The notes under the pieces were generated by a model. The model worked only from the letters and a program-made list of their open reading frames with translations. It made no database searches and had not been told where the DNA came from. A DNA stretch of 64,000 bases, from positions 1 through 64,000 of IMG/VR virus record IMGVR_UViG_3300031997_000007; one strand, given 5' to 3'. A program made the translations under genes and the position numbers. Shown here piece after piece: positions 1-64,000 of this stretch. How positions within the stretch are numbered: the first letter of the stretch is position 1; each line of letters begins with the position of its first letter. Source of the DNA: a virus.

Positions 1-765
1 TATATATTATTAACAGAAAATCAAGCACATTATATTTCAAATATTGATGCAAAAGAGTATTTGAAAACAAAATGTCAACATACAATAGCCAATGATATTA
101 AACTATATCGTGGAATGCCTTCAAATGATGAATACCAAATAGGTAATGCAGAATTTAATACCCCTAGAAGATCCGCGAATACAACTAATTATTCAACTCT
201 AATCGTTGATAATTCACCTGAATGGCAACCATACCCTAGAAGATCAAAAAGTTATATTTGTACCACAGAATTACATTATGCAAAAGGATATGGTAGTGCA
301 TATAGGGTTTATCCATTTGATACCGCAAATATTGGTATATGTACGGGTTCAGATTTTTGGTATAGTTTTCCTGCTCTTAAACAAATTGATATTTATGATA
401 TAGATACCTTTAATCTGGAATTAGATCAGATTTTATTTTATCTGTACAATCAAACACGTCGTAATGATACAACATTTGATAATATTAAAAAAGGATGTGC
501 AGTTGTTGATCAAGTACTCGATTCCGTTAATTATGAATATAATCATCTAACAAATAAACTCGATAGACAGGATAAAATAGTACTTAAAACATTTACATTT
601 AATAAAAGACCAATGTTACAAGGCATAATGGATTTATTATCTCCACTCAAAAACAGATTCAAACATGCTAAGATAACTCAATTAACATCATTACCTAATG
701 ATATTGAGGTATGGACAGATTCACCTTGCATATTTGAACTTACTAATACAGGAAAAATAACATGA
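1..765 (+). CDS. Putative packaged ADP-ribosyltransferase-like protein, copy 1 (5' partial)
   Basis: The frame is open to the left edge, and the first residues read YILLTEN. Alignment with the next gene (MKFSQYIQLTEN) shows that only about five residues are missing, so the true start lies just outside the window and a TTG at 61 is not the start. The protein is a tandem paralogue of the following gene. It has an early YRG motif, a PRRSKSYIC motif, a GYGSAYRVYP block and a C-terminal EVWTDSPC. The order R...S...E resembles the R-S-E layout of ADP-ribosyltransferases; that is inference, not a proven match. The N-terminus resembles the capsid-targeting leader of T4 internal proteins, with LLTE as a possible gp21 cleavage site. 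The last base pairs overlap the next start as ATGA. Confidence 0.6.
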   Translation, partial: YILLTENQAHYISNIDAKEYLKTKCQHTIANDIKLYRGMPSNDEYQIGNAEFNTPRRSANTTNYSTLIVDNSPEWQPYPRRSKSYICTTELHYAKGYGSAYRVYPFDTANIGICTGSDFWYSFPALKQIDIYDIDTFNLELDQILFYLYNQTRRNDTTFDNIKKGCAVVDQVLDSVNYEYNHLTNKLDRQDKIVLKTFTFNKRPMLQGIMDLLSPLKNRFKHAKITQLTSLPNDIEVWTDSPCIFELTNTGKIT

Positions 766-1538
766 AATTTAGTCAATATATACAATTAACAGAAAACGCA
801 TCACACGAAATTAGTTCGTATACTGCTAAACTAATGATACATGAAAAATGTAGTAATATAATAACAAAAGATTGGCAAATATATAGAGGTGTGCCTTCAA
901 CAGCAGAATATATGTTTGGTAGTGCAGAATTTAGTACTCCTCGTAGATCTGCACATACTAGCAATTACACTACACTACTCGTTGATAATGATCCTGCATG
1001 GAGTCCATATCCTAAAAGGTCAAAGAGTTATACATGTGTTACAAATATAGATGCTGCAGAAGGATACGGTTCAATATACCGAGTATACCCATATAACGGT
1101 GCTAATATTGGAATATGTAGTTCTACAGATTTTTGGTGGAGTTTTCCAGCTTTGCTTAATACAGGTATACACACTGTCAGTCAATTTAATAGTTACATTG
1201 CCACTATAATTCGTAATTTAATAAATCGTGAACATACTGACGAATCGTTTACAACATTAAGTACAGCGTGTAATGAAGTTGATCAATTTCTTATTGCTCA
1301 TAATTATGATTATAAATCAATACATTCAGTATTACCTGATATTCAAGATGAGCCTTTTAATTTATTAATGCAACTAACCATCAATAAAACACCTATGTTA
1401 ATTGGATTAAGGGAATTATTAAATCCTACTAATAATAAATTTAAACGATGTACATTATCTAATACTAAATCACGCCCATTACCTAAAAATATTGAAGTAT
1501 GGACAGATTCACCTTGTGTATTTAAAAAAATTAGTTAA
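762..1538 (+). CDS. Putative packaged ADP-ribosyltransferase-like protein, copy 2
   Basis: 258 residues, translationally coupled to copy 1 by an ATGA overlap. The start MKFSQYIQLTEN closely resembles the T4 internal-protein leader (MKTYQEFIAEA type), and LTE is a plausible prohead-protease cleavage site, so packaging into the head and injection into the host are inferred. The body carries YRG near residue 46, a PRRSAHTSNYT stretch, PKRSKSYTC, EGYGSIYRVYP, STDFWWSF and a C-terminal EVWTDSPC. These blocks are shared with copy 1 and fit the R-S-E order of ADP-ribosyltransferases such as T4 Alt, but the overall family is one I know only as an uncharacterised phage protein. The function is therefore a hypothesis; the paralogy and leader are seen directly. 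Confidence 0.65.
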   Translation: MKFSQYIQLTENASHEISSYTAKLMIHEKCSNIITKDWQIYRGVPSTAEYMFGSAEFSTPRRSAHTSNYTTLLVDNDPAWSPYPKRSKSYTCVTNIDAAEGYGSIYRVYPYNGANIGICSSTDFWWSFPALLNTGIHTVSQFNSYIATIIRNLINREHTDESFTTLSTACNEVDQFLIAHNYDYKSIHSVLPDIQDEPFNLLMQLTINKTPMLIGLRELLNPTNNKFKRCTLSNTKSRPLPKNIEVWTDSPCVFKKIS

Positions 1539-2670
1539 TAAAAGGTACAAATATATCAGGTATAATATTTGGTAATTTATATTTTTTAGTTAAATTTTCT
1601 TTCCAAGATATTGTTTGTAAATTTGTATGATGTCCACATAATTCAGCAGGTACACTATTATAAAAACACCATTTAACTGGTACAATATGATCAGTATGGT
1701 GCATATCATCAGTTCCAGCCATTCCAATTAGGTAATTATTGGGATTTATAATATCATTATAACCTCGTAAACTAATTTTTGTATACTTTTTAACTTGTGT
1801 TCTATATATTAACCATTCTGTTGCTGTCTTAGTGTATTCTAATGATCGTAGTCTACCATAATGTAATCTGAATGGTTGTCTATTTTGATCGGCACATTTA
1901 GGACATTTACCATAATGTGCTTTTATTCTACCTGCACGAATTTTCGCACCTGGAAACGCGTTCCATTCATGCCCACAAGTTAAACATTTCATTAAATGGT
2001 GTTTAGCAGCACCATTATACGGTTCTAATAATTTAATACCTTGTGCTAATAATCTATCCGGGTATGTATTATCTATTTTTCGGTTACTTTGATGTTGTTT
2101 AAGGCAAGTCGGACACGGATATTCTAAATTTAACTTAAAATTGAAAACACCATTAAATATTGTATTGCATGTTAAACATTGAAATTCATGCACATCATCT
2201 CTATGTGTAAATTTACTAATAAGTTTAATGTTGAGTTGTTTCATTTTACTGATATAACTATCTGTTAACTCAGTTATTAAACCTTTTTGTGAATGTTTTC
2301 CACATTCTGGACAGGTAGTTTGACCTCTATCGTATCTTCCCAAATTAATATCATGTGTATGACCACATTCAACTCTATAAACTTGTATTTTTAGAGGATC
2401 GCTATATTCTTGAATTACTTCAATACCTGCTAATTTAATTCGTTCAATAATCTCCTTATATATATCAAGCGTCTTTTGATGTTTACATGTTGGACATCCA
2501 TTTGAGTTAAATTTTGCAAAACCTGATAATTTAGCACTAATAGAGGGACCGTCATGAATATTGCCACAAGTATGACATATATAATGATACTTTTTAGCAG
2601 GTCCAATAAATTCACCTACTATTGATAATCCTATATTATTTAACTTTTCAATATATGTTAATTCTGACAT
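1531..2670 (-). CDS. Zinc-ribbon HNH endonuclease (free-standing homing type)
   Basis: 379 residues. The N-terminal two thirds hold repeated CxxC zinc-ribbon pairs (CHTCG, CPTC, CPECG, CLTC, CPTC, CLTCG, CPKC), a pattern used for DNA recognition. The C-terminus carries an HNH nuclease core: HTDHIVPVKWC, then HHTNLQTISWKENLTKK. This domain plan matches phage-borne homing or homing-like HNH endonucleases. The gene sits convergent to the tandem cargo genes, overlapping copy 2 by 8 bases at the 3' end, and downstream of the capsid gene terminator. It has its own minus-strand host-type promoter (2702-2730), so it looks like an independently expressed insertion. Confidence 0.8.
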   Translation of the reverse strand: MSELTYIEKLNNIGLSIVGEFIGPAKKYHYICHTCGNIHDGPSISAKLSGFAKFNSNGCPTCKHQKTLDIYKEIIERIKLAGIEVIQEYSDPLKIQVYRVECGHTHDINLGRYDRGQTTCPECGKHSQKGLITELTDSYISKMKQLNIKLISKFTHRDDVHEFQCLTCNTIFNGVFNFKLNLEYPCPTCLKQHQSNRKIDNTYPDRLLAQGIKLLEPYNGAAKHHLMKCLTCGHEWNAFPGAKIRAGRIKAHYGKCPKCADQNRQPFRLHYGRLRSLEYTKTATEWLIYRTQVKKYTKISLRGYNDIINPNNYLIGMAGTDDMHHTDHIVPVKWCFYNSVPAELCGHHTNLQTISWKENLTKKYKLPNIIPDIFVPFIN

Positions 2671-2701
2671 TTTAATTTAGTTGCCATTTAATAAAAATTA
2701 T

Positions 2702-2730
2702 ATTATAATGTATCTATATCAAAAATGCAA
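2702..2730 (-). promoter_or_regulatory. Sigma70-type promoter for the HNH gene
   Basis: On the minus strand TTGCAT (2730-2725) is followed by a 17-base spacer and TATAAT (2707-2702), 32 bases before the HNH start. It lies between the capsid gene terminator and the HNH gene, giving the latter its own, probably early, transcription unit. Confidence 0.7.
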
Positions 2731-2763
2731 TAACTGAGGCTACGAAAATGAAAATTAAAACAT

Positions 2764-2788
2764 AAAAAGACCACATTAAAGTGGTCTT
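2764..2788 (-). terminator. Intrinsic terminator after the major capsid gene
   Basis: Perfect 8-bp stem AAGACCAC/GTGGTCTT (2767-2774 with 2781-2788) and a 6-base loop. Read on the minus strand it is followed by a T-rich run (CTTTTTATG), so it should stop the gp23 transcript, whose gene ends at 2817. Confidence 0.85.
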
Positions 2789-2816
2789 AATATTCAGTTA
2801 AAAAATAACTGCGCTC

Positions 2817-4184
2817 TTATGCAAGAGACATCGCAGATACGTTGATTTTTGCGAAGTAATCCGGGCTATTTCCGAGCGATGTTTGCTGATGTGTAAAAGT
2901 TGCTTTTCCATATCTTGTCATCAATGAAACAACTGGTTGGAAAGTTGTAGGATTAATAACAACACCAGATGACATTAATGGGATATAAGGGCAATAGAAG
3001 TAACCAGTATCAGTTTCTCCATTTCCACCTTTATAACCAACTAAGATTGTGTCATTTCCTGAACCACCAACGTTAGTTGATTGAACATTATTCCACAAAT
3101 AGCTGTAAACTTTGATTGTACCGTTCAAAGTACCAACAAGCATAGTGTTTGTAGGTGATTTGAATGAACCTTCAGTTGCTGGAGCCCAAACTGATTTATT
3201 AGCTGTTTGCAAGACTGAAACCATCATTGGAGAAACAACAATAAAGTTGCCTGCACCACGACGGGTCTTGCGCGCAATTTCGTTCGCTACATAATTGATT
3301 ATAACACCTAAGTTAGCTAAACGATCACCAACAAATGTTGGACGATAATAACCAGGCGCTCCAGGTACAGAGCCATCAAATGCTGCAACAGTACCAGCTA
3401 ATGATAATAAATCGGTTATAATCTCATTGTCAATTTCTTGGATAATTTCTGTTGACAATGCTTGTGTCATTTCATTTTCGATATCTAAACCATGTTGTGA
3501 TTGGATATCTTGCATTGCTTCAATTGTCCATCCAGCTTGTAATTTACGTGATTTGGCTTCAACAGCTTGGCTGATGATTTCAACTCCCATTTTACGACCA
3601 CCTGAACCTTCTAACCAAGAACCACCACCACCGTGTAATGAACCAGCAGCACCATATGGACCAACAGAAGCAGAATCTAATGCAGATCCCCAACCTTGAC
3701 CATTTGCAGCACCGGTAATATCACCAGGACCACCGAAGCCTGAAGCTCCAGGTGCTTGAGCGGCATCAGTAGAACCAGAATAGAAACGACGAATATAGTT
3801 GAAGTTACCAAATGCTTCAGGATCAACTGAAGGATCAATATCTGCAATACCATTATCGATTGAACTCAATGGACCTGCACCGGTAATTGGCTCATTGTAT
3901 TTATAACGCATTGTGTAAACAAGACCAACCGGACCTGTCATAGGTTGAACACCAACGATTTCAGTAGCGATTGTACCGGGAATGATACGTCGAATCATCG
4001 GGATTAAAATTTTACGGAAACCAGCAATCGAAGACGTATCTACCGACCCCGTTGATGCTGTTTCTGCCAAAATCTGATTTTTTTGGTTTTCAAGTAATGG
4101 ATCCACGATTTTTTGTTTGCGTGCATCCAATCCTTCTAATAGAGCGGTTTTAATCTCGCCCCAATTTTCGAAAAGTTCATTCAT
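2817..4184 (-). CDS. 23: Major capsid protein (gp23 family)
   Basis: 455 residues, shorter than T4 gp23 (521) but with the same landmarks: an MRRIIPGTIATEIVGVQPM block near residues 63-82 that parallels MVRRAIPNLIAFDICGVQPM of T4, VEAKSRKLQAGWTIE, IEIENEM-like and IDNEI blocks, RRGAGNFIVVS, and VGYKGGNGETDTGYFYCPY. It forms the hexamers of the prohead lattice. The N-terminal scaffold-binding region should be removed by the gp21 protease; ILAE at residues 38-41 followed by TAST is a good cleavage site. A strong ribosome site (AAGGAGT) precedes the ATG, a TATAAATA late promoter lies at 4224-4231 and a terminator follows. Confidence 0.95.
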   Translation of the reverse strand: MNELFENWGEIKTALLEGLDARKQKIVDPLLENQKNQILAETASTGSVDTSSIAGFRKILIPMIRRIIPGTIATEIVGVQPMTGPVGLVYTMRYKYNEPITGAGPLSSIDNGIADIDPSVDPEAFGNFNYIRRFYSGSTDAAQAPGASGFGGPGDITGAANGQGWGSALDSASVGPYGAAGSLHGGGGSWLEGSGGRKMGVEIISQAVEAKSRKLQAGWTIEAMQDIQSQHGLDIENEMTQALSTEIIQEIDNEIITDLLSLAGTVAAFDGSVPGAPGYYRPTFVGDRLANLGVIINYVANEIARKTRRGAGNFIVVSPMMVSVLQTANKSVWAPATEGSFKSPTNTMLVGTLNGTIKVYSYLWNNVQSTNVGGSGNDTILVGYKGGNGETDTGYFYCPYIPLMSSGVVINPTTFQPVVSLMTRYGKATFTHQQTSLGNSPDYFAKINVSAMSLA

Positions 4185-4223
4185 ATTTGTAACTCCTTAA
4201 TTATTCAAATGTTTATTTAATGT

Positions 4224-4231
4224 TATTTATA
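4224..4231 (-). promoter_or_regulatory. T4-type late promoter of the capsid gene
   Basis: Exact TATAAATA octamer on the minus strand, 40 bases upstream of the gp23 start. The gp55 sigma factor encoded in this window is the expected reader. Confidence 0.85.
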
Positions 4232-4240
4232 TTAACTGGA

Positions 4241-5164
4241 TTAAATTCCAGCAAGACGTTTGTAATACGACGTAGTCTGTGATGTTGTCACAGCTTGTTC
4301 GTCATATGTTTCTACAAGTGGGTCAGTGTTACCAGTTTTAACAACTGTAGTTTTATTAGCAATACTTTCAGTTAATGAAGGTTTTGTTGCCTTTTCATCG
4401 GGTGTTTTTGGAGGTTTAACAGCATCGTTAACACCCTCTTTAATAACGCGGCTAATATAAGTTTTGTAAGCTTCTTCTAATTTTTCAGTAGCTACAGATG
4501 CTAATATAGTTTCCATAACATCACGTTGACGACCAACTAATGGTGATAATACACTTTCCATTTTAACTTTACGGAATAAACAATCTTTTTCACCTTTAAT
4601 ATTTTTGTAGTTCTTTTTTAACTTATCAATTTTAATTTTTGCTTCATGTAATTCACGTTCAGTTGTAGTTGCATCAACAAAATACTTACGATATTCAGGT
4701 AAAAACGATTCAAAAATTTTACGACCAAAATCTAATTTCTTTGCTTCGTGTAGATCTGTTCTTAATTCTTTAAATTCGTGTCTTAATCTCATTTCTAAGA
4801 AACTATCTAATTTATCAACCATTTGAACCATATCTGATTCAAGTTGTAAACCTAATGATTTTTTAGCTTCAGTTAATTTAACAGCATATTCCGCTTCTAA
4901 ATCACGGAAACTTGAAATGTCATCTTTTAATTCTTGTACTTCAGCTAACAAATATTCATTAACTTTCGCATCAATAGCTTCTATTAAAGCTTCTTTATCG
5001 CTTATCCATTGTTCACTTAATTCCACACGCACTTGCTCAGCGGTCTCAGCTTTTGTTGCTGTGATAACTTCACTTAATTGAATTTGGAATGCTTCTTCTA
5101 ATTCTTTTTTGCTGTCTGCAGATAAAATTTCAGCTTCAAGCAACTTTTTCAAAAGTTCATTCAT
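4241..5164 (-). CDS. 22: Prohead scaffold/core protein (gp22 family)
   Basis: 307 residues, highly charged and largely helical, with long coiled-coil stretches rich in E, K, L and A (for example residues 5-140), as expected for the main assembly core that is later degraded by gp21. The position directly upstream of gp23 is the T4 order. The C-terminus ends SYYKRLAGI, typical of T4-like scaffold tails. A strong ribosome site (AAGGAGA) precedes the ATG, and the gene has its own exact late promoter at 5232-5239. Confidence 0.85.
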   Translation of the reverse strand: MNELLKKLLEAEILSADSKKELEEAFQIQLSEVITATKAETAEQVRVELSEQWISDKEALIEAIDAKVNEYLLAEVQELKDDISSFRDLEAEYAVKLTEAKKSLGLQLESDMVQMVDKLDSFLEMRLRHEFKELRTDLHEAKKLDFGRKIFESFLPEYRKYFVDATTTERELHEAKIKIDKLKKNYKNIKGEKDCLFRKVKMESVLSPLVGRQRDVMETILASVATEKLEEAYKTYISRVIKEGVNDAVKPPKTPDEKATKPSLTESIANKTTVVKTGNTDPLVETYDEQAVTTSQTTSYYKRLAGI

Positions 5165-5231
5165 GTTATAATCTCCTTACCTTTATTGATTGTATACTTT
5201 ATGTATAATAAACTATCATACCAGATATCTT

Positions 5232-5239
5232 TATTTATA
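5232..5239 (-). promoter_or_regulatory. T4-type late promoter of the scaffold gene
   Basis: Exact TATAAATA octamer on the minus strand, 67 bases upstream of the gp22 start. It separates gp22 and gp23 expression from the small-gene cluster upstream. Confidence 0.8.
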
Positions 5240-5324
5240 CAATCAATATGTTAGTGGAGAACAAACAGTAAGGTACCACAGAAGCTGTGATGGTAGGAGG
5301 GAGTTATTTTTTATAAAACCGTTA

Positions 5325-5750
5325 TTACAATTTTTTTGTATACCTATTAAGCACACTTAAATCTATATAACCTGGTTTACTTTTAGTATGTTTTATTTGA
5401 TTTAATAATTCATCATTTGTTAATTCAAGACATGAATAATAACTATATTTTTCAGGTGTATTAATTGTTGTATCAATATAATCTCCGGAAGCTAATTTAA
5501 TCCATGCATGTTCGAGAGGTACTCCATGTACTATTATAAATCCTAATACATATTTTGCTGTTTTGTTTTTCTTTACAGTCATTTCTGCATTGTAAAAACA
5601 ATTTTTCATCCCATTATATCTACTTTTAATATGCTGAATATAAACTTGTTGTACATTAATATTCAAATTTTTGTACATACCTGCAATCATGTGAATTGTT
5701 GATAATTCATCTGATGATTCATGTAAATATTGTTTAAATGTAATCATCAT
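5325..5750 (-). CDS. Leader-bearing protein with possible Cys-His-Asp active site
   Basis: About 140 residues; two in-frame ATGs (5750 and 5747) are possible. The start MITFKQYLHE resembles a capsid-targeting leader with LHE as a possible gp21 site. The body has KNCFYNAEM, VHGVPLEHAWIKL and GDYIDTTI, giving Cys, His and Asp in the order and spacing of papain-like or transglutaminase-like enzymes. I do not recognise a named family, so enzyme activity is inference. The 5' end overlaps the preceding repeat-family gene by 17 bases, and it is the last gene of the head accessory cluster. Confidence 0.6.
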   Translation of the reverse strand: MMITFKQYLHESSDELSTIHMIAGMYKNLNINVQQVYIQHIKSRYNGMKNCFYNAEMTVKKNKTAKYVLGFIIVHGVPLEHAWIKLASGDYIDTTINTPEKYSYYSCLELTNDELLNQIKHTKSKPGYIDLSVLNRYTKKL

Positions 5751-6150
5751 ACCCGTAACCTTTAGGTTTATGGTTTATCGATGTTCTTGCTTGGTTATCA
5801 ATATATTTTTTATATGAATTATACAAAAGTGGATCAGTTTTTATGGTTTCTTCACCTTCTGGAAATTCATGATGTAAAATCTCTGTAGTGTAGAAGTATG
5901 ATAATTCAGCATCTTGTGCAATTGCCTCTTCACCTTCTGGAAATTTTCCTTTTAATACTTCAATTGCATAACAATATGCTTCATAAGGAGATTTTGTAAT
6001 AATTTTAAAACCTTTTGGATGTTGGGTTCTATATTTCCAGTCACCTAATTGTTTTGCTAATTGAATAGCCAAAAAGGGAATATAATCAGCTTGGTGCTCA
6101 TATCCAAGTAATAACGTACTATCAGTATAATAGTTATATAAGTTAATCAT
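5734..6150 (-). CDS. Repeat-family paralogue A (MINLYxYYT type)
   Basis: 138 residues. It begins MINLYNYYT, the signature start of seven genes in this cluster. The body carries the shared unit of about 25 residues, YxAYxYAxxVLKGxFPEGEEAI, seen twice (residues about 55-105). The repeat is helical and probably forms a solenoid, but no function is known to me. It overlaps the next gene upstream as ATGA, showing translational coupling, and its C-terminus (GYGYDDYI) overlaps the leader-bearing gene downstream. Confidence 0.75.
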   Translation of the reverse strand: MINLYNYYTDSTLLLGYEHQADYIPFLAIQLAKQLGDWKYRTQHPKGFKIITKSPYEAYCYAIEVLKGKFPEGEEAIAQDAELSYFYTTEILHHEFPEGEETIKTDPLLYNSYKKYIDNQARTSINHKPKGYGYDDYI

Positions 6151-6605
6151 AGTTTAAATATAATACCTAATTTACTCAAAAAACCCGTATATTTTGACCA
6201 AAAACCACCATCCATTATTACTGACTCACCTTTAATAAATCGATCATGTAATACGTCACGTGCATACCAATATGAGTAACATGCATCTGTTGCAATCATA
6301 TCCTCACCTTTTAAAAATGGACCATGCAATACATTTACAGCGTAGTAATAGGAATAGTCAGCACTTTTTCCTATTGCGTCTTCTCCTAGTGGAAATAGTC
6401 CGTTACCTAATATATACTTCGAATACTTATACGCAGTATCTGCATTCTTTGCAATACACCGCTCACCATTAGGGTATGTTTTATTAAATTGTTCGACACC
6501 TATATCACGAGCTAAAAAATAAGCAACTTCAGGCATAAAATTTACACGCTCAGTATATCTATATAATTCTACTGGTTTAGTATAGTAGTTATATAAGTTA
6601 ATCAT
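6147..6605 (-). CDS. Repeat-family paralogue B
   Basis: 152 residues, starting MINLYNYYTKPVELYRYT. It has three clear repeat units, each with GE(x)xI...YSYxYAxxVLHxxF, at roughly residues 47-125. Its stop overlaps the start of paralogue A and its own start overlaps the end of the upstream gene by four bases, so it is part of one tightly packed operon between the prohead protease and scaffold genes. Confidence 0.75.
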   Translation of the reverse strand: MINLYNYYTKPVELYRYTERVNFMPEVAYFLARDIGVEQFNKTYPNGERCIAKNADTAYKYSKYILGNGLFPLGEDAIGKSADYSYYYAVNVLHGPFLKGEDMIATDACYSYWYARDVLHDRFIKGESVIMDGGFWSKYTGFLSKLGIIFKL

Positions 6606-7072
6606 TTTTTAAGAATCCAAATAAATTTCTCATCACCAAAAAAATTACCCGTTGCTGTGTTATTAACTGTCCATCCATGCATTCTTGTATATTTTGATAT
6701 TAATCTTTGATATACACCTTTAAGTTTAGTATGTTTATCACTACAACCAATATATAATACATCAATATCGTACTTTTCAATAAATTGTACTAATGTTTGC
6801 ATAATTGCACTAAATATAGGAATAGCGTCACCTTTATTTGTATCTGTATCAACAGGTTGACCATCTACCATAGCAGCAAATGCAAAAAACCAAGTATTAT
6901 TTGTTATTATTTCATTAGATAATACAGAATGTATAGGATCATTTGGTTTCATTTTAATAAATTGCATTACATAATGTTCACCATGTACTTCAAAAACACC
7001 AAGATGCATCGAACCTTGTTGTGACCAATGCACTGAGGGAATTATACTTGCAAATATTTCTGTTATTTTCAT
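6602..7072 (-). CDS. Conserved phage protein, possible GNAT-like fold
   Basis: 156 residues starting MKITEIFASI. The middle has an FEVHGEHYVMQF strand pair, then WFFAFAAM, then GDAIPIFSAIMQTLVQFIEKYDIDVLYIGC and KLKGVYQRLISKYTRMHGW. The last part resembles the C-terminal half of acetyltransferase-like folds common in phage proteins, but no acetyl-CoA loop is obvious, so this is a weak fold guess. It is the one unrelated gene between paralogues B and C and is coupled to B by overlap. Confidence 0.6.
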   Translation of the reverse strand: MKITEIFASIIPSVHWSQQGSMHLGVFEVHGEHYVMQFIKMKPNDPIHSVLSNEIITNNTWFFAFAAMVDGQPVDTDTNKGDAIPIFSAIMQTLVQFIEKYDIDVLYIGCSDKHTKLKGVYQRLISKYTRMHGWTVNNTATGNFFGDEKFIWILKK

Positions 7073-7083
7073 TTATTAATCCT

Positions 7084-7626
7084 TTATAAATTTACATTAA
7101 ATGTTTTTTCATACGATTCTTTATATCTACTATTTTTAATTCTTAGTTCAGCAGCAGGCCATCGTTCTTTCAATATATCTCTAATATATTGAAATAATTT
7201 ACCATCATGATCGTAACCTTGTCCATGTAATAAATTATTTTCACATTCAGACCATCTACCTTTAATAATATCTTTAGCATACATGTATGAATATTCAGCA
7301 TCTTTAGCAATAACTGATTCAGCTTCAGGCCATCGACCTTCTATTACATAACGTGCATAGGTATACGCCGTATATGCATTTGATGCAATAGCAAGTTCTC
7401 CTTCTTTGAAGGAACAATGTTGTAATATTTGCAATGCATAATTTAATGAATATAATGGAGATTTTGCGATTATATGTTCTAACTTCTTACTTTTAAGTAT
7501 TTCACCTTTAACTTTACGAACAACTAAATATGAATACGCAAACTCAAATGCAAGTTTAGCATTATCTCCAAAATCAGGTACTTCTAATTCTTTAGGGGTT
7601 GTATAATATTCAAATACATTTATCAT
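7084..7626 (-). CDS. Repeat-family paralogue C
   Basis: 180 residues, MINVFEYYTTPKELEVPDFGD at the start. It has about four units of the type YxxxYAxxVIxGRWPEAESVIAKDAE. It is closest to paralogue D: both share ELEVPDFGD, AFEFAY/AFDFAYxYL and the C-terminal RWPxAExRIKNSxxKxxYEKxFNV, which marks a recent duplication. The start overlaps the stop of D as ATGA. Confidence 0.75.
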   Translation of the reverse strand: MINVFEYYTTPKELEVPDFGDNAKLAFEFAYSYLVVRKVKGEILKSKKLEHIIAKSPLYSLNYALQILQHCSFKEGELAIASNAYTAYTYARYVIEGRWPEAESVIAKDAEYSYMYAKDIIKGRWSECENNLLHGQGYDHDGKLFQYIRDILKERWPAAELRIKNSRYKESYEKTFNVNL

Positions 7627-8147
7627 AGTTCAACATTAAATAGTTTTTCATAAGCTGCTTTCCAAGGACTATTTTTAATTCTTGACTCCGCTTCAGGCCA
7701 TCTTTCTTTTATAATATTTTTTATATATAACCACAAATACTCATCTTGTGCCACTCGAGGACCATTAAGTAATACATCTTCTCCCATAATAAATCTATGT
7801 TTTAATACTCTAAATGCGTATTGAAACGTAAATAATGGGTTTTTTGCAATAACATGTTCTGCTTCAGGCCATGCATGTTCTAATACATGCCATGCATATT
7901 CAAATGCTCGTGAAGCAACCATTGCAATCATAGGTTCACCTAATTCAAACCTATCACGTAATATATTTACCGCATAATCACATGAAGCACTTGGTGATTT
8001 CGATATTATTTGTTCAATTTTTGAATTTCTAATGTTATACGGTCCTAAATATTCATATGCAAAATCAAATGCTGCTATTGCGTCGTCACCAAAATCAGGT
8101 ACTTCTAATTCTGTAGGGTTTGTATACAAACTATATACATTAATCAT
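7623..8147 (-). CDS. Repeat-family paralogue D
   Basis: 174 residues, MINVYSLYTNPTELEVPDFGD at the start. It has several units with FEYAWHVLEHAWPEAEHVIAK-like sequence and ends in RWPEAESRIKNSPWKAAYEKLFNVEL, nearly the same as C. It is coupled by ATGA overlaps on both sides. The C/D pair looks like the newest duplication in the cluster. Confidence 0.75.
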   Translation of the reverse strand: MINVYSLYTNPTELEVPDFGDDAIAAFDFAYEYLGPYNIRNSKIEQIISKSPSASCDYAVNILRDRFELGEPMIAMVASRAFEYAWHVLEHAWPEAEHVIAKNPLFTFQYAFRVLKHRFIMGEDVLLNGPRVAQDEYLWLYIKNIIKERWPEAESRIKNSPWKAAYEKLFNVEL

Positions 8148-8488
8148 AATTTTATATTGAAAAGATTTTCATATGGTTCTTGCATCATACTACCTTTTAT
8201 TATTTTTTCTCCCTTAATAAATCTACTTTTTAATATATCTTTTGCATACATCCAACTATACATTACATCTGTTGCAATCATATCTTCTCCCTTAGGAAAT
8301 GGACCATGTAAAACATTACGTGCATAACTTATAGCATAAAAAGCATTTGTAGATATTATATCTTCAACTAATGGAAACGGTTTTTTTAATACCTTATAAA
8401 CGTAATTATATGCAAAATGAACATCAGGATATTTACTTGGTGGTAGTAAATCCACAGGTTTAATATAATATTGATATAAATTAATCAT
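8144..8488 (-). CDS. Repeat-family paralogue E
   Basis: 114 residues starting MINLYQYYIKPVDLLPPSKY. It has three repeat units including YAISYARNVLHGPFPKGEDMI and YSWMYAKDILKSRFIKGEKII. The end EPYENLFNIKL is shared with C and D. It overlaps both neighbours in the operon. Confidence 0.75.
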   Translation of the reverse strand: MINLYQYYIKPVDLLPPSKYPDVHFAYNYVYKVLKKPFPLVEDIISTNAFYAISYARNVLHGPFPKGEDMIATDVMYSWMYAKDILKSRFIKGEKIIKGSMMQEPYENLFNIKL

Positions 8489-8792
8489 TTTGTTTTATTA
8501 AACCATTAGGAAATAAATCAAAAAACAATTTTCGAGCATAATCATATGCTGTACTACCATTATCAAATATCGACCTATTTAATAAATCAACAGCATAGTT
8601 TCCAACAATATATGAAATACCTTTGTTAATTTGATTTGCAATTAGATTATAAGCTTGAGGATATTGTTTGTAAAACTTTTCAACACCAATTTGATCAGCT
8701 TTTTCCATCGCAGCTTGCCATACATAATTATGTTTATTATTATAATTCTCTAATTCTTTAGGGTTTGTATGATATTGATATAAATTAATCAT
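8481..8792 (-). CDS. Repeat-family paralogue F (divergent)
   Basis: 103 residues starting MINLYQYHTNPKELENYNN. The signature start is clear, but the repeats are worn: only YAVDLLNRSIF and YDYARKLFFDLFP remain recognisable. It overlaps E by eight bases. It is the most diverged member of the set. Confidence 0.65.
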   Translation of the reverse strand: MINLYQYHTNPKELENYNNKHNYVWQAAMEKADQIGVEKFYKQYPQAYNLIANQINKGISYIVGNYAVDLLNRSIFDNGSTAYDYARKLFFDLFPNGLIKQND

Positions 8793-8793
8793 T

Positions 8794-9531
8794 TTAATCT
8801 ACATAATATTTTTTAATTAACATATTTAAAAAATCTTTATACTCAGAATATTTACTCAAATATTCAATATCTGATCTCTCTAATTCAAAGTCCCGTTCAT
8901 TCACATATTGATCTTCTTTCATACATAATTGAAATTTACGATCTCCTGCGAGAATGATATATAAAACATCATTTTTATTATAATATGCAAATTGATTATC
9001 TTCATCACCTGCGGTACACCATTTAGTGCCTTTTCCATAAAACTTTGCAGCTTCTTCAGTTGTTGGAATTACTACTTTAAAATGTGGAGTGTCAATTACT
9101 TTAGTAACACCTTCCATTTTTACATTTTTTTCTTGTTGTTTGTTAGATGTTATATCAACTTCTTTAAATTTGTCGAGTTCATTGTATAATGATTTTAAAT
9201 CTTGATATGAGTTTAAGTCTTTATTAACCAATTTTGGTTTAACTCTATCAAATTCAATAATCTCTTTTTTAATTCTATTAACATCTTCTAATCTAAATTG
9301 ATTTGCAGCATATTGTCTTGCAATCCATTGAATATAATTAGTGTTAGTATGTTGTGATAAATATCGAATAATATCTATAGCTGTTGATAGCTTTGGCTTA
9401 TACCCACTGTCTTTTTTATAAGCCGATATTATTTTATCCCCCATAGCATATGCAATAAAATCTTCTCTAGCTTCTAATAATTGATTTTCAGTTAACAACC
9501 CCGCTAACTGCATTGTACGAAATTTATCCAT
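8794..9531 (-). CDS. Conserved phage protein with GTKWCTA motif
   Basis: 245 residues from the ATG at 9531, chosen because AAAGGTAAATTAAC precedes it and it avoids overlapping the upstream gene; a longer frame reaches 9570. The N-terminus MDKFRTMQLAGLLTENQ includes LLTE followed by NQ, the same site as in the first gene of the window, so capsid targeting and gp21 cleavage are possible. The C-terminal half carries AAKFYGKGTKWCTAGDEDNQFAYYNKNDVLYII, a motif set I know from many phage proteins of unknown function. The conserved W-C pair and following acidic residues are likely functional. Confidence 0.7.
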   Translation of the reverse strand: MDKFRTMQLAGLLTENQLLEAREDFIAYAMGDKIISAYKKDSGYKPKLSTAIDIIRYLSQHTNTNYIQWIARQYAANQFRLEDVNRIKKEIIEFDRVKPKLVNKDLNSYQDLKSLYNELDKFKEVDITSNKQQEKNVKMEGVTKVIDTPHFKVVIPTTEEAAKFYGKGTKWCTAGDEDNQFAYYNKNDVLYIILAGDRKFQLCMKEDQYVNERDFELERSDIEYLSKYSEYKDFLNMLIKKYYVD

Positions 9532-9544
9532 TGTTAATTTACCT

Positions 9545-9820
9545 TTAATAATCGTAGAGATAAGTACCACTTACCTCTTTATATGTTAATTCTTGTGCAA
9601 AATTACAATACCTTCTCATTGCATCCTCACCTGTTAAAAACCTATCTCGAAGAACATTAATAGCATAATAATACGCATATTGACCAACCTTAGCGATTAT
9701 TAACTCCTGTTCAGGTGATAATTTACCTACAATCTGGGCATATCTATATAACCAAGCAGGATTAGTTCTTGGCGAAGTTAGCACTTTTGGATCTGTATAA
9801 TACTGATATAAATTAATCAT
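9545..9820 (-). CDS. Repeat-family paralogue G (short)
   Basis: 91 residues starting MINLYQYYTDPKVL. It keeps one good unit, AYYYAINVLRDRFLTGEDAM, and half of another. It is the first gene of the cluster after the prohead protease, 28 bases beyond its stop, so the cluster is probably read from the protease promoter. Confidence 0.7.
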   Translation of the reverse strand: MINLYQYYTDPKVLTSPRTNPAWLYRYAQIVGKLSPEQELIIAKVGQYAYYYAINVLRDRFLTGEDAMRRYCNFAQELTYKEVSGTYLYDY

Positions 9821-9848
9821 AATAATTACACAAATTAATCGTACTAAT

Positions 9849-10484
9849 TTATCTTTTTACAAATAATCCAGTGTTAATCCATTTAGTAATTTCTTTTATT
9901 AAAAACTTCTGCGCATCAACATCGTGTTGAACTTGTTCAGATAAAGTCATAATCTTAGCACCGTTTTTAGCAGCATCTAAAGATTCATAAATTGAACTTG
10001 GATATGCACCCGGTGCACTTGGTGTAGTTACAATGTCGATAGTTACTAATCCAAAATCACTAACTAACCCGCTTTCATTTACGTTACCCGCACCTCTACT
10101 ACTAACACCAATTTTAATCCCACTCTCAATTAACACCTTGGCAATAATACCCATTGGAGTTGGCAATATTTTTGCCTTTCCATATACATTATTGTTTTCA
10201 AGTCTTAATTCTGTAATTGCATGACTAATTCGGTCAGAATTTATTGATAGTGTTTGTGGATGATCAAGTTCACCAAATATACCACCATTTTCTTTAATTA
10301 TACCACTTGCAGATTCAACAGCTTTGGTCATTTCTTCTAATGGATATACTCGACCATTACGGTTTTTAATTCCACTTTGCATGAAAGTACCAGATAGCCA
10401 CAAATTTTTACCATCTTGTGTAGATTCTTGAATTAACCCACATTGTTCTGAAGACATATCTTCAATTAATAATATCGCACTCAT
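9849..10484 (-). CDS. 21: Prohead core protease (gp21 family)
   Basis: 211 residues. It matches the T4-like prohead protease plan: a first strand region with SGTFMQSGIKNRNGRVYP, the catalytic His in GELDHP (near residue 74) and the catalytic Ser in GVSSRGAG (near residue 127). It cleaves gp22, gp23 and internal proteins after LxE or IxxE sites during head maturation and probably processes itself. A GATAAATA-type late promoter at 10519-10526 and an upstream terminator make it the head of the small-gene operon. Confidence 0.9.
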   Translation of the reverse strand: MSAILLIEDMSSEQCGLIQESTQDGKNLWLSGTFMQSGIKNRNGRVYPLEEMTKAVESASGIIKENGGIFGELDHPQTLSINSDRISHAITELRLENNNVYGKAKILPTPMGIIAKVLIESGIKIGVSSRGAGNVNESGLVSDFGLVTIDIVTTPSAPGAYPSSIYESLDAAKNGAKIMTLSEQVQHDVDAQKFLIKEITKWINTGLFVKR

Positions 10485-10518
10485 AGTTGATCCTTTTATT
10501 ATGTAAATTTATTAAATA

Positions 10519-10526
10519 TATTTATC
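10519..10526 (-). promoter_or_regulatory. Variant late promoter before the prohead protease
   Basis: GATAAATA on the minus strand, one base from the TATAAATA consensus, 35 bases upstream of the gp21 start and just after a terminator. The same G variant precedes several plus-strand late genes here. Confidence 0.55.
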
Positions 10527-10543
10527 TTTAAGAATAATAAACA

Positions 10544-10571
10544 TAAAAAACCCAACGGTTAAGTTGGGTTT
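10544..10571 (-). terminator. Intrinsic terminator upstream of the prohead protease
   Basis: 9-bp perfect stem AAACCCAAC/GTTGGGTTT (10548-10556 with 10563-10571) and a 6-base loop, followed on the minus strand by a T run. It ends the transcript of the portal, core protein and lipoprotein genes. Confidence 0.85.
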
Positions 10572-10604
10572 ATATTTTGGCTTGGCTGAAACAACTTTAT
10601 ATTT

Positions 10605-10769
10605 TTAATGTGATTGAGTAGGTTCACTTGATGTGTGTAATGGTGTTGAATACGGATTACTTGGATCACATCCAGGTATTTTATATCCTTGACCACATGA
10701 ATCACTAGGGTTACCCATACTAGCACAACCACTTAACAAAAGCGTTATACACATTAATAATTCGATCAT
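10605..10769 (-). CDS. Small lipoprotein (54 aa)
   Basis: ATG at 10769 to TAA at 10605. The N-terminus is MIELLMCITLLLSGCASM: a short hydrophobic stretch and a clean lipobox LSGC with Cys15 as the lipid site, so it should be exported and anchored in a membrane. The mature part is about 40 residues, rich in Ser, Pro and Gly. It lies 10 bases after the acidic core gene and before a terminator. An outer-membrane spanin-like role is possible, but no inner-membrane partner is seen next to it, so the role is open. Confidence 0.65.
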   Translation of the reverse strand: MIELLMCITLLLSGCASMGNPSDSCGQGYKIPGCDPSNPYSTPLHTSSEPTQSH

Positions 10770-10779
10770 ATTATGTTAC

Positions 10780-11232
10780 TTACTTTTTCTTTGCAGTTTT
10801 AGTTTTTGCAATCACACTTTCAGCAACTTTTTTGGCGTCGAAGTTTTCATCTTCAAAATCATCTTCATCATCTTCATCATGATCTTCATCATCTATGTCG
10901 TCTTCATCATGATCTTCATCATCTATGTCGTCTTCATCATGATCTTCATCATCTATGTCATCTTCATCATGATCTTCATCATCTATGTCGTCTTCATCAT
11001 GATCTTCATCGTCTATGTCATCTTCATCATGATCTTCATCACGGGCTTCATCTTCAAAATCATCATCTGAGTCTTCATCCTGACCACGATCATTTTCAAT
11101 TTTGTTGACTTCCATTTCTTCCATAATTGAACGGAACTTATCGGTAGCATACGAATGGAATGCTACTTCTGCTGCAGCGTCATCTTCATTGATAGTTGCA
11201 TCAAGCATTTCTTTTAATTTTTCTTTTGACAT
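10780..11232 (-). CDS. Acidic prohead core protein (gp67/68-like)
   Basis: 150 residues. The start KEKLKEMLDATINEDDAAAEVAFHSYATDKFRSIM (read in two halves, residues 4-37) resembles the short T4-like prohead core proteins, and the place between portal and protease matches T4 gp67/gp68. The centre is almost all Asp and Glu, with five tandem copies of a ten-residue unit (EDHDEDDIDD), and the tail is Lys-rich. A CATAAATA late-promoter variant lies at 11274-11281. The extreme acidity suits a core protein that is cleaved and leaves peptides in the head. Confidence 0.75.
   Translation of the reverse strand: MSKEKLKEMLDATINEDDAAAEVAFHSYATDKFRSIMEEMEVNKIENDRGQDEDSDDDFEDEARDEDHDEDDIDDEDHDEDDIDDEDHDEDDIDDEDHDEDDIDDEDHDEDDIDDEDHDEDDEDDFEDENFDAKKVAESVIAKTKTAKKK
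10881..11040 (-). repeat. 30-bp tandem repeat in the acidic core gene
   Basis: Five full copies of a 30-base unit begin at 10881, 10911, 10941, 10971 and 11001, with a partial sixth at 11031. Copies differ by one or two bases. The unit keeps the reading frame and encodes the acidic decapeptide repeat. Confidence 0.95.
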
Positions 11233-11273
11233 GTTTTAATCTCCTAAAAGTAAACTGGGTGTTAATATAATAT

Positions 11274-11281
11274 TATTTATG
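11274..11281 (-). promoter_or_regulatory. Variant late promoter before the acidic core gene
   Basis: CATAAATA on the minus strand, 42 bases before the start at 11232, inside the 102-base gap after the portal gene. Confidence 0.5.
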
Positions 11282-11334
11282 TTAATATTGTATTTAGTTA
11301 ATATTTCAATAAGTGTATAACTTTATAATACGTA

Positions 11335-14300
11335 TTATGTGGGAGGAGGCGGCGCTCCAGGTCCTCCGGGTGTTACCCCTCCAGGTGGTGCTGCTCCTGC
11401 TGCTCCACCAACAGTACCTACTGTACCAATCTCACCAGGTTCCCCTTCTGTTCCAAGTTCACCTTCTGCTCCTGGTTCTCCTAATCCCATTCCTCCCATA
11501 CCACCACCCATTCCTCCCATACCACCACCCATTCCACCCATACCTTCTGCAGGTGCACCGTAGATTTGTTGTAATGATTTATCAGCATCTGGATCATAAC
11601 CTTTTTCTTGTTTTAATAATTGCTCATTAGTAATAATCTCGTCTTCTGTTAATTGAGCATATCGTGATAATATAAAACGTTTTGATAAGTATGGTACAGA
11701 TTCAGCTTGACTGAGTGTGTTAAGTAATGTTGTATCAACTTCAGCTTGTTGATAATGTTCATAATTAGACGGACTTGGTAGTTTTATCTTAAATAATGTA
11801 TTGTCAATGTTTATGTTACTTGCAAATAAAAATGTTTTAAATGCTTTATCTAATTCAATTTCAATGTATACCTGCAATCTTTCAACAAATTTGGCAAATT
11901 GTTGTTCTTCAACATATGCAGCTCCAACTTTACCATCATTAAACATAGCTGAGTTAACACCTGTTTTCATCCAAGATATTGGAACTCGCAATCCACGAAG
12001 CACTTTATCCATAAAATAATCTAAGTCAGACATCTCACCTAATGATTGACCACCTGGGAGTACTTCTACTTTTGATCCTTTTCCGTCTGATCTTTGAGCG
12101 AGGAAAACATCCTCTAACTGACTGTTTTTTATGAAGATTCCTGCATCAATTGCAAATGTATGATAGTTATGGTACACTTCATTTTGATCAATTGTAAGAG
12201 TACCAACATCCATTGTTTCATCAAGATATTCAATAGCGATGATTTTATGATTATATTGAGTGATACCAGTAAGCATTCCATTCCATGAATCATACCCGTA
12301 ATGCTGGCCAATTTTATTCATTAAAACTGCATCAGGTAATTTAAGTTTTGTTTTTGGACTTATTGTTCGATACCATTCAATAAATAATTGCAATATATTA
12401 CTGTTATTTCTAATATAAGGTAATAATTCATTACAACATGGTGTTATATTTACAATCAATTGTTTAATATAATTAAACGAACTATCATGATTGTTAAATA
12501 GTTTAACCTTTTCTTGAATAATTTTATTTCTTAATGTTTTAAAATTATCATATCCGTGTAATTTAATTAATTTGTGGAAACCCGAATGTGTTATATGAGA
12601 TACATCAATTTTATAATTAAATAACACACCATCAACTTTTTTATATTGATTGATGCTAGCATAATAATTCATAAATTCAACGTTATTGTTTAACGTTAAC
12701 ATAAATTGTTTAATTGATATTGTTGGATTATTGTGTAGTATTTTAACACAATAATTTAAACATTTCTCATCAAATATAATTAATTGATTAACTGTAGGTA
12801 GTTTATTATCAACTAATCGTTGAATACATTGTTGTTTTTCTTCTTCATTAAGCTCTAACCATCTAGCTTTACCTATATCACTTAATTTTTTAATAAATTG
12901 AGCTCTATATTCATCATCAGTATTTAATAATAATCTATGATTTTCTATCCCAGCAATCCGATTAGGATTTAACAATTCATTTGCATGAAACAAAATATGA
13001 TCTTTTGAATTCATTCGCATTAAATTAGAAGGGCTATTATTATACCTATTAATATCTCTATGATGAATTGTATCTTTTTTGCTATTTAAAAATTTAGAAT
13101 CATACACAAATGTTTCAATTAATTGATTTTCACTAAAAAACTTGTTAACCATTCTATGTACAAACTGCCAATCTTGTTTGTTAGTATCATACGTTTGAGT
13201 ATACGTATATTTTCCTAATTTTTCTAATCTCAAATTAAAAGGAAATAGTGAATCATTAATATCTAAATTTTCAGCATTAACAAACCCTTTACCTTGTACC
13301 GGTATTTTATGATCTGCAGTACAAATCAAACTTTCATTGTTATCAAACGTAATCTTTATAACTTTTGAATTCTTTCTTGTTATCCCAGCCCATGATATCA
13401 ATCCAGGAACTTGTTCTCCAGTTTCAGGATTAACAGAATACCCCCATAATTCTTTACCTGATTGATATTCATTGATAATATCAAATAATGTCAACACTCT
13501 ACCATCTAATAGTGGAATTCTTGTATCTAACGATATACATTGTGGATTATACACAGCATCTACACTATTACCACCGTTTTGGTTATTTGAAGGGATTTTC
13601 TTTTGTCTTATTTCATTTTTAATAGTTTCTAGATATGCTTTAACACGATTCGGTTGCATTTTACCCACATCTATATAGAATACACGACGTTCAGGTGCAC
13701 GTTGAATGCGATATATTACAATAGCATCTTCAAGTAATTCTTTTTGCTTGTGGGTTCTATAAACAGTTCTAAGAGCTGAATCACCAAATGGTGCTGTCTC
13801 AGACATATCATCGTTGATTGAGAACACAGCCATATGTTCAATTGGAATAATTTCTGTAGTATATGCTTGACTACCAACAGCCATTGACCCTGTTCCATTA
13901 TAAGCAGAGCTATTGCTATTAGGTACTTTTGAATCCATTCTAACTTGATAGGCTAATACTTTGGTAACATCTTGAGCATCAACAACTGCGCCAATTACAT
14001 TAGATGCGGGAATCCATTCCCATTTTTTATATGATGAATGTATTTTAAAGAAACAATCACCATATTTTATCATATTTCTAGCTATTTTAAATAGTCTATT
14101 TTCAGTAAACCCATGTAGAATTGACCAATGTCTTAGTGCTGATCTTAATGTAAGTACTATTGTATCTTCGACCTCTTGCCCATCATCAATCTGCATACTA
14201 ATATTAAGAACCATATCAGTTTTAGTATTCCGACTAGTCATTTCTTCAGCTATAATATCTAACGCACGAGCTATTTCAACATCCGTATCCATAATATCAT

Positions 14301-14466
14301 ATTCACGATATCGAGTTAATCTAGTTGCACTACCTTGAATTAACCGTTGATACCAAGTATAATTGCTTGAAAATGCATACCCTTGATCGATTTGTTGACT
14401 ATCTTGGATTGTAGCCGCAGCTTGGGTAGGGGAAACAACTTTATAAAAATCTGTTATCTTCGCCAT
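11335..14466 (-). CDS. 20: Portal protein (gp20 family) interrupted by an intein
   Basis: 1043 residues before splicing. Residues 1-309 and 782-1043 form the portal: ITDFYKVVSPTQ start, YDIMDTDVEIARALDIIAEE, YRTHKQKELLEDAIVIYRI, RAPERRVFYIDVG, and after the intein QLEDVFLAQRSDGKGS, VEVLPGGQSLGEMSD and LRVPISWM. All are T4-like portal landmarks; the spliced length is about 571 (T4 gp20 is 524). It forms the dodecameric vertex for DNA packaging. The C-terminus is an unusual Gly/Met/Pro-rich tail (GGMGGGMGGMGG repeats) encoded by 11339-11563. An exact late promoter and a 5' hairpin precede the gene. Confidence 0.92.
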   Translation of the reverse strand: MAKITDFYKVVSPTQAAATIQDSQQIDQGYAFSSNYTWYQRLIQGSATRLTRYREYDIMDTDVEIARALDIIAEEMTSRNTKTDMVLNISMQIDDGQEVEDTIVLTLRSALRHWSILHGFTENRLFKIARNMIKYGDCFFKIHSSYKKWEWIPASNVIGAVVDAQDVTKVLAYQVRMDSKVPNSNSSAYNGTGSMAVGSQAYTTEIIPIEHMAVFSINDDMSETAPFGDSALRTVYRTHKQKELLEDAIVIYRIQRAPERRVFYIDVGKMQPNRVKAYLETIKNEIRQKKIPSNNQNGGNSVDAVYNPQCISLDTRIPLLDGRVLTLFDIINEYQSGKELWGYSVNPETGEQVPGLISWAGITRKNSKVIKITFDNNESLICTADHKIPVQGKGFVNAENLDINDSLFPFNLRLEKLGKYTYTQTYDTNKQDWQFVHRMVNKFFSENQLIETFVYDSKFLNSKKDTIHHRDINRYNNSPSNLMRMNSKDHILFHANELLNPNRIAGIENHRLLLNTDDEYRAQFIKKLSDIGKARWLELNEEEKQQCIQRLVDNKLPTVNQLIIFDEKCLNYCVKILHNNPTISIKQFMLTLNNNVEFMNYYASINQYKKVDGVLFNYKIDVSHITHSGFHKLIKLHGYDNFKTLRNKIIQEKVKLFNNHDSSFNYIKQLIVNITPCCNELLPYIRNNSNILQLFIEWYRTISPKTKLKLPDAVLMNKIGQHYGYDSWNGMLTGITQYNHKIIAIEYLDETMDVGTLTIDQNEVYHNYHTFAIDAGIFIKNSQLEDVFLAQRSDGKGSKVEVLPGGQSLGEMSDLDYFMDKVLRGLRVPISWMKTGVNSAMFNDGKVGAAYVEEQQFAKFVERLQVYIEIELDKAFKTFLFASNINIDNTLFKIKLPSPSNYEHYQQAEVDTTLLNTLSQAESVPYLSKRFILSRYAQLTEDEIITNEQLLKQEKGYDPDADKSLQQIYGAPAEGMGGMGGGMGGMGGGMGGMGLGEPGAEGELGTEGEPGEIGTVGTVGGAAGAAPPGGVTPGGPGAPPPPT
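12124..13539 (-). other. Intein with HNH endonuclease in the portal protein
   Basis: 472 residues (C310 to N781 of the precursor). It begins CISLDTRIPLLDG, the usual first splicing block, has the TxxH block as CTADHKIPV, and ends HTFAIDAGIFIKN followed by Ser as the +1 residue. The first Cys, terminal Asn and +1 Ser are all present, but the penultimate residue is Lys and not the usual His. The centre carries HHRDINRYNNSPSNL and a later DHILFHANE, an HNH-type homing nuclease, not the LAGLIDADG type. The portal sequence reads through cleanly when it is removed. Confidence 0.9.
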
Positions 14467-14476
14467 TTATATAAAC

Positions 14477-14501
14477 ACCTTTAAATAATTTTATTAAAGG
14501 T
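14477..14501 (-). other. Hairpin in the portal mRNA leader
   Basis: Inverted repeat ACCTTTAA/TTAAAGGT (14477-14484 with 14494-14501) lies between the late promoter octamer and the portal ATG. The AAAGGT arm could act as ribosome site, so the hairpin might hide it. There is no T run, so it is not a terminator. Confidence 0.4.
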
Positions 14502-14508
14502 ATTTATA
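14501..14508 (-). promoter_or_regulatory. T4-type late promoter of the portal gene
   Basis: Exact TATAAATA on the minus strand, 35 bases upstream of the portal start. Confidence 0.8.
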
Positions 14509-14535
14509 ATTATATTAAACTTACATTTTAATTAA

Positions 14536-17382
14536 TTAACCCGCTTTAATATATGCTACTGTATTTCCACCACTTTTATTCATTATGTCAAATAAACTAT
14601 CAGGTGTTGTAGCAGCTTTTTCTACTTTTACATCAGTATACCAATCAGTTGTATTTTTATCAATACTGCGTAAATAATTGTTAATAGTATTTGTTGCAGT
14701 TACCATATTGCTAATATTATCGTTAAACGTAGTAGTCAATATATCTAAACGATCGATCATTTGATTAACTACATCAACTGGAGGAGTTGCTAATGTCGTA
14801 ACATTTGCTGTAAGATCATTTAATGTGTTTGATAACGGGTGACTTTCTATTTCCTTATTTACTATTTTCGATATCGGTTTATCTTCTACTTCATTAGTTA
14901 ACGTTGGTGATGATTGTTTTAAAGATTTTTCCTTTTTATACTTCTCTATATCACTATCCCACGTAACTAATGTTTCAAACCATCCACCAGTTCCAGTTAC
15001 AACACGTTCTAATCTTTTTTGTTGTTGTTCTTCTACTCCTTTATATAACGAAAATGCTGCAATTGCACCAGCAACTATTGGAATAAGACCACCGAACACT
15101 AATCCTAAACCACCAGCAGCTGTACCTAAACTTGCAAGAATCGGTGCAACACCACCTGCACCAATTGCACTCCCGAGTACACTAAATAGAGCTGGCATAG
15201 CCCCTCCAATAATACCAGATGCTGCACCAGTAAAAGCACCGATTATTAATGAAGGTATTATCCCTGTTTGTGATGTATCTAGTGCATCTGTAAAATTTTT
15301 AACTGCAATAGCAGCTTTACCTGCTTGTATAGATAAATCAGTTTTATCATGTTCTTCAGCTTTTGCAAGATCTGCTAATTTCTTTTCCTGTATAGCTTTT
15401 TCTCTATTAGCTGGAGTATTTCCACCAACCATGTTCGTTGCTGCTTTTATTATACCTGCTTTATACGCTTGCGTTTTCGGTAGTTCTTCTTCTTTTTTAG
15501 CTACTGAAGCTGCTGAACCTGCACTCATTGGTAAAGCTTGTTCTATGGCCGCTACTATAGTGTTATACTGTCCTCCTTTGGTATTATCAGCTCGTACCTC
15601 CGCCTCAGCGTTTACAAGAATATCTAGTATGTCGCTGAAATCTTGTTTCTCAGCAGCACTTTTATTACTTTTGCTTTCTAAAGATCCAGCTCTAGCGGCT
15701 ATATCTCCTTGTAAGTCTTTATTATTCGGTAAAAAATTACTTAACTGTTGAAGTTTTGCTTGTAAACCAGCACCGGACATCAATGCAGATGGTATTGTTC
15801 TTTTTGTATCAGCGGCAAAACCAGCCGCAAATGTTTTAATTGCCTCTTTACTATAACCTAATTGTGCAGAATGCTCCGCAAACGCTTTTAAATCAAGCAG
15901 ATACGCAATACGTTCTTTATTCTTCAGACCTGCTAATTTATAAGAAATATTACTATCTAGCAACATTGACTCATATAACTCAAGACTAGCTGGAGCTGTC
16001 AATGCAGTAGTTTTATTCATCACATCTGCCCATTTTGCAGTGTCTGATAAAGTTTTACTAAACTCAGAAAGTCCTTGTGCACCACCACTTGCATTACGCT
16101 CAAGAGTGGCCATTCGCGCTGCCATCTCTAATCCTGCTTTTCGATCACCACCCATTAATTTTGTAAATTCATCGGTATGATCTTTCATCAATTTATCTAC
16201 ACTTTCTTGACCTCCTTCTATGCTGCGGTATAGTGCTTTATTTTGTGACATTACTTTTAAATAAGCTTCTTGACCTACACCAATTTGTATTAATGCTAAA
16301 TCATGTAACTCAGTACCAGATTTCATCCATTCTGAAGCTTCTTCCATAAACAACGGCATTGCTTTTTTACCAGCTTCCCAGAACATTTTAGCTGATGCGA
16401 CAGCAATTGTTCCTGTAAGTCCCGCCATTGTACCACTCATACCACCAGCTGTTAACCTACCAGCAATAGCGTTTCTTATAGTATTACCAGCTTCACCAAA
16501 TGTACCTTCAAGTTGTTTAAGCATAACATTTTTAAAAGAACCACCAACATCTTTTATGCTTTTTGCAGTACCAACTACACCTTTAGTAAATCCTTTTAAT
16601 TTCTGCTCTGATTCACCTAACGCATTTCTAACACCTTTATTAGACATTCCTTGAAAATACTCGTTAACAACTCCAATTTCTTTAGCATTTAAAGTTACAC
16701 CACTTGTGTATTTTTCTAACGCAGCAGCAAACTCATTTGCTTTTTCAGAACTCTTCGCATACCCTGCGAAATAACTTGGATCACCTAATTCTTTACTTAA
16801 TGTGTGTAAATTTGCTAACAGGTTAAGTTGAGCTGCCCCCATTTTCCCATTATTTTCTTTAAATGATTTAATAAATGCTTGTTGTGCTATTACATAATCA
16901 TCAAACTTTAAAGTATCCGCGTAATTTTCAATTTTTAAAGAAGCGCCAGCTATCGATTTTATTTGATTTTTTAAAGCTTCAGGGTATAGTTTATCAAGTT
17001 CACTCCATGTAGTAAATGTTTTTGATACTTGCTCATCGAGCATACTTTTCGCGTGTTGGTATGAAGATGAAATATCTTTAACGAATGAAGAGTGTAAACT
17101 ACCGGCGGTTTTTGTACCGTCTATTACTTCTGATAAAACATCATGAAATTGATCGAAAGACTTACCTGCAAGTTTAAGTTTTTTATTTAACGCTGCTAAT
17201 TCATACGCAGAACTATCACCAGCTTTTTGTACACTAGCTGCGACTTTAGTTTGAGCAGTTGCTGAAGTTTGACCTGCATTAGATAAATCACCTAACGTAC
17301 GTGATAAACTACCACCGGCGCTTGAAATTTGTTGAACGAATGCTTGTAATTGTGCTAAGAATGCTGGATCTAAGGCTGCCAT
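14536..17382 (-). CDS. Large structural protein, tape-measure-like
   Basis: 948 residues. The N-terminal 350 are helical and Ala/Ser/Lys-rich. Residues about 705-785 form a Gly/Ala-rich hydrophobic region (SLIIGAFTGAASGIIGG, then GLGLVFGGLIPIVAGAIAAF) that could cross a membrane. Long helices plus hydrophobic segments are typical of tail tape-measure proteins that are ejected into the host envelope, but T4 gp29 is shorter and lies elsewhere, and no sheath or tube gene is next to it. An internal virion protein is the alternative. A CATAAATA variant late promoter lies at 17416-17423. Confidence 0.5.
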   Translation of the reverse strand: MAALDPAFLAQLQAFVQQISSAGGSLSRTLGDLSNAGQTSATAQTKVAASVQKAGDSSAYELAALNKKLKLAGKSFDQFHDVLSEVIDGTKTAGSLHSSFVKDISSSYQHAKSMLDEQVSKTFTTWSELDKLYPEALKNQIKSIAGASLKIENYADTLKFDDYVIAQQAFIKSFKENNGKMGAAQLNLLANLHTLSKELGDPSYFAGYAKSSEKANEFAAALEKYTSGVTLNAKEIGVVNEYFQGMSNKGVRNALGESEQKLKGFTKGVVGTAKSIKDVGGSFKNVMLKQLEGTFGEAGNTIRNAIAGRLTAGGMSGTMAGLTGTIAVASAKMFWEAGKKAMPLFMEEASEWMKSGTELHDLALIQIGVGQEAYLKVMSQNKALYRSIEGGQESVDKLMKDHTDEFTKLMGGDRKAGLEMAARMATLERNASGGAQGLSEFSKTLSDTAKWADVMNKTTALTAPASLELYESMLLDSNISYKLAGLKNKERIAYLLDLKAFAEHSAQLGYSKEAIKTFAAGFAADTKRTIPSALMSGAGLQAKLQQLSNFLPNNKDLQGDIAARAGSLESKSNKSAAEKQDFSDILDILVNAEAEVRADNTKGGQYNTIVAAIEQALPMSAGSAASVAKKEEELPKTQAYKAGIIKAATNMVGGNTPANREKAIQEKKLADLAKAEEHDKTDLSIQAGKAAIAVKNFTDALDTSQTGIIPSLIIGAFTGAASGIIGGAMPALFSVLGSAIGAGGVAPILASLGTAAGGLGLVFGGLIPIVAGAIAAFSLYKGVEEQQQKRLERVVTGTGGWFETLVTWDSDIEKYKKEKSLKQSSPTLTNEVEDKPISKIVNKEIESHPLSNTLNDLTANVTTLATPPVDVVNQMIDRLDILTTTFNDNISNMVTATNTINNYLRSIDKNTTDWYTDVKVEKAATTPDSLFDIMNKSGGNTVAYIKAG

Positions 17383-17415
17383 ATAAAGATACTACCATAT
17401 TAAGGTTAATATCTT

Positions 17416-17423
17416 TATTTATG
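17416..17423 (-). promoter_or_regulatory. Variant late promoter before the tape-measure-like gene
   Basis: CATAAATA on the minus strand, 34 bases upstream of the start at 17382. Confidence 0.45.
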
Positions 17424-17425
17424 AA

Positions 17426-17815
17426 TTACAGGACTGATGGAAAAGCCAAATGAATAAGCATAAGTGTAACACCAAATAAATATAAAATGCATAAATTTAT
17501 TTGAGCTATTTTAGTTTTAATATCACAAAACAATGTATACCATAATAACATAATACAAACAGGTATAACTGGTAACAACACATTCCGAAGCATTATACCG
17601 TGTTGATATGATTCATCAACAATGGTAAAATCATCCCATGTAAGATTTGTAATCATTCCTGCAAAATAATACATAATTGGTAATGTACATATAAAAATAA
17701 TCCACATCTGTATTGCGTGTGTTTTTTTAGATTTCGTTGTTGATCTATGTGAATCAATAATACCTAACAGTATTAATTGAAGTATGATCGTTAAAATTAT
17801 AGTCATTATATTCAC
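17426..17815 (-). CDS. Four-helix membrane protein of unknown function
   Basis: 129 residues with four hydrophobic segments: IMTIILTIILQLILLGII, MWIIFICTLPIMYYFAGMI, VLLPVIPVCIMLLWYTLF and INLCILYLFGVTLMLIHLAF. A basic stretch (HRSTTKSKKTH) follows the first helix. No family is recognised. Unlike its structural neighbours it has a host-type promoter (17838-17866), so it may act early, for example in membrane takeover or superinfection exclusion; this is inference from context only. Confidence 0.65.
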   Translation of the reverse strand: MNIMTIILTIILQLILLGIIDSHRSTTKSKKTHAIQMWIIFICTLPIMYYFAGMITNLTWDDFTIVDESYQHGIMLRNVLLPVIPVCIMLLWYTLFCDIKTKIAQINLCILYLFGVTLMLIHLAFPSVL

Positions 17816-17837
17816 CTTATTTTCATTTTATGTACAT

Positions 17838-17866
17838 ATTGTAGTATACTTTTGTACAAAAATCAA
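17838..17866 (-). promoter_or_regulatory. Sigma70-type promoter for the membrane protein
   Basis: Minus strand TTGATT (17866-17861), 17-base spacer, TACAAT (17843-17838), 23 bases before the gene start. Confidence 0.55.
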
Positions 17867-17900
17867 CATTTAATACATGTTTCCCATTAACTTTTTCGAG

Positions 17901-17908
17901 TATAAATA
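17901..17908 (+). promoter_or_regulatory. T4-type late promoter of the gp26-type gene
   Basis: Exact TATAAATA on the plus strand, 41 bases upstream of the ATG at 17949. Confidence 0.8.
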
Positions 17909-17948
17909 AATTAAACTTAAACTTAATAAACACGAGGATTATAATAGT

Positions 17949-18734
17949 ATGTCTGAAAATCCACTAATAAACAATATTAAAATACCAGGTGAAATTATAA
18001 GATTACCATCACTTGGGTTATTTTACGATAACGGTGAACTTAATGAAAATGTACAAAACGGGGAAGTAGAAGTATTCCCAATGAGTGCTTTTGATGAAAT
18101 TGCTATGAGAAATATTGATCATATCATCAATGGTACGTCTATAACAGAAGTATTTTCTCGATGTATACCTGCGATAAAAAAACCTGCAGATTTATTTGGA
18201 AAAGATGTTGATCATCTATTATTAGTATTGCGTCGTATTACATATGGTCCAAATATTGAAGTTAGCTATACGCATTCATGTGAAACTGCTCAAGAACATA
18301 GGTATAAAATAGATATAACAGAAGTTATAAACAATACTCGAAATATTGATCCAACTACAATAACTGCATTATATTCTGTTACAATGGATAATGGACAATT
18401 AGTTGAGCTTAGACCAGTTAGGTTCAAAGATATTGTTACAATTATGCAAGAATCAAAAAACTTTAGTACAACTCCATTATATGAAATACAGCAGAAATTA
18501 GTTGAATCAACTATTAGTATTATTCATTCAGTTGACGGTGATACTGATAAAAAACATATTTATGAATGGGCATCAGCTATACCAGCTCCATGGTTTAAAA
18601 AAATATCAGCTGCATTAGATGCCGGTAATAATTGGGGACCTGATTCAACACACACAGTTGAATGTCAAGATTGTCATCAACCAATGACAGTTGAATTACC
18701 ACTCAATCCGTTAACTTTTTTTTTAGATTATTAA
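17949..18734 (+). CDS. 26: Baseplate hub subunit (gp26 / T4_baseplate family)
   Basis: 261 residues. The sequence fits the T4_baseplate (gp26-like) family: LPSLGLFYDNG near residue 20, then EVEVFPMSAFDEIAMRN, IINGTSITEVFSRCIP, a DVDHLLLVLRRITYG block, a central beta part, and a C-terminal CQDCHQP pair. These proteins help assemble the central hub of the baseplate. The reading frame ends just after a run of nine T's, and the -1 frame continues for 78 more codons with no stop (see the next two entries), so a longer frameshifted form is predicted. Confidence 0.8.
   Translation: MSENPLINNIKIPGEIIRLPSLGLFYDNGELNENVQNGEVEVFPMSAFDEIAMRNIDHIINGTSITEVFSRCIPAIKKPADLFGKDVDHLLLVLRRITYGPNIEVSYTHSCETAQEHRYKIDITEVINNTRNIDPTTITALYSVTMDNGQLVELRPVRFKDIVTIMQESKNFSTTPLYEIQQKLVESTISIIHSVDGDTDKKHIYEWASAIPAPWFKKISAALDAGNNWGPDSTHTVECQDCHQPMTVELPLNPLTFFLDY
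18716..18724 (+). promoter_or_regulatory. Predicted -1 ribosomal frameshift site (T9)
   Basis: Nine T's lie eight bases before the gp26-type stop (18732-18734). Slipping back one base at the run moves ribosomes into an open -1 frame that runs to 18958. Slippery U runs of this kind are known frameshift or transcriptional slippage sites in phage tail genes. Confidence 0.55.
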
Positions 18735-18958
18735 AACACAAAAATACTGAAAAAATACAAGAATATATTTCTCAATTAGGTAGTGAAATTAATAACATAC
18801 TACAACAAATCATCGAACTTACTTATTTTATGAGAGGTAGTATGCAATATCACACAATATTAAACTTGTCAGTACCTGAGCGTAAAATGATAAGTGAGTT
18901 TTTATCACAACGGATAAAAGAAGAAGTTAATAAACCTAGTGGATATGCTGTTTATTAA
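18722..18958 (+). CDS. -1 frame extension of the gp26-type protein
   Basis: 78 residues open in the -1 frame from the T run: FFRLLKHKNTEKIQEYISQ at the start, then helical sequence, then YFMRGSMQYHTILNLSVPER and KMISEFLSQRIKEE. The LSVPER...F..xR pattern is one I associate with small hub or tail assembly genes next to gp26 in T4-like phages. An internal ATG at 18830 (42 residues) has no ribosome site, which favours frameshift expression as a fusion of about 336 residues. It overlaps the convergent nuclease gene by four bases. Confidence 0.6.
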   Translation, partial: FRLLKHKNTEKIQEYISQLGSEINNILQQIIELTYFMRGSMQYHTILNLSVPERKMISEFLSQRIKEEVNKPSGYAVY

Positions 18959-19617
18959 TTATAATTTACATAAAAAGAATCAATTTTCTTTTTTAGTGGT
19001 GTTATATAAGGGTATATTGTTTTAACCATAATTTGAGGCATTATACCTTTTTCAACAGCAATTATAGTTACTATTTGTGGAATTTCAATTCCAGTTCTTT
19101 CATAAAAAGCTAATGCGTAAAATGTTTCTTGCATATAATAATCTTGTATCATCTCATCTGTTTTTAAATTATTAGATGATTTAAAATCTATAATAGATGG
19201 TATTCCTTTCCATTCAGCAATACAATCAACTCGTCCAGCGATTCCTAATACATCACTATAAAGTGCAACTTCCTGAGCAAAAATATTATTAATTTTAGAT
19301 AATGCAAGTTTAATTTTATTATATAATAAAATATGCTCATACACATGACCTAACGTTGGATCTGGTTGATTATTAAGAGTCTTTTCACACATTTCATGCA
19401 ACGCAGTGCCTCGTTCTGCACAACGTTTTGTCTCAATATCTGCTTTTGCTGTACCCATATTCGCACGCCACTCATCAAGCCACGGTTTTGGTCCATAGCC
19501 TAATATTGATGTGATCGATGGATAATATTGACCAGATGGTGTTACATACCATCTGGACTTTTTAACTTGTGTGGTTTTTAGATCTGGAAGTGAAATAGGT
19601 TTATGAATGTATATCAT
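18955..19617 (-). CDS. PD-(D/E)XK exonuclease, MGME1/RecB-like
   Basis: 220 residues. Landmarks of the RecB/Cas4/MGME1 nuclease group are clear: GTALHEMCEKTL (helix with conserved His), VLGIAGRVDCIAEWKG with the first metal-binding Asp, PSIIDFKSS with the D-x-K pair, and QDYYMQETFYALAFYERTG with the conserved Q-x-x-Y. It also has the YYPSITSILGYGPKPWLDEWR N-terminus seen in MGME1-like phage nucleases. It probably trims single-stranded DNA ends in recombination or replication. It is coupled to the upstream gene by a one-base overlap and sits oddly among structural genes. Confidence 0.85.
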   Translation of the reverse strand: MIYIHKPISLPDLKTTQVKKSRWYVTPSGQYYPSITSILGYGPKPWLDEWRANMGTAKADIETKRCAERGTALHEMCEKTLNNQPDPTLGHVYEHILLYNKIKLALSKINNIFAQEVALYSDVLGIAGRVDCIAEWKGIPSIIDFKSSNNLKTDEMIQDYYMQETFYALAFYERTGIEIPQIVTIIAVEKGIMPQIMVKTIYPYITPLKKKIDSFYVNYN

Positions 19618-19976
19618 TACACCACTGTGTTATTAGCTGTATGCTTCCATGTACCACTACTATTATATACTTGTGATATATCAAACGGTGCACCTAACAT
19701 CTCAGGTTTACTACCAACTAATCGAATTATGCTATGGTATGTACTATAAAAAGATGTTCCGTTTATACCAATAAATGTATTTGCAGCAAGTACTCCACCT
19801 GTTTTCGGATACGGTCCAGTTGCGGTATTAAATAAATTAACATCTATAGCTAATACAGGGTCTAAATCTATATATTTTTTTTCGATTAAATATTGCACAT
19901 TTACTATTACTTCTAGTACAAAGCATTGTTCAGGGACCCCGTTAAATTTAACATCAATTGATTGATATGGTATCAT
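19617..19976 (-). CDS. Hypothetical protein between core-like protein and nuclease
   Basis: 119 residues, mostly beta-rich with hydrophobic strands (QCFVLEVIVNVQYLIEKK, PVLAIDVNLFNT) and a Gly/Asn/Thr-rich end. I do not recognise it. It sits between a leader-bearing virion protein and the nuclease in one minus-strand operon, with nine bases to the former, so a structural role is possible. Confidence 0.55.
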   Translation of the reverse strand: MIPYQSIDVKFNGVPEQCFVLEVIVNVQYLIEKKYIDLDPVLAIDVNLFNTATGPYPKTGGVLAANTFIGINGTSFYSTYHSIIRLVGSKPEMLGAPFDISQVYNSSGTWKHTANNTVV

Positions 19977-19985
19977 AATATCTCC

Positions 19986-21143
19986 TTATACTTCAGTAAT
20001 AGTTTGATTAGTTGCAGGGCTTGTACCTGTAACTGATTGTTGACTTGCTTGTTTAGTTTTTATAGCTAACTGTTGTTGTATTGCTCTTATTTGATTATCA
20101 ATACCTTTAGTAGCTACTATTCTTTTCAAATTTAAAGCAGATAATTGTGCTTGTAATGCAACAACTTCTTGTGTTGCATCTTCAACCATACGTTGTTTTT
20201 TTAATTTATAACTTTCATTTGAATAAACTCCGGGTCGCTTATCTGCACTTTGTGATATTTCTTGACGATACTTAGCTAATTTTGTAATTCGTTGAGAAGC
20301 TTTTTTATTTTCTTGTTGTTGCTTAAAATAACTATCAGCATTTGCAAAATCTTCTTCAGATTTTACTTTTCGATCTGCAATATTTGCCGCATACTTTGCT
20401 TCTTTGGCCTCTGCTTCTTTAGCTTTTGCGTTTGCTTCTGCCATCCTTGCTTCTGCATCCGCTTTTAACATATCAATAACTTTAAACAATATACTTTGAT
20501 CATCTCCAGAACTACCTATATCACCAACACCTGTATCAGTTGGTAACTCACCTTCACCTTCACCTTCACCTTCTTTTCCAGGTTCTTTTTCTCCTTCAGT
20601 TCCCGGCGGTAACTCTCCTTCTATTTCGTCACCTTTTTGCCCTTTCATATCAACATTTACTTCTTCATCTTCAGGTACAGGAGGCCATTCAACGTGTAAT
20701 ATATTAAAAGTATCTCGTAAATTAAAAAGAATTTCAGCCACATCCCTTTTATTTTCTGCATCTTTTATCTCATTATCAAGCGCACGTTTAAACTCTTCGT
20801 CTTGATCTTTTGCGACATACACTTTTGTAATTTCACCGTGTTCTCCTTCAATTCCATAAACAACAGCATCTTTTTGCATATCATTATGTTTTTGAGCTGA
20901 GTTTAATTTAGATATAACATCCATTGAACTAAAAGAACTAGCACTATCAGATTCATGAATCTTTTTATACCCGTTCCAATTCGCTAATTTTTTATATTTA
21001 ATAGTTTGAACTGGTATACGCGGCATTGGAACTTTTCTAGATATTGTTCCACCAAACAATAATCCTCTTGTGCCTCCGATTGCTCCAGCTCCAGTTGCAC
21101 CACCTGTTGCATCTTCTTTTAGTATATATTCTGAAAATCTCAT
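19986..21143 (-). CDS. Leader-bearing coiled-coil head protein
   Basis: 385 residues. It begins MRFSEYILKEDATGG, a capsid-targeting-like leader with ILKE as a possible gp21 site, followed by Gly/Ala-rich sequence. Residues about 165-210 are a Glu/Gly/Pro-rich acidic linker with GEGEGEGE repeats, and residues about 215-310 are a strong coiled coil (DAEARMAEANAKAKEAEAKE). A prohead core or packaged internal protein is the best guess. An exact late promoter lies at 21207-21214. Confidence 0.6.
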   Translation of the reverse strand: MRFSEYILKEDATGGATGAGAIGGTRGLLFGGTISRKVPMPRIPVQTIKYKKLANWNGYKKIHESDSASSFSSMDVISKLNSAQKHNDMQKDAVVYGIEGEHGEITKVYVAKDQDEEFKRALDNEIKDAENKRDVAEILFNLRDTFNILHVEWPPVPEDEEVNVDMKGQKGDEIEGELPPGTEGEKEPGKEGEGEGEGELPTDTGVGDIGSSGDDQSILFKVIDMLKADAEARMAEANAKAKEAEAKEAKYAANIADRKVKSEEDFANADSYFKQQQENKKASQRITKLAKYRQEISQSADKRPGVYSNESYKLKKQRMVEDATQEVVALQAQLSALNLKRIVATKGIDNQIRAIQQQLAIKTKQASQQSVTGTSPATNQTITEV

Positions 21144-21206
21144 TGTGCATTATCCTCTTAATTTTTTACAATTCACATTTACTACATTAAAGTGAATGAT
21201 AATATT

Positions 21207-21214
21207 ATTTATAT
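21207..21214 (-). promoter_or_regulatory. T4-type late promoter of the coiled-coil head protein
   Basis: Exact TATAAATA on the minus strand, 64 bases before the start at 21143. It is divergent from a plus-strand GATAAATA at 21258-21265, so the 152-base gap is a two-way late promoter region. Confidence 0.75.
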
Positions 21215-21257
21215 GGTAACTCTTATAAAGTGTATTTATATACTATGTCAGTTAATA

Positions 21258-21265
21258 GATAAATA
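21258..21265 (+). promoter_or_regulatory. Variant late promoter of the retropepsin-like gene
   Basis: GATAAATA on the plus strand, 31 bases before the ATG at 21296, the first gene of the long plus-strand baseplate block. Confidence 0.55.
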
Positions 21266-21295
21266 TATCAATATAATAATACATAGGTAACTTCC

Positions 21296-22183
21296 ATGAT
21301 AAATAAAGAATTTTTAATTTTACAACTTACTACTATGATATCAGAAAGTGTTAATATAAAAACCACTACCCCAATTATACAAGATGATGATAATAAATAT
21401 GTTCTAATGTATGAGTATAATCCAACATTTGTTGATATATTACATGGTAAACACGTTAAACCGTTTCTTGTTTATGAATGTAATAATACGTTATATTGTG
21501 TGACAGTTAAACAATACAATGATAATCATGTTATTGATGTTGTTGAAATAATTACAGAAAAAGAAGAACATGAACGATATAACGCAATTGGAATTCATGT
21601 TAATGTAACATTAATGGGAATTAATCAAAATGAAATAATTGAAAGTAAAGTCGATACTGGCGCTGAATGTTGTAGTTTAGGTGTTGAAGATATATCCATT
21701 ATGAAAAGTGATGTAGATTCAGAAGCACAAAATGTTAAGTTTACATTTAATGAAAGACAATACACTATGAAAGTTGATAATATGATTTCAGTACAATCCG
21801 CCGACGGTGGAATTGAATATAGGCCAACAGTGTTGTTCGATATTAAAATAAATGGACATCTTATTTCAGAAGTACGGGTTAATTTAAATGATAGATCACA
21901 TATGCAATACAAATTCTTAATCGGTATAAATTTATTAGAAAAATGTGATTTGGTTATTGACCCGTCTATATCAGAAGCGGAAATTCAATCAATTCATGAT
22001 ATGTTAAATGAACATAAAGAAACTGTTATCGATCCAGATAATATAAATGAAGTAGATGTTAAACCACGTATAACAAGACAAATCTTTGAAATGCTATTAG
22101 CAAATCCGGATATATCTTTTAAAGATATTATTTCAATGGCAAAATTAGATGCAATAAACGCAGTTGATCAATTACAGGCATAA
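21296..22183 (+). CDS. Retropepsin-like aspartic protease (PF05618-like)
   Basis: 295 residues. The middle (about 105-225) matches the RimB/'ATP-dependent zinc protease' retropepsin fold: KVDTGAECCSL with the D-T-G-A active site near residue 119, then SADGGIEYRPTVLFDIKING, LNDRSHMQYKFLIGINLLEKCDLVIDP. The last block is the hallmark DRSxMxxxxLIGxxLL. As in that family there is one aspartate per chain, so a dimer would form the site. The C-terminal 70 residues are helical. A second virion protease next to the spike is unusual; it could mature baseplate or tail proteins. The next gene follows after two bases. Confidence 0.8.
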   Translation: MINKEFLILQLTTMISESVNIKTTTPIIQDDDNKYVLMYEYNPTFVDILHGKHVKPFLVYECNNTLYCVTVKQYNDNHVIDVVEIITEKEEHERYNAIGIHVNVTLMGINQNEIIESKVDTGAECCSLGVEDISIMKSDVDSEAQNVKFTFNERQYTMKVDNMISVQSADGGIEYRPTVLFDIKINGHLISEVRVNLNDRSHMQYKFLIGINLLEKCDLVIDPSISEAEIQSIHDMLNEHKETVIDPDNINEVDVKPRITRQIFEMLLANPDISFKDIISMAKLDAINAVDQLQA

Positions 22184-22185
22184 TC

Positions 22186-22794
22186 ATGAGTGATATTAAA
22201 AGTCCGTTTTTAATATATCAAAATTTTATATCGCCGTTAATGTGTGATAAAATAACATCAAACTATGCACAAATAATTGAGGACGATGGATTGTGTATTT
22301 TAAAACCACAAGTTAATTTATCAACAATTATAACTGAAAAAATTAACGAAATTATACATGATATTATGACATATTATGATACAAATATACTTGATATAAC
22401 TATTCCTACACTTTATGAATTAAAACAAGGTGCAAATAATAAACCACAATGTGATAGTAGTAATCATTTAAACGGTAAATGGGTACAAACATTTCCGAGA
22501 GATATATCAGGATATATTGCACTATGTAATTACAACGATAATATACCGTTTGATGAAAAATTTGAAGTGTATGGTGGTAAGTTAGAGTTCCCACAACATC
22601 AATTTGGATTTAATCCTCAAATCGGTACATTAATATTACATCCAAGTGGTCCTCATTTTATTCATCAACATACAACTATGGAATACGGTAATTTATTTTA
22701 TATTCAATTTTTTCTAAAATCAGAAGTACCATATTTATATAATCCTACGAATTTTCCAGGTGATTATACTACATGGTTTAAGGAGATCGTATAA
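22186..22794 (+). CDS. 2OG-Fe(II) oxygenase-like protein, possibly inactive
   Basis: 202 residues. The double-stranded beta-helix pattern of prolyl-hydroxylase-like phage proteins is visible: RDISGYIALCNYND, YGGKLEFPQHQFGFNPQIGTLILHPSGPHFIHQHT, then GNLFYIQFF. The distal His (PHFIHQH) is present. The usual HxD pair appears as QCD (near residue 84), and the Arg that binds 2-oxoglutarate after the last strand is not evident. It may therefore be a degenerate, structural copy. It lies between the retropepsin and the spike in a tight operon. Confidence 0.55.
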   Translation: MSDIKSPFLIYQNFISPLMCDKITSNYAQIIEDDGLCILKPQVNLSTIITEKINEIIHDIMTYYDTNILDITIPTLYELKQGANNKPQCDSSNHLNGKWVQTFPRDISGYIALCNYNDNIPFDEKFEVYGGKLEFPQHQFGFNPQIGTLILHPSGPHFIHQHTTMEYGNLFYIQFFLKSEVPYLYNPTNFPGDYTTWFKEIV

Positions 22795-22795
22795 A

Positions 22796-24304
22796 ATGTT
22801 TCAAGCGATTAAGACCGACTATAGTCTTTTAACTGTAGGTACAGTAGTTGATACAAATGATCCTCAAGGTAGAGGTCGAATGAGAATATACTCAATGGCG
22901 TTAGGAGACCTACCAAACACCCCTATTGAAGATATACCGTGGTGTAGACAAGTTACTCCATTTGGAGGAGTTGTATCAACACCAGATACTATGAGTCGAG
23001 GACCACATAGTACAAGTACAACTACAGGCCCAGTTGCATATGGTATGTGGGGAGTTCCAAAAGTTGGTGCAATTGCAGTTATATCATGTCTGGATGGTGA
23101 TTCTGCAAATAGAATATGGTTAGGATGTATGCACCCTATGGCAACCGAACATACAATGCCACATGGTAGATATATAGAAAAAGAACTTGAAAAAGGAAAA
23201 GATGGAAAAAAAGGAAAAACAGTAATAGATGGACCGGTTTCATCTGCTGAACAACCGATTCAACCCCTATACGATAATTTACGTACTGCATTTAGCGGAA
23301 TTGCAGACGATATAATACATCAACAAAGTTTTGAATGGCAAACTCGTGCAATTGATACATCTGTTACTGGATTATCACAGGAAGTCATTGATACTAAACA
23401 AATGCTATCTCAAAAACCGGATATAAAAAGTGGATATAAATCATCAAGAATAAATCCTGACCTTAAAGTACCTAATGCACCTAAAGTAAATTTTGATCCT
23501 CAAATTTATTCATGGACATCTCCAGGGTTTCATGCAGTATCAATGGAAGATAGTCCTGATAACTGTAGACTGAAAATTAGAACAGCCTCAGGTCATCAAA
23601 TCATAATGGATGATACTAATGAACGAATATATATCTCAACAGCTGAAGGTGCAAATTGGATTGAATTTGATCAAGACGGTACAATTGATGTGTACGCAAC
23701 ACATAATGTATCAATTCACTCTGCTGATGATATAAATCTTACATCCGCTAAATCTATTAGGTTAACGGCTGGAACATCTATTCATCTGGCTGCAACCGAA
23801 GAAGTAAGATCAACGAGTGGTAAAGAAACTCATATATTAGCCAATACTAATTTACGAATACAATCAGTAGATAAATTTTTTCAAGAGGCAGGTGATACAA
23901 TTGATATAACATCGGGTACAGATACTAACTTAACTGTTAACGCTGTACTTAACATATTATCTATAGATAATACTAATTTAACTGTTAATAGTGTACTTAA
24001 CATATTATCTACAGACGCCACTAAAATTACTGCTGATGGATTAAACTTACGTGGCGGGGGTTCGATAAAACAAACTGCAGGGAGAATAGATCTTAATGGA
24101 CCAGCAGCAGATAAGGCTGCAGAAGCTGCAGAAGCTGCTCCTGCTAAAACAATAGCGGCGTTTTTAACTAATAGAATACCTAATCATGAACCATGGGGCA
24201 GAACTGGTACAAAAGATGATTATACACATGTTCCTAAGTATCCGTATAAAAGTGATGAAATTGGTAGAGATTATAAAAAACGAAATCCTAACTGGAAACG
24301 GTAA
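22796..24304 (+). CDS. 5: Central baseplate spike (gp5/VgrG-like, no lysozyme)
   Basis: 502 residues from the ATG at 22796, chosen because AGGAG lies 11 bases upstream and it follows the previous stop by one base. Residues about 10-110 are the OB-fold domain (VGTVVDTNDPQGRGRMRIYSMA, WCRQVTPFGG). A linker follows, then from about 250 the needle: LKIRTASGHQIIMDD, then repeated strands of the gp5C/VgrG beta-helix (SADDINLTSAKSIRLTAGTSI). No lysozyme domain lies between them, unlike T4 gp5. The tail is Ala-rich and charged. It should form the trimeric membrane-piercing needle. Confidence 0.88.
   Translation: MFQAIKTDYSLLTVGTVVDTNDPQGRGRMRIYSMALGDLPNTPIEDIPWCRQVTPFGGVVSTPDTMSRGPHSTSTTTGPVAYGMWGVPKVGAIAVISCLDGDSANRIWLGCMHPMATEHTMPHGRYIEKELEKGKDGKKGKTVIDGPVSSAEQPIQPLYDNLRTAFSGIADDIIHQQSFEWQTRAIDTSVTGLSQEVIDTKQMLSQKPDIKSGYKSSRINPDLKVPNAPKVNFDPQIYSWTSPGFHAVSMEDSPDNCRLKIRTASGHQIIMDDTNERIYISTAEGANWIEFDQDGTIDVYATHNVSIHSADDINLTSAKSIRLTAGTSIHLAATEEVRSTSGKETHILANTNLRIQSVDKFFQEAGDTIDITSGTDTNLTVNAVLNILSIDNTNLTVNSVLNILSTDATKITADGLNLRGGGSIKQTAGRIDLNGPAADKAAEAAEAAPAKTIAAFLTNRIPNHEPWGRTGTKDDYTHVPKYPYKSDEIGRDYKKRNPNWKR
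23934..24029 (+). repeat. 48-bp tandem duplication in the spike beta-helix
   Basis: Two consecutive 48-base units encode TNLTVNAVLNILSIDN and TNLTVNSVLNILSTDA. The identity at DNA level is high, so this looks like a recent lengthening of the needle by two strands. Confidence 0.85.
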
Positions 24305-24324
24305 TTATAAAATACTAACAATAT

Positions 24325-24332
24325 TATAAATA
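24325..24332 (+). promoter_or_regulatory. T4-type late promoter of the gp25 gene
   Basis: Exact TATAAATA on the plus strand, 23 bases before the ATG at 24355. Confidence 0.75.
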
Positions 24333-24354
24333 TTAAAAAACATTTAAGGTTATT

Positions 24355-24813
24355 ATGGCATTATATACAGGATTTTCCTCATTAGATTTTTCAAAAGGTA
24401 TTTCAAGATCTGGATTATTCCCATCGCTTAACACAATGGGATATTGTTCACCTTTGCCTAACGCTCCTAAAGTACATATACCGGGTAATAATACGTTAAT
24501 ATTGACTGATATAAAATTAGTTGAACGAAATATACTAAATCATATATTTACTAAAAAAGGAACTAGAGTAATGATGCCGAATTTTGGTACAACTATTCCA
24601 AGTATGGTATTTGAACCGTTAGATGAATATGTAATAGAATCAGTTCGATCTGATGTCGAAAGTGTTGTGGCTTATGATCCTAGGGTTAGATTAGTAACAA
24701 TAACAGTAGTACCTAATTACGATACTAATAGTTTGTCTGTGTCTTTAATGTTACAATATATTGAACTGAATGTAACACAAGGTATGAATTTTAATATTGA
24801 ATTTACACAATAG
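24355..24813 (+). CDS. 25: Baseplate wedge subunit (gp25/GPW family)
   Basis: 152 residues. The gp25-like lysozyme-fold core is clear: DIKLVERNILNHIFTKKGTRVMMPNFGTTIPSMVFEPLDEY (residues about 58-98), then VESVVAYDPRVRLVTITVVP. gp25 is the sheath initiator of the baseplate wedge, conserved from phages to type VI secretion. It lies just before the gp6-type gene, as in many contractile tails. Confidence 0.92.
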   Translation: MALYTGFSSLDFSKGISRSGLFPSLNTMGYCSPLPNAPKVHIPGNNTLILTDIKLVERNILNHIFTKKGTRVMMPNFGTTIPSMVFEPLDEYVIESVRSDVESVVAYDPRVRLVTITVVPNYDTNSLSVSLMLQYIELNVTQGMNFNIEFTQ

Positions 24814-24937
24814 ATATAGTTACAATAAGTATTTAATACTATAATCTGGTATTTAGTTATAACTATTTAATTGTATACTACCTAACTTATTAAATAATAA
24901 CTACTCGGTTAAATATGTCATATATTCTTCTTTGGAT

Positions 24938-24995
24938 ATAATGATAAAGGTTCAAACATATTTTAATATAAATATATTTGAACCTTTATCATTAT
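24938..24995 (+). other. Long inverted repeat with a late promoter in its loop
   Basis: Perfect 19-bp arms (24938-24956 and 24977-24995; outer sequence ATAATGATAAAGGTTCAAA) extend by one mismatch and six more pairs to a 6-base loop. The exact octamer TATAAATA sits at 24967-24974, inside the inner arm. There is no T run after it. The element lies in the 232-base gap between the gp25 and gp6 genes. Read-through RNA would form a 25-pair hairpin, while RNA starting from the internal promoter would contain only the 3' arm. Confidence 0.8.
24967..24974 (+). promoter_or_regulatory. T4-type late promoter of the gp6-type gene
   Basis: Exact TATAAATA on the plus strand, 72 bases upstream of the ATG at 25046, within the inverted repeat. 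Confidence 0.65.
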
Positions 24996-25045
24996 ATCAC
25001 AAGTTAATGATAATATCAATAATATTTATTAAGGTAATCGGTACA

Positions 25046-28000
25046 ATGAGCAGACAAATATCACAAGCAGAAGGTTGGGAACAAGTATATAAAGCATATC
25101 AACAGATTAATTTTTCTGCATTTGATTTCGCAACTGTAAAACAAGCTCTAATTGACTACTTCAAATTATTTCATCCTGAATTTAATAATTATATTGAAAC
25201 TGACGAGTTTATAATGATAATTGAAGCTCTAAGTTACATTTCAGAGCTTTATGCATATCGGTTAGATGTCGTAGCACACGAAAATTTATTACCGACTGCT
25301 CAACGAAAAGATAGTGTTCTACGGCTTGCTAAGCTAATTTCATATGCACCATCAAGAAACATACCTGGACGAGGATTAGTTAAAATTGTATCAATATCAA
25401 CAACCGAGGATGTAATTGATTCAAATGGAAATAATCTTGCAAATAAAACCATAAATTGGAATGATATACTTAATTCAAATTGGAAAGAACAATTTATATT
25501 AGTATTAAATAGAGCTTTAAAACAAAACTTTGGCACGGTTTTACCAAATGATCGAGTTCAAGTACAAGATCAAATATTTGAATTATATACATTAAATAAT
25601 ATACCGTTAACAAACAGTGTTATTAAATATACTACTACTGTTGCAAGTAATACTATACCTATGGAATTAGTTTCATCTGATATTAGTACATCTGGTCCGT
25701 ACGAACATCGCCCAGAAGTTGATGCACCGTTTAATATATTATACGGATCAGACGGTTTAAGTGATAACTCTAATATGACTGGATTTTTTATTTTAACAAA
25801 ACAAGGTCAACTCCAAAAACAAACAGCTACATTTGATGGAATAACCCCAAATCAAACATATGATGTTCTTATTAATAATATAAATGATACAGATGTTTGG
25901 GTGAATAATGTTAACACGAATACAAGATCTATACTCGATAATAAAACAGTAAAATATATACGTTCCGGAGAATGGGAAGAGGTTGATGTAGCGTATGCTT
26001 ATAATATAATATTTAATACGAATAGTAATCGAAATAAATATGAAGTTGAAACACTACAAAATGATAATATTAGAATTATATTTGGTGATGGTGAATTTTC
26101 TAACACTCCTAATGGTGATTTTGATATTTGGTATAGAACTTCTAATAATAGTGCTATTACAATACCGCCTACAGCTATTTTAAATCTTGAATCTAATTTT
26201 ACTTATATTAATAATAATAATACAATACACACATTATTATTTACGTTTTCATTAACAACTCCGATTCAAAACGCTGCACCGTCTGAAGATATAGAGCATA
26301 TTAGAAAAATGGCTCCAGCCGTTTATTATTCTCAAGATCGTATGGTTAACGGTCCAGATTATAATTCATATATGTTACAAGATCAAACAATTTTAAAGCT
26401 TAAATCGATTAATCGTAGTTTTGCCGGCGAATCTCAATATATGCATTGGTATGACGCGAGTAATACATATGCAAATGTAAAAATATTTGGTGATGATCTA
26501 TCTTTATATTATACAGAATCAATTCAACAATTAATAGATATACCTAATAACATCGCAGCGGTGACAGTAATTAATAATTATGTAGAACCGTTATTATCAA
26601 ATATATTCACTTATATAGATAGAACTGTTAATTATTATTCAAATCCTTCTCGTAGATACTTTACCGAAGATGAAAAACAATCTTTTATTTATGGATATAT
26701 GGGTGAAATGTATTATCTAACTGTATTCAACCCACCTAATCCACAATTTCCGGTTGGTTTGAAATATATATCAACTGGAACTACAACCGGTGTATGGACT
26801 CCAAGATTCATACACAATACCTTAGATATGAATTGGGATATATTAATTAATAGAGAAATAGTTGGATTAATAACTATATGGAACGTGAAGTATAAAATGA
26901 CAGATATAAGTGTTGAGAGTCCTACAACTAAATTCTGGTATAATAATAATTTAAAAGTTGTAAATTATGAAACCCTAAATTCTCAATATGATACAATTAC
27001 GTTATTAAAAGCTAACCTTGGTAATAAACGAGTAATTGGTGATACTAATATATTAAGCTCAGATCTTGATTTAGTTGTTATTGGGCAACCAGTGTTTGAT
27101 AGTAATATACAACTTAACGGATTATCTGATGAACGTAAATTACACGTTGTTTCACCTGATGTTAATAACGACGGATTACCAGATAATGTTACATTGTATG
27201 AAATTATGAATAACACTAAAACTGTAACACATAATATTGTGTTAAATTATGATTATTATTTTTTGGTTAGTGATATAATAGTAACTGGTAATGTTAATAA
27301 TTCTATAACATATACAACCGATGGTAATATTATTACTAATAGTATACATGTTATCGACTTAGCTAGTAATACAAGTGTTACAGTTTCTATAAGTGACTAT
27401 GTATATTTTTATAGATCTAATCAAAATATTGAGTGGTCGGCTGTTGAGGGTACTGTCGATACTATTAACAATTGGTTAGCGGATATTAATAATATTAATT
27501 ATAAAAGGTTACCTGGTAGATACGGTTTAAATTTCTTATGGTTACATAAAACTCCAAGATATCATTTAGTTGACCCAAATGTAACTAATATAATTGATTC
27601 ATTTATTATAACACGAGGACATTATCTTAATGTACGAGAATGGTTAGATGGGAATATAACTCAAGTACCGACACCTCCGACCCCACAAGAATTAAAAACA
27701 TCATATCAGCAATTAACCGCAAGTAAAATGATATCTGATACGTTGATATTACATCCAGGTGTTTTTAAAATTATATTCGGTCCTTTTGCAATACCTCAAT
27801 TACAAGCAAAATTTGTATTAGTACAATCAACTAATTCAATTATGACAATAAATCAGATTAAATTAAATGTAGTTGAATCGATTAGATCATTTTTTGATAT
27901 AAATAATTGGGATTTTGGATATAATTTTAATTTTACCGAATTAGTCTCTAAAATTCATTATGATCTTAACTATAATATCGATACCGTCGTATTGGTTCCG

Positions 28001-28135
28001 TTATATGAACAAAATTTATTTGGGGATTTATTTCAAGTAAGTGCTAAAGAAAATGAAATATTAATACCAAGCATATCGACTGATAGTATTGAAGTAGTTA
28101 GATCGTTAAATCATAATAATATAAGACAGGCATAA
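25046..28135 (+). CDS. 6: Baseplate wedge protein (gp6/J-like)
   Basis: 1029 residues from ATG 25046; the frame extends to 24932, but that would begin inside the inverted repeat with a non-conserved leader, while MSRQISQAEGWEQVYKAY is a normal start after AAGGT. The N-terminal YETDEFIMIIEALSYISELYAYRLDVVAHENLLPTAQRKDSVLRLAKLISYAPS region (about 45-105, cited in parts) matches gp6-type wedge proteins. EDIEHIRKMAPAVYYSQDRMVNGPDYNSYM is the baseplate J-like core. gp6 forms the ring that holds the wedges. It is larger than T4 gp6 (660). Confidence 0.85.
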   Translation: MSRQISQAEGWEQVYKAYQQINFSAFDFATVKQALIDYFKLFHPEFNNYIETDEFIMIIEALSYISELYAYRLDVVAHENLLPTAQRKDSVLRLAKLISYAPSRNIPGRGLVKIVSISTTEDVIDSNGNNLANKTINWNDILNSNWKEQFILVLNRALKQNFGTVLPNDRVQVQDQIFELYTLNNIPLTNSVIKYTTTVASNTIPMELVSSDISTSGPYEHRPEVDAPFNILYGSDGLSDNSNMTGFFILTKQGQLQKQTATFDGITPNQTYDVLINNINDTDVWVNNVNTNTRSILDNKTVKYIRSGEWEEVDVAYAYNIIFNTNSNRNKYEVETLQNDNIRIIFGDGEFSNTPNGDFDIWYRTSNNSAITIPPTAILNLESNFTYINNNNTIHTLLFTFSLTTPIQNAAPSEDIEHIRKMAPAVYYSQDRMVNGPDYNSYMLQDQTILKLKSINRSFAGESQYMHWYDASNTYANVKIFGDDLSLYYTESIQQLIDIPNNIAAVTVINNYVEPLLSNIFTYIDRTVNYYSNPSRRYFTEDEKQSFIYGYMGEMYYLTVFNPPNPQFPVGLKYISTGTTTGVWTPRFIHNTLDMNWDILINREIVGLITIWNVKYKMTDISVESPTTKFWYNNNLKVVNYETLNSQYDTITLLKANLGNKRVIGDTNILSSDLDLVVIGQPVFDSNIQLNGLSDERKLHVVSPDVNNDGLPDNVTLYEIMNNTKTVTHNIVLNYDYYFLVSDIIVTGNVNNSITYTTDGNIITNSIHVIDLASNTSVTVSISDYVYFYRSNQNIEWSAVEGTVDTINNWLADINNINYKRLPGRYGLNFLWLHKTPRYHLVDPNVTNIIDSFIITRGHYLNVREWLDGNITQVPTPPTPQELKTSYQQLTASKMISDTLILHPGVFKIIFGPFAIPQLQAKFVLVQSTNSIMTINQIKLNVVESIRSFFDINNWDFGYNFNFTELVSKIHYDLNYNIDTVVLVPLYEQNLFGDLFQVSAKENEILIPSISTDSIEVVRSLNHNNIRQA

Positions 28136-28224
28136 TATGTATATAATATCTCGCCTGTGATTTTGCAGTATAATGTTTTTAATAAATAGTATTATATCCA
28201 AAATACAGGTAGAGAGTATTTATT

Positions 28225-31200
28225 ATGACAGATAACTTTGATTATCGCAAACCACGAATTCAAATTGAAGAGTTATTTCCTGATATTTTTAAATCCGATA
28301 TAAATGTATCTGTTTTAAATAATGCAGAAAATAGACTATTCACTAAACCCGATACTATTCATGTAAGTGGGTCAATAGGTAGAAAAAACCCTAGTATACC
28401 TAATACCAATAGAGTTGTTGAAAATTCACCTCACAGACAGGCGTGGCAGTTACAACCGTTACTGTATTCAAAAATTGCGACAGTAGATCATATAACCGCA
28501 TATTACGATATTTTAAATAAATTAAAACATCTCGGAGTTGATATTAACTCATTACCAAAATGGGGTAATACACTTCAGTTTAATTATGCACCACCTATTA
28601 ATATAGATAAGTTAACTAATTATAGCAATTATTATTGGTATGATGTAAATAGTAATTCACAACCACAATACATTACAATTGAAAATCAATTTAATACTGT
28701 TAATTCAAAAATTATTGAATTACGTAGATATTATAATGAAAAAGTATCTACCGGCACCCCTACCGCAGAATTAAAATTAATTCAAAATACAATTATTCAA
28801 TATTTTACTTTACAACAACAACTTCGAAATAAACATGTTGGGTTTGATGTAATGTTGTGGGACGATAATGGTGGAGATTGGGATCCGTTAAGTGATTGGA
28901 TAACGGCAGGTATTGATAATACTCATCACGTTATTCCTGTTATTGCACCTCAAGGTGTAACTGAATGGGATACTGATAATACAGATATGTTAAATTTATG
29001 GTCACTAGAGAATATGTGGGTTCATGAGTCAGATCTACCACATACCGCTGTAGGTATTCAAGCAACAATGCCTATCATTGAATATAATGCAAATTTAGAA
29101 ATAAATGAGTGGACATTTACAAAACATAATTGGTTATATAGAAAAAATTTAACTAGTGATTGGATAAGTGTTGATGTTGAACCAACAGTTAATGAAATTA
29201 ATATACGCTGTAATATTGTTGATATATCTATAGATTCTAAGTATATTTTATTACCACTTTCAACCGGAGATAATATATTTGTTATCGCAGGTGATAAAAC
29301 GGCTCTATTTGTAAACGGTTATAGATTTGTTATATCTGCTACTCATATAAATGATGGAGTTAAAATTACTCAACAATCGCGTTTATCAACAAACGGTTTA
29401 TATACTTTAGTATATGTAAACGAACCGGTGTTTATCGAACCAGCGAGGGTACCATTAGTAGTACCTTATAATTCAAAAGAATATTTAGGATATGATGTTA
29501 AATTTGGTGTTATATTACAACTTACTACAACTAGCTTAGGTGATAGTTGGTGTGGTTGTTTTGTTCATTGGATGTGGAATGGAACAAACGCCGTGGTTCC
29601 GGTAAATCATCAACTTCCAAATATTCATCAACAACGATATATTACAATAATAACATTCGATGGGTTTGATGTTGGACCGTTTGATACTGGCCTCGAACAA
29701 GAACGTAGTACTGATGGTATGTTTATTGTTGAAAATACAATTGTTAATCCACAAACAATACACCCTATAACGCATGTAGTTACTATTAATAATATTACAA
29801 TGTATTTAAATAACAGTGTATATTATTCTACATATGCTGAAGTACCGATTGATATATCAAGTGATGTTAATACATTTAATTATTTGTATGGATTAGATGA
29901 TCTACAAGTTTATGTTAACGGCATTAGACAGTATGGTACATATGAAGAATTTAAAACAAATAGTATATATGCTAATGCTATATTATTTTTTAATAAATTA
30001 AAATCAGGCGATATTGTTCAAATGAGATCAGGAGCTGCTTGCAGTTTAGATGTTGGTAGGGAAATTATATGGGTGCAAGACGATCAAAATAATATTACCC
30101 AACGTAGCTTAATTAGATATAAAAAACACGAACAAGTAAAATCTCAACATACCCAATATCCACTTTTTGATATCTACAACGTTGATAAAACAACCGCGTA
30201 TCAAGCTAATTGTATATTTAAATATCAAGAATTAGTTACTAACCTAGTTGATAGTAGAGTCAATATGAGAATAACTATGTTAGATAAAGAACGTAATTAT
30301 ATATTTCAACAATTATTATTAAATGCTGATACTGAAGAAATGTATTGTTATAAAAATTATGATACAGTTTCAACAGATAATCCTGAAGGATTACAAACAA
30401 TTTGGCAAAAAGGTATTAATAATGAAGAATATGTACCTAGATATGTAAATGAATATAGATTAGCGGACGGTGATACTTATCTTGATCCTACTGGTAATAC
30501 TCATACTACAATATTACCAATTGATGATCCTACAGGTGCATGGGAAATACCAGATCAATTATATTTTAACGCTCAACATGAAAATAGAGCTACTGTTTCA
30601 TATATAGAACTTTATAAGCATTTTACTACTATTATTAACAATCAACCAATACCCAAATTTACATTTGGTAATACTCAAGTACCGTTTAATTTCATAATTC
30701 AACAAGATCAATTTAAATTGTTAGATGCTATTAATTATTACGAAGGTGGTACTATTAAAGAACATAATGGTTGTTATGATACATTCTTATCTACACTGTA
30801 TCAAGAATTAATTACAACTCCTACGTTAATAAAATATGCACTAAAACAATATGAAAATAATATTTTATTAATTAAAGAAATGTTTATTAAAAATCTTCCT
30901 GAAATTATATCGAACACCTCACCTAGTGCTATTGTGAATTTACAACAATATATTATTAATCATATAATATTGAATATACAAAGTAATGATAATTTAACAT
31001 ATGTATTTAGTGATACTACTGCATACGATGCGAATACAAATACTGGTATGCCAAATTGGATTGTAACATTACCAATTTTACAATTAACAGCTAGTCATGA
31101 ACCACAATTATTAATTGATAATAAACTTGGATTGTATCATATTATTCATCACGATGGACATTTTTCTAATAATAAATTTACAGATACCGATATTAAATAT

Positions 31201-34200
31201 ATTATAACTCGCATATTAAAAAAGAATGGAACATCTGGTACGGGAGCTAAACCCAATTTAAACGGATTAACTAATGGTGTATTCTGGTATGATAAAAATA
31301 CTAAACAATTATGGAAATATACTGTAATTGCGATACAATCTACTGTACCCTCAATATCAACACCTATTGGTGTATATTGGTACAATAATATTACTGATAC
31401 GTTGTACGTTAGAGCTAATACTACTACATTCGGGTGGGATATAGAACCAAATCATATTCGAGCATGGCAATTAGTTGATATTAATTTAATTATATCTAAA
31501 ACATTGTTGACGATAGAACAAAAATTATATAGTAAATGTGAAAATATAACTTCATTAAAAATCGATTATTCAAATATATATCACACTGATGAAGAAGCTA
31601 CAAAGTATATTTCATACTTACATGATGAATATATTAAATACACAAAAGAACATAACCTTAATATATTTTATACTGATTTTAATATTAGTAATGCATGGAC
31701 ATGGAATTATACTGAATTTCCAAATTTACCGAGTATCACCGTTAATAGACCAAATATTAGTAATAAATGGGGATCAAGATGGTATACTATTTATACTGAA
31801 TTATATGGGACTCCATATCCACATCTTGAACCTTGGAAACTACAAGGGTATACTAAAAAACCTACAAATTGGGATCATTTATATGCTAATACTTCAAATG
31901 GAGGTAGATGGTCTTCTGTTATGTGGGAAAATATTAAAATAGGAAATATAGTAGGTGTTGAACCTCAATTAACATCAATTATACCCGTGTATAATAATAG
32001 ACTCAGTGTTAATATATCTGGTATAACTATAGGTAATTATGCACCTGATGATTTATTACCACCGCATGTATCTGACGCTATATTACAACAATATACTATA
32101 ACATCATATGGTTCTTTTACTCCGGCAATACAAAATGCAATATCAGCAAATTACGCGTTTGGACAACAAGGACCAACAGAACGGTTGTGGAGAGAATCGT
32201 CGAATTACAGATATAGTATATTAATTGCTACTTTTAGAATGCAACCTATTAGATTTATACAACAAACATTCGGTTTTGAATTCTATGAAATTAACAAATT
32301 ACAAATTGAAAAACAGACTAAAAAAGTAGTATCACATAAAGACGTTGTATTTCATGGAATGGTAATAAACGGAACAACTCAAACTCGATCTATTAATGGA
32401 CTAAATCAATGGTATATTAACGCAATAAGATCAAAAGGATATGATATTTACATATCTGATTTTATAATAATGTGGAAAGATTGGGATTTAAAAATTACAT
32501 ACCAAACTGATTCTGTTATTAATTCAAAATCATTATCGGTTAATACTGATTTTTATCAAATAGAAAATCAAGATTATACTACTTATATGAAAAAATCTTC
32601 TGGTGCTTTTAACAATTGGTTAAATTCAATAATAGTATCGTTATATAAAACCGGTACAGTTGCTCATTCGAATACTCATATACAAATACCTTCAGATACT
32701 GGTAGTGATTGGCAGTTCCGTTTAGATGTACCTATTAATCCTGGTGCTGATCTTAATGTATATGATGTAAATGTTTATAATATTGTAAGTGTAAATGATA
32801 TAACCAATGAAATAACTATTCATAAAACATCTCCTTGGATTGACGGTACTCAAATTTATATTAATTCTAATATAAAAACTATTAAATATGGTGCTCCTTA
32901 CTTTATAATATCTGAAACACCTACTACATTTAAATTAGCATCTGGTTATGTCGATGGTGTGGCGAGAAACAACGATATACTCGTGTATGATACGTTAAAA
33001 CACACAATAACATTAAATGGTGATGTATCCCCTACGAACCCACGTGATCTTGATCTATGGTCATATACTAATACTAATACAGGACTTCAAACTTTTAAAC
33101 AATATCATAAATTGAGTAAAACATGGCAATTATATAGTTCGAGTAGTCATATATTCAGAATGCATAATGATACACGAGCGGATAATTTAAAAATGTATTA
33201 TAATGACATATTATTAATTGAAAATACCGATTATGTAATATTTCCAAACGGGTGGGTGCAAGTTCTTAATGGTTTAAACTTTAATCCAACTCAACCAACA
33301 TTAACTGTTCGTTTACTATTAACTACAAATATACAAATATATGAACAATATAATACATTCTATTCATTAAATCGAGCAAATTGTAATATTAACTGGACAC
33401 ATTACGCTGTTAATAAGAGTAGGGTATTATCAATTAGTTTTCCAACAATAATAACTGGAGTACAAAATGTAATTAACTTTATTGATGGTTATTCAGCATA
33501 TTTAAAAGATCAAGGTTTTGTTTTTAACGATTATTATAGAACAAGTATTGATACTGAAACTGGGTTATTAATCAGTTGGCAAACAGAAATTGAAAAATTT
33601 ATTGATAAGGCATGGAGAGGATTTAATACAAAATTTGATACTAAAACACAACAACTTATTAAAGTATATGATTCATACGAAATCAATCCGTTTAAATACG
33701 ATATTTGGATAACACCGAGACTAGGTATTATTTCAAATATAATATCTGGACCATTTGTAGATATATTAACACAACCTATAGTGTATGATCAATATGGTGT
33801 ACCAATATTAACTATTGATAATTTAAAAATATTTAGAGAAGATAATTTAACTTATATAGTATACCCTAAACCTGAAACTGTACCTTTTGAAAAAACATTT
33901 TTACATATAGGTGGTATGCACTTGTTTAGTGATGTGTACGAACATGTTGTTGCATTTAATAACTACACTATTGATGGAAAATTAGTGTACGATCCGTATA
34001 TCGGATTAAATATTAGTAAAATACATACTAGTTTTGATAAACATTATGAACGTACATGTCGTCCAAATTTAGGTGGGTACTTTTTACACGATGGCAAAAT
34101 GATTGAAAATATTGAAGCATCTGCTTCACATTTACAAAAATATTATGATGTGTATACAGCTGACGAAACCGCTAATCACATTGAATATGCTCGTAAATTG

Positions 34201-37191
34201 TTAGGTTATGTTGAACCAAAATACTTAGATTTATTAGGTAGTACTGAAAAATCAAAATTCATATTTTGGAGAGGTATGATTCAACATAAAGGGTCTAATG
34301 CAGCGATTACTGCGTTTTCTAATTCTAGATCGTTATTAGATGCAAATATTGATGAGTTTTGGACATATAAACTTGCACAATTTGGTGATAATAGAACAAA
34401 ACTTAAACCTACTATACATGTATTTTTATCCGATGTTGTACGTAATACAATAATGTATCAGTTTATGAACGTTATAGATAATACCCCGGTATTCAACGGT
34501 TTTGATGTTGAATCATTTGATACCGGTCTTGAACAAGAACGTAGTACTGATAGTACTTCAGTAGAAGAATACTTTACTAAAATTACTAATATTGACGTTG
34601 ATAGATGGGTTGATCTACCAGATGCTAATTATTTAATAGATACTAGCATGTATTTTGATGCTGAAGTTACAGATGTAATAACATTTACATCAACTGATAT
34701 CACTACGTCTATAGCTACTCGTGGATCAATTAGAACATCGCAATATAATATCGTAAATAATAACCATCAATACCTCAAAACAAGTACAGTATGTGATGGT
34801 GTTCAAATATTTGTAGATAATGGTGTTCAATTAGTAGCCGATATACATTACATGACATCAACAATTATTCTAAATGCACCGATAATCACCAATATGGTTC
34901 GTGTTATTATTAGATCACCCCAGTTAATTGTAGATACTACGTTAAATGAAGAAGATACTATAATACAAATTATTGGACAATATCATAATTCTCAAGGAGT
35001 ATTATCAATATTTGTTACAAATACAGCAAATATTAAATCTCAAATATTAGATTTTACAAGTGTTATCCGAGATGATAATACATTATTAATAATACACACT
35101 AAATTTACAAACGATGATTTATTTACGGTGTATATTGATAAAATATTAAATATAGTTCCCAATAATACAAATTCAAATAGAATAGTATTACAAGATCCAT
35201 ATGTAACAGATAATGGTGCATTAATTATTTTCGTAAATGACATAAAAGTATCAGCTACTATCGAATCTATTATACACCTACCATATCATTATATAACTAG
35301 AACTAATAATTTAAAGGTATATGTTGATGGACATGTTAATAATTCATATACAGAATTAACTAATAATTCAATATTATTATCATCAACACCTAATACTACT
35401 ATTACTGTTTTATATCAACAAGGTCAATTAATTGAATATAATGATAATAATTTAAACGGACATTATAAAAAATTAAGCTCGTCGTTAATAGAGTTTTTAA
35501 TTGATATAACAGATATATCTATAATCAAGTTATTAACTGTATTTTTAATAAATCCAGCTAAATCGAAATTAAATGATTGTAAATTAATTGATTCTAAAAG
35601 TAATGTTGTTACTAAAGAGTTACCGATATGGGATCCTATACGTGGAATTTATCCAACTAACGTAGATTTAATGGTTGATTATTATTCAACCACTAACCCG
35701 GCACAATATGACAACTCTACTACTCCAGGTGCAAATGCATGGAATATGAACGAGGTAGGTAAAATTTGGATGGATACATCTAAATTAGGATACGTGCCGT
35801 ATATAGACCCACAATTATATCCAACGATAATTGATAGAATGTTTGCCTGGGGTAATGTACCTAAATGGAGCAGTGTTGAATTATACGAATGGGTATCATC
35901 ACCGGTTGTTCCTGAAAGATGGATTGATTTAGTAACTGATGATATAAACAATACACTAGTTGAAGAGAAAAATCGATATACTGGCGATGTACACACTCAA
36001 TTATATTATAGAACAAGAGCGGATATAACAAGTAATTGGGGTGATTGGATAATTACAATTGATACTCATCAAATATTTAATGGATATGATTATAATATTA
36101 TTAATAACTCAATTACAGTAACAATATCTGAATTAACTATTAATACTATAACTGATAATTATGATGTATTTGTTAATGAACAAGAAACAACATCATTTAC
36201 TGTAGTACAAAATACAAATAATATTATTACATTAATAACTGTAACAGGTATTAATATAAGTTCAATTATACGAGTTGTGAAATACGCAGATATACCAACT
36301 CAAGAAATGATCGATGATATTAGTACAGATCCTACTACATTAATTCAATATAATCTTGTACACCCATATACATTTACTTTTGTATATGATGAAAGTGGTC
36401 ATAATTGGGTATATACATACTTCTTTTGGGTAAAAAATAGAACTAATCGAGTTAAAAATAATTTAGCAATAATAGATATTAAACACATATTTAAGACTCC
36501 ACAACAACCTTATGTATTTTATCAACATTTATTATATGATAATGGAGTATTACCGAATCGGTACGATCAATGTATTATTAATAATATTACATACGATATT
36601 AATGAAGAAGGTAGATACGATATACAATTTACTAAAGATTTTACTTTACGTGATCAACTTGAAAAATCAGGTGCAATTCTAAAAAATAAGTACAATGAGT
36701 GGAAAATGTTTAGAGAGAAAGATTTATCCTCAGTTCCGAGACGGTTATGGGATAAAATAACCGAAACCTTATTAGGATATAAAATAACTGACCCAACACA
36801 TCTTATACCGTCGTTAAATAGAATATTATTTGATAGTGTAAATAATACAACAACTTGTTACGGTTTTAATATAGATCAAGCTGTCGGACCAAAAAATATA
36901 ATTTTTGATACAGTTATAGCTCTATTGGAGGATTCTAATTATGATTTTCAACCAATAAATAAAGAAAACTTCCTTGAGAATTACACATTTATGACTCCTG
37001 AAAATATTATTGCTGGAATGGATTATATTTACACATATTTTCCATGTAATATCGTTAATAGGATTTTCTTTAATATATTAAACGATACATTAACATATAA
37101 TCATGAGCTCACTGGAATATTTAAAACTTCTATGGTTGCATTAAATTGCACACTGACTTTTGAAACAGCTTCATCAGTAATAGATGTATAG
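28225..37191 (+). CDS. Giant baseplate/tail structural protein (gp7 position)
   Basis: 2988 residues, one of the longest genes to expect in such a phage. It lies directly after the gp6-type gene, where T4 has gp7 (1032 residues), and a wedge or baseplate-rim role is inferred from position. The sequence is rich in Asn, Ile, Thr and Tyr and is beta-dominated. A 17-residue motif, FDTGLEQERSTD with flanks, occurs near residue 485 and again near 2095. W-rich segments (SNYYWYDV, VMLWDDNGGDWDP) occur near the start. No enzyme motif is seen. An AGAGAG ribosome site precedes the ATG. Its lack of any frameshift over 9 kb argues it is real. Confidence 0.75.
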   Translation: MTDNFDYRKPRIQIEELFPDIFKSDINVSVLNNAENRLFTKPDTIHVSGSIGRKNPSIPNTNRVVENSPHRQAWQLQPLLYSKIATVDHITAYYDILNKLKHLGVDINSLPKWGNTLQFNYAPPINIDKLTNYSNYYWYDVNSNSQPQYITIENQFNTVNSKIIELRRYYNEKVSTGTPTAELKLIQNTIIQYFTLQQQLRNKHVGFDVMLWDDNGGDWDPLSDWITAGIDNTHHVIPVIAPQGVTEWDTDNTDMLNLWSLENMWVHESDLPHTAVGIQATMPIIEYNANLEINEWTFTKHNWLYRKNLTSDWISVDVEPTVNEINIRCNIVDISIDSKYILLPLSTGDNIFVIAGDKTALFVNGYRFVISATHINDGVKITQQSRLSTNGLYTLVYVNEPVFIEPARVPLVVPYNSKEYLGYDVKFGVILQLTTTSLGDSWCGCFVHWMWNGTNAVVPVNHQLPNIHQQRYITIITFDGFDVGPFDTGLEQERSTDGMFIVENTIVNPQTIHPITHVVTINNITMYLNNSVYYSTYAEVPIDISSDVNTFNYLYGLDDLQVYVNGIRQYGTYEEFKTNSIYANAILFFNKLKSGDIVQMRSGAACSLDVGREIIWVQDDQNNITQRSLIRYKKHEQVKSQHTQYPLFDIYNVDKTTAYQANCIFKYQELVTNLVDSRVNMRITMLDKERNYIFQQLLLNADTEEMYCYKNYDTVSTDNPEGLQTIWQKGINNEEYVPRYVNEYRLADGDTYLDPTGNTHTTILPIDDPTGAWEIPDQLYFNAQHENRATVSYIELYKHFTTIINNQPIPKFTFGNTQVPFNFIIQQDQFKLLDAINYYEGGTIKEHNGCYDTFLSTLYQELITTPTLIKYALKQYENNILLIKEMFIKNLPEIISNTSPSAIVNLQQYIINHIILNIQSNDNLTYVFSDTTAYDANTNTGMPNWIVTLPILQLTASHEPQLLIDNKLGLYHIIHHDGHFSNNKFTDTDIKYIITRILKKNGTSGTGAKPNLNGLTNGVFWYDKNTKQLWKYTVIAIQSTVPSISTPIGVYWYNNITDTLYVRANTTTFGWDIEPNHIRAWQLVDINLIISKTLLTIEQKLYSKCENITSLKIDYSNIYHTDEEATKYISYLHDEYIKYTKEHNLNIFYTDFNISNAWTWNYTEFPNLPSITVNRPNISNKWGSRWYTIYTELYGTPYPHLEPWKLQGYTKKPTNWDHLYANTSNGGRWSSVMWENIKIGNIVGVEPQLTSIIPVYNNRLSVNISGITIGNYAPDDLLPPHVSDAILQQYTITSYGSFTPAIQNAISANYAFGQQGPTERLWRESSNYRYSILIATFRMQPIRFIQQTFGFEFYEINKLQIEKQTKKVVSHKDVVFHGMVINGTTQTRSINGLNQWYINAIRSKGYDIYISDFIIMWKDWDLKITYQTDSVINSKSLSVNTDFYQIENQDYTTYMKKSSGAFNNWLNSIIVSLYKTGTVAHSNTHIQIPSDTGSDWQFRLDVPINPGADLNVYDVNVYNIVSVNDITNEITIHKTSPWIDGTQIYINSNIKTIKYGAPYFIISETPTTFKLASGYVDGVARNNDILVYDTLKHTITLNGDVSPTNPRDLDLWSYTNTNTGLQTFKQYHKLSKTWQLYSSSSHIFRMHNDTRADNLKMYYNDILLIENTDYVIFPNGWVQVLNGLNFNPTQPTLTVRLLLTTNIQIYEQYNTFYSLNRANCNINWTHYAVNKSRVLSISFPTIITGVQNVINFIDGYSAYLKDQGFVFNDYYRTSIDTETGLLISWQTEIEKFIDKAWRGFNTKFDTKTQQLIKVYDSYEINPFKYDIWITPRLGIISNIISGPFVDILTQPIVYDQYGVPILTIDNLKIFREDNLTYIVYPKPETVPFEKTFLHIGGMHLFSDVYEHVVAFNNYTIDGKLVYDPYIGLNISKIHTSFDKHYERTCRPNLGGYFLHDGKMIENIEASASHLQKYYDVYTADETANHIEYARKLLGYVEPKYLDLLGSTEKSKFIFWRGMIQHKGSNAAITAFSNSRSLLDANIDEFWTYKLAQFGDNRTKLKPTIHVFLSDVVRNTIMYQFMNVIDNTPVFNGFDVESFDTGLEQERSTDSTSVEEYFTKITNIDVDRWVDLPDANYLIDTSMYFDAEVTDVITFTSTDITTSIATRGSIRTSQYNIVNNNHQYLKTSTVCDGVQIFVDNGVQLVADIHYMTSTIILNAPIITNMVRVIIRSPQLIVDTTLNEEDTIIQIIGQYHNSQGVLSIFVTNTANIKSQILDFTSVIRDDNTLLIIHTKFTNDDLFTVYIDKILNIVPNNTNSNRIVLQDPYVTDNGALIIFVNDIKVSATIESIIHLPYHYITRTNNLKVYVDGHVNNSYTELTNNSILLSSTPNTTITVLYQQGQLIEYNDNNLNGHYKKLSSSLIEFLIDITDISIIKLLTVFLINPAKSKLNDCKLIDSKSNVVTKELPIWDPIRGIYPTNVDLMVDYYSTTNPAQYDNSTTPGANAWNMNEVGKIWMDTSKLGYVPYIDPQLYPTIIDRMFAWGNVPKWSSVELYEWVSSPVVPERWIDLVTDDINNTLVEEKNRYTGDVHTQLYYRTRADITSNWGDWIITIDTHQIFNGYDYNIINNSITVTISELTINTITDNYDVFVNEQETTSFTVVQNTNNIITLITVTGINISSIIRVVKYADIPTQEMIDDISTDPTTLIQYNLVHPYTFTFVYDESGHNWVYTYFFWVKNRTNRVKNNLAIIDIKHIFKTPQQPYVFYQHLLYDNGVLPNRYDQCIINNITYDINEEGRYDIQFTKDFTLRDQLEKSGAILKNKYNEWKMFREKDLSSVPRRLWDKITETLLGYKITDPTHLIPSLNRILFDSVNNTTTCYGFNIDQAVGPKNIIFDTVIALLEDSNYDFQPINKENFLENYTFMTPENIIAGMDYIYTYFPCNIVNRIFFNILNDTLTYNHELTGIFKTSMVALNCTLTFETASSVIDV

Positions 37192-37232
37192 TAGTACAAT
37201 TTAATAGTTAATAAATTTTCGGAGATCAATGA

Positions 37233-39125
37233 ATGCCTTTATATCGTGACCCAATTGAGGGGTTAGTACAATACGTTAATGATATTAAACCATACCACAC
37301 TAAATTAATTGATGTTGTAGTTACGTATACATATGAAGAGCGTATAAATGTTACTATATTAGATAATTTATTTACAACTGTAACATTTAATATGGATTAC
37401 TCACGTGAGCCGTGTTTCTTTGGTTATGATACTGATAGTTATGATTATACAGCATATAATATTCCGGATTATGGATATGCAATAAATCACGCTAATACAT
37501 ATAATACTGATTGTTTATTAACAGGGTGCGAACGATATTATAAAACTACTACAATTACACCAATTATTGTAGATGATACCATATTACTACCGTTTGAATA
37601 TCTATATAATATAGAAACATTATATGTATACATAAATGGTGTATTAACTAACACAATATTTCAACAAGTTGAACCGGTTACATATAATGATACTCAACTG
37701 GATGATTGTGATAGATATAATACAAATATAATTAAATGTTTAAGTATACTACCGATAGGTACAAGAATACTAATAACAACACATATTATTGGTGTAGACA
37801 ATGAGTGCTGGTCTGATTTAGCATCATCGGGTTTTGAATCCCATCAATTTGATGAACATCAAATTGATTTAACAGATCCATTATTTGACAGATGGCGTTA
37901 TGGATATAATAGTTATGCCCTTGATGCTACGACATACGATATGCCTGATCCAGATGATACAAATCGTAATTGTAAATGCCCACCGTTTATACCGTATGCG
38001 TCACCAACGTCTGTACTTCCAACTATTTTAGAAGATATTAAATTTATAGATCTAATAATATTTACAGATATTATTAACGTTACTGTATTTGATTGGTCAG
38101 ATAATTGGGCTAATGGGTTTGATTTAACTCCACTTAATAATTATAGATTTGATACAACATCATTATGGGATGTTATTGATAATATTGGATACAACTTTGG
38201 ACCAACAGGACGACCTAACTTAATTAAAACTAATTTTATAATATATGATGAGCAGAAAAATGATATTTCTATTAATATAACTGATTCACATACTCAAATT
38301 GAAATTATAGATAATGACAATGAGAATTTAGGTTATGATATTTTACCTATAGATGTATCAGAGTTTGATTCAAGTAGCGCTGTAGAAGTAATAGCAGCTG
38401 CAACTATAACAGATGTATTTACGGTAATAGAAATATTAGAATTTAAAGATATGATTGGAGTCAATGTTGTTGATCCATCATGTTGGGTAAGTGCACAGGG
38501 GCTAAATTGGGTACGAGATAATTTCTGGTATGATATGTTACCTAATCTTGCAGGAGGAAGTAATACTACTACCGAATTAGTTGATGATAGAGTTAATTGG
38601 GTACAACTTCCAACGGTAGGTGGTTTTGAATGTGATAGTCTTGGATTTGATCTTAATGGTTTTGACAATGATCAAATATGGTCGTGCATACCATGTAGTT
38701 TAGTTGGTGGATTTGATGATAGTATGGGACTTGATGGATATTATGACGGATCAACTTATGAACCGTATGAAAATATTCCAACTATGTTAGGACTAGATCA
38801 GGAACCGTTATGGAATAGTTATCCAGTTTTACCGTATAAAAACGATGGTACAGACTTCTATCATGGCTGTACACCAACAGAATTAACAGATTCTATAATA
38901 ACAATAATTCGTACACCTACATCTGTACTAATGTCGTATATTTATTATCAAACAGATCCATCTACAACCTGGATTATAACTCACAATTTATCTGTATTCC
39001 CTATTATTCGAGTGTTTACATTGGATGGTGTTGAAATACACCCTGCTAGTATTACACATATATCTTATAATACAGCGGTTATAGAGTTTAGTGAACCGAC
39101 TGTTGGTATTATCCGATTCGTTTAG
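37233..39125 (+). CDS. Tail/baseplate structural protein with C-terminal WxIxHNL module
   Basis: 630 residues. The start DPIEGLVQYVNDIKPYHTKLIDV is seen in large T4-like phages near baseplate genes. The body has many short aromatic-Asp repeats (FDxYGYDxxSYD types), suggesting beta structure. The last 65 residues (SYIYYQTDPSTTWIITHNL...GIIRFV) form the small module that recurs in the next five genes. A role as baseplate or fibre connector is inferred. Confidence 0.65.
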   Translation: MPLYRDPIEGLVQYVNDIKPYHTKLIDVVVTYTYEERINVTILDNLFTTVTFNMDYSREPCFFGYDTDSYDYTAYNIPDYGYAINHANTYNTDCLLTGCERYYKTTTITPIIVDDTILLPFEYLYNIETLYVYINGVLTNTIFQQVEPVTYNDTQLDDCDRYNTNIIKCLSILPIGTRILITTHIIGVDNECWSDLASSGFESHQFDEHQIDLTDPLFDRWRYGYNSYALDATTYDMPDPDDTNRNCKCPPFIPYASPTSVLPTILEDIKFIDLIIFTDIINVTVFDWSDNWANGFDLTPLNNYRFDTTSLWDVIDNIGYNFGPTGRPNLIKTNFIIYDEQKNDISINITDSHTQIEIIDNDNENLGYDILPIDVSEFDSSSAVEVIAAATITDVFTVIEILEFKDMIGVNVVDPSCWVSAQGLNWVRDNFWYDMLPNLAGGSNTTTELVDDRVNWVQLPTVGGFECDSLGFDLNGFDNDQIWSCIPCSLVGGFDDSMGLDGYYDGSTYEPYENIPTMLGLDQEPLWNSYPVLPYKNDGTDFYHGCTPTELTDSIITIIRTPTSVLMSYIYYQTDPSTTWIITHNLSVFPIIRVFTLDGVEIHPASITHISYNTAVIEFSEPTVGIIRFV

Positions 39126-39184
39126 TGAGATTATAAGTAATGTTAATAATAAATAATACACAAATATATAAGGAAATATTGTAG

Positions 39185-40453
39185 ATGAAAATCCCCTTTA
39201 GACAAGGTATAGTTAGATACCAAACGGATACATCTCAATCTCCTAGTTTTCTATATAGAGAAATATCTGGTAATTATATTTCTCTATACGTTTCTCCTAT
39301 ATCAACAATTATTACGTTTGCACATGGTGATGTTGATTACCTACTTGAAGAATCGTGTACTATCATACACGCTTGGGGTCCGTTTGTTACAGGTAATAAT
39401 TATTACCTATATTGGGATATTAATGTAGCTACAGGCATGCGTACATTTGGATACACTAACAGTGCACCTTTGTACGGATCTCCAAAACCAGTTCATCCAG
39501 TTAACGAACAACATTGGTTTGACCTCAACACCAACACCATGTTTTATTGGAGCGGAATGCGTTGGGTAGAATGTATTCGTGTTTTTGCTGGTAGTTACCT
39601 ACAAGGTGCAAATCTCTATCAAAATATAGTTGGTAGTCAAATTGGGAATAATACTGAAATTAATGCAGGTTTTATTTTATTTGATGATAATGAGAAACCT
39701 GTTCGTAGAGCAAGATTAGATGGTAAAGGTAAATTTTTAACTACAGAATCACAATTTTATAGTGATAAAGCAGCAACTACTACTGTTAGTTTTGAAACTG
39801 TTATGCATTACGCTACTGCGAGAGAAGATCTTGCAGCGTGGAATATTGTTACATATGTTGATGCTGATGGTATTGGTCTTGCGTCTAACTTAGATATCCA
39901 TCATAGACCAGCGTTTGGTTTATTACGTGAAGGGCTACCATTTGGATCTATCGGTGCTATCGTTACAAAAGGATATGTTACAAATTTAACTTGGAATTGG
40001 ACTGAAGCTGCGTCGACGATATTATACTTGGGTCCGTTAGGTACGCTTCAAGTAAATCCACCAGGAATTGGATTTATACAACAAATAGCAACTATAGTAT
40101 CACCGAATACTATATTTGTTAATATTGAACCACAAATCATACATTATGATTCTGTTCAAAATACAATAACTATTCCGATTGAAGTTGATTTATTAACTGG
40201 TAAATTAACAACAAGCCCTCAAAGTGCGACAATTACTCATACAATTGGATTAACTTATACTCAAACTATATCTAGTACTGAGTGGCTTATACCTCATAAT
40301 CACGATACTATTAATTTTATTACACAAATTCATGATGAATTAGGAGATTTAATGTGGCCAGATAATGCAAGATATATTGATTCAAACCATATTAAAATTT
40401 ATTTTACAGCACCTACAACTGGTACTGCACAAGTACTATTAATAAAACATTAA
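39185..40453 (+). CDS. Tail structural protein with C-terminal module
   Basis: 422 residues. The N-terminal half has a conserved phage tail pattern: FRQGIVRYQTD, SFLYR, YVSPISTIITFAHGDVDYLLEE, YYLYWDINVATGMRTFGYT, EQHWFDLNTNTMFYWSGMRWVECIRVFAG. The C-terminal 65 residues are another copy of the shared module (STEWLIPHNHDTINF...GTAQVLLI). It is probably part of the fibre base or a fibre connector. Confidence 0.65.
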   Translation: MKIPFRQGIVRYQTDTSQSPSFLYREISGNYISLYVSPISTIITFAHGDVDYLLEESCTIIHAWGPFVTGNNYYLYWDINVATGMRTFGYTNSAPLYGSPKPVHPVNEQHWFDLNTNTMFYWSGMRWVECIRVFAGSYLQGANLYQNIVGSQIGNNTEINAGFILFDDNEKPVRRARLDGKGKFLTTESQFYSDKAATTTVSFETVMHYATAREDLAAWNIVTYVDADGIGLASNLDIHHRPAFGLLREGLPFGSIGAIVTKGYVTNLTWNWTEAASTILYLGPLGTLQVNPPGIGFIQQIATIVSPNTIFVNIEPQIIHYDSVQNTITIPIEVDLLTGKLTTSPQSATITHTIGLTYTQTISSTEWLIPHNHDTINFITQIHDELGDLMWPDNARYIDSNHIKIYFTAPTTGTAQVLLIKH

Positions 40454-40491
40454 TATAAATCATATAGTTAGCTAATAACTATTTTTATATT

Positions 40492-40519
40492 TATAAATAA
40501 ACTTAGTATTAGATAAATA
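40492..40519 (+). promoter_or_regulatory. Double late promoter of the long tail fibre
   Basis: Exact TATAAATA at 40492-40499 and GATAAATA at 40512-40519, 74 and 54 bases before the ATG at 40573. This tandem pair may give high fibre expression. Confidence 0.65.
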
Positions 40520-40572
40520 ACTATGATTAAATAATTTTTCGAAAAAACTAATTTATAAATGGAGATACAAAC

Positions 40573-43263
40573 ATGAAATTAAACGGTAATCTAGTATTAA
40601 ACGCTGCTGGCGCGTCTGAAGTTCAGAATTTTATTATTGAAAGAATGTCAGGATTACCTTCGGTATTAACTAGTGAAAAGGGTCGTATTGTTTTTAATTT
40701 AACAGACGCAATCTATTACTATAATACTGGAACAATTTGGCAAGCATTCGCAACAGGTGGTAATGCATCAAATATTCAAACAGAAGTAAATAATATTGAA
40801 CTGTCATTAGGAGATATGACAACTGATAATGGAGTTTTCGTTGGCTCTACATTCACTACCCTAAATAGCACAATTTGGCCGTCAAGCCCAACTAGCTTAA
40901 CAAACGCTTTAGATATATTAGCTGATTATATGTCAGGTAAAGATACCTTAGCTGAATTAGATGATGTTCTACTTACAGATACAGCTGGTGGTCAATATTT
41001 ACGATATGATGTAGGGGATTCTGTATGGGTAAATAGTACATTAGTAATTGCTGATGTAACTGATATTACATCTTCTGCTGCTGAATTAAATATTTTAGAT
41101 GGTGTTACTTCATCTACATCTGAATTAAATATTTTAGATGGTGTTACGGCAACAGCTACTGAAATCAATTTACTAGATGGTGTTGCATCTACATTAACAG
41201 TTACAGAATTAAATTATGTTGATGGAGTTACATCTGGTATTCAAAGTCAATTAGACAATAAACAACCTTTGGATGCTGGTTTAACAGCATTATCTATATT
41301 TGACTCAGTTGGTATTATAGTTGAAACTGCTACTAATGTATGGGCAGCACGCACAACTGTAGCTCCCACTGCTGGTATCACGATTACAAATCCTGCTGGA
41401 ACAGCCGGTAATATTACTTTCGCATTAGCTAATGATTTAGCTGCGGTTGAAGGTTTAGCTACTTTAGGGTTTGCTGTTCGTGTTGAAGATGGTAGTTGGA
41501 TAACCCGTAATGTTGCTACAGCTTCTACTGACCGTATCACTGTAACCAATGGAAGTGGTGTTGATGCTTCTCCAACTATAGATTTAGCAACTGTTACTAA
41601 TGGTGGAACTGGTACATTCTTAAAAATTACCAGAGACTCTTATGGTCGTGTAAGCGGTACTACAGCTGTTGTACAAGGTGATATCACCGGTTTAGTAGCT
41701 AGTGTTTATGTTGATGTATCAGGTGATTCAATGACAGGTAACTTAGCTTTTGGTGGTACTTATAAAGTTACAGGTTTAGCTTCTCCGTTAGATGGTCAAG
41801 ACGCTGCTAACAAAAACTATGTAGATGGTTTAATAACTGGTATTTCTTGGAAAGAACCTGTTGGTAGTGTAGGTGCAACAAACCCTACAACAGTAGCAAT
41901 AGGTTATCGTTTCTTAAATACTACAGATAAAAAGATTTATGTTGCTACAGCTGGTTGGGTTGCTGGTGATCCAGAAGCTGATCCAGTTCTTGATCCTGTT
42001 TTAACTGTTTGGAATGCTGGCACATCTCCATCTGATAACTGGGCAGTATTCGATAAAACTACTGATGGCGCCTATACTTATGATAGTTCTACAACCGCTT
42101 GGATTCAATTCACTGGTGCAGGTCAAATTGTTGATGGTACAGGTTTATCTAAATCAGGTAACACACTTAATGTTAACTTAGGTGCTGGTGTTGTTGCATT
42201 ACCATCGGATGAAGTCGGTCTTGATTTATTCTCTGATTCAGCCTCTGCGTTAATATTAACAGTAAATGGTACAGTTCGTTCAACAGACACTGCTTCAAAA
42301 TTAGCATTATTATTACCTACAGGTAGTGGTTTATATCAAGACGCAACTGGATTGTATGTTCCAGCAAATGGCATCACAAATGGTATGATCTTAAATGAAA
42401 CAATCACATTAGATGCTGACGATATCGGAACAACTGCAATTGCGTTAGGCGGTACTTTACTTATAGCTGGTACATCTACACAAGGTATTAGTACTGCTAT
42501 ATCTACAGGTACTGTAACTATAACAGCATCTGATGCATCTTATACCCAAAAAGGTGTTGCAAGCTTCAATACACTTGACTTTACCGTAACTGCTGGTGCT
42601 GTTAGTATTGCTTCATTGTCAAACGCACAATTAGACAACTCAAGTATTACTGTTACAGGTACAACTGGTTCTGATGCTGTTAGCTTAGGTGAGTCATTCG
42701 CTATCGTTGGTGGTACAACTCCAATTACAACTGTATCTGCTGCAAATAGTGTTACAATCAATGTTGCAGATGCTGGTGCAGCCGCTAAAGGTCTTGCAAG
42801 TTTTAACTCAAGTCACTTCAGTGTAACAACCGGTGCTGTTAGTTTAGACGCTACAATAGATGATCTATCAAATGTATCAAGTGCTGATGGTGCTGCTACT
42901 GACTCAATCTTAACTAAATCAGCTACTGATTGGGTTCCTGTAACTCGCGCTAACTTATTAGGTACAGAATCAATTGATGCATTGTCTGATGTTGTTATTA
43001 CTACTCCTGCATCTGGTCAAGTATTACAAAATAACGGTACAAACTGGGTTAATAAAAAAGTATATCACGTTGAGGCTATGTCTTCAAGTACAACTTGGAC
43101 TGTTACTCACGGAATAGGTCAAAAATTTGTAATAGTAAATGTATATGATAGTACTGACAATATTGTAATTCCACAATCAATCGTTGCAACAAGTACAACA
43201 GTAACCACAATTACGTTTAATACCGCTCTAGCCGGTACGGTCGCAATTTCTGGCGTTGCATAA
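40573..43263 (+). CDS. Long tail fibre protein
   Basis: 896 residues after a GGAG ribosome site. The N-terminus has the KGRIVFNLTDAIYYYNTGTIWQ module shared with the next gene. Residues about 165-220 hold tandem ELNILDGVT repeats, a hallmark of phage fibres (four copies: two ELNILDGVT, then EINLLDGVA and ELNYVDGVT). The rest is Thr/Ala/Gly/Val-rich beta structure with repeated ASFNxxxFxVTxGAVS units near residues 660-760. The C-terminal 65 residues are the shared WTVTHGIG module. Codon use looks less AT-rich than in the neighbours, which suggests module exchange. A terminator follows. Confidence 0.85.
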   Translation: MKLNGNLVLNAAGASEVQNFIIERMSGLPSVLTSEKGRIVFNLTDAIYYYNTGTIWQAFATGGNASNIQTEVNNIELSLGDMTTDNGVFVGSTFTTLNSTIWPSSPTSLTNALDILADYMSGKDTLAELDDVLLTDTAGGQYLRYDVGDSVWVNSTLVIADVTDITSSAAELNILDGVTSSTSELNILDGVTATATEINLLDGVASTLTVTELNYVDGVTSGIQSQLDNKQPLDAGLTALSIFDSVGIIVETATNVWAARTTVAPTAGITITNPAGTAGNITFALANDLAAVEGLATLGFAVRVEDGSWITRNVATASTDRITVTNGSGVDASPTIDLATVTNGGTGTFLKITRDSYGRVSGTTAVVQGDITGLVASVYVDVSGDSMTGNLAFGGTYKVTGLASPLDGQDAANKNYVDGLITGISWKEPVGSVGATNPTTVAIGYRFLNTTDKKIYVATAGWVAGDPEADPVLDPVLTVWNAGTSPSDNWAVFDKTTDGAYTYDSSTTAWIQFTGAGQIVDGTGLSKSGNTLNVNLGAGVVALPSDEVGLDLFSDSASALILTVNGTVRSTDTASKLALLLPTGSGLYQDATGLYVPANGITNGMILNETITLDADDIGTTAIALGGTLLIAGTSTQGISTAISTGTVTITASDASYTQKGVASFNTLDFTVTAGAVSIASLSNAQLDNSSITVTGTTGSDAVSLGESFAIVGGTTPITTVSAANSVTINVADAGAAAKGLASFNSSHFSVTTGAVSLDATIDDLSNVSSADGAATDSILTKSATDWVPVTRANLLGTESIDALSDVVITTPASGQVLQNNGTNWVNKKVYHVEAMSSSTTWTVTHGIGQKFVIVNVYDSTDNIVIPQSIVATSTTVTTITFNTALAGTVAISGVA
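41072..41225 (+). repeat. Tandem ELNILDGVT-coding repeats in the fibre gene
   Basis: Four imperfect copies of a unit of about 39-45 bases encode ELNILDGVT, ELNILDGVT, EINLLDGVA and ELNYVDGVT. The first two are nearly identical in DNA. Confidence 0.85.
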
Positions 43264-43284
43264 TTAATTAGTAATAATTAATAT

Positions 43285-43311
43285 AAAAAGAGGACTTTAG
43301 TCCTCTTTTTT
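43285..43311 (+). terminator. Intrinsic terminator after the tail fibre
   Basis: Stem AAAAAGAGGA/TCCTCTTTTT (43285-43294 with 43301-43310), 6-base loop, ending in a T run, 22 bases after the fibre stop. Confidence 0.9.
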
Positions 43312-43398
43312 ATTGTGTACATTATTATAATATAATAATATAACAATTGCTACAATTTTATTATATATTAGCTCTTAAAAATATTTTATAAGATTAAT

Positions 43399-43430
43399 GA
43401 TAAATATATTCATAGAGATAAATATAAATA
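43399..43430 (+). promoter_or_regulatory. Cluster of three late-promoter octamers
   Basis: GATAAATA at 43399-43406 and 43417-43424, overlapping exact TATAAATA at 43423-43430. They precede the gene starting at 43464 by 34-65 bases. Confidence 0.65.
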
Positions 43431-43463
43431 TCAATAAACATATTTAAAATGGAGAGCACGTAT

Positions 43464-44069
43464 ATGAAGCATTTCGGTAACATCGATTTAAATAATAATC
43501 TAATGCAACAAATGGTGATGGAATTAGAAACTAATTTTCCAGATAGTCCTGTTGCCGGTCGTATCATATTTAAAGACAAACGCGTATATATGTGTGTTGA
43601 AATTTTAAATGGATTACCAGTATGGGTTCCATTGACCAATGAATTAAATACATATGTGCATCGTCAAACTGGTCAAAGTAACACATGGAACATAAACCAT
43701 AACTTAAACACTACAACTCCAATGATTCAAATATATGATGTAAATCACCTTTATGTTATTCCTAATGCTGTAGCGATTGTTGACAATAATAATTTAAATG
43801 TGACGTTTGGATATCCAATAATTGGATCTGCGGTACTTATGTTCGGTGAAGCTATTACCGGATCCTCAAGAACATCTACAGCATATACCTCCACTCAAAC
43901 AGCACCTTCATCTGCTTGGGTAATTATACATGAATTAGGGTATTTTCCAGTTGTTAGAGTATTCATCGGTAATGTTGAAGTACAACCAGATTCAATTACT
44001 CATAATTCAATATTTCAACTAACTATTAACTTCTCATCACCACAAGTTGGTGTTGCAAGATTAGTGTAA
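43464..44069 (+). CDS. Small fibre-like protein with two WxIxHNL modules
   Basis: 201 residues from ATG 43464, preferred over the ATG at 43449 because GGAGA (43450-43454) then becomes a well-placed ribosome site. The N-terminal 55 residues (MKHFGNIDLNNN, SPVAGRIIFKDKRVYMCVE) match the start of the long fibre. Two copies of the shared module follow: SNTWNINHNL and SSAWVIIHELGYFPVVRVF...GVARLV. It reads as a short fibre or fibre accessory built from the same parts. Confidence 0.65.
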   Translation: MKHFGNIDLNNNLMQQMVMELETNFPDSPVAGRIIFKDKRVYMCVEILNGLPVWVPLTNELNTYVHRQTGQSNTWNINHNLNTTTPMIQIYDVNHLYVIPNAVAIVDNNNLNVTFGYPIIGSAVLMFGEAITGSSRTSTAYTSTQTAPSSAWVIIHELGYFPVVRVFIGNVEVQPDSITHNSIFQLTINFSSPQVGVARLV

Positions 44070-44080
44070 GGTAACTAAAC

Positions 44081-44308
44081 ATGGCATATCAAAACGTACT
44101 CGCATCGTATTTATACGCACAAAATGAAGAATCTGATACTTGGGTTCTTGTACATAATTTAGGTCAAGCAGCTCCAATTGTTGATTGTTGGACAATATAT
44201 AATGGTGACATAACTAATATAATTCCACTATCAGTAACTGTTAATGATCCATACACTGCAACTGTAGTTTTTTCATCAGCGCGAACAGGTTTCGCGTCTG
44301 TGGTATAA
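44081..44308 (+). CDS. Single-module protein 1
   Basis: 75 residues, consisting almost only of one copy of the shared module: YAQNEESDTWVLVHNLGQ, then VDCWTIYNGD, IIPLSVTVND and TATVVFSSARTGFASVV. It follows the previous gene by 11 bases. A free-standing module probably decorates or joins fibre parts. No other domain is present. Confidence 0.65.
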   Translation: MAYQNVLASYLYAQNEESDTWVLVHNLGQAAPIVDCWTIYNGDITNIIPLSVTVNDPYTATVVFSSARTGFASVV

Positions 44309-44319
44309 GGAGAATATTA

Positions 44320-44553
44320 ATGGCTATATCAGCATATAATCACATACAATCAGATCCTAGCAATTCATGGACAATAACCCATAATTTAAACACAACCGCT
44401 GTTAATTTAGATGTTGTGATACTAGATGATAATTTAAATAAAAAAATTCTACCTGGTAATATTATAACACAGGATAACAATACTATAATAGTTACATTTA
44501 CGACAGAGCACACTGGTAGTGCTCGTGTAATCGGTACTCAAATAGTACTATAA
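44320..44553 (+). CDS. Single-module protein 2
   Basis: 77 residues, again one module: HIQSDPSNSWTITHNLNT, LDVVILDD, ILPGNIITQDNNTIIVTFTTEHTGSARVI. A good AAGGAG ribosome site precedes it, 11 bases after the preceding gene. Its similarity to the C-terminus of the longer proteins suggests gene fission or module duplication. Confidence 0.65.
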   Translation: MAISAYNHIQSDPSNSWTITHNLNTTAVNLDVVILDDNLNKKILPGNIITQDNNTIIVTFTTEHTGSARVIGTQIVL

Positions 44554-44609
44554 TAATAATATTAAAATTTTAATTAATTCTTGAGCTTATTAACATATTA
44601 ACAAATAAT

Positions 44610-44617
44610 GATAAATA
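44610..44617 (+). promoter_or_regulatory. Variant late promoter before 44650
   Basis: GATAAATA on the plus strand, 33 bases before the ATG at 44650. Confidence 0.5.
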
Positions 44618-44649
44618 ATATAAAATATATCAATACAGGAATATAACAC

Positions 44650-45768
44650 ATGTTTGAAAATACAATACCAATACCAGTACAAGTTCATGGATATGTACAT
44701 ATAGAAGACGATTTAGGTAATGTTTATTTAGATAAGAGCAACGCTATTCATCCAGCTAATATGGGTCGTGTTTTTGCAAGAGCTCTAGCTAATGAAAGCA
44801 ATTATTGGATTAACCGTATAGCTTTTGGCAATGGTGGGACTGTTGTAGATGCGGCATATAATATAACATATAAAACACCTAATGATGGATTACCTCCTGA
44901 TGCTGCTGGATGGAAATCGTGTCTTTATAATGAAACATATTCTGAATATATCAATGAAAGTAGCATATTAATAAGCTCTGGAGTAGGAGCTGTACCTTCA
45001 AGTGATCCACTAGCTATATTAAATAATATGTCAGGCCCGGGAGTAGTAAGTGTTGATCAGGGATTAATATCACAAGTTGTTATAACATGTGTTTTAAATC
45101 CAAATGAACCGTTGAGTCAATATCCAACTGATATTGTTGGAAATGCTCTTAATAATGTAACTGAATATACCGAAACACCTTTTACGTTTGATGAAATTGG
45201 ATTATTTACAGCGGGTACTACAGTTATTGCAACTCCCGGTACACAAAGTGTTAATGTAAGTATAAAAACAGCAACTGACCCGACTGGATTACTTCCAGAT
45301 ACCACATACATATTTGATATTAATGTTAGTGGAACTATACAACATATTACTATTCATACACCATTAACAGGATCTGGTGTTGGCGGACAAATTCTATATA
45401 GTGATTTAATTATATTATTAAATGTTACAATAGCTGATGCTACTGTTTCTATTAATGATGGGACTAATATGACATACGGATATTTAAAGTTTACTAATGA
45501 CGATGTTGGAGTTAATGCTAATATTACTTTAATAACCCCTGCTAGTCCTCCTGATAATTGGTTATTCGATGGATTAAATAGCTTTATAGGATTTCTTGCA
45601 CCTGTCAATGGAACAGATGGTGGTGTTGATAACGACTTAAATAATCCTACACATGAAGCCCAACGCATGTTAACTCATCTAATTTTTAGCCCGGTACTTA
45701 AAGCTGCAAATAGAACATTTATTATTAAATACACATTAACAATATCAGTTGCACGCTCTGAACAATAA
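44650..45768 (+). CDS. Structural protein with conserved DKxNAIHPxNM start
   Basis: 372 residues. The N-terminus VHGYVHIEDDLGNVYLDKSNAIHPANMGRVFARALA and the WINRIAFGNGG block occur in tail-associated proteins of T4-like and related large phages (cited here in parts of residues 13-65). The rest is Thr/Asn/Gly-rich beta sequence ending FIIKYTLTISVARSEQ. It probably belongs to the tail or baseplate; the exact role is unknown. Confidence 0.65.
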   Translation: MFENTIPIPVQVHGYVHIEDDLGNVYLDKSNAIHPANMGRVFARALANESNYWINRIAFGNGGTVVDAAYNITYKTPNDGLPPDAAGWKSCLYNETYSEYINESSILISSGVGAVPSSDPLAILNNMSGPGVVSVDQGLISQVVITCVLNPNEPLSQYPTDIVGNALNNVTEYTETPFTFDEIGLFTAGTTVIATPGTQSVNVSIKTATDPTGLLPDTTYIFDINVSGTIQHITIHTPLTGSGVGGQILYSDLIILLNVTIADATVSINDGTNMTYGYLKFTNDDVGVNANITLITPASPPDNWLFDGLNSFIGFLAPVNGTDGGVDNDLNNPTHEAQRMLTHLIFSPVLKAANRTFIIKYTLTISVARSEQ

Positions 45769-45805
45769 CATCTTATATTTTAATGATAAGTAGGTATTTA
45801 AATAT

Positions 45806-46015
45806 ATGAAGGGACCAGGACAGTCGAATAGTTTTTCAAGACGTGCTAAAGCAATGGATGGTAATAGCATACCAAATCAGTATGTTAATAAGAATTATGG
45901 TGTTAAACGTAAAGCGAAAGCCCATAAATATAGCATTATTAGTACAGGAACTGGTAAATATTATGGCTCAAAAGCTATAATGGAAACTTTTAAAGAATTT
46001 CTTATACGCACATAA
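45806..46015 (+). CDS. Small basic protein, unknown
   Basis: 69 residues with many Lys and Arg (SRRAKAMDG, VKRKAKAHK) and no recognised domain. It starts 37 bases after the previous gene without a clear ribosome site. Its strong charge could suit nucleic-acid binding, but nothing proves it. Confidence 0.5.
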   Translation: MKGPGQSNSFSRRAKAMDGNSIPNQYVNKNYGVKRKAKAHKYSIISTGTGKYYGSKAIMETFKEFLIRT

Positions 46016-46046
46016 TAAATATTTTCGCATAAATAAAAAAGAATAG

Positions 46047-46074
46047 TTGCATTAAAGAATAAATATTATATAAT
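46047..46074 (+). promoter_or_regulatory. Strong sigma70-type promoter of the micro-ORF array
   Basis: TTGCAT (46047-46052), 16-base spacer, perfect TATAAT (46069-46074), 25 bases before the first micro-ORF. A CATAAATA late-promoter variant also lies at 46028-46035, so the array could be read early and late. Confidence 0.7.
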
Positions 46075-46099
46075 AGAACTATAGTTCAAGGAGATGACA

Positions 46100-46162
46100 A
46101 TGAAACGAGATATAATATGGATTGCACCAGTTTTTAAAGGTCCAGGAGTTTACTGGGGTTGA
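46100..46162 (+). CDS. Micro-ORF 1 (20 aa, Trp/Pro/Gly)
   Basis: Preceded by a full AAGGAG ribosome site with good spacing, the only strong one in the array. The peptide starts MKRDIIWIAPVF and ends GPGVYWG: two Trp, two Pro. The stop TGA overlaps the TTG start of the next ORF. Confidence 0.55.
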   Translation: MKRDIIWIAPVFKGPGVYWG

Positions 46163-46206
46163 TTGATAATTGGCCAACTACTGGATTTATTGATCCAGAT
46201 TGGTGA
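46159..46206 (+). CDS. Micro-ORF 2 (15 aa, TTG start)
   Basis: TTG start overlapping the previous TGA (TTGA), so expression would depend on coupling. The peptide reads MIDNWPTTGFIDPDW: WP near the start and PDW at the end. It is the weakest of the seven because of its start codon. Confidence 0.35.
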   Translation: MIDNWPTTGFIDPDW

Positions 46207-46210
46207 TAAT

Positions 46211-46279
46211 ATGAAAGATATAATGCCTTTATTACCTTATACCGTTGTTAAACCTGGTTGGGCTCCAACTGATGTATAA
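46211..46279 (+). CDS. Micro-ORF 3 (22 aa)
   Basis: ATG four bases after the previous stop, in the recurring junction ATAATATGAAAG. It starts MKDIMPLLPY and ends KPGWAPTDV. It has four Pro and one Trp. Confidence 0.5.
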   Translation: MKDIMPLLPYTVVKPGWAPTDV

Positions 46280-46294
46280 GTGGCCTGTTGTAAT

Positions 46295-46402
46295 ATGAAA
46301 GACTTAAGACCTATTCATTGGCCAGAACTCATTTTATGGATACTACCATGTGGTATCACATGTATTATACCAGGTTTTGGTATAATTGTTCCCGCGATGT
46401 GA
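46295..46402 (+). CDS. Micro-ORF 4 (35 aa, hydrophobic)
   Basis: ATG in the same AATATGAAAG junction; an in-frame GTG at 46280, directly after the previous stop, is an alternative start. It begins MKDLRPIHWPE, matching the MKD start of micro-ORF 3, and continues into a hydrophobic stretch with two Cys and several Pro (LILWILPCGITC) that could sit in a membrane. Confidence 0.5.
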   Translation: MKDLRPIHWPELILWILPCGITCIIPGFGIIVPAM

Positions 46403-46407
46403 ATAAT

Positions 46408-46545
46408 ATGAAACAAAAAGTTATTCTGCAAAAAGCGAAAAGAATTGGTACTATAAAATGGCCAGATGATGTTCCTTGGGATATTATACTTCCATGGATT
46501 GCAGGTCCTAGACCAGCTCCATGGATTACATTCCCAGGACCATAA
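46408..46545 (+). CDS. Micro-ORF 5 (45 aa)
   Basis: ATG in the same ATAATATGAAA junction, five bases after the previous stop. The N-terminal third is basic (KQKVILQKAKR), followed by KWPDDVPWDIILPW and a GPRPAPWITFPGP end: four Trp and nine Pro, with PW repeated. It is the longest member. Confidence 0.55.
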   Translation: MKQKVILQKAKRIGTIKWPDDVPWDIILPWIAGPRPAPWITFPGP

Positions 46546-46546
46546 A

Positions 46547-46585
46547 ATGAATAAAAATAAACAGTGGCCTATTTGGCCTAAATAA
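46547..46585 (+). CDS. Micro-ORF 6 (12 aa)
   Basis: ATG one base after the previous stop. The peptide MNKNKQWPIWPK holds two WP pairs in seven residues, continuing the array's motif. It is too short to judge alone. Confidence 0.4.
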   Translation: MNKNKQWPIWPK

Positions 46586-46629
46586 CATATAATATAAACA
46601 AGTTAAACAAATTTAAAAAGAGACAAGAA

Positions 46630-46692
46630 ATGAAAACTATCGTAATGCCCATGATTATTGTGAAACATCCGGATGCGCCCATTATTGTGTAG
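46630..46692 (+). CDS. Micro-ORF 7 (20 aa)
   Basis: ATG after a GAGACAAGAA stretch, 44 bases beyond micro-ORF 6. It starts MKTIVMPMII and ends HPDAPIIV. It has Pro but no Trp. Its stop codon lies inside the 5' arm of a long hairpin. Confidence 0.4.
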   Translation: MKTIVMPMIIVKHPDAPIIV

Positions 46693-46728
46693 ATAGTATA
46701 TCGTTTTTTAAATCTACCAATAATGGGC
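46677..46728 (+). other. 17-bp hairpin overlapping the end of micro-ORF 7
   Basis: GCCCATTATTG (46677-46687) pairs with 46718-46728, and GTAGAT (46689-46694) with ATCTAC (46712-46717), with one bulged T and a 17-base loop holding a T run. It shares base 46728 with the next terminator stem, so the two structures compete only at the join. Confidence 0.7.
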
Positions 46729-46759
46729 CTGAAAGTTTCAAACTTATCAGGTTTTTTTT
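46728..46759 (+). terminator. Intrinsic terminator of the micro-ORF array
   Basis: Stem CCTGA-AAGTTT paired with AAACTT-A-TCAGG (46728-46738 with 46740-46751), followed by eight T's. Confidence 0.85.
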
Positions 46760-46842
46760 ATGGTTGTTAAAACACAGAAATAAAATGTAAAAGAACACAG
46801 TAATTAAATGTAAGAAAACAAGTGAATAAAAGTGATTATCGG

Positions 46843-46916
46843 GGAGAATGTAGCTTAATTGGTAAAGCCCTCGCCTGTGAAGTGAGTAGTTGGGAGATCG
46901 TAGCTCCTCATTCTCC
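46843..46916 (+). tRNA. tRNA-His (GTG)
   Basis: Acceptor GAGAATG/CATTCTC, D arm GCTT/AAGC, anticodon loop CTGTGAA with anticodon GTG, and a G-1 opposite discriminator C73, the identity element of tRNA-His. The T loop is ATCGTAG in place of TTCxAxx, which is unusual. The 3' end overlaps the end of the HNH gene by nine bases. Confidence 0.85.
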
Positions 46917-47813
46917 CCGATATACATTTTCATATTCATCTACCATGAAAACTAAGCTTTCATAAGTGATTGAGGATTTTGTTTTTTTAATATTATTATT
47001 TGTTTGTGACATTATTTCACAATTTAAAGGATGTGAAATATAATAAGGATCATAATTATGTTTAACTGCATCTTTTACTGATATTTTATGATCTCGACTA
47101 AGCCCTGTAGGATTAAGTGTTTTATTTCCAAACTTACCACCATTGGAAAACCAACCTACTGATTTAATTAAATTTAAATCAAATATATTAGGATAGTCAT
47201 ATACATTAAATTTAAATCTATATATTTGACGCATACCATCAAAATATAGTGATGCACAGTTATAGCAATATTTTTGTTTATTTTTGATTAAAGTTACATT
47301 AGAACAATGAGTACAACAACATTTATATAATTTACTATATGGAATATTGTTTTTATCAGCTTCTGTAATTGCAATTTTTATTGATATTTTAATAAATTGA
47401 GTATTCGTAATAATACGTTCTTTACGTTCTTTACTTTTATGAGTATTTGAAATTTTAGTTTTTGTCGCAGTTGTTAGAATACGACCAGTATTAGTATATG
47501 ATGCTGAACACGAATTATTACAAAAGTTATTTCTTCGTGATTTATATGGTATTATTGTAGAGCAGTATTTGCATATTTTAGGATTTAAGTTGTATGTTTG
47601 TTTAACTAATATTGCTTTTGTACGAACATAATTCGTACAATCTCGCTTTTTACAATTTTCTTTATTTTTAATTGTAACATCATCAGTTTGTATAGGATGA
47701 TTAGGATATTGATTTCGAAAATTAACATATGAAATATTATGTAGTTTTAAATGATTATTGGTTATTTTCTTAAATTGTTTAAAACAAATAGGACAAGTAA
47801 TATATGAGTTCAT
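46908..47813 (-). CDS. Zinc-finger HNH endonuclease in the tRNA cluster
   Basis: 301 residues. It starts with a C2H2-like finger (CPICFKQFKKITNNHLKLH), then a CKYC...FCNNSC pair and a CCTHC...CYNC pair. The C-terminal nuclease reads LSRDHKISVKDAV, then HPLNCEIMSQTNNNIKK, the DH...N...H/N order of HNH enzymes. It lies opposite to the tRNAs, overlapping tRNA-His at one end, with a tRNA 3' remnant at the other. A GATAAATA octamer lies upstream (47844-47851, minus). It looks like a mobile homing gene that entered a tRNA. Confidence 0.75.
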   Translation of the reverse strand: MNSYITCPICFKQFKKITNNHLKLHNISYVNFRNQYPNHPIQTDDVTIKNKENCKKRDCTNYVRTKAILVKQTYNLNPKICKYCSTIIPYKSRRNNFCNNSCSASYTNTGRILTTATKTKISNTHKSKERKERIITNTQFIKISIKIAITEADKNNIPYSKLYKCCCTHCSNVTLIKNKQKYCYNCASLYFDGMRQIYRFKFNVYDYPNIFDLNLIKSVGWFSNGGKFGNKTLNPTGLSRDHKISVKDAVKHNYDPYYISHPLNCEIMSQTNNNIKKTKSSITYESLVFMVDEYENVYRGE

Positions 47814-47862
47814 AATTATAATATTAAAATAAGTTTAAATATATATTTATCAATATTATTGA

Positions 47863-47890
47863 AGGGGTTCGAATCTCTCCAGTCACCCCT
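47863..47890 (+). pseudogene. 3' remnant of a tRNA gene
   Basis: AGGGG-TTCGAAT-CTCTC has the shape of a T arm, followed by CAGTCAC, an acceptor 3' strand. No D arm, anticodon arm or matching 5' acceptor strand is found upstream; the HNH gene begins 50 bases away. Insertion of that gene probably destroyed the tRNA. Confidence 0.6.
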
Positions 47891-47920
47891 ATAATTATTT
47901 TCAACTAAAGAGTATGTAAA

Positions 47921-48109
47921 ATGAATGTACAAGAAGTGATTGATAAATTAATGTTAGTTAAAGATAAATCAAAACACTTACAAGTTACCATTACTCGATG
48001 TGGGCGAAGTTGGTGTTCAACTAATGATATAGATGATATTATTGAAGAAGATACAGTAGTTGAAGCTACTGGTGGTGAAACAGATCAAGGTGGATTGAGA
48101 TATTTTTAA
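47921..48109 (+). CDS. Small conserved phage protein (62 aa)
   Basis: MNVQEVIDKLMLVKDKSKHLQVTI followed by CGRSWCSTNDIDDIIEEDTVVEA. The plan 'VxEVIxKL...v.v....IddI' is common among small phage proteins of unknown role. It lies between the tRNA remnant and tRNA-Met and has no strong ribosome site. Confidence 0.65.
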   Translation: MNVQEVIDKLMLVKDKSKHLQVTITRCGRSWCSTNDIDDIIEEDTVVEATGGETDQGGLRYF

Positions 48110-48123
48110 ATAGTATTTTTTGT

Positions 48124-48196
48124 AGTGATGTGGCTAAGCCGGTAAAGCACCTCCTTCATACGGAGAAAATCGTTGGTTCGAACCCAACCATCACTA
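48124..48196 (+). tRNA. tRNA-Met or tRNA-Ile2 (CAT)
   Basis: Acceptor AGTGATG/CATCACT, D arm GCT/AGC, anticodon loop TTCATAC (anticodon CAT), T arm GTTGG-TTCGAAC-CCAAC. The first pair A-T excludes initiator type. Elongator Met and lysidine-modified Ile2 cannot be separated from sequence alone. Confidence 0.85.
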
Positions 48197-48219
48197 CAAA
48201 ATGTATTTAAACGAAATAC

Positions 48220-48293
48220 AGCTCTATAGTTCAAAGGTAGAACATTACGCTGATAACGTAAAGACACAAGATCGATACCTGGTAGAGCTACCA
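48220..48293 (+). tRNA. tRNA-Ile (GAT) with encoded CCA
   Basis: Acceptor AGCTCTA/TAGAGCT, D arm GTTC/GAAC, anticodon stem TTACG/CGTAA with loop CTGATAA (GAT). CCA follows the discriminator A in the DNA. The T stem has mismatches and the T loop reads ATCGATA, so it may be a decaying or unusual tRNA. Confidence 0.8.
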
Positions 48294-48314
48294 ATTTTAA
48301 AAAGTATACTTAGT

Positions 48315-48388
48315 AGGTACGTCGTTCAGCGGCCTAGAACACCACCCTTTTAAGGTGGGAATCGTGGGTTCAAATCCCACCGTACCTA
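48315..48388 (+). tRNA. tRNA-Lys (TTT)
   Basis: Acceptor AGGTACG/CGTACCT, D arm GTTC/GAAC, anticodon stem CCACC/GGTGG, loop CTTTTAA (TTT), T arm GTGGG-TTCAAAT-CCCAC. All four stems pair fully. Confidence 0.95.
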
Positions 48389-48423
48389 CTAAGTGTATTT
48401 TAGAAGAGTAAAGTCAACGTTGT

Positions 48424-48496
48424 AGGAGTATAACTCAATTGGTAGAGTGTCGCATTTACATTGCGGAAGTTATCGGTTCAATTCCGGTTACTCCTA
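48424..48496 (+). tRNA. tRNA-Val (TAC)
   Basis: Acceptor AGGAGTA/TACTCCT, D arm ACTC/GAGT, loop TTTACAT (TAC), T arm ATCGG-TTCAATT-CCGGT. Confidence 0.93.
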
Positions 48497-48529
48497 CAAT
48501 GTTGATTTAAAACAAATAGTAGGTATTGT

Positions 48530-48601
48530 CAGTCTGTAGCCAAGCGGTATGGCGCCAAATTTGGGGTTTGGAAATCGGGAGTTCGAGCCTCTCCAGACTG
48601 A
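48530..48601 (+). tRNA. tRNA-Pro (TGG)
   Basis: Acceptor CAGTCTG/CAGACTG, D arm GCCA/TGGC, anticodon stem CCAAA/TTTGG, loop TTTGGGG (TGG), T arm GGGAG-TTCGAGC-CTCTC. Confidence 0.93.
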
Positions 48602-48673
48602 CAATACCTATTAAATCAATGAGTTAACATATAAGATAATAAGGAACTAGCAATAACCTATAAAATTGAAAAC

Positions 48674-48817
48674 ATGGAGGTTTTTTCTGTTTTTTCTATG
48701 AACGGCTTTAATGAAGCATGGGAACGAATTACTACTTTATGTGAGATGGCTGCTTTATTAAATAAACCAAAAGAAAAAATTGAAATACCAGCACCTGTAA
48801 ATCCATTAAAATTTTAG
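48674..48817 (+). CDS. Small hypothetical protein (47 aa)
   Basis: Open frame from ATG 48674 to TAG 48815-48817. It begins MEVFSVFSMNGFNEAWER, then ITTLCEMAALLNKPKEKIE, with a Pro-rich end. An internal ATG at 48698 would give 39 residues. No ribosome site lies close to either start. The amphipathic helix pattern suggests a real peptide, but no family is known. Confidence 0.4.
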   Translation: MEVFSVFSMNGFNEAWERITTLCEMAALLNKPKEKIEIPAPVNPLKF

Positions 48818-48830
48818 TTAATTATAATTG

Positions 48831-48859
48831 TTGATTAATTCTACAAAATATTATATAAT
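48831..48859 (+). promoter_or_regulatory. Sigma70-type promoter before 48890
   Basis: TTGATT (48831-48836), 17-base spacer, perfect TATAAT (48854-48859), 31 bases before the ATG. Confidence 0.65.
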
Positions 48860-48889
48860 ATGATTTTATTAATAATTTAGAGGACAACA

Positions 48890-49231
48890 ATGACTATTCA
48901 TGTAAAAAATATTAAAATTTTAAAAGGATATTTTGATAAAGTTGTGGAAAGAACACAGTGTCATGCAGGGAATGTTGGTCAAGTAATTTTTCCCTTATTA
49001 GGATTTATTGTTAATAAAATGGATGAAAATTCTGATATTCAAGTTAGAGGAAATGATGCAACTGGTAACATTCTTTGGATCTTTATAGGTGGTACTAGAT
49101 ATGCGTTTCGTTATGAGCATAGCGATGAAACTATTGAAATTAGAGAAAATAGCTATATGGGACCACTTATTGCAAAAGTTGATAATAGTACCACAACTTC
49201 AAAACTTGAAACTATATTTGCAAATTTGTAA
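48890..49231 (+). CDS. Small protein resembling integron-cassette family Hfx_Cass5
   Basis: 113 residues after a GAGG ribosome site. The blocks HAGNVGQVIFPLLGFIV, then GNILWIFIGGTRYAFRYEHSDETIEIRENS, GPLIAKVDNSTT and LETIFANL resemble, from memory, the Hfx_Cass5 group of integron gene-cassette proteins (HaxxVxevl...NvLWf...ryalxYdhxxxxIEvRexsxxGxvl). That group has no known function. The own host-type promoter suggests early expression. Confidence 0.55.
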   Translation: MTIHVKNIKILKGYFDKVVERTQCHAGNVGQVIFPLLGFIVNKMDENSDIQVRGNDATGNILWIFIGGTRYAFRYEHSDETIEIRENSYMGPLIAKVDNSTTTSKLETIFANL

Positions 49232-49437
49232 TATATAAAAATATTATATAATTAAATTTTATATAAGTGAATAATATATTTTAATATATCATATTCAACT
49301 AAATTCATACACAGATGCATTGTTCTTTATTATCTTACGTCCAGTTATACATGCACTTAGTATAACGCAGCAACACGGTTATCTTCAAAATTACGTATTA
49401 TTTACTAAATAATATTACAATAATAAGGAGTAAGATA

Positions 49438-50007
49438 ATGCAAACGTATCATTATGCACAAGCCAGAGAATTAATTAAAGATGGGGATATTATTTTCTTC
49501 AAAAATAAACCAAATATATCTTCAAAACTAATTGAAGCCATAACTGATTCACCGTTTTCTCATGTGGCTATAGCTTTTTGGGTTGAAGTGGCTTGTAAAA
49601 ATATACATAAAACAAAACGATTAATGATCGTTGAAGCTACTGGTCATACTAATAATAGAGATATTGTAAACTTATCAAATGAATGTATTTATGATATGAT
49701 AGTATTATCTCCACCACTGAAATGGATTGATATTAGTGAAAATGCACTTGATAGAGTTGGACTAGTACCTTACGGATGGACCGATGGTGCATTAATTGGA
49801 ATTCAATCTTTAATATATAGAGGATTTGGTAAAAAAATAAATATTGGTGGTGGGCGAGGTGAATATTGTTCAGAATTTGTTGCTAAAGCTTACAAATTAC
49901 CAAACACAGAAATAACCCCACACGAATTATATGATACTTTGATATCACAATATAAATGCGAGGTTAGATTTGAAATTGTACCACTATCTACCGATATAAT
50001 TGTTTGA
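49438..50007 (+). CDS. Permuted NlpC/P60-like (YiiX-type) amidase
   Basis: 189 residues after AAGGAG. The circularly permuted papain-like plan is clear: DGDIIFFKNKP at residues 15-25, the catalytic His in FSHVAIAFW (near 42), and the catalytic Cys in GEYCSEFVAKAYKLP (near 143). Such enzymes cleave amide bonds in peptidoglycan or lipids. It has no signal peptide. It could act in lysis or on host envelope, and it lies near a holin candidate. The 206-base gap before it shows no clear feature beyond AT-rich sequence. Confidence 0.8.
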   Translation: MQTYHYAQARELIKDGDIIFFKNKPNISSKLIEAITDSPFSHVAIAFWVEVACKNIHKTKRLMIVEATGHTNNRDIVNLSNECIYDMIVLSPPLKWIDISENALDRVGLVPYGWTDGALIGIQSLIYRGFGKKINIGGGRGEYCSEFVAKAYKLPNTEITPHELYDTLISQYKCEVRFEIVPLSTDIIV

Positions 50008-50439
50008 TTATTTAATAGCTACCGGTTTTGTTGTTTTTGCAAGTGATTCAAAAGATTGACTTGTAGTTGGTGTTTGAATTTGTTGTTGCATTGGTGCACC
50101 TTTTTGTCCACCACCAAATGGTAGCATTTGTCCGCTAGCGGTACGTAATTTTGCTAATTGATTAAAATACAATAAAGCATTCATTCCATTCCCTAAAGTA
50201 TGTTGTTCTAACATAGACCAAAGTTCTGTATATAACGCTGCGCTTTTGTGTAATAATATATTGCGCAGACGTTGTTTATCGATATTATCAAGTGATGATA
50301 GTGCGAAAAAATAAGTATCTCCATTTGGAAACTTCTTTAAAATAGCGCATTCAATCATCACACCGTTGTTTTCTAAATCCATCCATTCAAGGAATCTGTA
50401 ATTACCTGGTGTTGATTGGTTTTGTGTATTTGGCTCCAT
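50008..50439 (-). CDS. Conserved T4-like phage protein
   Basis: 143 residues from ATG 50439, chosen because TAGGAGG lies directly upstream; a longer frame reaches 50481. The middle FLEWMDLENNGVMIECAILKKFPNGDTYFFALSSLDNIDKQRLRNIL (cited from residues 19-65) and TLGNGMNALLYFNQLAK recur in T4-like cyanophage-type genomes as an unnamed protein. The C-terminus is Gln/Pro/Gly-rich and probably disordered. It converges with the amidase gene end to end. Confidence 0.65.
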   Translation of the reverse strand: MEPNTQNQSTPGNYRFLEWMDLENNGVMIECAILKKFPNGDTYFFALSSLDNIDKQRLRNILLHKSAALYTELWSMLEQHTLGNGMNALLYFNQLAKLRTASGQMLPFGGGQKGAPMQQQIQTPTTSQSFESLAKTTKPVAIK

Positions 50440-50510
50440 ATATCCTCCTAAAGAATAATTATTGTTATATAAGCTCACCACTATTTATTACATAAAAAAC
50501 AAGGGTATCT

Positions 50511-50518
50511 TATAAATA
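50511..50518 (+). promoter_or_regulatory. T4-type late promoter of the holin-like gene
   Basis: Exact TATAAATA, 31 bases before the ATG at 50549. Confidence 0.7.
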
Positions 50519-50548
50519 CAAATACAACAATCATTGGAGGTAAACATT

Positions 50549-50896
50549 ATGAGTGCATTATTAATAGCACATAGTAATGAAATTTTATTCGCAGTAGCTA
50601 CAATAGTAGGTCTCGTGAGTCATTATATAAAAAAACGTCTTAAAAATGAAACCGCTGTACCTATTCATGAATGGTTTGGATCATCAAATTGGCCAGGATC
50701 ATTGACATCAATAGGTACGACTATAGCTATTATAGTTACTGCTTTAGCAAATGGTGTAATTGTTGAAGGAATGACATTTTGGAGTGTAATCTATACTGGA
50801 TTTCTTACTGGGTACGCTATTGATAGTTCAACTAATACAGACCAAGCTTCAGTAGATCGTAGTATAGTAATTAAAGAAGAAAAATTAAACAATTAA
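50549..50896 (+). CDS. Holin-like membrane protein
   Basis: 115 residues from ATG 50549, chosen for the GGAGG just upstream. Three hydrophobic segments are visible: ILFAVATIVGLVSHYI, SIGTTIAIIVTALANGVIV and FWSVIYTGFLTGYAI, with a charged C-terminus (DRSIVIKEEKLNN). Size, segments, tail and late promoter fit a class I holin, but the family is not recognised by sequence. The YiiX-type amidase upstream could be its partner. Confidence 0.5.
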   Translation: MSALLIAHSNEILFAVATIVGLVSHYIKKRLKNETAVPIHEWFGSSNWPGSLTSIGTTIAIIVTALANGVIVEGMTFWSVIYTGFLTGYAIDSSTNTDQASVDRSIVIKEEKLNN

Positions 50897-50897
50897 T

Positions 50898-51863
50898 TTA
50901 CCTACTCAACATTGGAATGAATTGATCGAGACTTTTACTTACATTTTTTAATTCATATTTACCTAAAAATTTTAAAAAATGAAAATGACTGTATTTACCT
51001 CGATTGTTCATTTCGTGATTAATTGATTCCCATATTAAATCTTGAATATGATCGGGTTGATGGGTTAAATTAGTTAATAATATATTTTCTTTAACTAATG
51101 TACCAACACTCATTACTTTTTCATCTTCATTTACCCAAGTTCGTTGCATTAAATTAGTGTGTGCATAATCATCAGAGTACGCTTCAAATATTTTCTTCTT
51201 ACGGAATCTAGGCAATGCTGATTGTATATTATCACCAGTATCACCTGTTAATGATTTCTCATATAAAAAATAATCAACATCATAATTCCATTTTTCTAAT
51301 GTACGATCTTTACCAGTTGCAGGATCAATTAACCGTACATTCTTATAACGTAATAGTTGTAATAAGTCCTTATCAGCACTTACAACAACTACATTATGAG
51401 ATGTATCGTTAAAATCATCGATGTTATATGTTGTTTTATTATTAGTACCTGCATCATCACCTCCGTATATGTAACATAATCCAGCAATTAGATCATCTGC
51501 TTCTAATTTATCTTTTGCAAGACACACAATTGCAGTATGCGTACGAATTAAGTCTTCAAAATCCATAATAAATTGTTTAAATAACTCATACATCTTAGTT
51601 TGTTTTTGAGTCATAACTAATCTACGAGTACCTTTATATAATCTACCCGAATAACATTCAGGTGATTTTGTATAATCAACTCGCCAATTAGCTCTATCAA
51701 ACACACAAATAAGTCGATCAGGTTTATGTAATTTATAATATTTGTTTAATGTAGTAAATGTTGCATGAAATGCTAATTTGACTAACATATCTAGATCTTC
51801 AGTCTGATGTACGTAGAACGTCTTGTGCAAAATATTATGTGCATCTACAATTAAAAATTTCAT
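50898..51863 (-). CDS. rnh: 5'-3' exonuclease / RNase H (T4 Rnh, FEN-like)
   Basis: 321 residues, T4 Rnh is 305. FEN superfamily metal sites are visible: LIVDAHNILHKTF at the start, CVFDRANWR near 54, KLEADDLIAGL near 118, VVSADKDLLQLL near 162 and LTGDTGDNIQSALP near 205 (helix-hairpin-helix area). It removes RNA primers from lagging-strand fragments with gp32 and the clamp. A perfect-consensus host promoter lies upstream, which fits early replication use. Confidence 0.9.
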   Translation of the reverse strand: MKFLIVDAHNILHKTFYVHQTEDLDMLVKLAFHATFTTLNKYYKLHKPDRLICVFDRANWRVDYTKSPECYSGRLYKGTRRLVMTQKQTKMYELFKQFIMDFEDLIRTHTAIVCLAKDKLEADDLIAGLCYIYGGDDAGTNNKTTYNIDDFNDTSHNVVVVSADKDLLQLLRYKNVRLIDPATGKDRTLEKWNYDVDYFLYEKSLTGDTGDNIQSALPRFRKKKIFEAYSDDYAHTNLMQRTWVNEDEKVMSVGTLVKENILLTNLTHQPDHIQDLIWESINHEMNNRGKYSHFHFLKFLGKYELKNVSKSLDQFIPMLSR

Positions 51864-51902
51864 TGGCTAAATTTCCTTATATGTGGTATAATTAAAATAT
51901 TC

Positions 51903-51931
51903 ATTATATATTATAAAGCACAAAATGTCAA
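51903..51931 (-). promoter_or_regulatory. Perfect-consensus sigma70 promoter for the 5' nuclease
   Basis: Minus strand TTGACA (51931-51926), 17-base spacer, TATAAT (51908-51903), both hexamers exact, 40 bases before the gene start. Confidence 0.85.
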
Positions 51932-51943
51932 GAAAATTAACAA

Positions 51944-52309
51944 ATGAGCAAATTGATCAAAAACTTGTCACCTTGTTATATTAAAAAGGGGTATAATTTA
52001 TCTCATATAACAACACTATACGTATTACACTTTATAAACGATACAGAATCCTTTATAAAAGTAGGTATAACCATTCACAACATTAAAAAACGATTTCAAG
52101 ATAAATCATATAAAAAATATAATATTAATACACTTGCTGAATATCGCTTGACGCTTGAACGATGTGTTAATATCGAACAACATATTAAATACTCATTTCG
52201 AGAGAATCAATACATCCCATTACCTGGGTTTGCTGGCCGTACTGAATGTTTTGCATTCACAGATAATCTTGTATCAAATATTACACAATCAATAGAACAC
52301 TATTCATAA
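51944..52309 (+). CDS. GIY-YIG/T5orf172-like nuclease domain protein
   Basis: 121 residues. TTLYVLHFINDTESFIKVGIT, then KRFQDKSYKKYNI, LTLERCVNIEQHIKYSF with the metal-binding Glu, and the GRTECFAFT end match the GIY-YIG-related T5orf172/MUG113 type of short phage nucleases. It probably cuts DNA, perhaps as a free-standing homing enzyme. A weak plus-strand promoter (TTGGCT, 18 bases, TATAAT, 51863-51892) overlaps the divergent nuclease promoter. Confidence 0.65.
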   Translation: MSKLIKNLSPCYIKKGYNLSHITTLYVLHFINDTESFIKVGITIHNIKKRFQDKSYKKYNINTLAEYRLTLERCVNIEQHIKYSFRENQYIPLPGFAGRTECFAFTDNLVSNITQSIEHYS

Positions 52310-52584
52310 TCACTATTCATATTAATGCGAGCTTGAAGTCTTCTTTGCATATCCAAATAAAGATCTCCTAACCAATGTTGTATTATTGCTTCATCAGATG
52401 TACCATGATACCCATTTGATTTTAAATAGGTGATAAATTCATCATTCCAATCTAAAGTAAGTTCAACACCTTTTTCCGGATCAATACGTTCACCCAATAT
52501 TTGTATTAGTGGTTCAACTTCTTTAGTTGAAGGTAATGCGCCCACTGTAGTTTTCTTCTTAAATAATTTTGTAAACCAATTCAT
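52300..52584 (-). CDS. Small hypothetical protein (94 aa)
   Basis: From ATG 52584 (AAAGGT upstream); the frame extends to 52620. It starts MNWFTKLFKKKTT, a short amphipathic basic stretch, followed by VELTLDWNDEFITYLKSNGY and IIQHWLGDLYLDMQRRL. I do not recognise it. Its place after the clamp and polymerase genes suggests a link with replication. It overlaps the end of the convergent GIY-YIG gene by 10 bases. Confidence 0.55.
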   Translation of the reverse strand: MNWFTKLFKKKTTVGALPSTKEVEPLIQILGERIDPEKGVELTLDWNDEFITYLKSNGYHGTSDEAIIQHWLGDLYLDMQRRLQARINMNSDYE

Positions 52585-52594
52585 TAATGTACCT

Positions 52595-53299
52595 TTATTG
52601 TTTTGATATAATGTATACATTTATCCCATTAACATCAGCGTTGAACATTCCTTTATTAGTTATATAAAAATTACCTGTATTATTATGTTTAATTGCTAAC
52701 ATAATAAGTTTAACTGAATATTTATGTCTAAAATTAACAAAATTATCATTTACTAGATTTACAGCTTTTAAAGTCGATTCGTATTGAAAAACATCATTAT
52801 TTGAATCAACAAATTCATATGTTACAACATCATCGTTACAAGATATATTCATAGTTTCAGCTCGCATAGCTGAATCGGCTTTGATAAAAAGATTAGCAAT
52901 ATCTTCACTTATTTCAAGTTTATATTTTCTAGTATCTTCTATTGTTTTAGGTGCTTGAATAGCTTTTATCCTAGCACATTTATATTCAACTTTAACTCTA
53001 TCCGCTTTGATTACTAATGATCTTGCCTCATTTATTTTTTCATCAATAATGCAATCAACACTAAAATTCTCTATAGAATTAAATACAGTTAACCTATTAA
53101 CTAAAATATCTAACCGATTAATCCCGATTGAATAGTTAATATCAAAGGTTATATTATTATCAAAAATAGCAACTGATCTTGTTTCGTCTATACCTCTAAT
53201 TATATTCGGTTCCAATATAAATGATTCAATACCAAATAACTTTGCTGTCTTAACTGCTTGGATTATTTGATGAATTATATCTTTCGTTAAAACAGTCAT
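52595..53299 (-). CDS. 45: Probable sliding clamp (gp45-like)
   Basis: 234 residues, T4 gp45 is 228. The order is consistent with a two-domain clamp: a TKDIIHQIIQAVKTAK helix, strands to SIGINRLDILVNRLTVF, an IKAIQAP linker, then KYKLEISEDIANLFIKADSAMRAETMNISC and VTYEFVDSNNDVFQYE, which resembles PCNA/gp45 domain 2. Sequence similarity is low, so the call leans on size, fold pattern and position directly after DNA polymerase (8 bases). The clamp ties polymerase to DNA and in T4 also activates late transcription with gp55. Confidence 0.6.
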   Translation of the reverse strand: MTVLTKDIIHQIIQAVKTAKLFGIESFILEPNIIRGIDETRSVAIFDNNITFDINYSIGINRLDILVNRLTVFNSIENFSVDCIIDEKINEARSLVIKADRVKVEYKCARIKAIQAPKTIEDTRKYKLEISEDIANLFIKADSAMRAETMNISCNDDVVTYEFVDSNNDVFQYESTLKAVNLVNDNFVNFRHKYSVKLIMLAIKHNNTGNFYITNKGMFNADVNGINVYIISKQ

Positions 53300-53307
53300 A
53301 GTTGTCC

Positions 53308-56300
53308 CTAAAATGTAAATAATTCTTTTACGTGAAATAGTTGAGCTGTTGGTACTTCTTCGTTAATAGCGTTAAGTATATGTTCTAACGGTTTATCAAC
53401 TAAACGATACAGTTGTGCATCCCTATCGAGTATAGGTAAAAAGTATTCATAAAACCAAGATGGTACAGTATCAATATCTGTTGGTAATGCAATTGATTTA
53501 AACTTTCCAAATTTTGATTTAAGATAAAATACTTTTAACTTAGTTCCTGAAGTTATTACTGGAGATTCATGATCTTCATGTTCTTTAAGCTGAATATTAT
53601 AATATATAGCTGCAGCAACGTGACCGGGTAGTCTACAAGTACGATCGCGCTCATAAGACACTGTATAATTCTCAACATTATTAACTCCTTTTGGTAACCC
53701 TATAGATAAAATATCTTGGGTGTTTATTAATTCTTTTTTATATGCAACCACTTCTGCTGCAATAGAATCCCAAGTTGCCCCTTTCAATAAACGTTCAATA
53801 AATTTTGTTAATGTTTGTTGAACTGGCTTTGGCAATGTGGTTTTCTTTAATTCTAATCCCATTATTTTTAACTTATCAACAGCATGACCTTCACTATCGA
53901 TAATATGTAACATGTATCGTTTTTTATCAACAAATATACCACGATCACTAACAATTTCTCTTGCAGTTTTTATCTTTTGATCATATCCCGGTTGACATAA
54001 AAACGCTTCTCTCATAAATGCTGGGAAAGATTTGTTTACAACCTCCGCTACCGCATCCGCAGTTTTTATTGCTTCTTCAGAGTTTTGTGTATACGTTTTA
54101 TAATAACATGAATCTGTATTATGTACTAAAATATTATTAGCAAAAAATGTATGAGTGTCTTCAACTTCAATATCATAAACGTAATCATCATATTCAAGTT
54201 TTTCAATTTTTGTAATACGACATAAACTAATACCATAATCAAGAACCATTTTAGTTGCATTACCACGTTTTTTAATAATACAGTTTTGTTTTCTTGTTAA
54301 TATAAATCCAATCTTTTCTCTAAATCCATAACCATCTTTAATGTTTAAATGATAACTATATGTTCCTGTACTTATATTTTTATATAAATTAGGTGTTGTT
54401 TCTTGAAAATAATTTGACGGTATACCACAATAAAATAATAATTGCTGTACACCAATAATATTTTCATATGTAATAGAACATAATGATACTTTACCTTTAA
54501 TTGAAGTAGATCCATCTGCACTAAAATACCCACTTAAAAAATACCCAATATGCTCTTCTGTCTCTTGAAATATAAATTTTGGAATTCTTTTTATACCTGT
54601 TTCATATAATGTAGATCTAAGTAAATAATATAATTTAGACCCACATATTCTAACATCATGAGTATTAGATTGTTCTTTAAATGAAGTAATCCATTTTTGT
54701 TTAATTAATGGTAATAATAATTTTTCAATAACTTCTTCTTTATCTTGATTTCCTATACTTAATCCTATATTACCTTGAACTGTTTTTGCAACATAACCAT
54801 CACCTAATACATACCCCATTATTTGATATATTTCTTTTGTATAATTTAAATCATTAATATTAATTCTTGGAATTCGCTTTAGAAATATTAAACTATTAGC
54901 AATTATACCGATTTCTTCAGGCTTAACGTTAATTAATCTTGTTTCTCCTGGTTTCCATACATTAGTGTTTCTATAACCAATTAATGAGTGGTCTTCAGTT
55001 ACATCAATAAAATTTGTATTTGATATACATACTCTATACATTTGTTTAGCTGTTTTATGTCTCATTACATACTTTACAGATTTATAACATGAATCTTGTA
55101 ATACTTCATCATATGTTAGTACTTGTAAATTACTAGGATGATAATATTCTTTATTGTTAATAATTATTTCAGTTTCATTAAACAAATTACATATATTACA
55201 TAATCCTATGTTTGTATATATTTTAGAATCATGTGCCACAGAGTCTCCGTATACTATTGATTCTGAAGGAAATTCTCCTTTAAACACTGGCCCGTGTAGT
55301 GCTAAATCAGGAGAACATCCATGCTCAATACACTCTTTAACTGTTTCATATAATGGAAAATTTGTATTATATGGACCACCTAATAATTCTGATACTTTAC
55401 GGCATTGATGTCGTAAAATCATTCTACCAGTTCCAGTTACAGATTCACCTGCTTCTAATTTAAAAAATCTAAAATTATAATTGGTGAGTGCTCCATATGT
55501 ACTATTTAACCGTATCTTTGTAACAAATTGTAATCGATCATAATAATTTGATTTTTCAATTAATCCATCATATTGTGTAGGATTCGCACTTGCTTCATCA
55601 TGATATTGTAATTTTAATTTTTGAAATTCCTTTCGTTCAACATACCAATTACTTAATATTGTTGGAATAATACCCGGGTTAGTTTGATCATACACTGTTC
55701 CATATCCACTAACTGCCCATTTTTTATTCAACATATAACCAACCCATTCAGAGGTTGTTTTACTTATAGTACTACCATCTGCTAGAAATAATGTTAATTC
55801 TTCTTCTCTACGTGCATATAATGTTTCCCAATCATTAATATTATTCTCAAATTGTCCAATATATGTTTCTGGGCTAATATTTATCGCAATAATGGCTGAT
55901 GGATACAGTGATGAAATATCTATTGATCCAATATGTTCATGCATACCTTGTTGTGGTAATAATACATATGCACCTTGAATACTACCATCTGCGGTATCCC
56001 ACCTATCTGGAACTTTAACATTTAAATCATTATGACAATAATTAATAATAGCATAATCAACTAACTTAACTGTACCATGAATGTGAGTAAATAACCCACA
56101 TGATGAATGACACATTTCATTTGCAAGTGCCATATATCCTAATTTATCTTCAAAACCTTTCAATATTTCAGTATCACGAACATTATATCGAATAAAATGA
56201 TTAAAATCATTATGATACAAAGACGCTAATGTTCCTGTATACGATAATTTAGGTAAATGTGGTAAAAATTCATCTGCAATTGCCTCCAATTTATAACTTG

Positions 56301-57096
56301 GACGTTCTTTAAATTCATATTTTTTAAATATTTCTAAATAATCGACAGATACTCTACCATATATATCTACAAAACATTGAGTTCGATTTCGTACAAGTGT
56401 TTCACGAAATCTAGGTATAGGTGCATCCGGAAAGGACATCCGTTTTAACGCTCGTGGGCCTAATATTTGATTAATTCGTTTACAAATATATGGGTCATCG
56501 AACCCGTTTGAATTCCAACCCGTGATTAACGTAGTGTCTTCAATAAGATCTAAAAACCGTAATAGTAATGATCGTTCATTTTTAAAAAATTCCACTTTCG
56601 ATAAATCACGTAATGATTCATCAAAATCATTCATATCAAAACCCGGCGGGGGTACTGCAAGTACATATGATTCTCCCAACCAGTAATGATGTAATGATAT
56701 TGCATTTACAGGTGCGTATGGATTTAATGGTGATGAAAATCCGATTAATGGATTATAATCAACCTCAATATCATACATAGTTATATTAAGTTTTGGTGCA
56801 GGTTGTTTATAATATAATTTAGATAATACCTTAAATTCAATATCTATATCTGATTCATACAACTTAATTCGTTTTTCATCAATTAAGAATTTTTTTGCTT
56901 CTTCAAACTCATAATAAGAATCAAATGAATACTTTTTTAGTTTTTCATTAAAAACACTAACATATTCACCGTCTTTATCTGCTATATAAAATTCATAAAT
57001 ACCTGGATATCGTTTACATGTTGTAACGTGATTTTCACTATGCCATACAAGTACTTTATTTGTTTTTCTATCTAATTTAGCTGATATATAACTCAT
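53308..57096 (-). CDS. 43: Family B DNA polymerase (gp43) interrupted by an intein
   Basis: 1262 residues from ATG 57096 (AAGGA upstream; a GTG lies one codon earlier). Exonuclease motifs: MYDIEVDY (Asp109, Glu111), ITGWNSNGFDDPYI, and YNVRDTEIL. Polymerase motifs: DISSLYPSAIIAINISPE (A), KIRLNSTYGALTN (B) and YGD-TDS (C), split by the intein. Without the intein it has 887 residues, close to T4 gp43 (898). It ends with AQLFHVKELFTF, a likely clamp-binding tail. It is the replicative polymerase with proofreading. Confidence 0.95.
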   Translation of the reverse strand: MSYISAKLDRKTNKVLVWHSENHVTTCKRYPGIYEFYIADKDGEYVSVFNEKLKKYSFDSYYEFEEAKKFLIDEKRIKLYESDIDIEFKVLSKLYYKQPAPKLNITMYDIEVDYNPLIGFSSPLNPYAPVNAISLHHYWLGESYVLAVPPPGFDMNDFDESLRDLSKVEFFKNERSLLLRFLDLIEDTTLITGWNSNGFDDPYICKRINQILGPRALKRMSFPDAPIPRFRETLVRNRTQCFVDIYGRVSVDYLEIFKKYEFKERPSYKLEAIADEFLPHLPKLSYTGTLASLYHNDFNHFIRYNVRDTEILKGFEDKLGYMALANEMCHSSCGLFTHIHGTVKLVDYAIINYCHNDLNVKVPDRWDTADGSIQGAYVLLPQQGMHEHIGSIDISSLYPSAIIAINISPETYIGQFENNINDWETLYARREEELTLFLADGSTISKTTSEWVGYMLNKKWAVSGYGTVYDQTNPGIIPTILSNWYVERKEFQKLKLQYHDEASANPTQYDGLIEKSNYYDRLQFVTKIRLNSTYGALTNYNFRFFKLEAGESVTGTGRMILRHQCRKVSELLGGPYNTNFPLYETVKECIEHGCSPDLALHGPVFKGEFPSESIVYGDSVAHDSKIYTNIGLCNICNLFNETEIIINNKEYYHPSNLQVLTYDEVLQDSCYKSVKYVMRHKTAKQMYRVCISNTNFIDVTEDHSLIGYRNTNVWKPGETRLINVKPEEIGIIANSLIFLKRIPRININDLNYTKEIYQIMGYVLGDGYVAKTVQGNIGLSIGNQDKEEVIEKLLLPLIKQKWITSFKEQSNTHDVRICGSKLYYLLRSTLYETGIKRIPKFIFQETEEHIGYFLSGYFSADGSTSIKGKVSLCSITYENIIGVQQLLFYCGIPSNYFQETTPNLYKNISTGTYSYHLNIKDGYGFREKIGFILTRKQNCIIKKRGNATKMVLDYGISLCRITKIEKLEYDDYVYDIEVEDTHTFFANNILVHNTDSCYYKTYTQNSEEAIKTADAVAEVVNKSFPAFMREAFLCQPGYDQKIKTAREIVSDRGIFVDKKRYMLHIIDSEGHAVDKLKIMGLELKKTTLPKPVQQTLTKFIERLLKGATWDSIAAEVVAYKKELINTQDILSIGLPKGVNNVENYTVSYERDRTCRLPGHVAAAIYYNIQLKEHEDHESPVITSGTKLKVFYLKSKFGKFKSIALPTDIDTVPSWFYEYFLPILDRDAQLYRLVDKPLEHILNAINEEVPTAQLFHVKELFTF
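54118..55242 (-). other. Intein with LAGLIDADG endonuclease in DNA polymerase
   Basis: 375 residues (S619 to N993 of the precursor), inserted in polymerase motif C exactly between YGD and TDS, a site used by several archaeal and viral polymerase inteins. It starts SVAHDSKIYTN with Ser at position 1, carries a TEDHSL block, has two LAGLIDADG-like motifs (IMGYVLGDGYV near 763, LSGYFSADGS near 855) and ends DTHTFFANNILVHN followed by Thr. All splicing residues are intact. Confidence 0.95.
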
Positions 57097-57116
57097 CACA
57101 ATCCTTGTTATAAATG

Positions 57117-57395
57117 TTATTCGGTACCGATGATTCCCTCATACAATAATTCGAATTCTTCTTGTTCAGCTTGCATATCTCGGTAAGTATGTTTGTGGTA
57201 TGCTTTAGCCATTTTGCGGGAGTATTTAGGCGCGATTGCAAAGTCTTCTTTAATTAATTCAAAAATATCTTTCATAGCTTCACGTTGATCATCTATACGT
57301 TGCATACAGACCGCAGCTTCTTCAATCATACCTTTTAATTTAGCACGATCTGCAGGTACAGACGGTAATGTTGCTGATTCAGGTTGAGTTGTCAT
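57117..57395 (-). CDS. dsbA: DsbA-like double-stranded DNA-binding protein
   Basis: 92 residues, T4 DsbA is 89. The pattern KGMIEEAA...I..QREAMKDIFELIKEDFAIAPKYSRKMAKAYHK, then AEQEEFELLYEGI, aligns with T4 DsbA (ISGYNELIKDI...LGVDGKMFNRLLALYHK...ETEEVVELYD). DsbA binds dsDNA and enhances late transcription. It lies just upstream of the polymerase gene. Confidence 0.75.
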   Translation of the reverse strand: MTTQPESATLPSVPADRAKLKGMIEEAAVCMQRIDDQREAMKDIFELIKEDFAIAPKYSRKMAKAYHKHTYRDMQAEQEEFELLYEGIIGTE

Positions 57396-57452
57396 ATCAT
57401 TTTCCTTTTTATTATATGAAAAATGATATGATATGAGCTAATAATCAATAAA

Positions 57453-59903
57453 TCAAGCGTCTTTTTGCTGATTATATATCTGCTCAGCCGATGCTACTCT
57501 TTTATTATACTGCATTGGACCTGGATTCTTTATAACTCCACCACTAGCTCCCTTCGGTTTTTCGTATGAAGCTGTTACTACATATGTAGCAGATGATACA
57601 TCTGTGGTTTTCATTAATAATTTATAAGCGGATGCGTGTGTACCTGTAGGACTTAGTTCGTGTCGTATAAAATCTAATTGTACATCCATATCTGACTCAG
57701 GTTTACCTTGACTTGCTGCAAAATTTTGTAAATCAGTCCTTCTTGATCCTTCCCATTGACAAAGACCGTATGCAGGACCTCCTTTTTGATGTACAGCCGG
57801 GTCAAAAGTAGGATTTTCAACTGCTATATTACCGACAATAGCCGATGCATGTACCGATGAAAAATGTCTTTTTAATAACCCATTATATACATATTGACGT
57901 CTTGCATTCGTGTCTTTTGTTGATAAATTAGACGGTAATGTGTTAGTCGGTGTCACATTACTATCATTACTCGTGTTACCTGATGAACTTGCACTGATTA
58001 GATCCACTGAACCACTTCTAGGCGGTAAATACAAATTTAACTTCAAACGTTGTATAAATTTATTTTTTTCAAATACATGGTCAACAATCATTATTGTATA
58101 ACAATTATTATTCCAAAACGAGGTACTGAATTTATTTTCATAATCAGGTGATTCTCCACCATATACACCACCTTGCGCATAAGTCGGTTTTGGTATACGA
58201 ACGTTTATTTTTACTAAAGGCATAGTTAACGGAGACCCTCCCAATGTTCCTAATTTTTTTCGATCTTCAAGATTCTGCTTTGCCGTTTGTGCTGATACTC
58301 CTACTCCTTGATTATCAAGAAATACTGGACCTGGTAGCATTATTGTATTTAAAATTAAAGGATTGCCAACTATTTCTATTACCGCCGATATATTTGTATT
58401 TGAGACAAAATTAGATAACGCTTGTCTTCCTTTATAAAATAAAGCTGCATTAGCTGCACCTCTACCAACATTACTTTGATCTACAGTAGTCATAGGCACT
58501 GAAGAACGTTCACTTACCTTATCGGGTTGTGTAGCACCGTTATACCTTGTTATAGTTAATTCATTGTCATTATGCCCCGCTTTTACAACTTTATTAGCTA
58601 TTTCAGGAATTTGTTGATCACTGGCTAATTTTGTTTGTCCGACACTCGTACCTGTTGTAGAAGTTTGAAATAATGTAAATGGAGATCCATCACCAAACAT
58701 TGGTATAGTCATTATATATTGAAGAATATCAACGTTTTTACCAGTATAAATATAATCGTATTCGATATATGATACATTAAGTTTTGCAGCATCAATTAAT
58801 GGGTTTGTATCAATACTTGCGTTATTAGTATTAGGTGCTGATATACCCATTACATTTACAGTGTGTCTAATAATATAATAATAATAGGTTAATTCATTAT
58901 CAACTACCGCAGACGTACTATGAATTTTATGCACATATGTTGGTGCTAATTCACCTGGACCTGGTTCAGGATTTGGAGTTAACTCCGCGACAACAGCATT
59001 ACTTAATAACATAATGTTAGTAATGGTGTCTGTTATTGTATCACTTTTAGCTGTTATAAATTGAACATTCGCTGCAGTTTTTACACCTAAATAGTTATTT
59101 AATTGATCAGGTGTCATATTATTAATTGTATATTTTGGATCCTTATACACTGGATCTAAAAATACTTTATATTTAATTGAAGGATTATTTGATTTAATGT
59201 TAAGCTCTTTATTATTTGTTCTTTCTGCAAGTTTAGCGTTTAATTTATCAATAGTGGCTGAAACACTACCTGCTGTTTGCATTGTAATACCACCAATATT
59301 GTTAAATGTTGTATCGTGACCGGCACCCGCAATAGGTAAACATGTAATTATATACTCAGAACCTGCGTGTGTTAATGATAAAGTAATTAATGCTATACTA
59401 AACTCAATAGGTGCTACGAGTGAAATGACATCTACACTATCATCATCTTTATATCCAACAAAAAATATTTTAAGTAAATAATGCATTTCTTGCCAATTAT
59501 CTATACCTAAATTATTTTTAGCTGTAAGTTGTGCTGAAATAAAATCAACAGTAAATGGTTCAATAAGTTTTATACTCATACTGATAGTAGTTGCATGAAT
59601 ATTAAACCCTTTTGCAACTTGTTTACCTTGTTGTTGCATTACTGAAGATATATCAAGTTTATCAATATAAAACTCAGCATCTGTTGTTGAATTAAATATT
59701 ACTACATAATCATTATTTTTTCCTTGAGCTTTATACTTATTTTCTCGACCACCAGGCGGGTGTAAGTATAAATTCATCCCCGATTTTGTATTTGCATCAG
59801 TTTCAAAAAATTGAAATGCAGCTGTTGTACCTTTTAATGCAACTAATGCATAATGGGGTACATAACTTCTATATGCGTGTAACGGATTATATTCTGCTGC
59901 CAT
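57453..59903 (-). CDS. Baseplate hub protein with C-terminal tail lysozyme domain
   Basis: 816 residues. The first 500 are beta-rich and resemble a hub or tail protein (YVVIFNSTTDAEFYIDKLDIS, MHYLLKIFFVGYKD). From about residue 665 a Phage_lysozyme2-type domain begins: YVYNGLLKRHF, ASAIVGNIAVENPTFDPAVHQKGGPAYGLCQWEGSR (cited from 685-722) with the likely catalytic Glu near 696, then DVQLDFIRHEL. It probably digests peptidoglycan during injection. The gene follows the gp53-type gene and supplies the enzyme missing from the spike. Confidence 0.82.
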   Translation of the reverse strand: MAAEYNPLHAYRSYVPHYALVALKGTTAAFQFFETDANTKSGMNLYLHPPGGRENKYKAQGKNNDYVVIFNSTTDAEFYIDKLDISSVMQQQGKQVAKGFNIHATTISMSIKLIEPFTVDFISAQLTAKNNLGIDNWQEMHYLLKIFFVGYKDDDSVDVISLVAPIEFSIALITLSLTHAGSEYIITCLPIAGAGHDTTFNNIGGITMQTAGSVSATIDKLNAKLAERTNNKELNIKSNNPSIKYKVFLDPVYKDPKYTINNMTPDQLNNYLGVKTAANVQFITAKSDTITDTITNIMLLSNAVVAELTPNPEPGPGELAPTYVHKIHSTSAVVDNELTYYYYIIRHTVNVMGISAPNTNNASIDTNPLIDAAKLNVSYIEYDYIYTGKNVDILQYIMTIPMFGDGSPFTLFQTSTTGTSVGQTKLASDQQIPEIANKVVKAGHNDNELTITRYNGATQPDKVSERSSVPMTTVDQSNVGRGAANAALFYKGRQALSNFVSNTNISAVIEIVGNPLILNTIMLPGPVFLDNQGVGVSAQTAKQNLEDRKKLGTLGGSPLTMPLVKINVRIPKPTYAQGGVYGGESPDYENKFSTSFWNNNCYTIMIVDHVFEKNKFIQRLKLNLYLPPRSGSVDLISASSSGNTSNDSNVTPTNTLPSNLSTKDTNARRQYVYNGLLKRHFSSVHASAIVGNIAVENPTFDPAVHQKGGPAYGLCQWEGSRRTDLQNFAASQGKPESDMDVQLDFIRHELSPTGTHASAYKLLMKTTDVSSATYVVTASYEKPKGASGGVIKNPGPMQYNKRVASAEQIYNQQKDA

Positions 59904-59904
59904 A

Positions 59905-60219
59905 TTATAGTAAATTCATTTGTAGTCTACGAGGTAAAGGTAACATAATAGTAATACCTTCAATAAATTCTGTTGTGACGTCAATTATATTGTTATATTG
60001 TAATACAAACCACATCAAATCAGCTTTTCCGTATATATCATGTGCAACAAGATATGGTTTTTGATGATATTTAGGTCCAAGAATTAACTGTACATCATCA
60101 ACACTTGTTGAAAAAATTGTACGATTCCACCACCCAACACTATCACGTAATATAACAGTTTGACCACCTACTAAATACCTTGATCTTGCACCAAGTTGTG
60201 TTGTTGCTTTTGTTGTCAT
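59905..60219 (-). CDS. 53: Baseplate wedge protein (gp53-like)
   Basis: 104 residues. RDSVGWWNRTIF, then DVQLILGPKYHQKPYLVAHDIYGKADLMWFVLQYNNIIDVTTEFIEG (cited from 43-90), a LysM-like fold typical of T4 gp53-type and other wedge proteins. It joins wedges to the hub. It is shorter than T4 gp53 (196). It lies between the lysozyme hub and the tube-cap-type gene with tight spacing. Confidence 0.78.
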   Translation of the reverse strand: MTTKATTQLGARSRYLVGGQTVILRDSVGWWNRTIFSTSVDDVQLILGPKYHQKPYLVAHDIYGKADLMWFVLQYNNIIDVTTEFIEGITIMLPLPRRLQMNLL

Positions 60220-60228
60220 TGTAGTTCC

Positions 60229-60870
60229 TTAAAATGCAGTTAACACACCGTTTCGGTATGCTATTAAATTAAATTTCTCAAATTCATTAGCTGAATGCTG
60301 CTCAGCTAATGAACAAGTAATTGATGTTATCGTCGGGAATGGTACACCTCCTAATTTATCAGTAGAGCCTCTACTAGCTGTTGGAATATAGTCAACATCG
60401 TTAGGGTAGTTTATACTTAATGATTCAATAACAACTGGAACTCTATATATCTGACCTCTACTATCAGTAGTTGCATATGCAGAGAAATATAAAGTTTCAG
60501 GAGGTGCTCCTAACCAATCTTTTAGTTCATCTTGTGCGTTAGATTCATTTAATACATTTGACGGTGTTTCTGTTGAACCAAAATATGGCATTGTCCAACC
60601 ACGTAAATATGTAACACGCTGTAAGTTAAGTCTCGCCTCAACTTGATTTCTCGATACCAATGTTATAGGTGATAAATCAAATTTACGACCTGGAGAATTT
60701 TCATACACATAATAAGTTCCAGGCATATGTACAGGGTTTAACGTTGAATAAGACACACTTTTATTTTCAGTTAACGCAGGAGAAGTATTAAATACTACTA
60801 ACCTACCGTTTCGTGGTGATTCAAGTCTAATTTTAAATTGATTTTCGTCTTTATCTACTGTTGTCGCCAT
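60229..60870 (-). CDS. Baseplate tail-tube cap/initiator-like protein (gp48/gp54 type)
   Basis: 213 residues. The mid part LVSRNQVEARLNLQRVTYLRGWTMPYFG and YRVPVVIESLSINYPNDVDYIP, then SITCSLAEQHSANEFEKFNLIAYRNGVLTAF, resembles T4-like gp48/gp54 proteins that cap the baseplate and start tube growth. Which of the two cannot be decided. An exact TATAAATA late promoter lies at 60899-60906, heading the minus-strand operon. Confidence 0.65.
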   Translation of the reverse strand: MATTVDKDENQFKIRLESPRNGRLVVFNTSPALTENKSVSYSTLNPVHMPGTYYVYENSPGRKFDLSPITLVSRNQVEARLNLQRVTYLRGWTMPYFGSTETPSNVLNESNAQDELKDWLGAPPETLYFSAYATTDSRGQIYRVPVVIESLSINYPNDVDYIPTASRGSTDKLGGVPFPTITSITCSLAEQHSANEFEKFNLIAYRNGVLTAF

Positions 60871-60898
60871 GTGTGCACTCTCTATATACCATATTATA

Positions 60899-60906
60899 TA
60901 TTTATA
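60899..60906 (-). promoter_or_regulatory. T4-type late promoter of the gp48/54-type operon
   Basis: Exact TATAAATA on the minus strand, 29 bases before the start at 60870, divergent from the gp55 promoter. Confidence 0.8.
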
Positions 60907-60916
60907 CTAAAAATAG

Positions 60917-60945
60917 TTGCAATAAAACGACACTTATATTACACT
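60917..60945 (+). promoter_or_regulatory. Possible sigma70-type promoter of gp55
   Basis: TTGCAA (60917-60922), 17-base spacer, TACACT (60940-60945). The -10 is weak, but the position 33 bases before the gp55 start is right. Confidence 0.4.
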
Positions 60946-60977
60946 ACACTAATAACATAATAAAAGGAGCTTAGCTA

Positions 60978-61517
60978 ATGTTAAAACCTGTTAAAAAAAG
61001 GAATTATCTAAATAATCATGATATGCTGATAGAAATTATTATCAGCAAATCAAAAAATCAAATGACTGATAATCTAGTAAATATGCTGATTACACTATGC
61101 GATCGATATTCAAAGAAAAGTAATTTTGCTAATTATAGCTATATTGAAGATATGAAAGCTTACGCACTATTAAACCTCTGTAAAATATGGGCGTCGTTTA
61201 ATACTGACAAATCTCAAAATCCGTTTTCTTACTATACACAATGCATAAAAAGTAGTTTTGTACAATTTTTAAATCAAGAAAAAAAACAACGACATGTACG
61301 CGATCTATTATTAATAGATCAAGGGCTTGATCCCTCTCATACGTTTCTATCAGAATATACTGATGAATATCACGGACAACAAATATATAATGATATTGTT
61401 GATCTTGATGAACAAGCTGCTCAATTAGAACATATTACACAAATTGAAAGGTTAGAATTATTAGAACGATCTGCCCATTTTGTAGATTTCGAATGCATTA
61501 TCGATGCAGAACTATAA
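60978..61517 (+). CDS. 55: Late-transcription sigma factor (gp55)
   Basis: 179 residues, T4 gp55 is 185. The start RNYLNNHDMLIEIIISKSK parallels T4 YNYVNNKELLQAII. The sigma core reads SYIEDMKAYALLNLCKIWASF, then NPFSYYTQCIKSSFVQFLNQEKKQRHV. The acidic end is needed in T4 for gp33/clamp interaction. It replaces host sigma on RNA polymerase and should read the TATAAATA octamers in this window. An AAAAGGAG ribosome site precedes the ATG. Confidence 0.92.
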   Translation: MLKPVKKRNYLNNHDMLIEIIISKSKNQMTDNLVNMLITLCDRYSKKSNFANYSYIEDMKAYALLNLCKIWASFNTDKSQNPFSYYTQCIKSSFVQFLNQEKKQRHVRDLLLIDQGLDPSHTFLSEYTDEYHGQQIYNDIVDLDEQAAQLEHITQIERLELLERSAHFVDFECIIDAEL

Positions 61518-61533
61518 CGTTTAAATTTAATTC

Positions 61534-62604
61534 ATGAAAAAATTACTTAAAGGGTTATTATTTACTGATATTCATTGGGGTAAAAAACAAAATTCAGATA
61601 ACCATAATCACAATTGCCTTGATTTTATTCATTTTATAATATATCATATAAAACAAGATGTTACAATAGACCATATTATATTCCTTGGTGACTGGTTTGA
61701 TAATCGTAATACTGTTAACGTGTCGACTCTAAATTATGCACACCTAGGTGCGAAATTATTAAATGATTTAAATCTACCTGTATTTTTTATTATTGGTAAT
61801 CATGATCTTTATACACGTGTACATCGTAAAGTGTATTCTACTATAATGTATCATAATTTAACAAACTTTCATGTTATTAATGAACCGACTATAATAAATT
61901 ATATTGGAGATGGAGCACTATTATGTCCGTTTTTATTTCATTCAGAATATAATATTCTTAATAATTATAAACATCTTCCAAATTATTATGGGCATTTTGA
62001 ATTTGAAGGTTTTGTTATAACTGGATATAATATTACTATGCAAAATGGACCTGATCATACTTTATTCTCTGAACCGAAACATATATTTTCTGGTCATTTT
62101 CATAAAAGACAAGCACATGATAATGTAATTTATATTGGAAATACCTTTCCCATGGATTATAGCGATGCTAATGATAATAATAGAGGGTTTGCAATTCATG
62201 ATCATAATACTGATGATATAACATTTACCGATTGGCCAGCTTGTCCAAAATATATCAATACAAAACTGTCTGCTATTTTAGATGGTTCTATTGTTTTAAC
62301 CCAAGGAGCTAATGTAAAATGCTATGCTGATATTGAAATTACATATGAAGAATCAATAAAATTACGTAAGTTATACAGTAAAAAACATAAATTACAAGAG
62401 TTTACTATTGAAGAACATAAAAATAATGATTATAGTGATATTGGTACAATTGCAACTGAATCGTTATTAGACGATGGTAAACCGTATAATATTGATGATA
62501 CAATTGTTATGATGTTACGTGAAATTGATACACCACAAATTGATAATAAATTATTAATTGAAATATATCAAAGTGCAGAGGTGATAAATGCTTCAATTTC
62601 TTGA
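61534..62604 (+). CDS. 47: Recombination nuclease subunit gp47 (SbcD/Mre11-like)
   Basis: 356 residues, T4 gp47 is 339. Metallophosphoesterase motifs are in order: LFTDIHWGKK, FLGDWFDNR, FIIGNHDLY, and SGHFHKRQ near 187. With gp46 it resects DNA ends for recombination-dependent replication and host DNA breakdown. It starts 16 bases after gp55 and overlaps gp46 by 17 bases. Confidence 0.95.
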   Translation: MKKLLKGLLFTDIHWGKKQNSDNHNHNCLDFIHFIIYHIKQDVTIDHIIFLGDWFDNRNTVNVSTLNYAHLGAKLLNDLNLPVFFIIGNHDLYTRVHRKVYSTIMYHNLTNFHVINEPTIINYIGDGALLCPFLFHSEYNILNNYKHLPNYYGHFEFEGFVITGYNITMQNGPDHTLFSEPKHIFSGHFHKRQAHDNVIYIGNTFPMDYSDANDNNRGFAIHDHNTDDITFTDWPACPKYINTKLSAILDGSIVLTQGANVKCYADIEITYEESIKLRKLYSKKHKLQEFTIEEHKNNDYSDIGTIATESLLDDGKPYNIDDTIVMMLREIDTPQIDNKLLIEIYQSAEVINASIS

Positions 62605-64000
62605 TTTAAATATCCGCAACTTCTTATCGTACGGTAATACTAATACTGTTATTAAGTTAAATAAAAATGGTGTTGTATTAATTGCTGGTGTTAACGGTGT
62701 AGGTAAAAGTGCGATAATACAAGCATTATTGTATGTGTTATATGATAAAACATTATCTAATTGTAAAGTTGATGAACTCATCAATAATGTTAATAAAAAG
62801 CACATGGAAGTATCAGTTACATTTTACATACCCAATATTGGATATTATAAAATATTACGTGCTCGAAAAATGAAACCAGGAGGTTCTGGGAATTATGTAA
62901 AGTTATACTTTAATAAAGATGAAACTATATTTAACGAAACACATAATGAAACATTAGATGGAAATTACAATACGGATAAAAAAATACTATCTGTTATTAA
63001 TATACCGTTTGAAATGTTTGTTCGTATAGTTGTAATATCAGCCACCAATACATCATTTTTAGATCTACCTGCAAATCATGCTGTTAGTCCATCACAGACA
63101 AGTTTTATTGAAAGATTATTTAATATGACTATATTAGCTGATAAAGCTAGTGTAATTAAGGACCTAGTTAAATCAACTGAAGATTCACTTAAAATTCAAT
63201 TAATTCAGATTCAATCAATTGAACGTGAACAACTAAGGTTGGTAGAACAAATACAAAATATTAAACAGAAAGCTGATACGTTTGATGATAATAATCAAAT
63301 AAAAATAACTGAACTTGAATCTAAATTAGCTAAAATCAATAATTTAAATCTTGATAATGAACGGGAATTGTATAATAAATCTAATGAATTAGAAGTAATT
63401 AAAAAAAAATTAATAAAACAACAAGCAACATTATCATCGTCGGTTCAAAAATATGAAAAATTACAAATAGAAAAAACTCATGAAATTAACCATCTAAACT
63501 CGAATACATGCCCGTATTGTCTACAAACATATACAAATAAAGAAAAAATTACTGAGTGTGAGATTCAAATAAAAGATTGTATTTATAATATAGCAGAATT
63601 ACTTGAGTTCATTGATGCAATCGCTATTGATATTGAAACAAATATTGTAGAACACAATAATATAATTAATCAAATAACCGTTCATAATTTGGAAGAATTA
63701 ATTGATATAAAAAATGAAAGTCAATATACAACTCAACGTGTAGAAGAATTAAAAATAGCACCTAATGTGTATTATGAACAGTATATAGAATTAAAAAAAA
63801 CATGTATTGAGGATATTGATTATACAGAAGTTAATAGGTTACGTAGATTATCTGAGCACCAACAGTTTTTATTAAAATTATTAGTTAAAAAAGATAGTTT
63901 TATTCGTAAAAAATTATTAACTGTTAATTTACAATATTTAAACGCGAGATTGCAACATTATTTAGTGGATTTAGAGTTACCATTTAAAGTGGAATTTACA
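62588..64000 (+). CDS. 46: Recombination nuclease subunit gp46 (SbcC/Rad50-like), 3' partial
   Basis: 471 codons to the right edge, all open. Start ATG 62588 after AGAGGTGATA. It begins MLQFLDLNIRNFLSYGNT, has a Walker A motif in AGVNGVGKSA near residue 35, long coiled coils from about 190, and a zinc hook CPYC near residue 307, the expected centre of the coiled coil. The C-terminal Walker B half lies outside the window. Confidence 0.95.
   Translation, partial: MLQFLDLNIRNFLSYGNTNTVIKLNKNGVVLIAGVNGVGKSAIIQALLYVLYDKTLSNCKVDELINNVNKKHMEVSVTFYIPNIGYYKILRARKMKPGGSGNYVKLYFNKDETIFNETHNETLDGNYNTDKKILSVINIPFEMFVRIVVISATNTSFLDLPANHAVSPSQTSFIERLFNMTILADKASVIKDLVKSTEDSLKIQLIQIQSIEREQLRLVEQIQNIKQKADTFDDNNQIKITELESKLAKINNLNLDNERELYNKSNELEVIKKKLIKQQATLSSSVQKYEKLQIEKTHEINHLNSNTCPYCLQTYTNKEKITECEIQIKDCIYNIAELLEFIDAIAIDIETNIVEHNNIINQITVHNLEELIDIKNESQYTTQRVEELKIAPNVYYEQYIELKKTCIEDIDYTEVNRLRRLSEHQQFLLKLLVKKDSFIRKKLLTVNLQYLNARLQHYLVDLELPFKVEFT

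What the first reader, a model, noticed from the sequence alone, without database searches (positions are those of the whole stretch)
46047..46759. Array of seven Trp/Pro-rich micro-ORFs in one transcription unit
Between a strong promoter (TTGCAT-16-TATAAT) and a textbook terminator lie seven ORFs of 12 to 45 codons, packed stop-to-start. Only the first has a strong ribosome site. Micro-ORFs 3 to 5 start in the same junction (AATATGAAA), as if copied. Six of seven are rich in Pro, and five carry WP, PW, GW or IW motifs (for example QWPIWP and PAPWITFPGP). No decayed larger gene explains them, because each starts anew. They could be host-takeover peptides, small membrane peptides or peptide precursors. 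I know of no described family like this.
Basis: partly seen in the sequence, partly recalled or inferred. Interest (0 to 1): 0.85.

Follow-up and report, generated by a model that had tools for sequence, protein, structure and literature searches.

The report
Coupled Trp/Pro-rich micro-genes in jumbo phage
A giant bacterial virus carries, in one short stretch of DNA, a run of seven or eight tiny overlapping genes for peptides unusually rich in tryptophan and proline; the sequence statistics show they are very probably real protein-coding genes, but no relative was found and what the peptides do is unknown.

Summary
The first seven are joined by stop-start junctions of -4, +4, -8, -4, +5 and +1 nt; the eighth stands 44 nt off. 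In-frame Trp+Pro codons number 41 of 51 TGG/CC sites, against 11.8 +- 3.6 (maximum 21) in 500 shuffles. The frames carry the phage's codon signature even after Trp and Pro codons are removed (0.95 against 0.05 +- 0.14 bits per codon). No Ser occurs in 169 codons. The RNA folding is explained by the coding (synonymous shuffle z -0.18). So this is very probably a translated micro-peptide operon, not an RNA element and probably not a decayed gene. It sits in a 4.2-kb island, with six tRNA genes, between two convergent genes that lie about 45-85 bp apart in many relatives of this XacN1-like jumbo phage. No similar array was found in the collections searched. Best mechanism: termination-reinitiation from one strong ribosome site makes a set of small peptides for host takeover. 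Coding is well supported; reinitiation and function are inferred.

The parts
45769..50007 (.). accessory island between the convergent genes 44650-45768 (+) and 50008-50481 (-)
   Evidence: the two flanking genes lie about 45-85 bp apart in many relatives with both genes; the island's other genes, apart from the amidase 49438-50007, have no match in the related loci then held
46047..46074 (+). promoter-like element TTGCAT-16-TATAAT; the -10 lies in AAATATTATATAAT (46061-46074)
   Evidence: 14-mer exact at 46061, 48846 and 49239 only, all + strand in the island; the -35 is weak
46088..46093 (+). Shine-Dalgarno AAGGAG, 6 nt before the first ATG
46100..46162 (+). micro-ORF 1: MKRDIIWIAPVFKGPGVYWG
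   Evidence: own-frame codon score +0.49 versus -0.48 and -0.84
46159..46206 (+). micro-ORF 2 (TTG start, TTGA overlap with ORF1): (M)IDNWPTTGFIDPDW
   Evidence: +0.57 versus -0.53 and -0.77
46211..46279 (+). micro-ORF 3: MKDIMPLLPYTVVKPGWAPTDV
   Evidence: +0.54 versus -0.86 and -0.61
46295..46402 (+). micro-ORF 5: MKDLRPIHWPELILWILPCGITCIIPGFGIIVPAM, membrane-like stretch
   Evidence: highest 19-residue hydropathy of the set, 2.15
46408..46545 (+). micro-ORF 6: MKQKVILQKAKRIGTIKWPDDVPWDIILPWIAGPRPAPWITFPGP, with an in-frame 27-nt internal repeat at 46491 and 46518
   Evidence: +0.46 versus -0.81 and -0.63; repeat
46547..46585 (+). micro-ORF 7: MNKNKQWPIWPK
46579..46597 (+). second promoter-like element TAAATAACATATAATATAA before ORF8
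   Evidence: exact match to TAAATANNATATAATANAA, shared only with 46060
46630..46692 (+). micro-ORF 8 (least certain): MKTIVMPMIIVKHPDAPIIV; its end lies in a 17-bp hairpin and it stands 44 nt from ORF7
   Evidence: weak codon score -0.14, still best of three frames; hairpin
46677..46759 (+). 17-bp hairpin followed by a bulged terminator-like hairpin and T8
   Evidence: folds (z -3.3 for 46660-46765)

Best explanation
The stretch is a real operon of seven (possibly eight) translated micro-genes carried as accessory cargo by an XacN1-like jumbo myophage. One mRNA starts at an AT-rich sigma70-like promoter of the island. Ribosomes load at the single strong site before ORF1 and pass from ORF to ORF by termination-reinitiation over overlaps or gaps of 8 nt or less, giving a co-produced set of small Trp/Pro/Ile-rich peptides. 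Five of them (2, 4, 5, 6, 7) share one short core, [K/Q/H/N]-Trp-Pro. The most likely role is a set of related host-takeover peptides acting at the membrane surface or on a host protein by way of the Trp-Pro core. Shown: the ORFs, their coding signature, the junctions, and that the searches run found no relative. Inferred: transcription start, actual reinitiation, timing and function. The confidence is for the whole statement; for translation of ORF1-7 alone I would say about 0.85.
For: In-frame Trp+Pro excess; own-frame codon score best in 8 of 8 ORFs, and the mean advantage unchanged when Trp/Pro codons are left out; Ser absent from 169 codons; junctions -4, +4, -8, -4, +5, +1 nt, the range in which reinitiation works, since gaps of about 20 nt nearly abolish it (PMC10666635); one good Shine-Dalgarno, at ORF1; [KQHN]WP 5 times versus 0.29 expected from the same residues; in-frame 27-nt repeat in ORF6 and similar starts of ORF3 and ORF5; RNA folding no stronger than in synonymous shuffles; island-specific promoter-like 14-mer, while TATAAATA is enriched upstream of genes, 11 of 20 copies in 5% of the sequence.
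Against: No relative with the array was found, so there is no conservation or dN/dS evidence. Host takeover is inferred only from small size, island location and a promoter unlike the late one. The peptides are not uniformly hydrophobic or cationic. ORF8 fits poorly. Some statistics ([KQHN]WP, tRNA match) were chosen after seeing the data.
Confidence: 0.5

Rival explanations
1. The micro-ORFs act in cis: they are leader peptides whose translation (stalling at Trp/Pro codons) controls the paired hairpins, the terminator at 46677-46757 and read-through into the tRNA genes behind it.
For: Trp- and Pro-rich short ORFs precede a two-hairpin structure; a tRNA cluster follows; ORF8 ends inside the first hairpin; the array is rich in the residues served by the six island tRNAs (53% versus 28%; 0.45% of six-residue subsets do as well, post hoc).
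Against: One leader would suffice, and seven different peptides with phage-like codon usage are not needed for attenuation; Trp codons are scattered, not clustered before the hairpin; no Trp tRNA in the island; no structure in the array beyond that implied by coding.
Confidence: 0.15
2. Remnant of one larger Pro/Trp-rich gene broken by indels and stop codons.
For: A decayed gene would also show coding signature in several frames; ORFs 1, 3, 5 and 7 share one frame.
Against: Every change of coding frame coincides with a stop-start pair; each piece starts with its own ATG (one TTG); three starts share AATATGAAA; composition (no Ser, 16% Pro) is unlike the phage's genes; no intact homologue found.
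Confidence: 0.12
3. Structured RNA whose UGG/CCA stems look like Trp and Pro codons by accident.
For: MFE z -3.4 against dinucleotide shuffles.
Against: The excess vanishes against synonymous-codon shuffles (z -0.18); CC and TGG lie in frame; the codon signature persists without them; no Rfam match apart from tRNA.
Confidence: 0.03
4. Precursors of modified or secreted peptides (bacteriocin-like), comparable in composition to indolicidin or tritrpticin.
For: Trp/Pro-rich short peptides such as QWPIWPK resemble Trp/Pro-rich antimicrobial peptides in composition.
Against: No maturation enzyme or exporter seen among the genes scanned; several peptides are neutral or acidic. Only part of the phage genome is held.
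Confidence: 0.1

Closest known systems
Phage small proteins acting on the host (for example lambda Kil; reviewed in PMC11323111)
   Same: very short phage-encoded peptides outside the virion modules
   Different: those known are single genes with a defined target; here seven or eight coupled micro-ORFs share a Trp/Pro bias and no homologue was found
Translationally coupled gene pairs with ATGA overlaps (PMC6728339, PMC10666635)
   Same: -4 overlaps and very short gaps, single strong initiation site
   Different: a run of six close junctions with ORFs of 8-45 codons rather than pairs of full-size genes
Trp/Pro-rich antimicrobial peptides (indolicidin, tritrpticin)
   Same: short, rich in Trp and Pro
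   Different: animal, secreted, cationic (from general knowledge); no sequence relationship tested or claimed; charges here run from -3 to +4
Trp operon leader peptides and attenuators (from memory, not compared)
   Same: short Trp-containing ORF before a terminator
   Different: many ORFs, Pro more frequent than Trp, no clustered Trp codons, no Trp gene seen downstream

Membership tests
Translationally coupled operon (termination-reinitiation) | stop-start overlap or gap well under 20 nt | tested here: met
   -4, +4, -8, -4, +5, +1 nt for ORF1-7; ORF7 to ORF8 is +44 and fails
Translationally coupled operon (termination-reinitiation) | downstream translation depends on upstream translation | not testable with these tools
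   needs reporter assays
Protein-coding genes | codon signature of the genome in the claimed frames only | tested here: met
   0.99 versus null 0.02 +- 0.13 bits per codon; 0.95 without Trp/Pro codons
Protein-coding genes | frames conserved under purifying selection in relatives | tested here: inconclusive
   no relative carrying the array was found; records very near the window may be left out of the collections
Known phage or bacterial small-protein family | match to a family model | tested here: not met
   no match in Pfam, PHROGs or NCBIfam at E up to 10 for the five peptides of 20 residues or more; ORF6 none in PDB chains. Peptides under 20 residues cannot be scanned
Attenuator leader peptide | run of regulatory codons just before alternative hairpins | tested here: not met
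   Trp codons spread over 46118-46574; hairpins 46677-46757 start about 100 nt after the last Trp codon
RiPP precursor | neighbouring modification or export genes | tested here: not met
   no such family among the genes scanned in the 72-kb record; the rest of the genome and some small genes were not seen
Structured non-coding RNA | folding beyond that of synonymous sequences | tested here: not met
   z -0.18, 22 of 60 shuffles at least as stable

The most novel reading that the evidence does not exclude
A new kind of viral multi-peptide gene: a reinitiation-coupled string of micro-genes that makes, in set ratio from one ribosome entry, a diversified set of Trp-Pro-core peptides acting together on one host target, possibly served by the tRNA genes carried in the same island.
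Probability: 0.22. Interest if true: 0.85.

Novelty: new variant of a known kind. Interest (0 to 1): 0.6.

Why it matters
Gene finders usually ignore ORFs under about 30 codons, so strings of genes of 8-45 codons are normally not annotated at all. If translated, this array would show that phages can encode whole sets of related micro-peptides in 600 bp, and it gives a statistical way (in-frame rare-residue and codon-signature test against shuffles) to find others without homologues. Each peptide is short enough to synthesise and test directly.

Tried and rejected
Near and distant DNA matches of the array or island in named phages: none to the array, only the HNH-like gene in GAP32. tblastn of ORF5 and ORF6 in phages: chance-level matches only. 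Concatenated peptides in viral contigs and in 84,980 prokaryote genomes: none (exact 8-residue seeds, so only close relatives could be found). Pattern QWPIWP in viral contigs: 69 stretches, read as chance matches. Scan of related loci (2.9 Mb) for Trp/Pro clusters: only the window and its own copy stand out. The longest ATG micro-ORF chain among them was also the window's, but longer chains without the bias exist in other loci, so chain length alone proves nothing. Alternative code: rejected, because large genes read through under table 11 and TGA is among their stops. RNA element: rejected.

Full report
WHAT THE WINDOW IS. The window is the first 64,000 bases of a 71,957-base virus record. 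It encodes a T4-type major capsid protein Gp23, a portal and a DNA polymerase, and its nearest named relatives are Xanthomonas phage XacN1 and Stenotrophomonas phages CM1/RAS14 (37-46% protein identity). It is therefore most likely a fragment of an AT-rich XacN1-like jumbo myophage. Relatives in viral contigs reach about 54-58% protein identity at the best-conserved genes near the array.

THE OBSERVATION. On the + strand from 46100 to 46692 there are eight micro-ORFs: MKRDIIWIAPVFKGPGVYWG; (TTG)IDNWPTTGFIDPDW; MKDIMPLLPYTVVKPGWAPTDV; MYKWPVVI; MKDLRPIHWPELILWILPCGITCIIPGFGIIVPAM; MKQKVILQKAKRIGTIKWPDDVPWDIILPWIAGPRPAPWITFPGP; MNKNKQWPIWPK; MKTIVMPMIIVKHPDAPIIV. Distances between stop and next start are -4 (TTGA), +4, -8, -4 (ATGA), +5, +1 and +44 nt. 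Only ORF1 has a full Shine-Dalgarno (AAGGAG, 6 nt before ATG 46100); ORF2, ORF3 and ORF7 have partial ones.

IS IT CODING? Four tests agree. First, of 51 TGG or CC sites, 41 fall in frame as Trp or Pro codons in the best chain; the same generous procedure on 500 dinucleotide shuffles gives 11.8 +- 3.6, maximum 21. Second, each ORF scores best in its own frame with the codon usage of 14 large genes of this phage. Third, the mean own-minus-other-frame score is 0.99 bits per codon against 0.02 +- 0.13 in shuffles, and 0.95 against 0.05 +- 0.14 when all Trp and Pro codons are left out; a blind choice of the best-covering chain gives 0.82 and 0.79. The coding signal is thus independent of the feature that drew attention. 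Fourth, composition is far from the phage's own: Trp 14/169 (P 1e-7), Pro 27/169 (P 1e-9), Ser 0/169 (P 7e-6). Close packing alone is only mildly unusual (P about 0.015), and longer micro-ORF chains without this composition exist in other loci.

NOT AN RNA ELEMENT. The region folds better than dinucleotide shuffles (z -3.4), but UGG and CCA are complementary, so Trp/Pro-rich coding tends to fold. When synonymous codons are exchanged among the ORFs the excess vanishes (z -0.18, 22 of 60 as stable). Only the 3' end (46677-46757, a 17-bp hairpin then a terminator-like hairpin with T8) has structure of its own (z -3.3); ORF8 ends inside it and is the least certain ORF.

NOT EASILY A DECAYED GENE. 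Coding frame changes coincide with stop-start pairs, each piece has its own start, ORFs 3, 5 and 6 share AATATGAAA, the starts of ORF3 and ORF5 are alike over 22 nt (82%), and ORF6 holds an in-frame 27-nt repeat. Five ORFs carry one [K/Q/H/N]-Trp-Pro each; shuffling the same residues gives 0.29 (motif chosen after seeing the data).

WHERE IT SITS. The genes at 44650-45768 (+) and 50008-50481 (-) are convergent and lie about 45-85 bp apart in many relatives that have both; in others the gap holds an amidase or larger genes. In the window it is a 4.2-kb island with a 69-aa gene, the array, tRNA-His, an HNH-like gene, five more tRNAs, a VCH_CASS14-like gene and an amidase. Apart from the amidase the island's genes have no match in the related loci then held. 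The exact 14-mer AAATATTATATAAT occurs three times in the window, all in this island and on this strand: starting 39 nt before ORF1, 44 nt before 48890, and at 49239. Other genes instead often have TATAAATA, the T4 late core, upstream: 11 of 20 copies lie in upstream regions making up 5% of the sequence. I infer that the array is not a late gene set.

RELATIVES. No array was found in the related loci, in viral contigs by peptide or DNA pattern, in named phages, in bacterial genomes or in family libraries.

MECHANISM. Short overlaps support coupling; experiments in E. coli and Haloferax show reinitiation is nearly lost at about 20 nt (PMC10666635). All six junctions of ORF1-7 are within 8 nt; ORF8 at 44 nt is probably not coupled and has its own promoter-like element. 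I propose that one mRNA yields seven peptides by reinitiation. The peptides are short and Trp/Pro/Ile-rich, one with a membrane-like stretch (ORF5), others cationic (ORF6 +4, ORF7 +3) or acidic (ORF2 -3). This suits a set of interfacial or protein-binding host-takeover peptides, but no direct evidence ties them to a target. A post-hoc lead: His, Met, Ile, Lys, Val and Pro, the residues of the six island tRNAs, make 53% of the array against 28% in large genes and at most 35% in any gene examined. XacN1 likewise carries many tRNAs (PMC5852040, abstract).

VERDICT. The sequence fact is confirmed and the coding claim is strong for ORF1-7. Function is open. I rate it a new variant of a known kind (phage small-protein operon), with a 22% chance that it is a distinct multi-peptide system.

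Noticed in passing
46908-47813 (-) with tRNA-His 46844-46918; L357:7725-8580: The HNH/zinc-finger-like gene (no significant Pfam match; HNH is my reading of the sequence) is homologous to GAP32_407; in both phages its 3' end overlaps, antisense, the end of a tRNA gene (His here, Met in GAP32), suggesting a mobile gene that homes to tRNA genes.
   Followed up: partly
47862-47890: GGGGTTCGAATCTCTCCAGTCACCCC looks like the 3' half of a lost tRNA gene next to the HNH-like gene; Rfam does not report it.
   Followed up: partly
53308-57099 (-), about residues 620-990: The DNA polymerase has an insert of about 370 residues that looks like an intein; L010 has a protein of similar length while relatives of about 880 aa (L007) lack it.
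   Followed up: partly
46061, 48846, 49239: Exact 14-mer AAATATTATATAAT three times on the + strand, only in the island: a candidate island-specific promoter.
   Followed up: yes
upstream of genes, e.g. before 11335-14466 (-), 40573-43263 (+) and 2817-4184 (-): TATAAATA, the T4 late promoter core, is about 11-fold enriched upstream of genes.
   Followed up: partly
46844-48602: Six tRNA genes (His, Met, Ile, Lys, Val, Pro) whose residues are over-represented in the micro-peptides (53% versus 28%).
   Followed up: partly
46771-46816: Tandem 23-nt repeat AACACAGAAATAAAATGTAAAAG between the terminator and tRNA-His.
   Followed up: no
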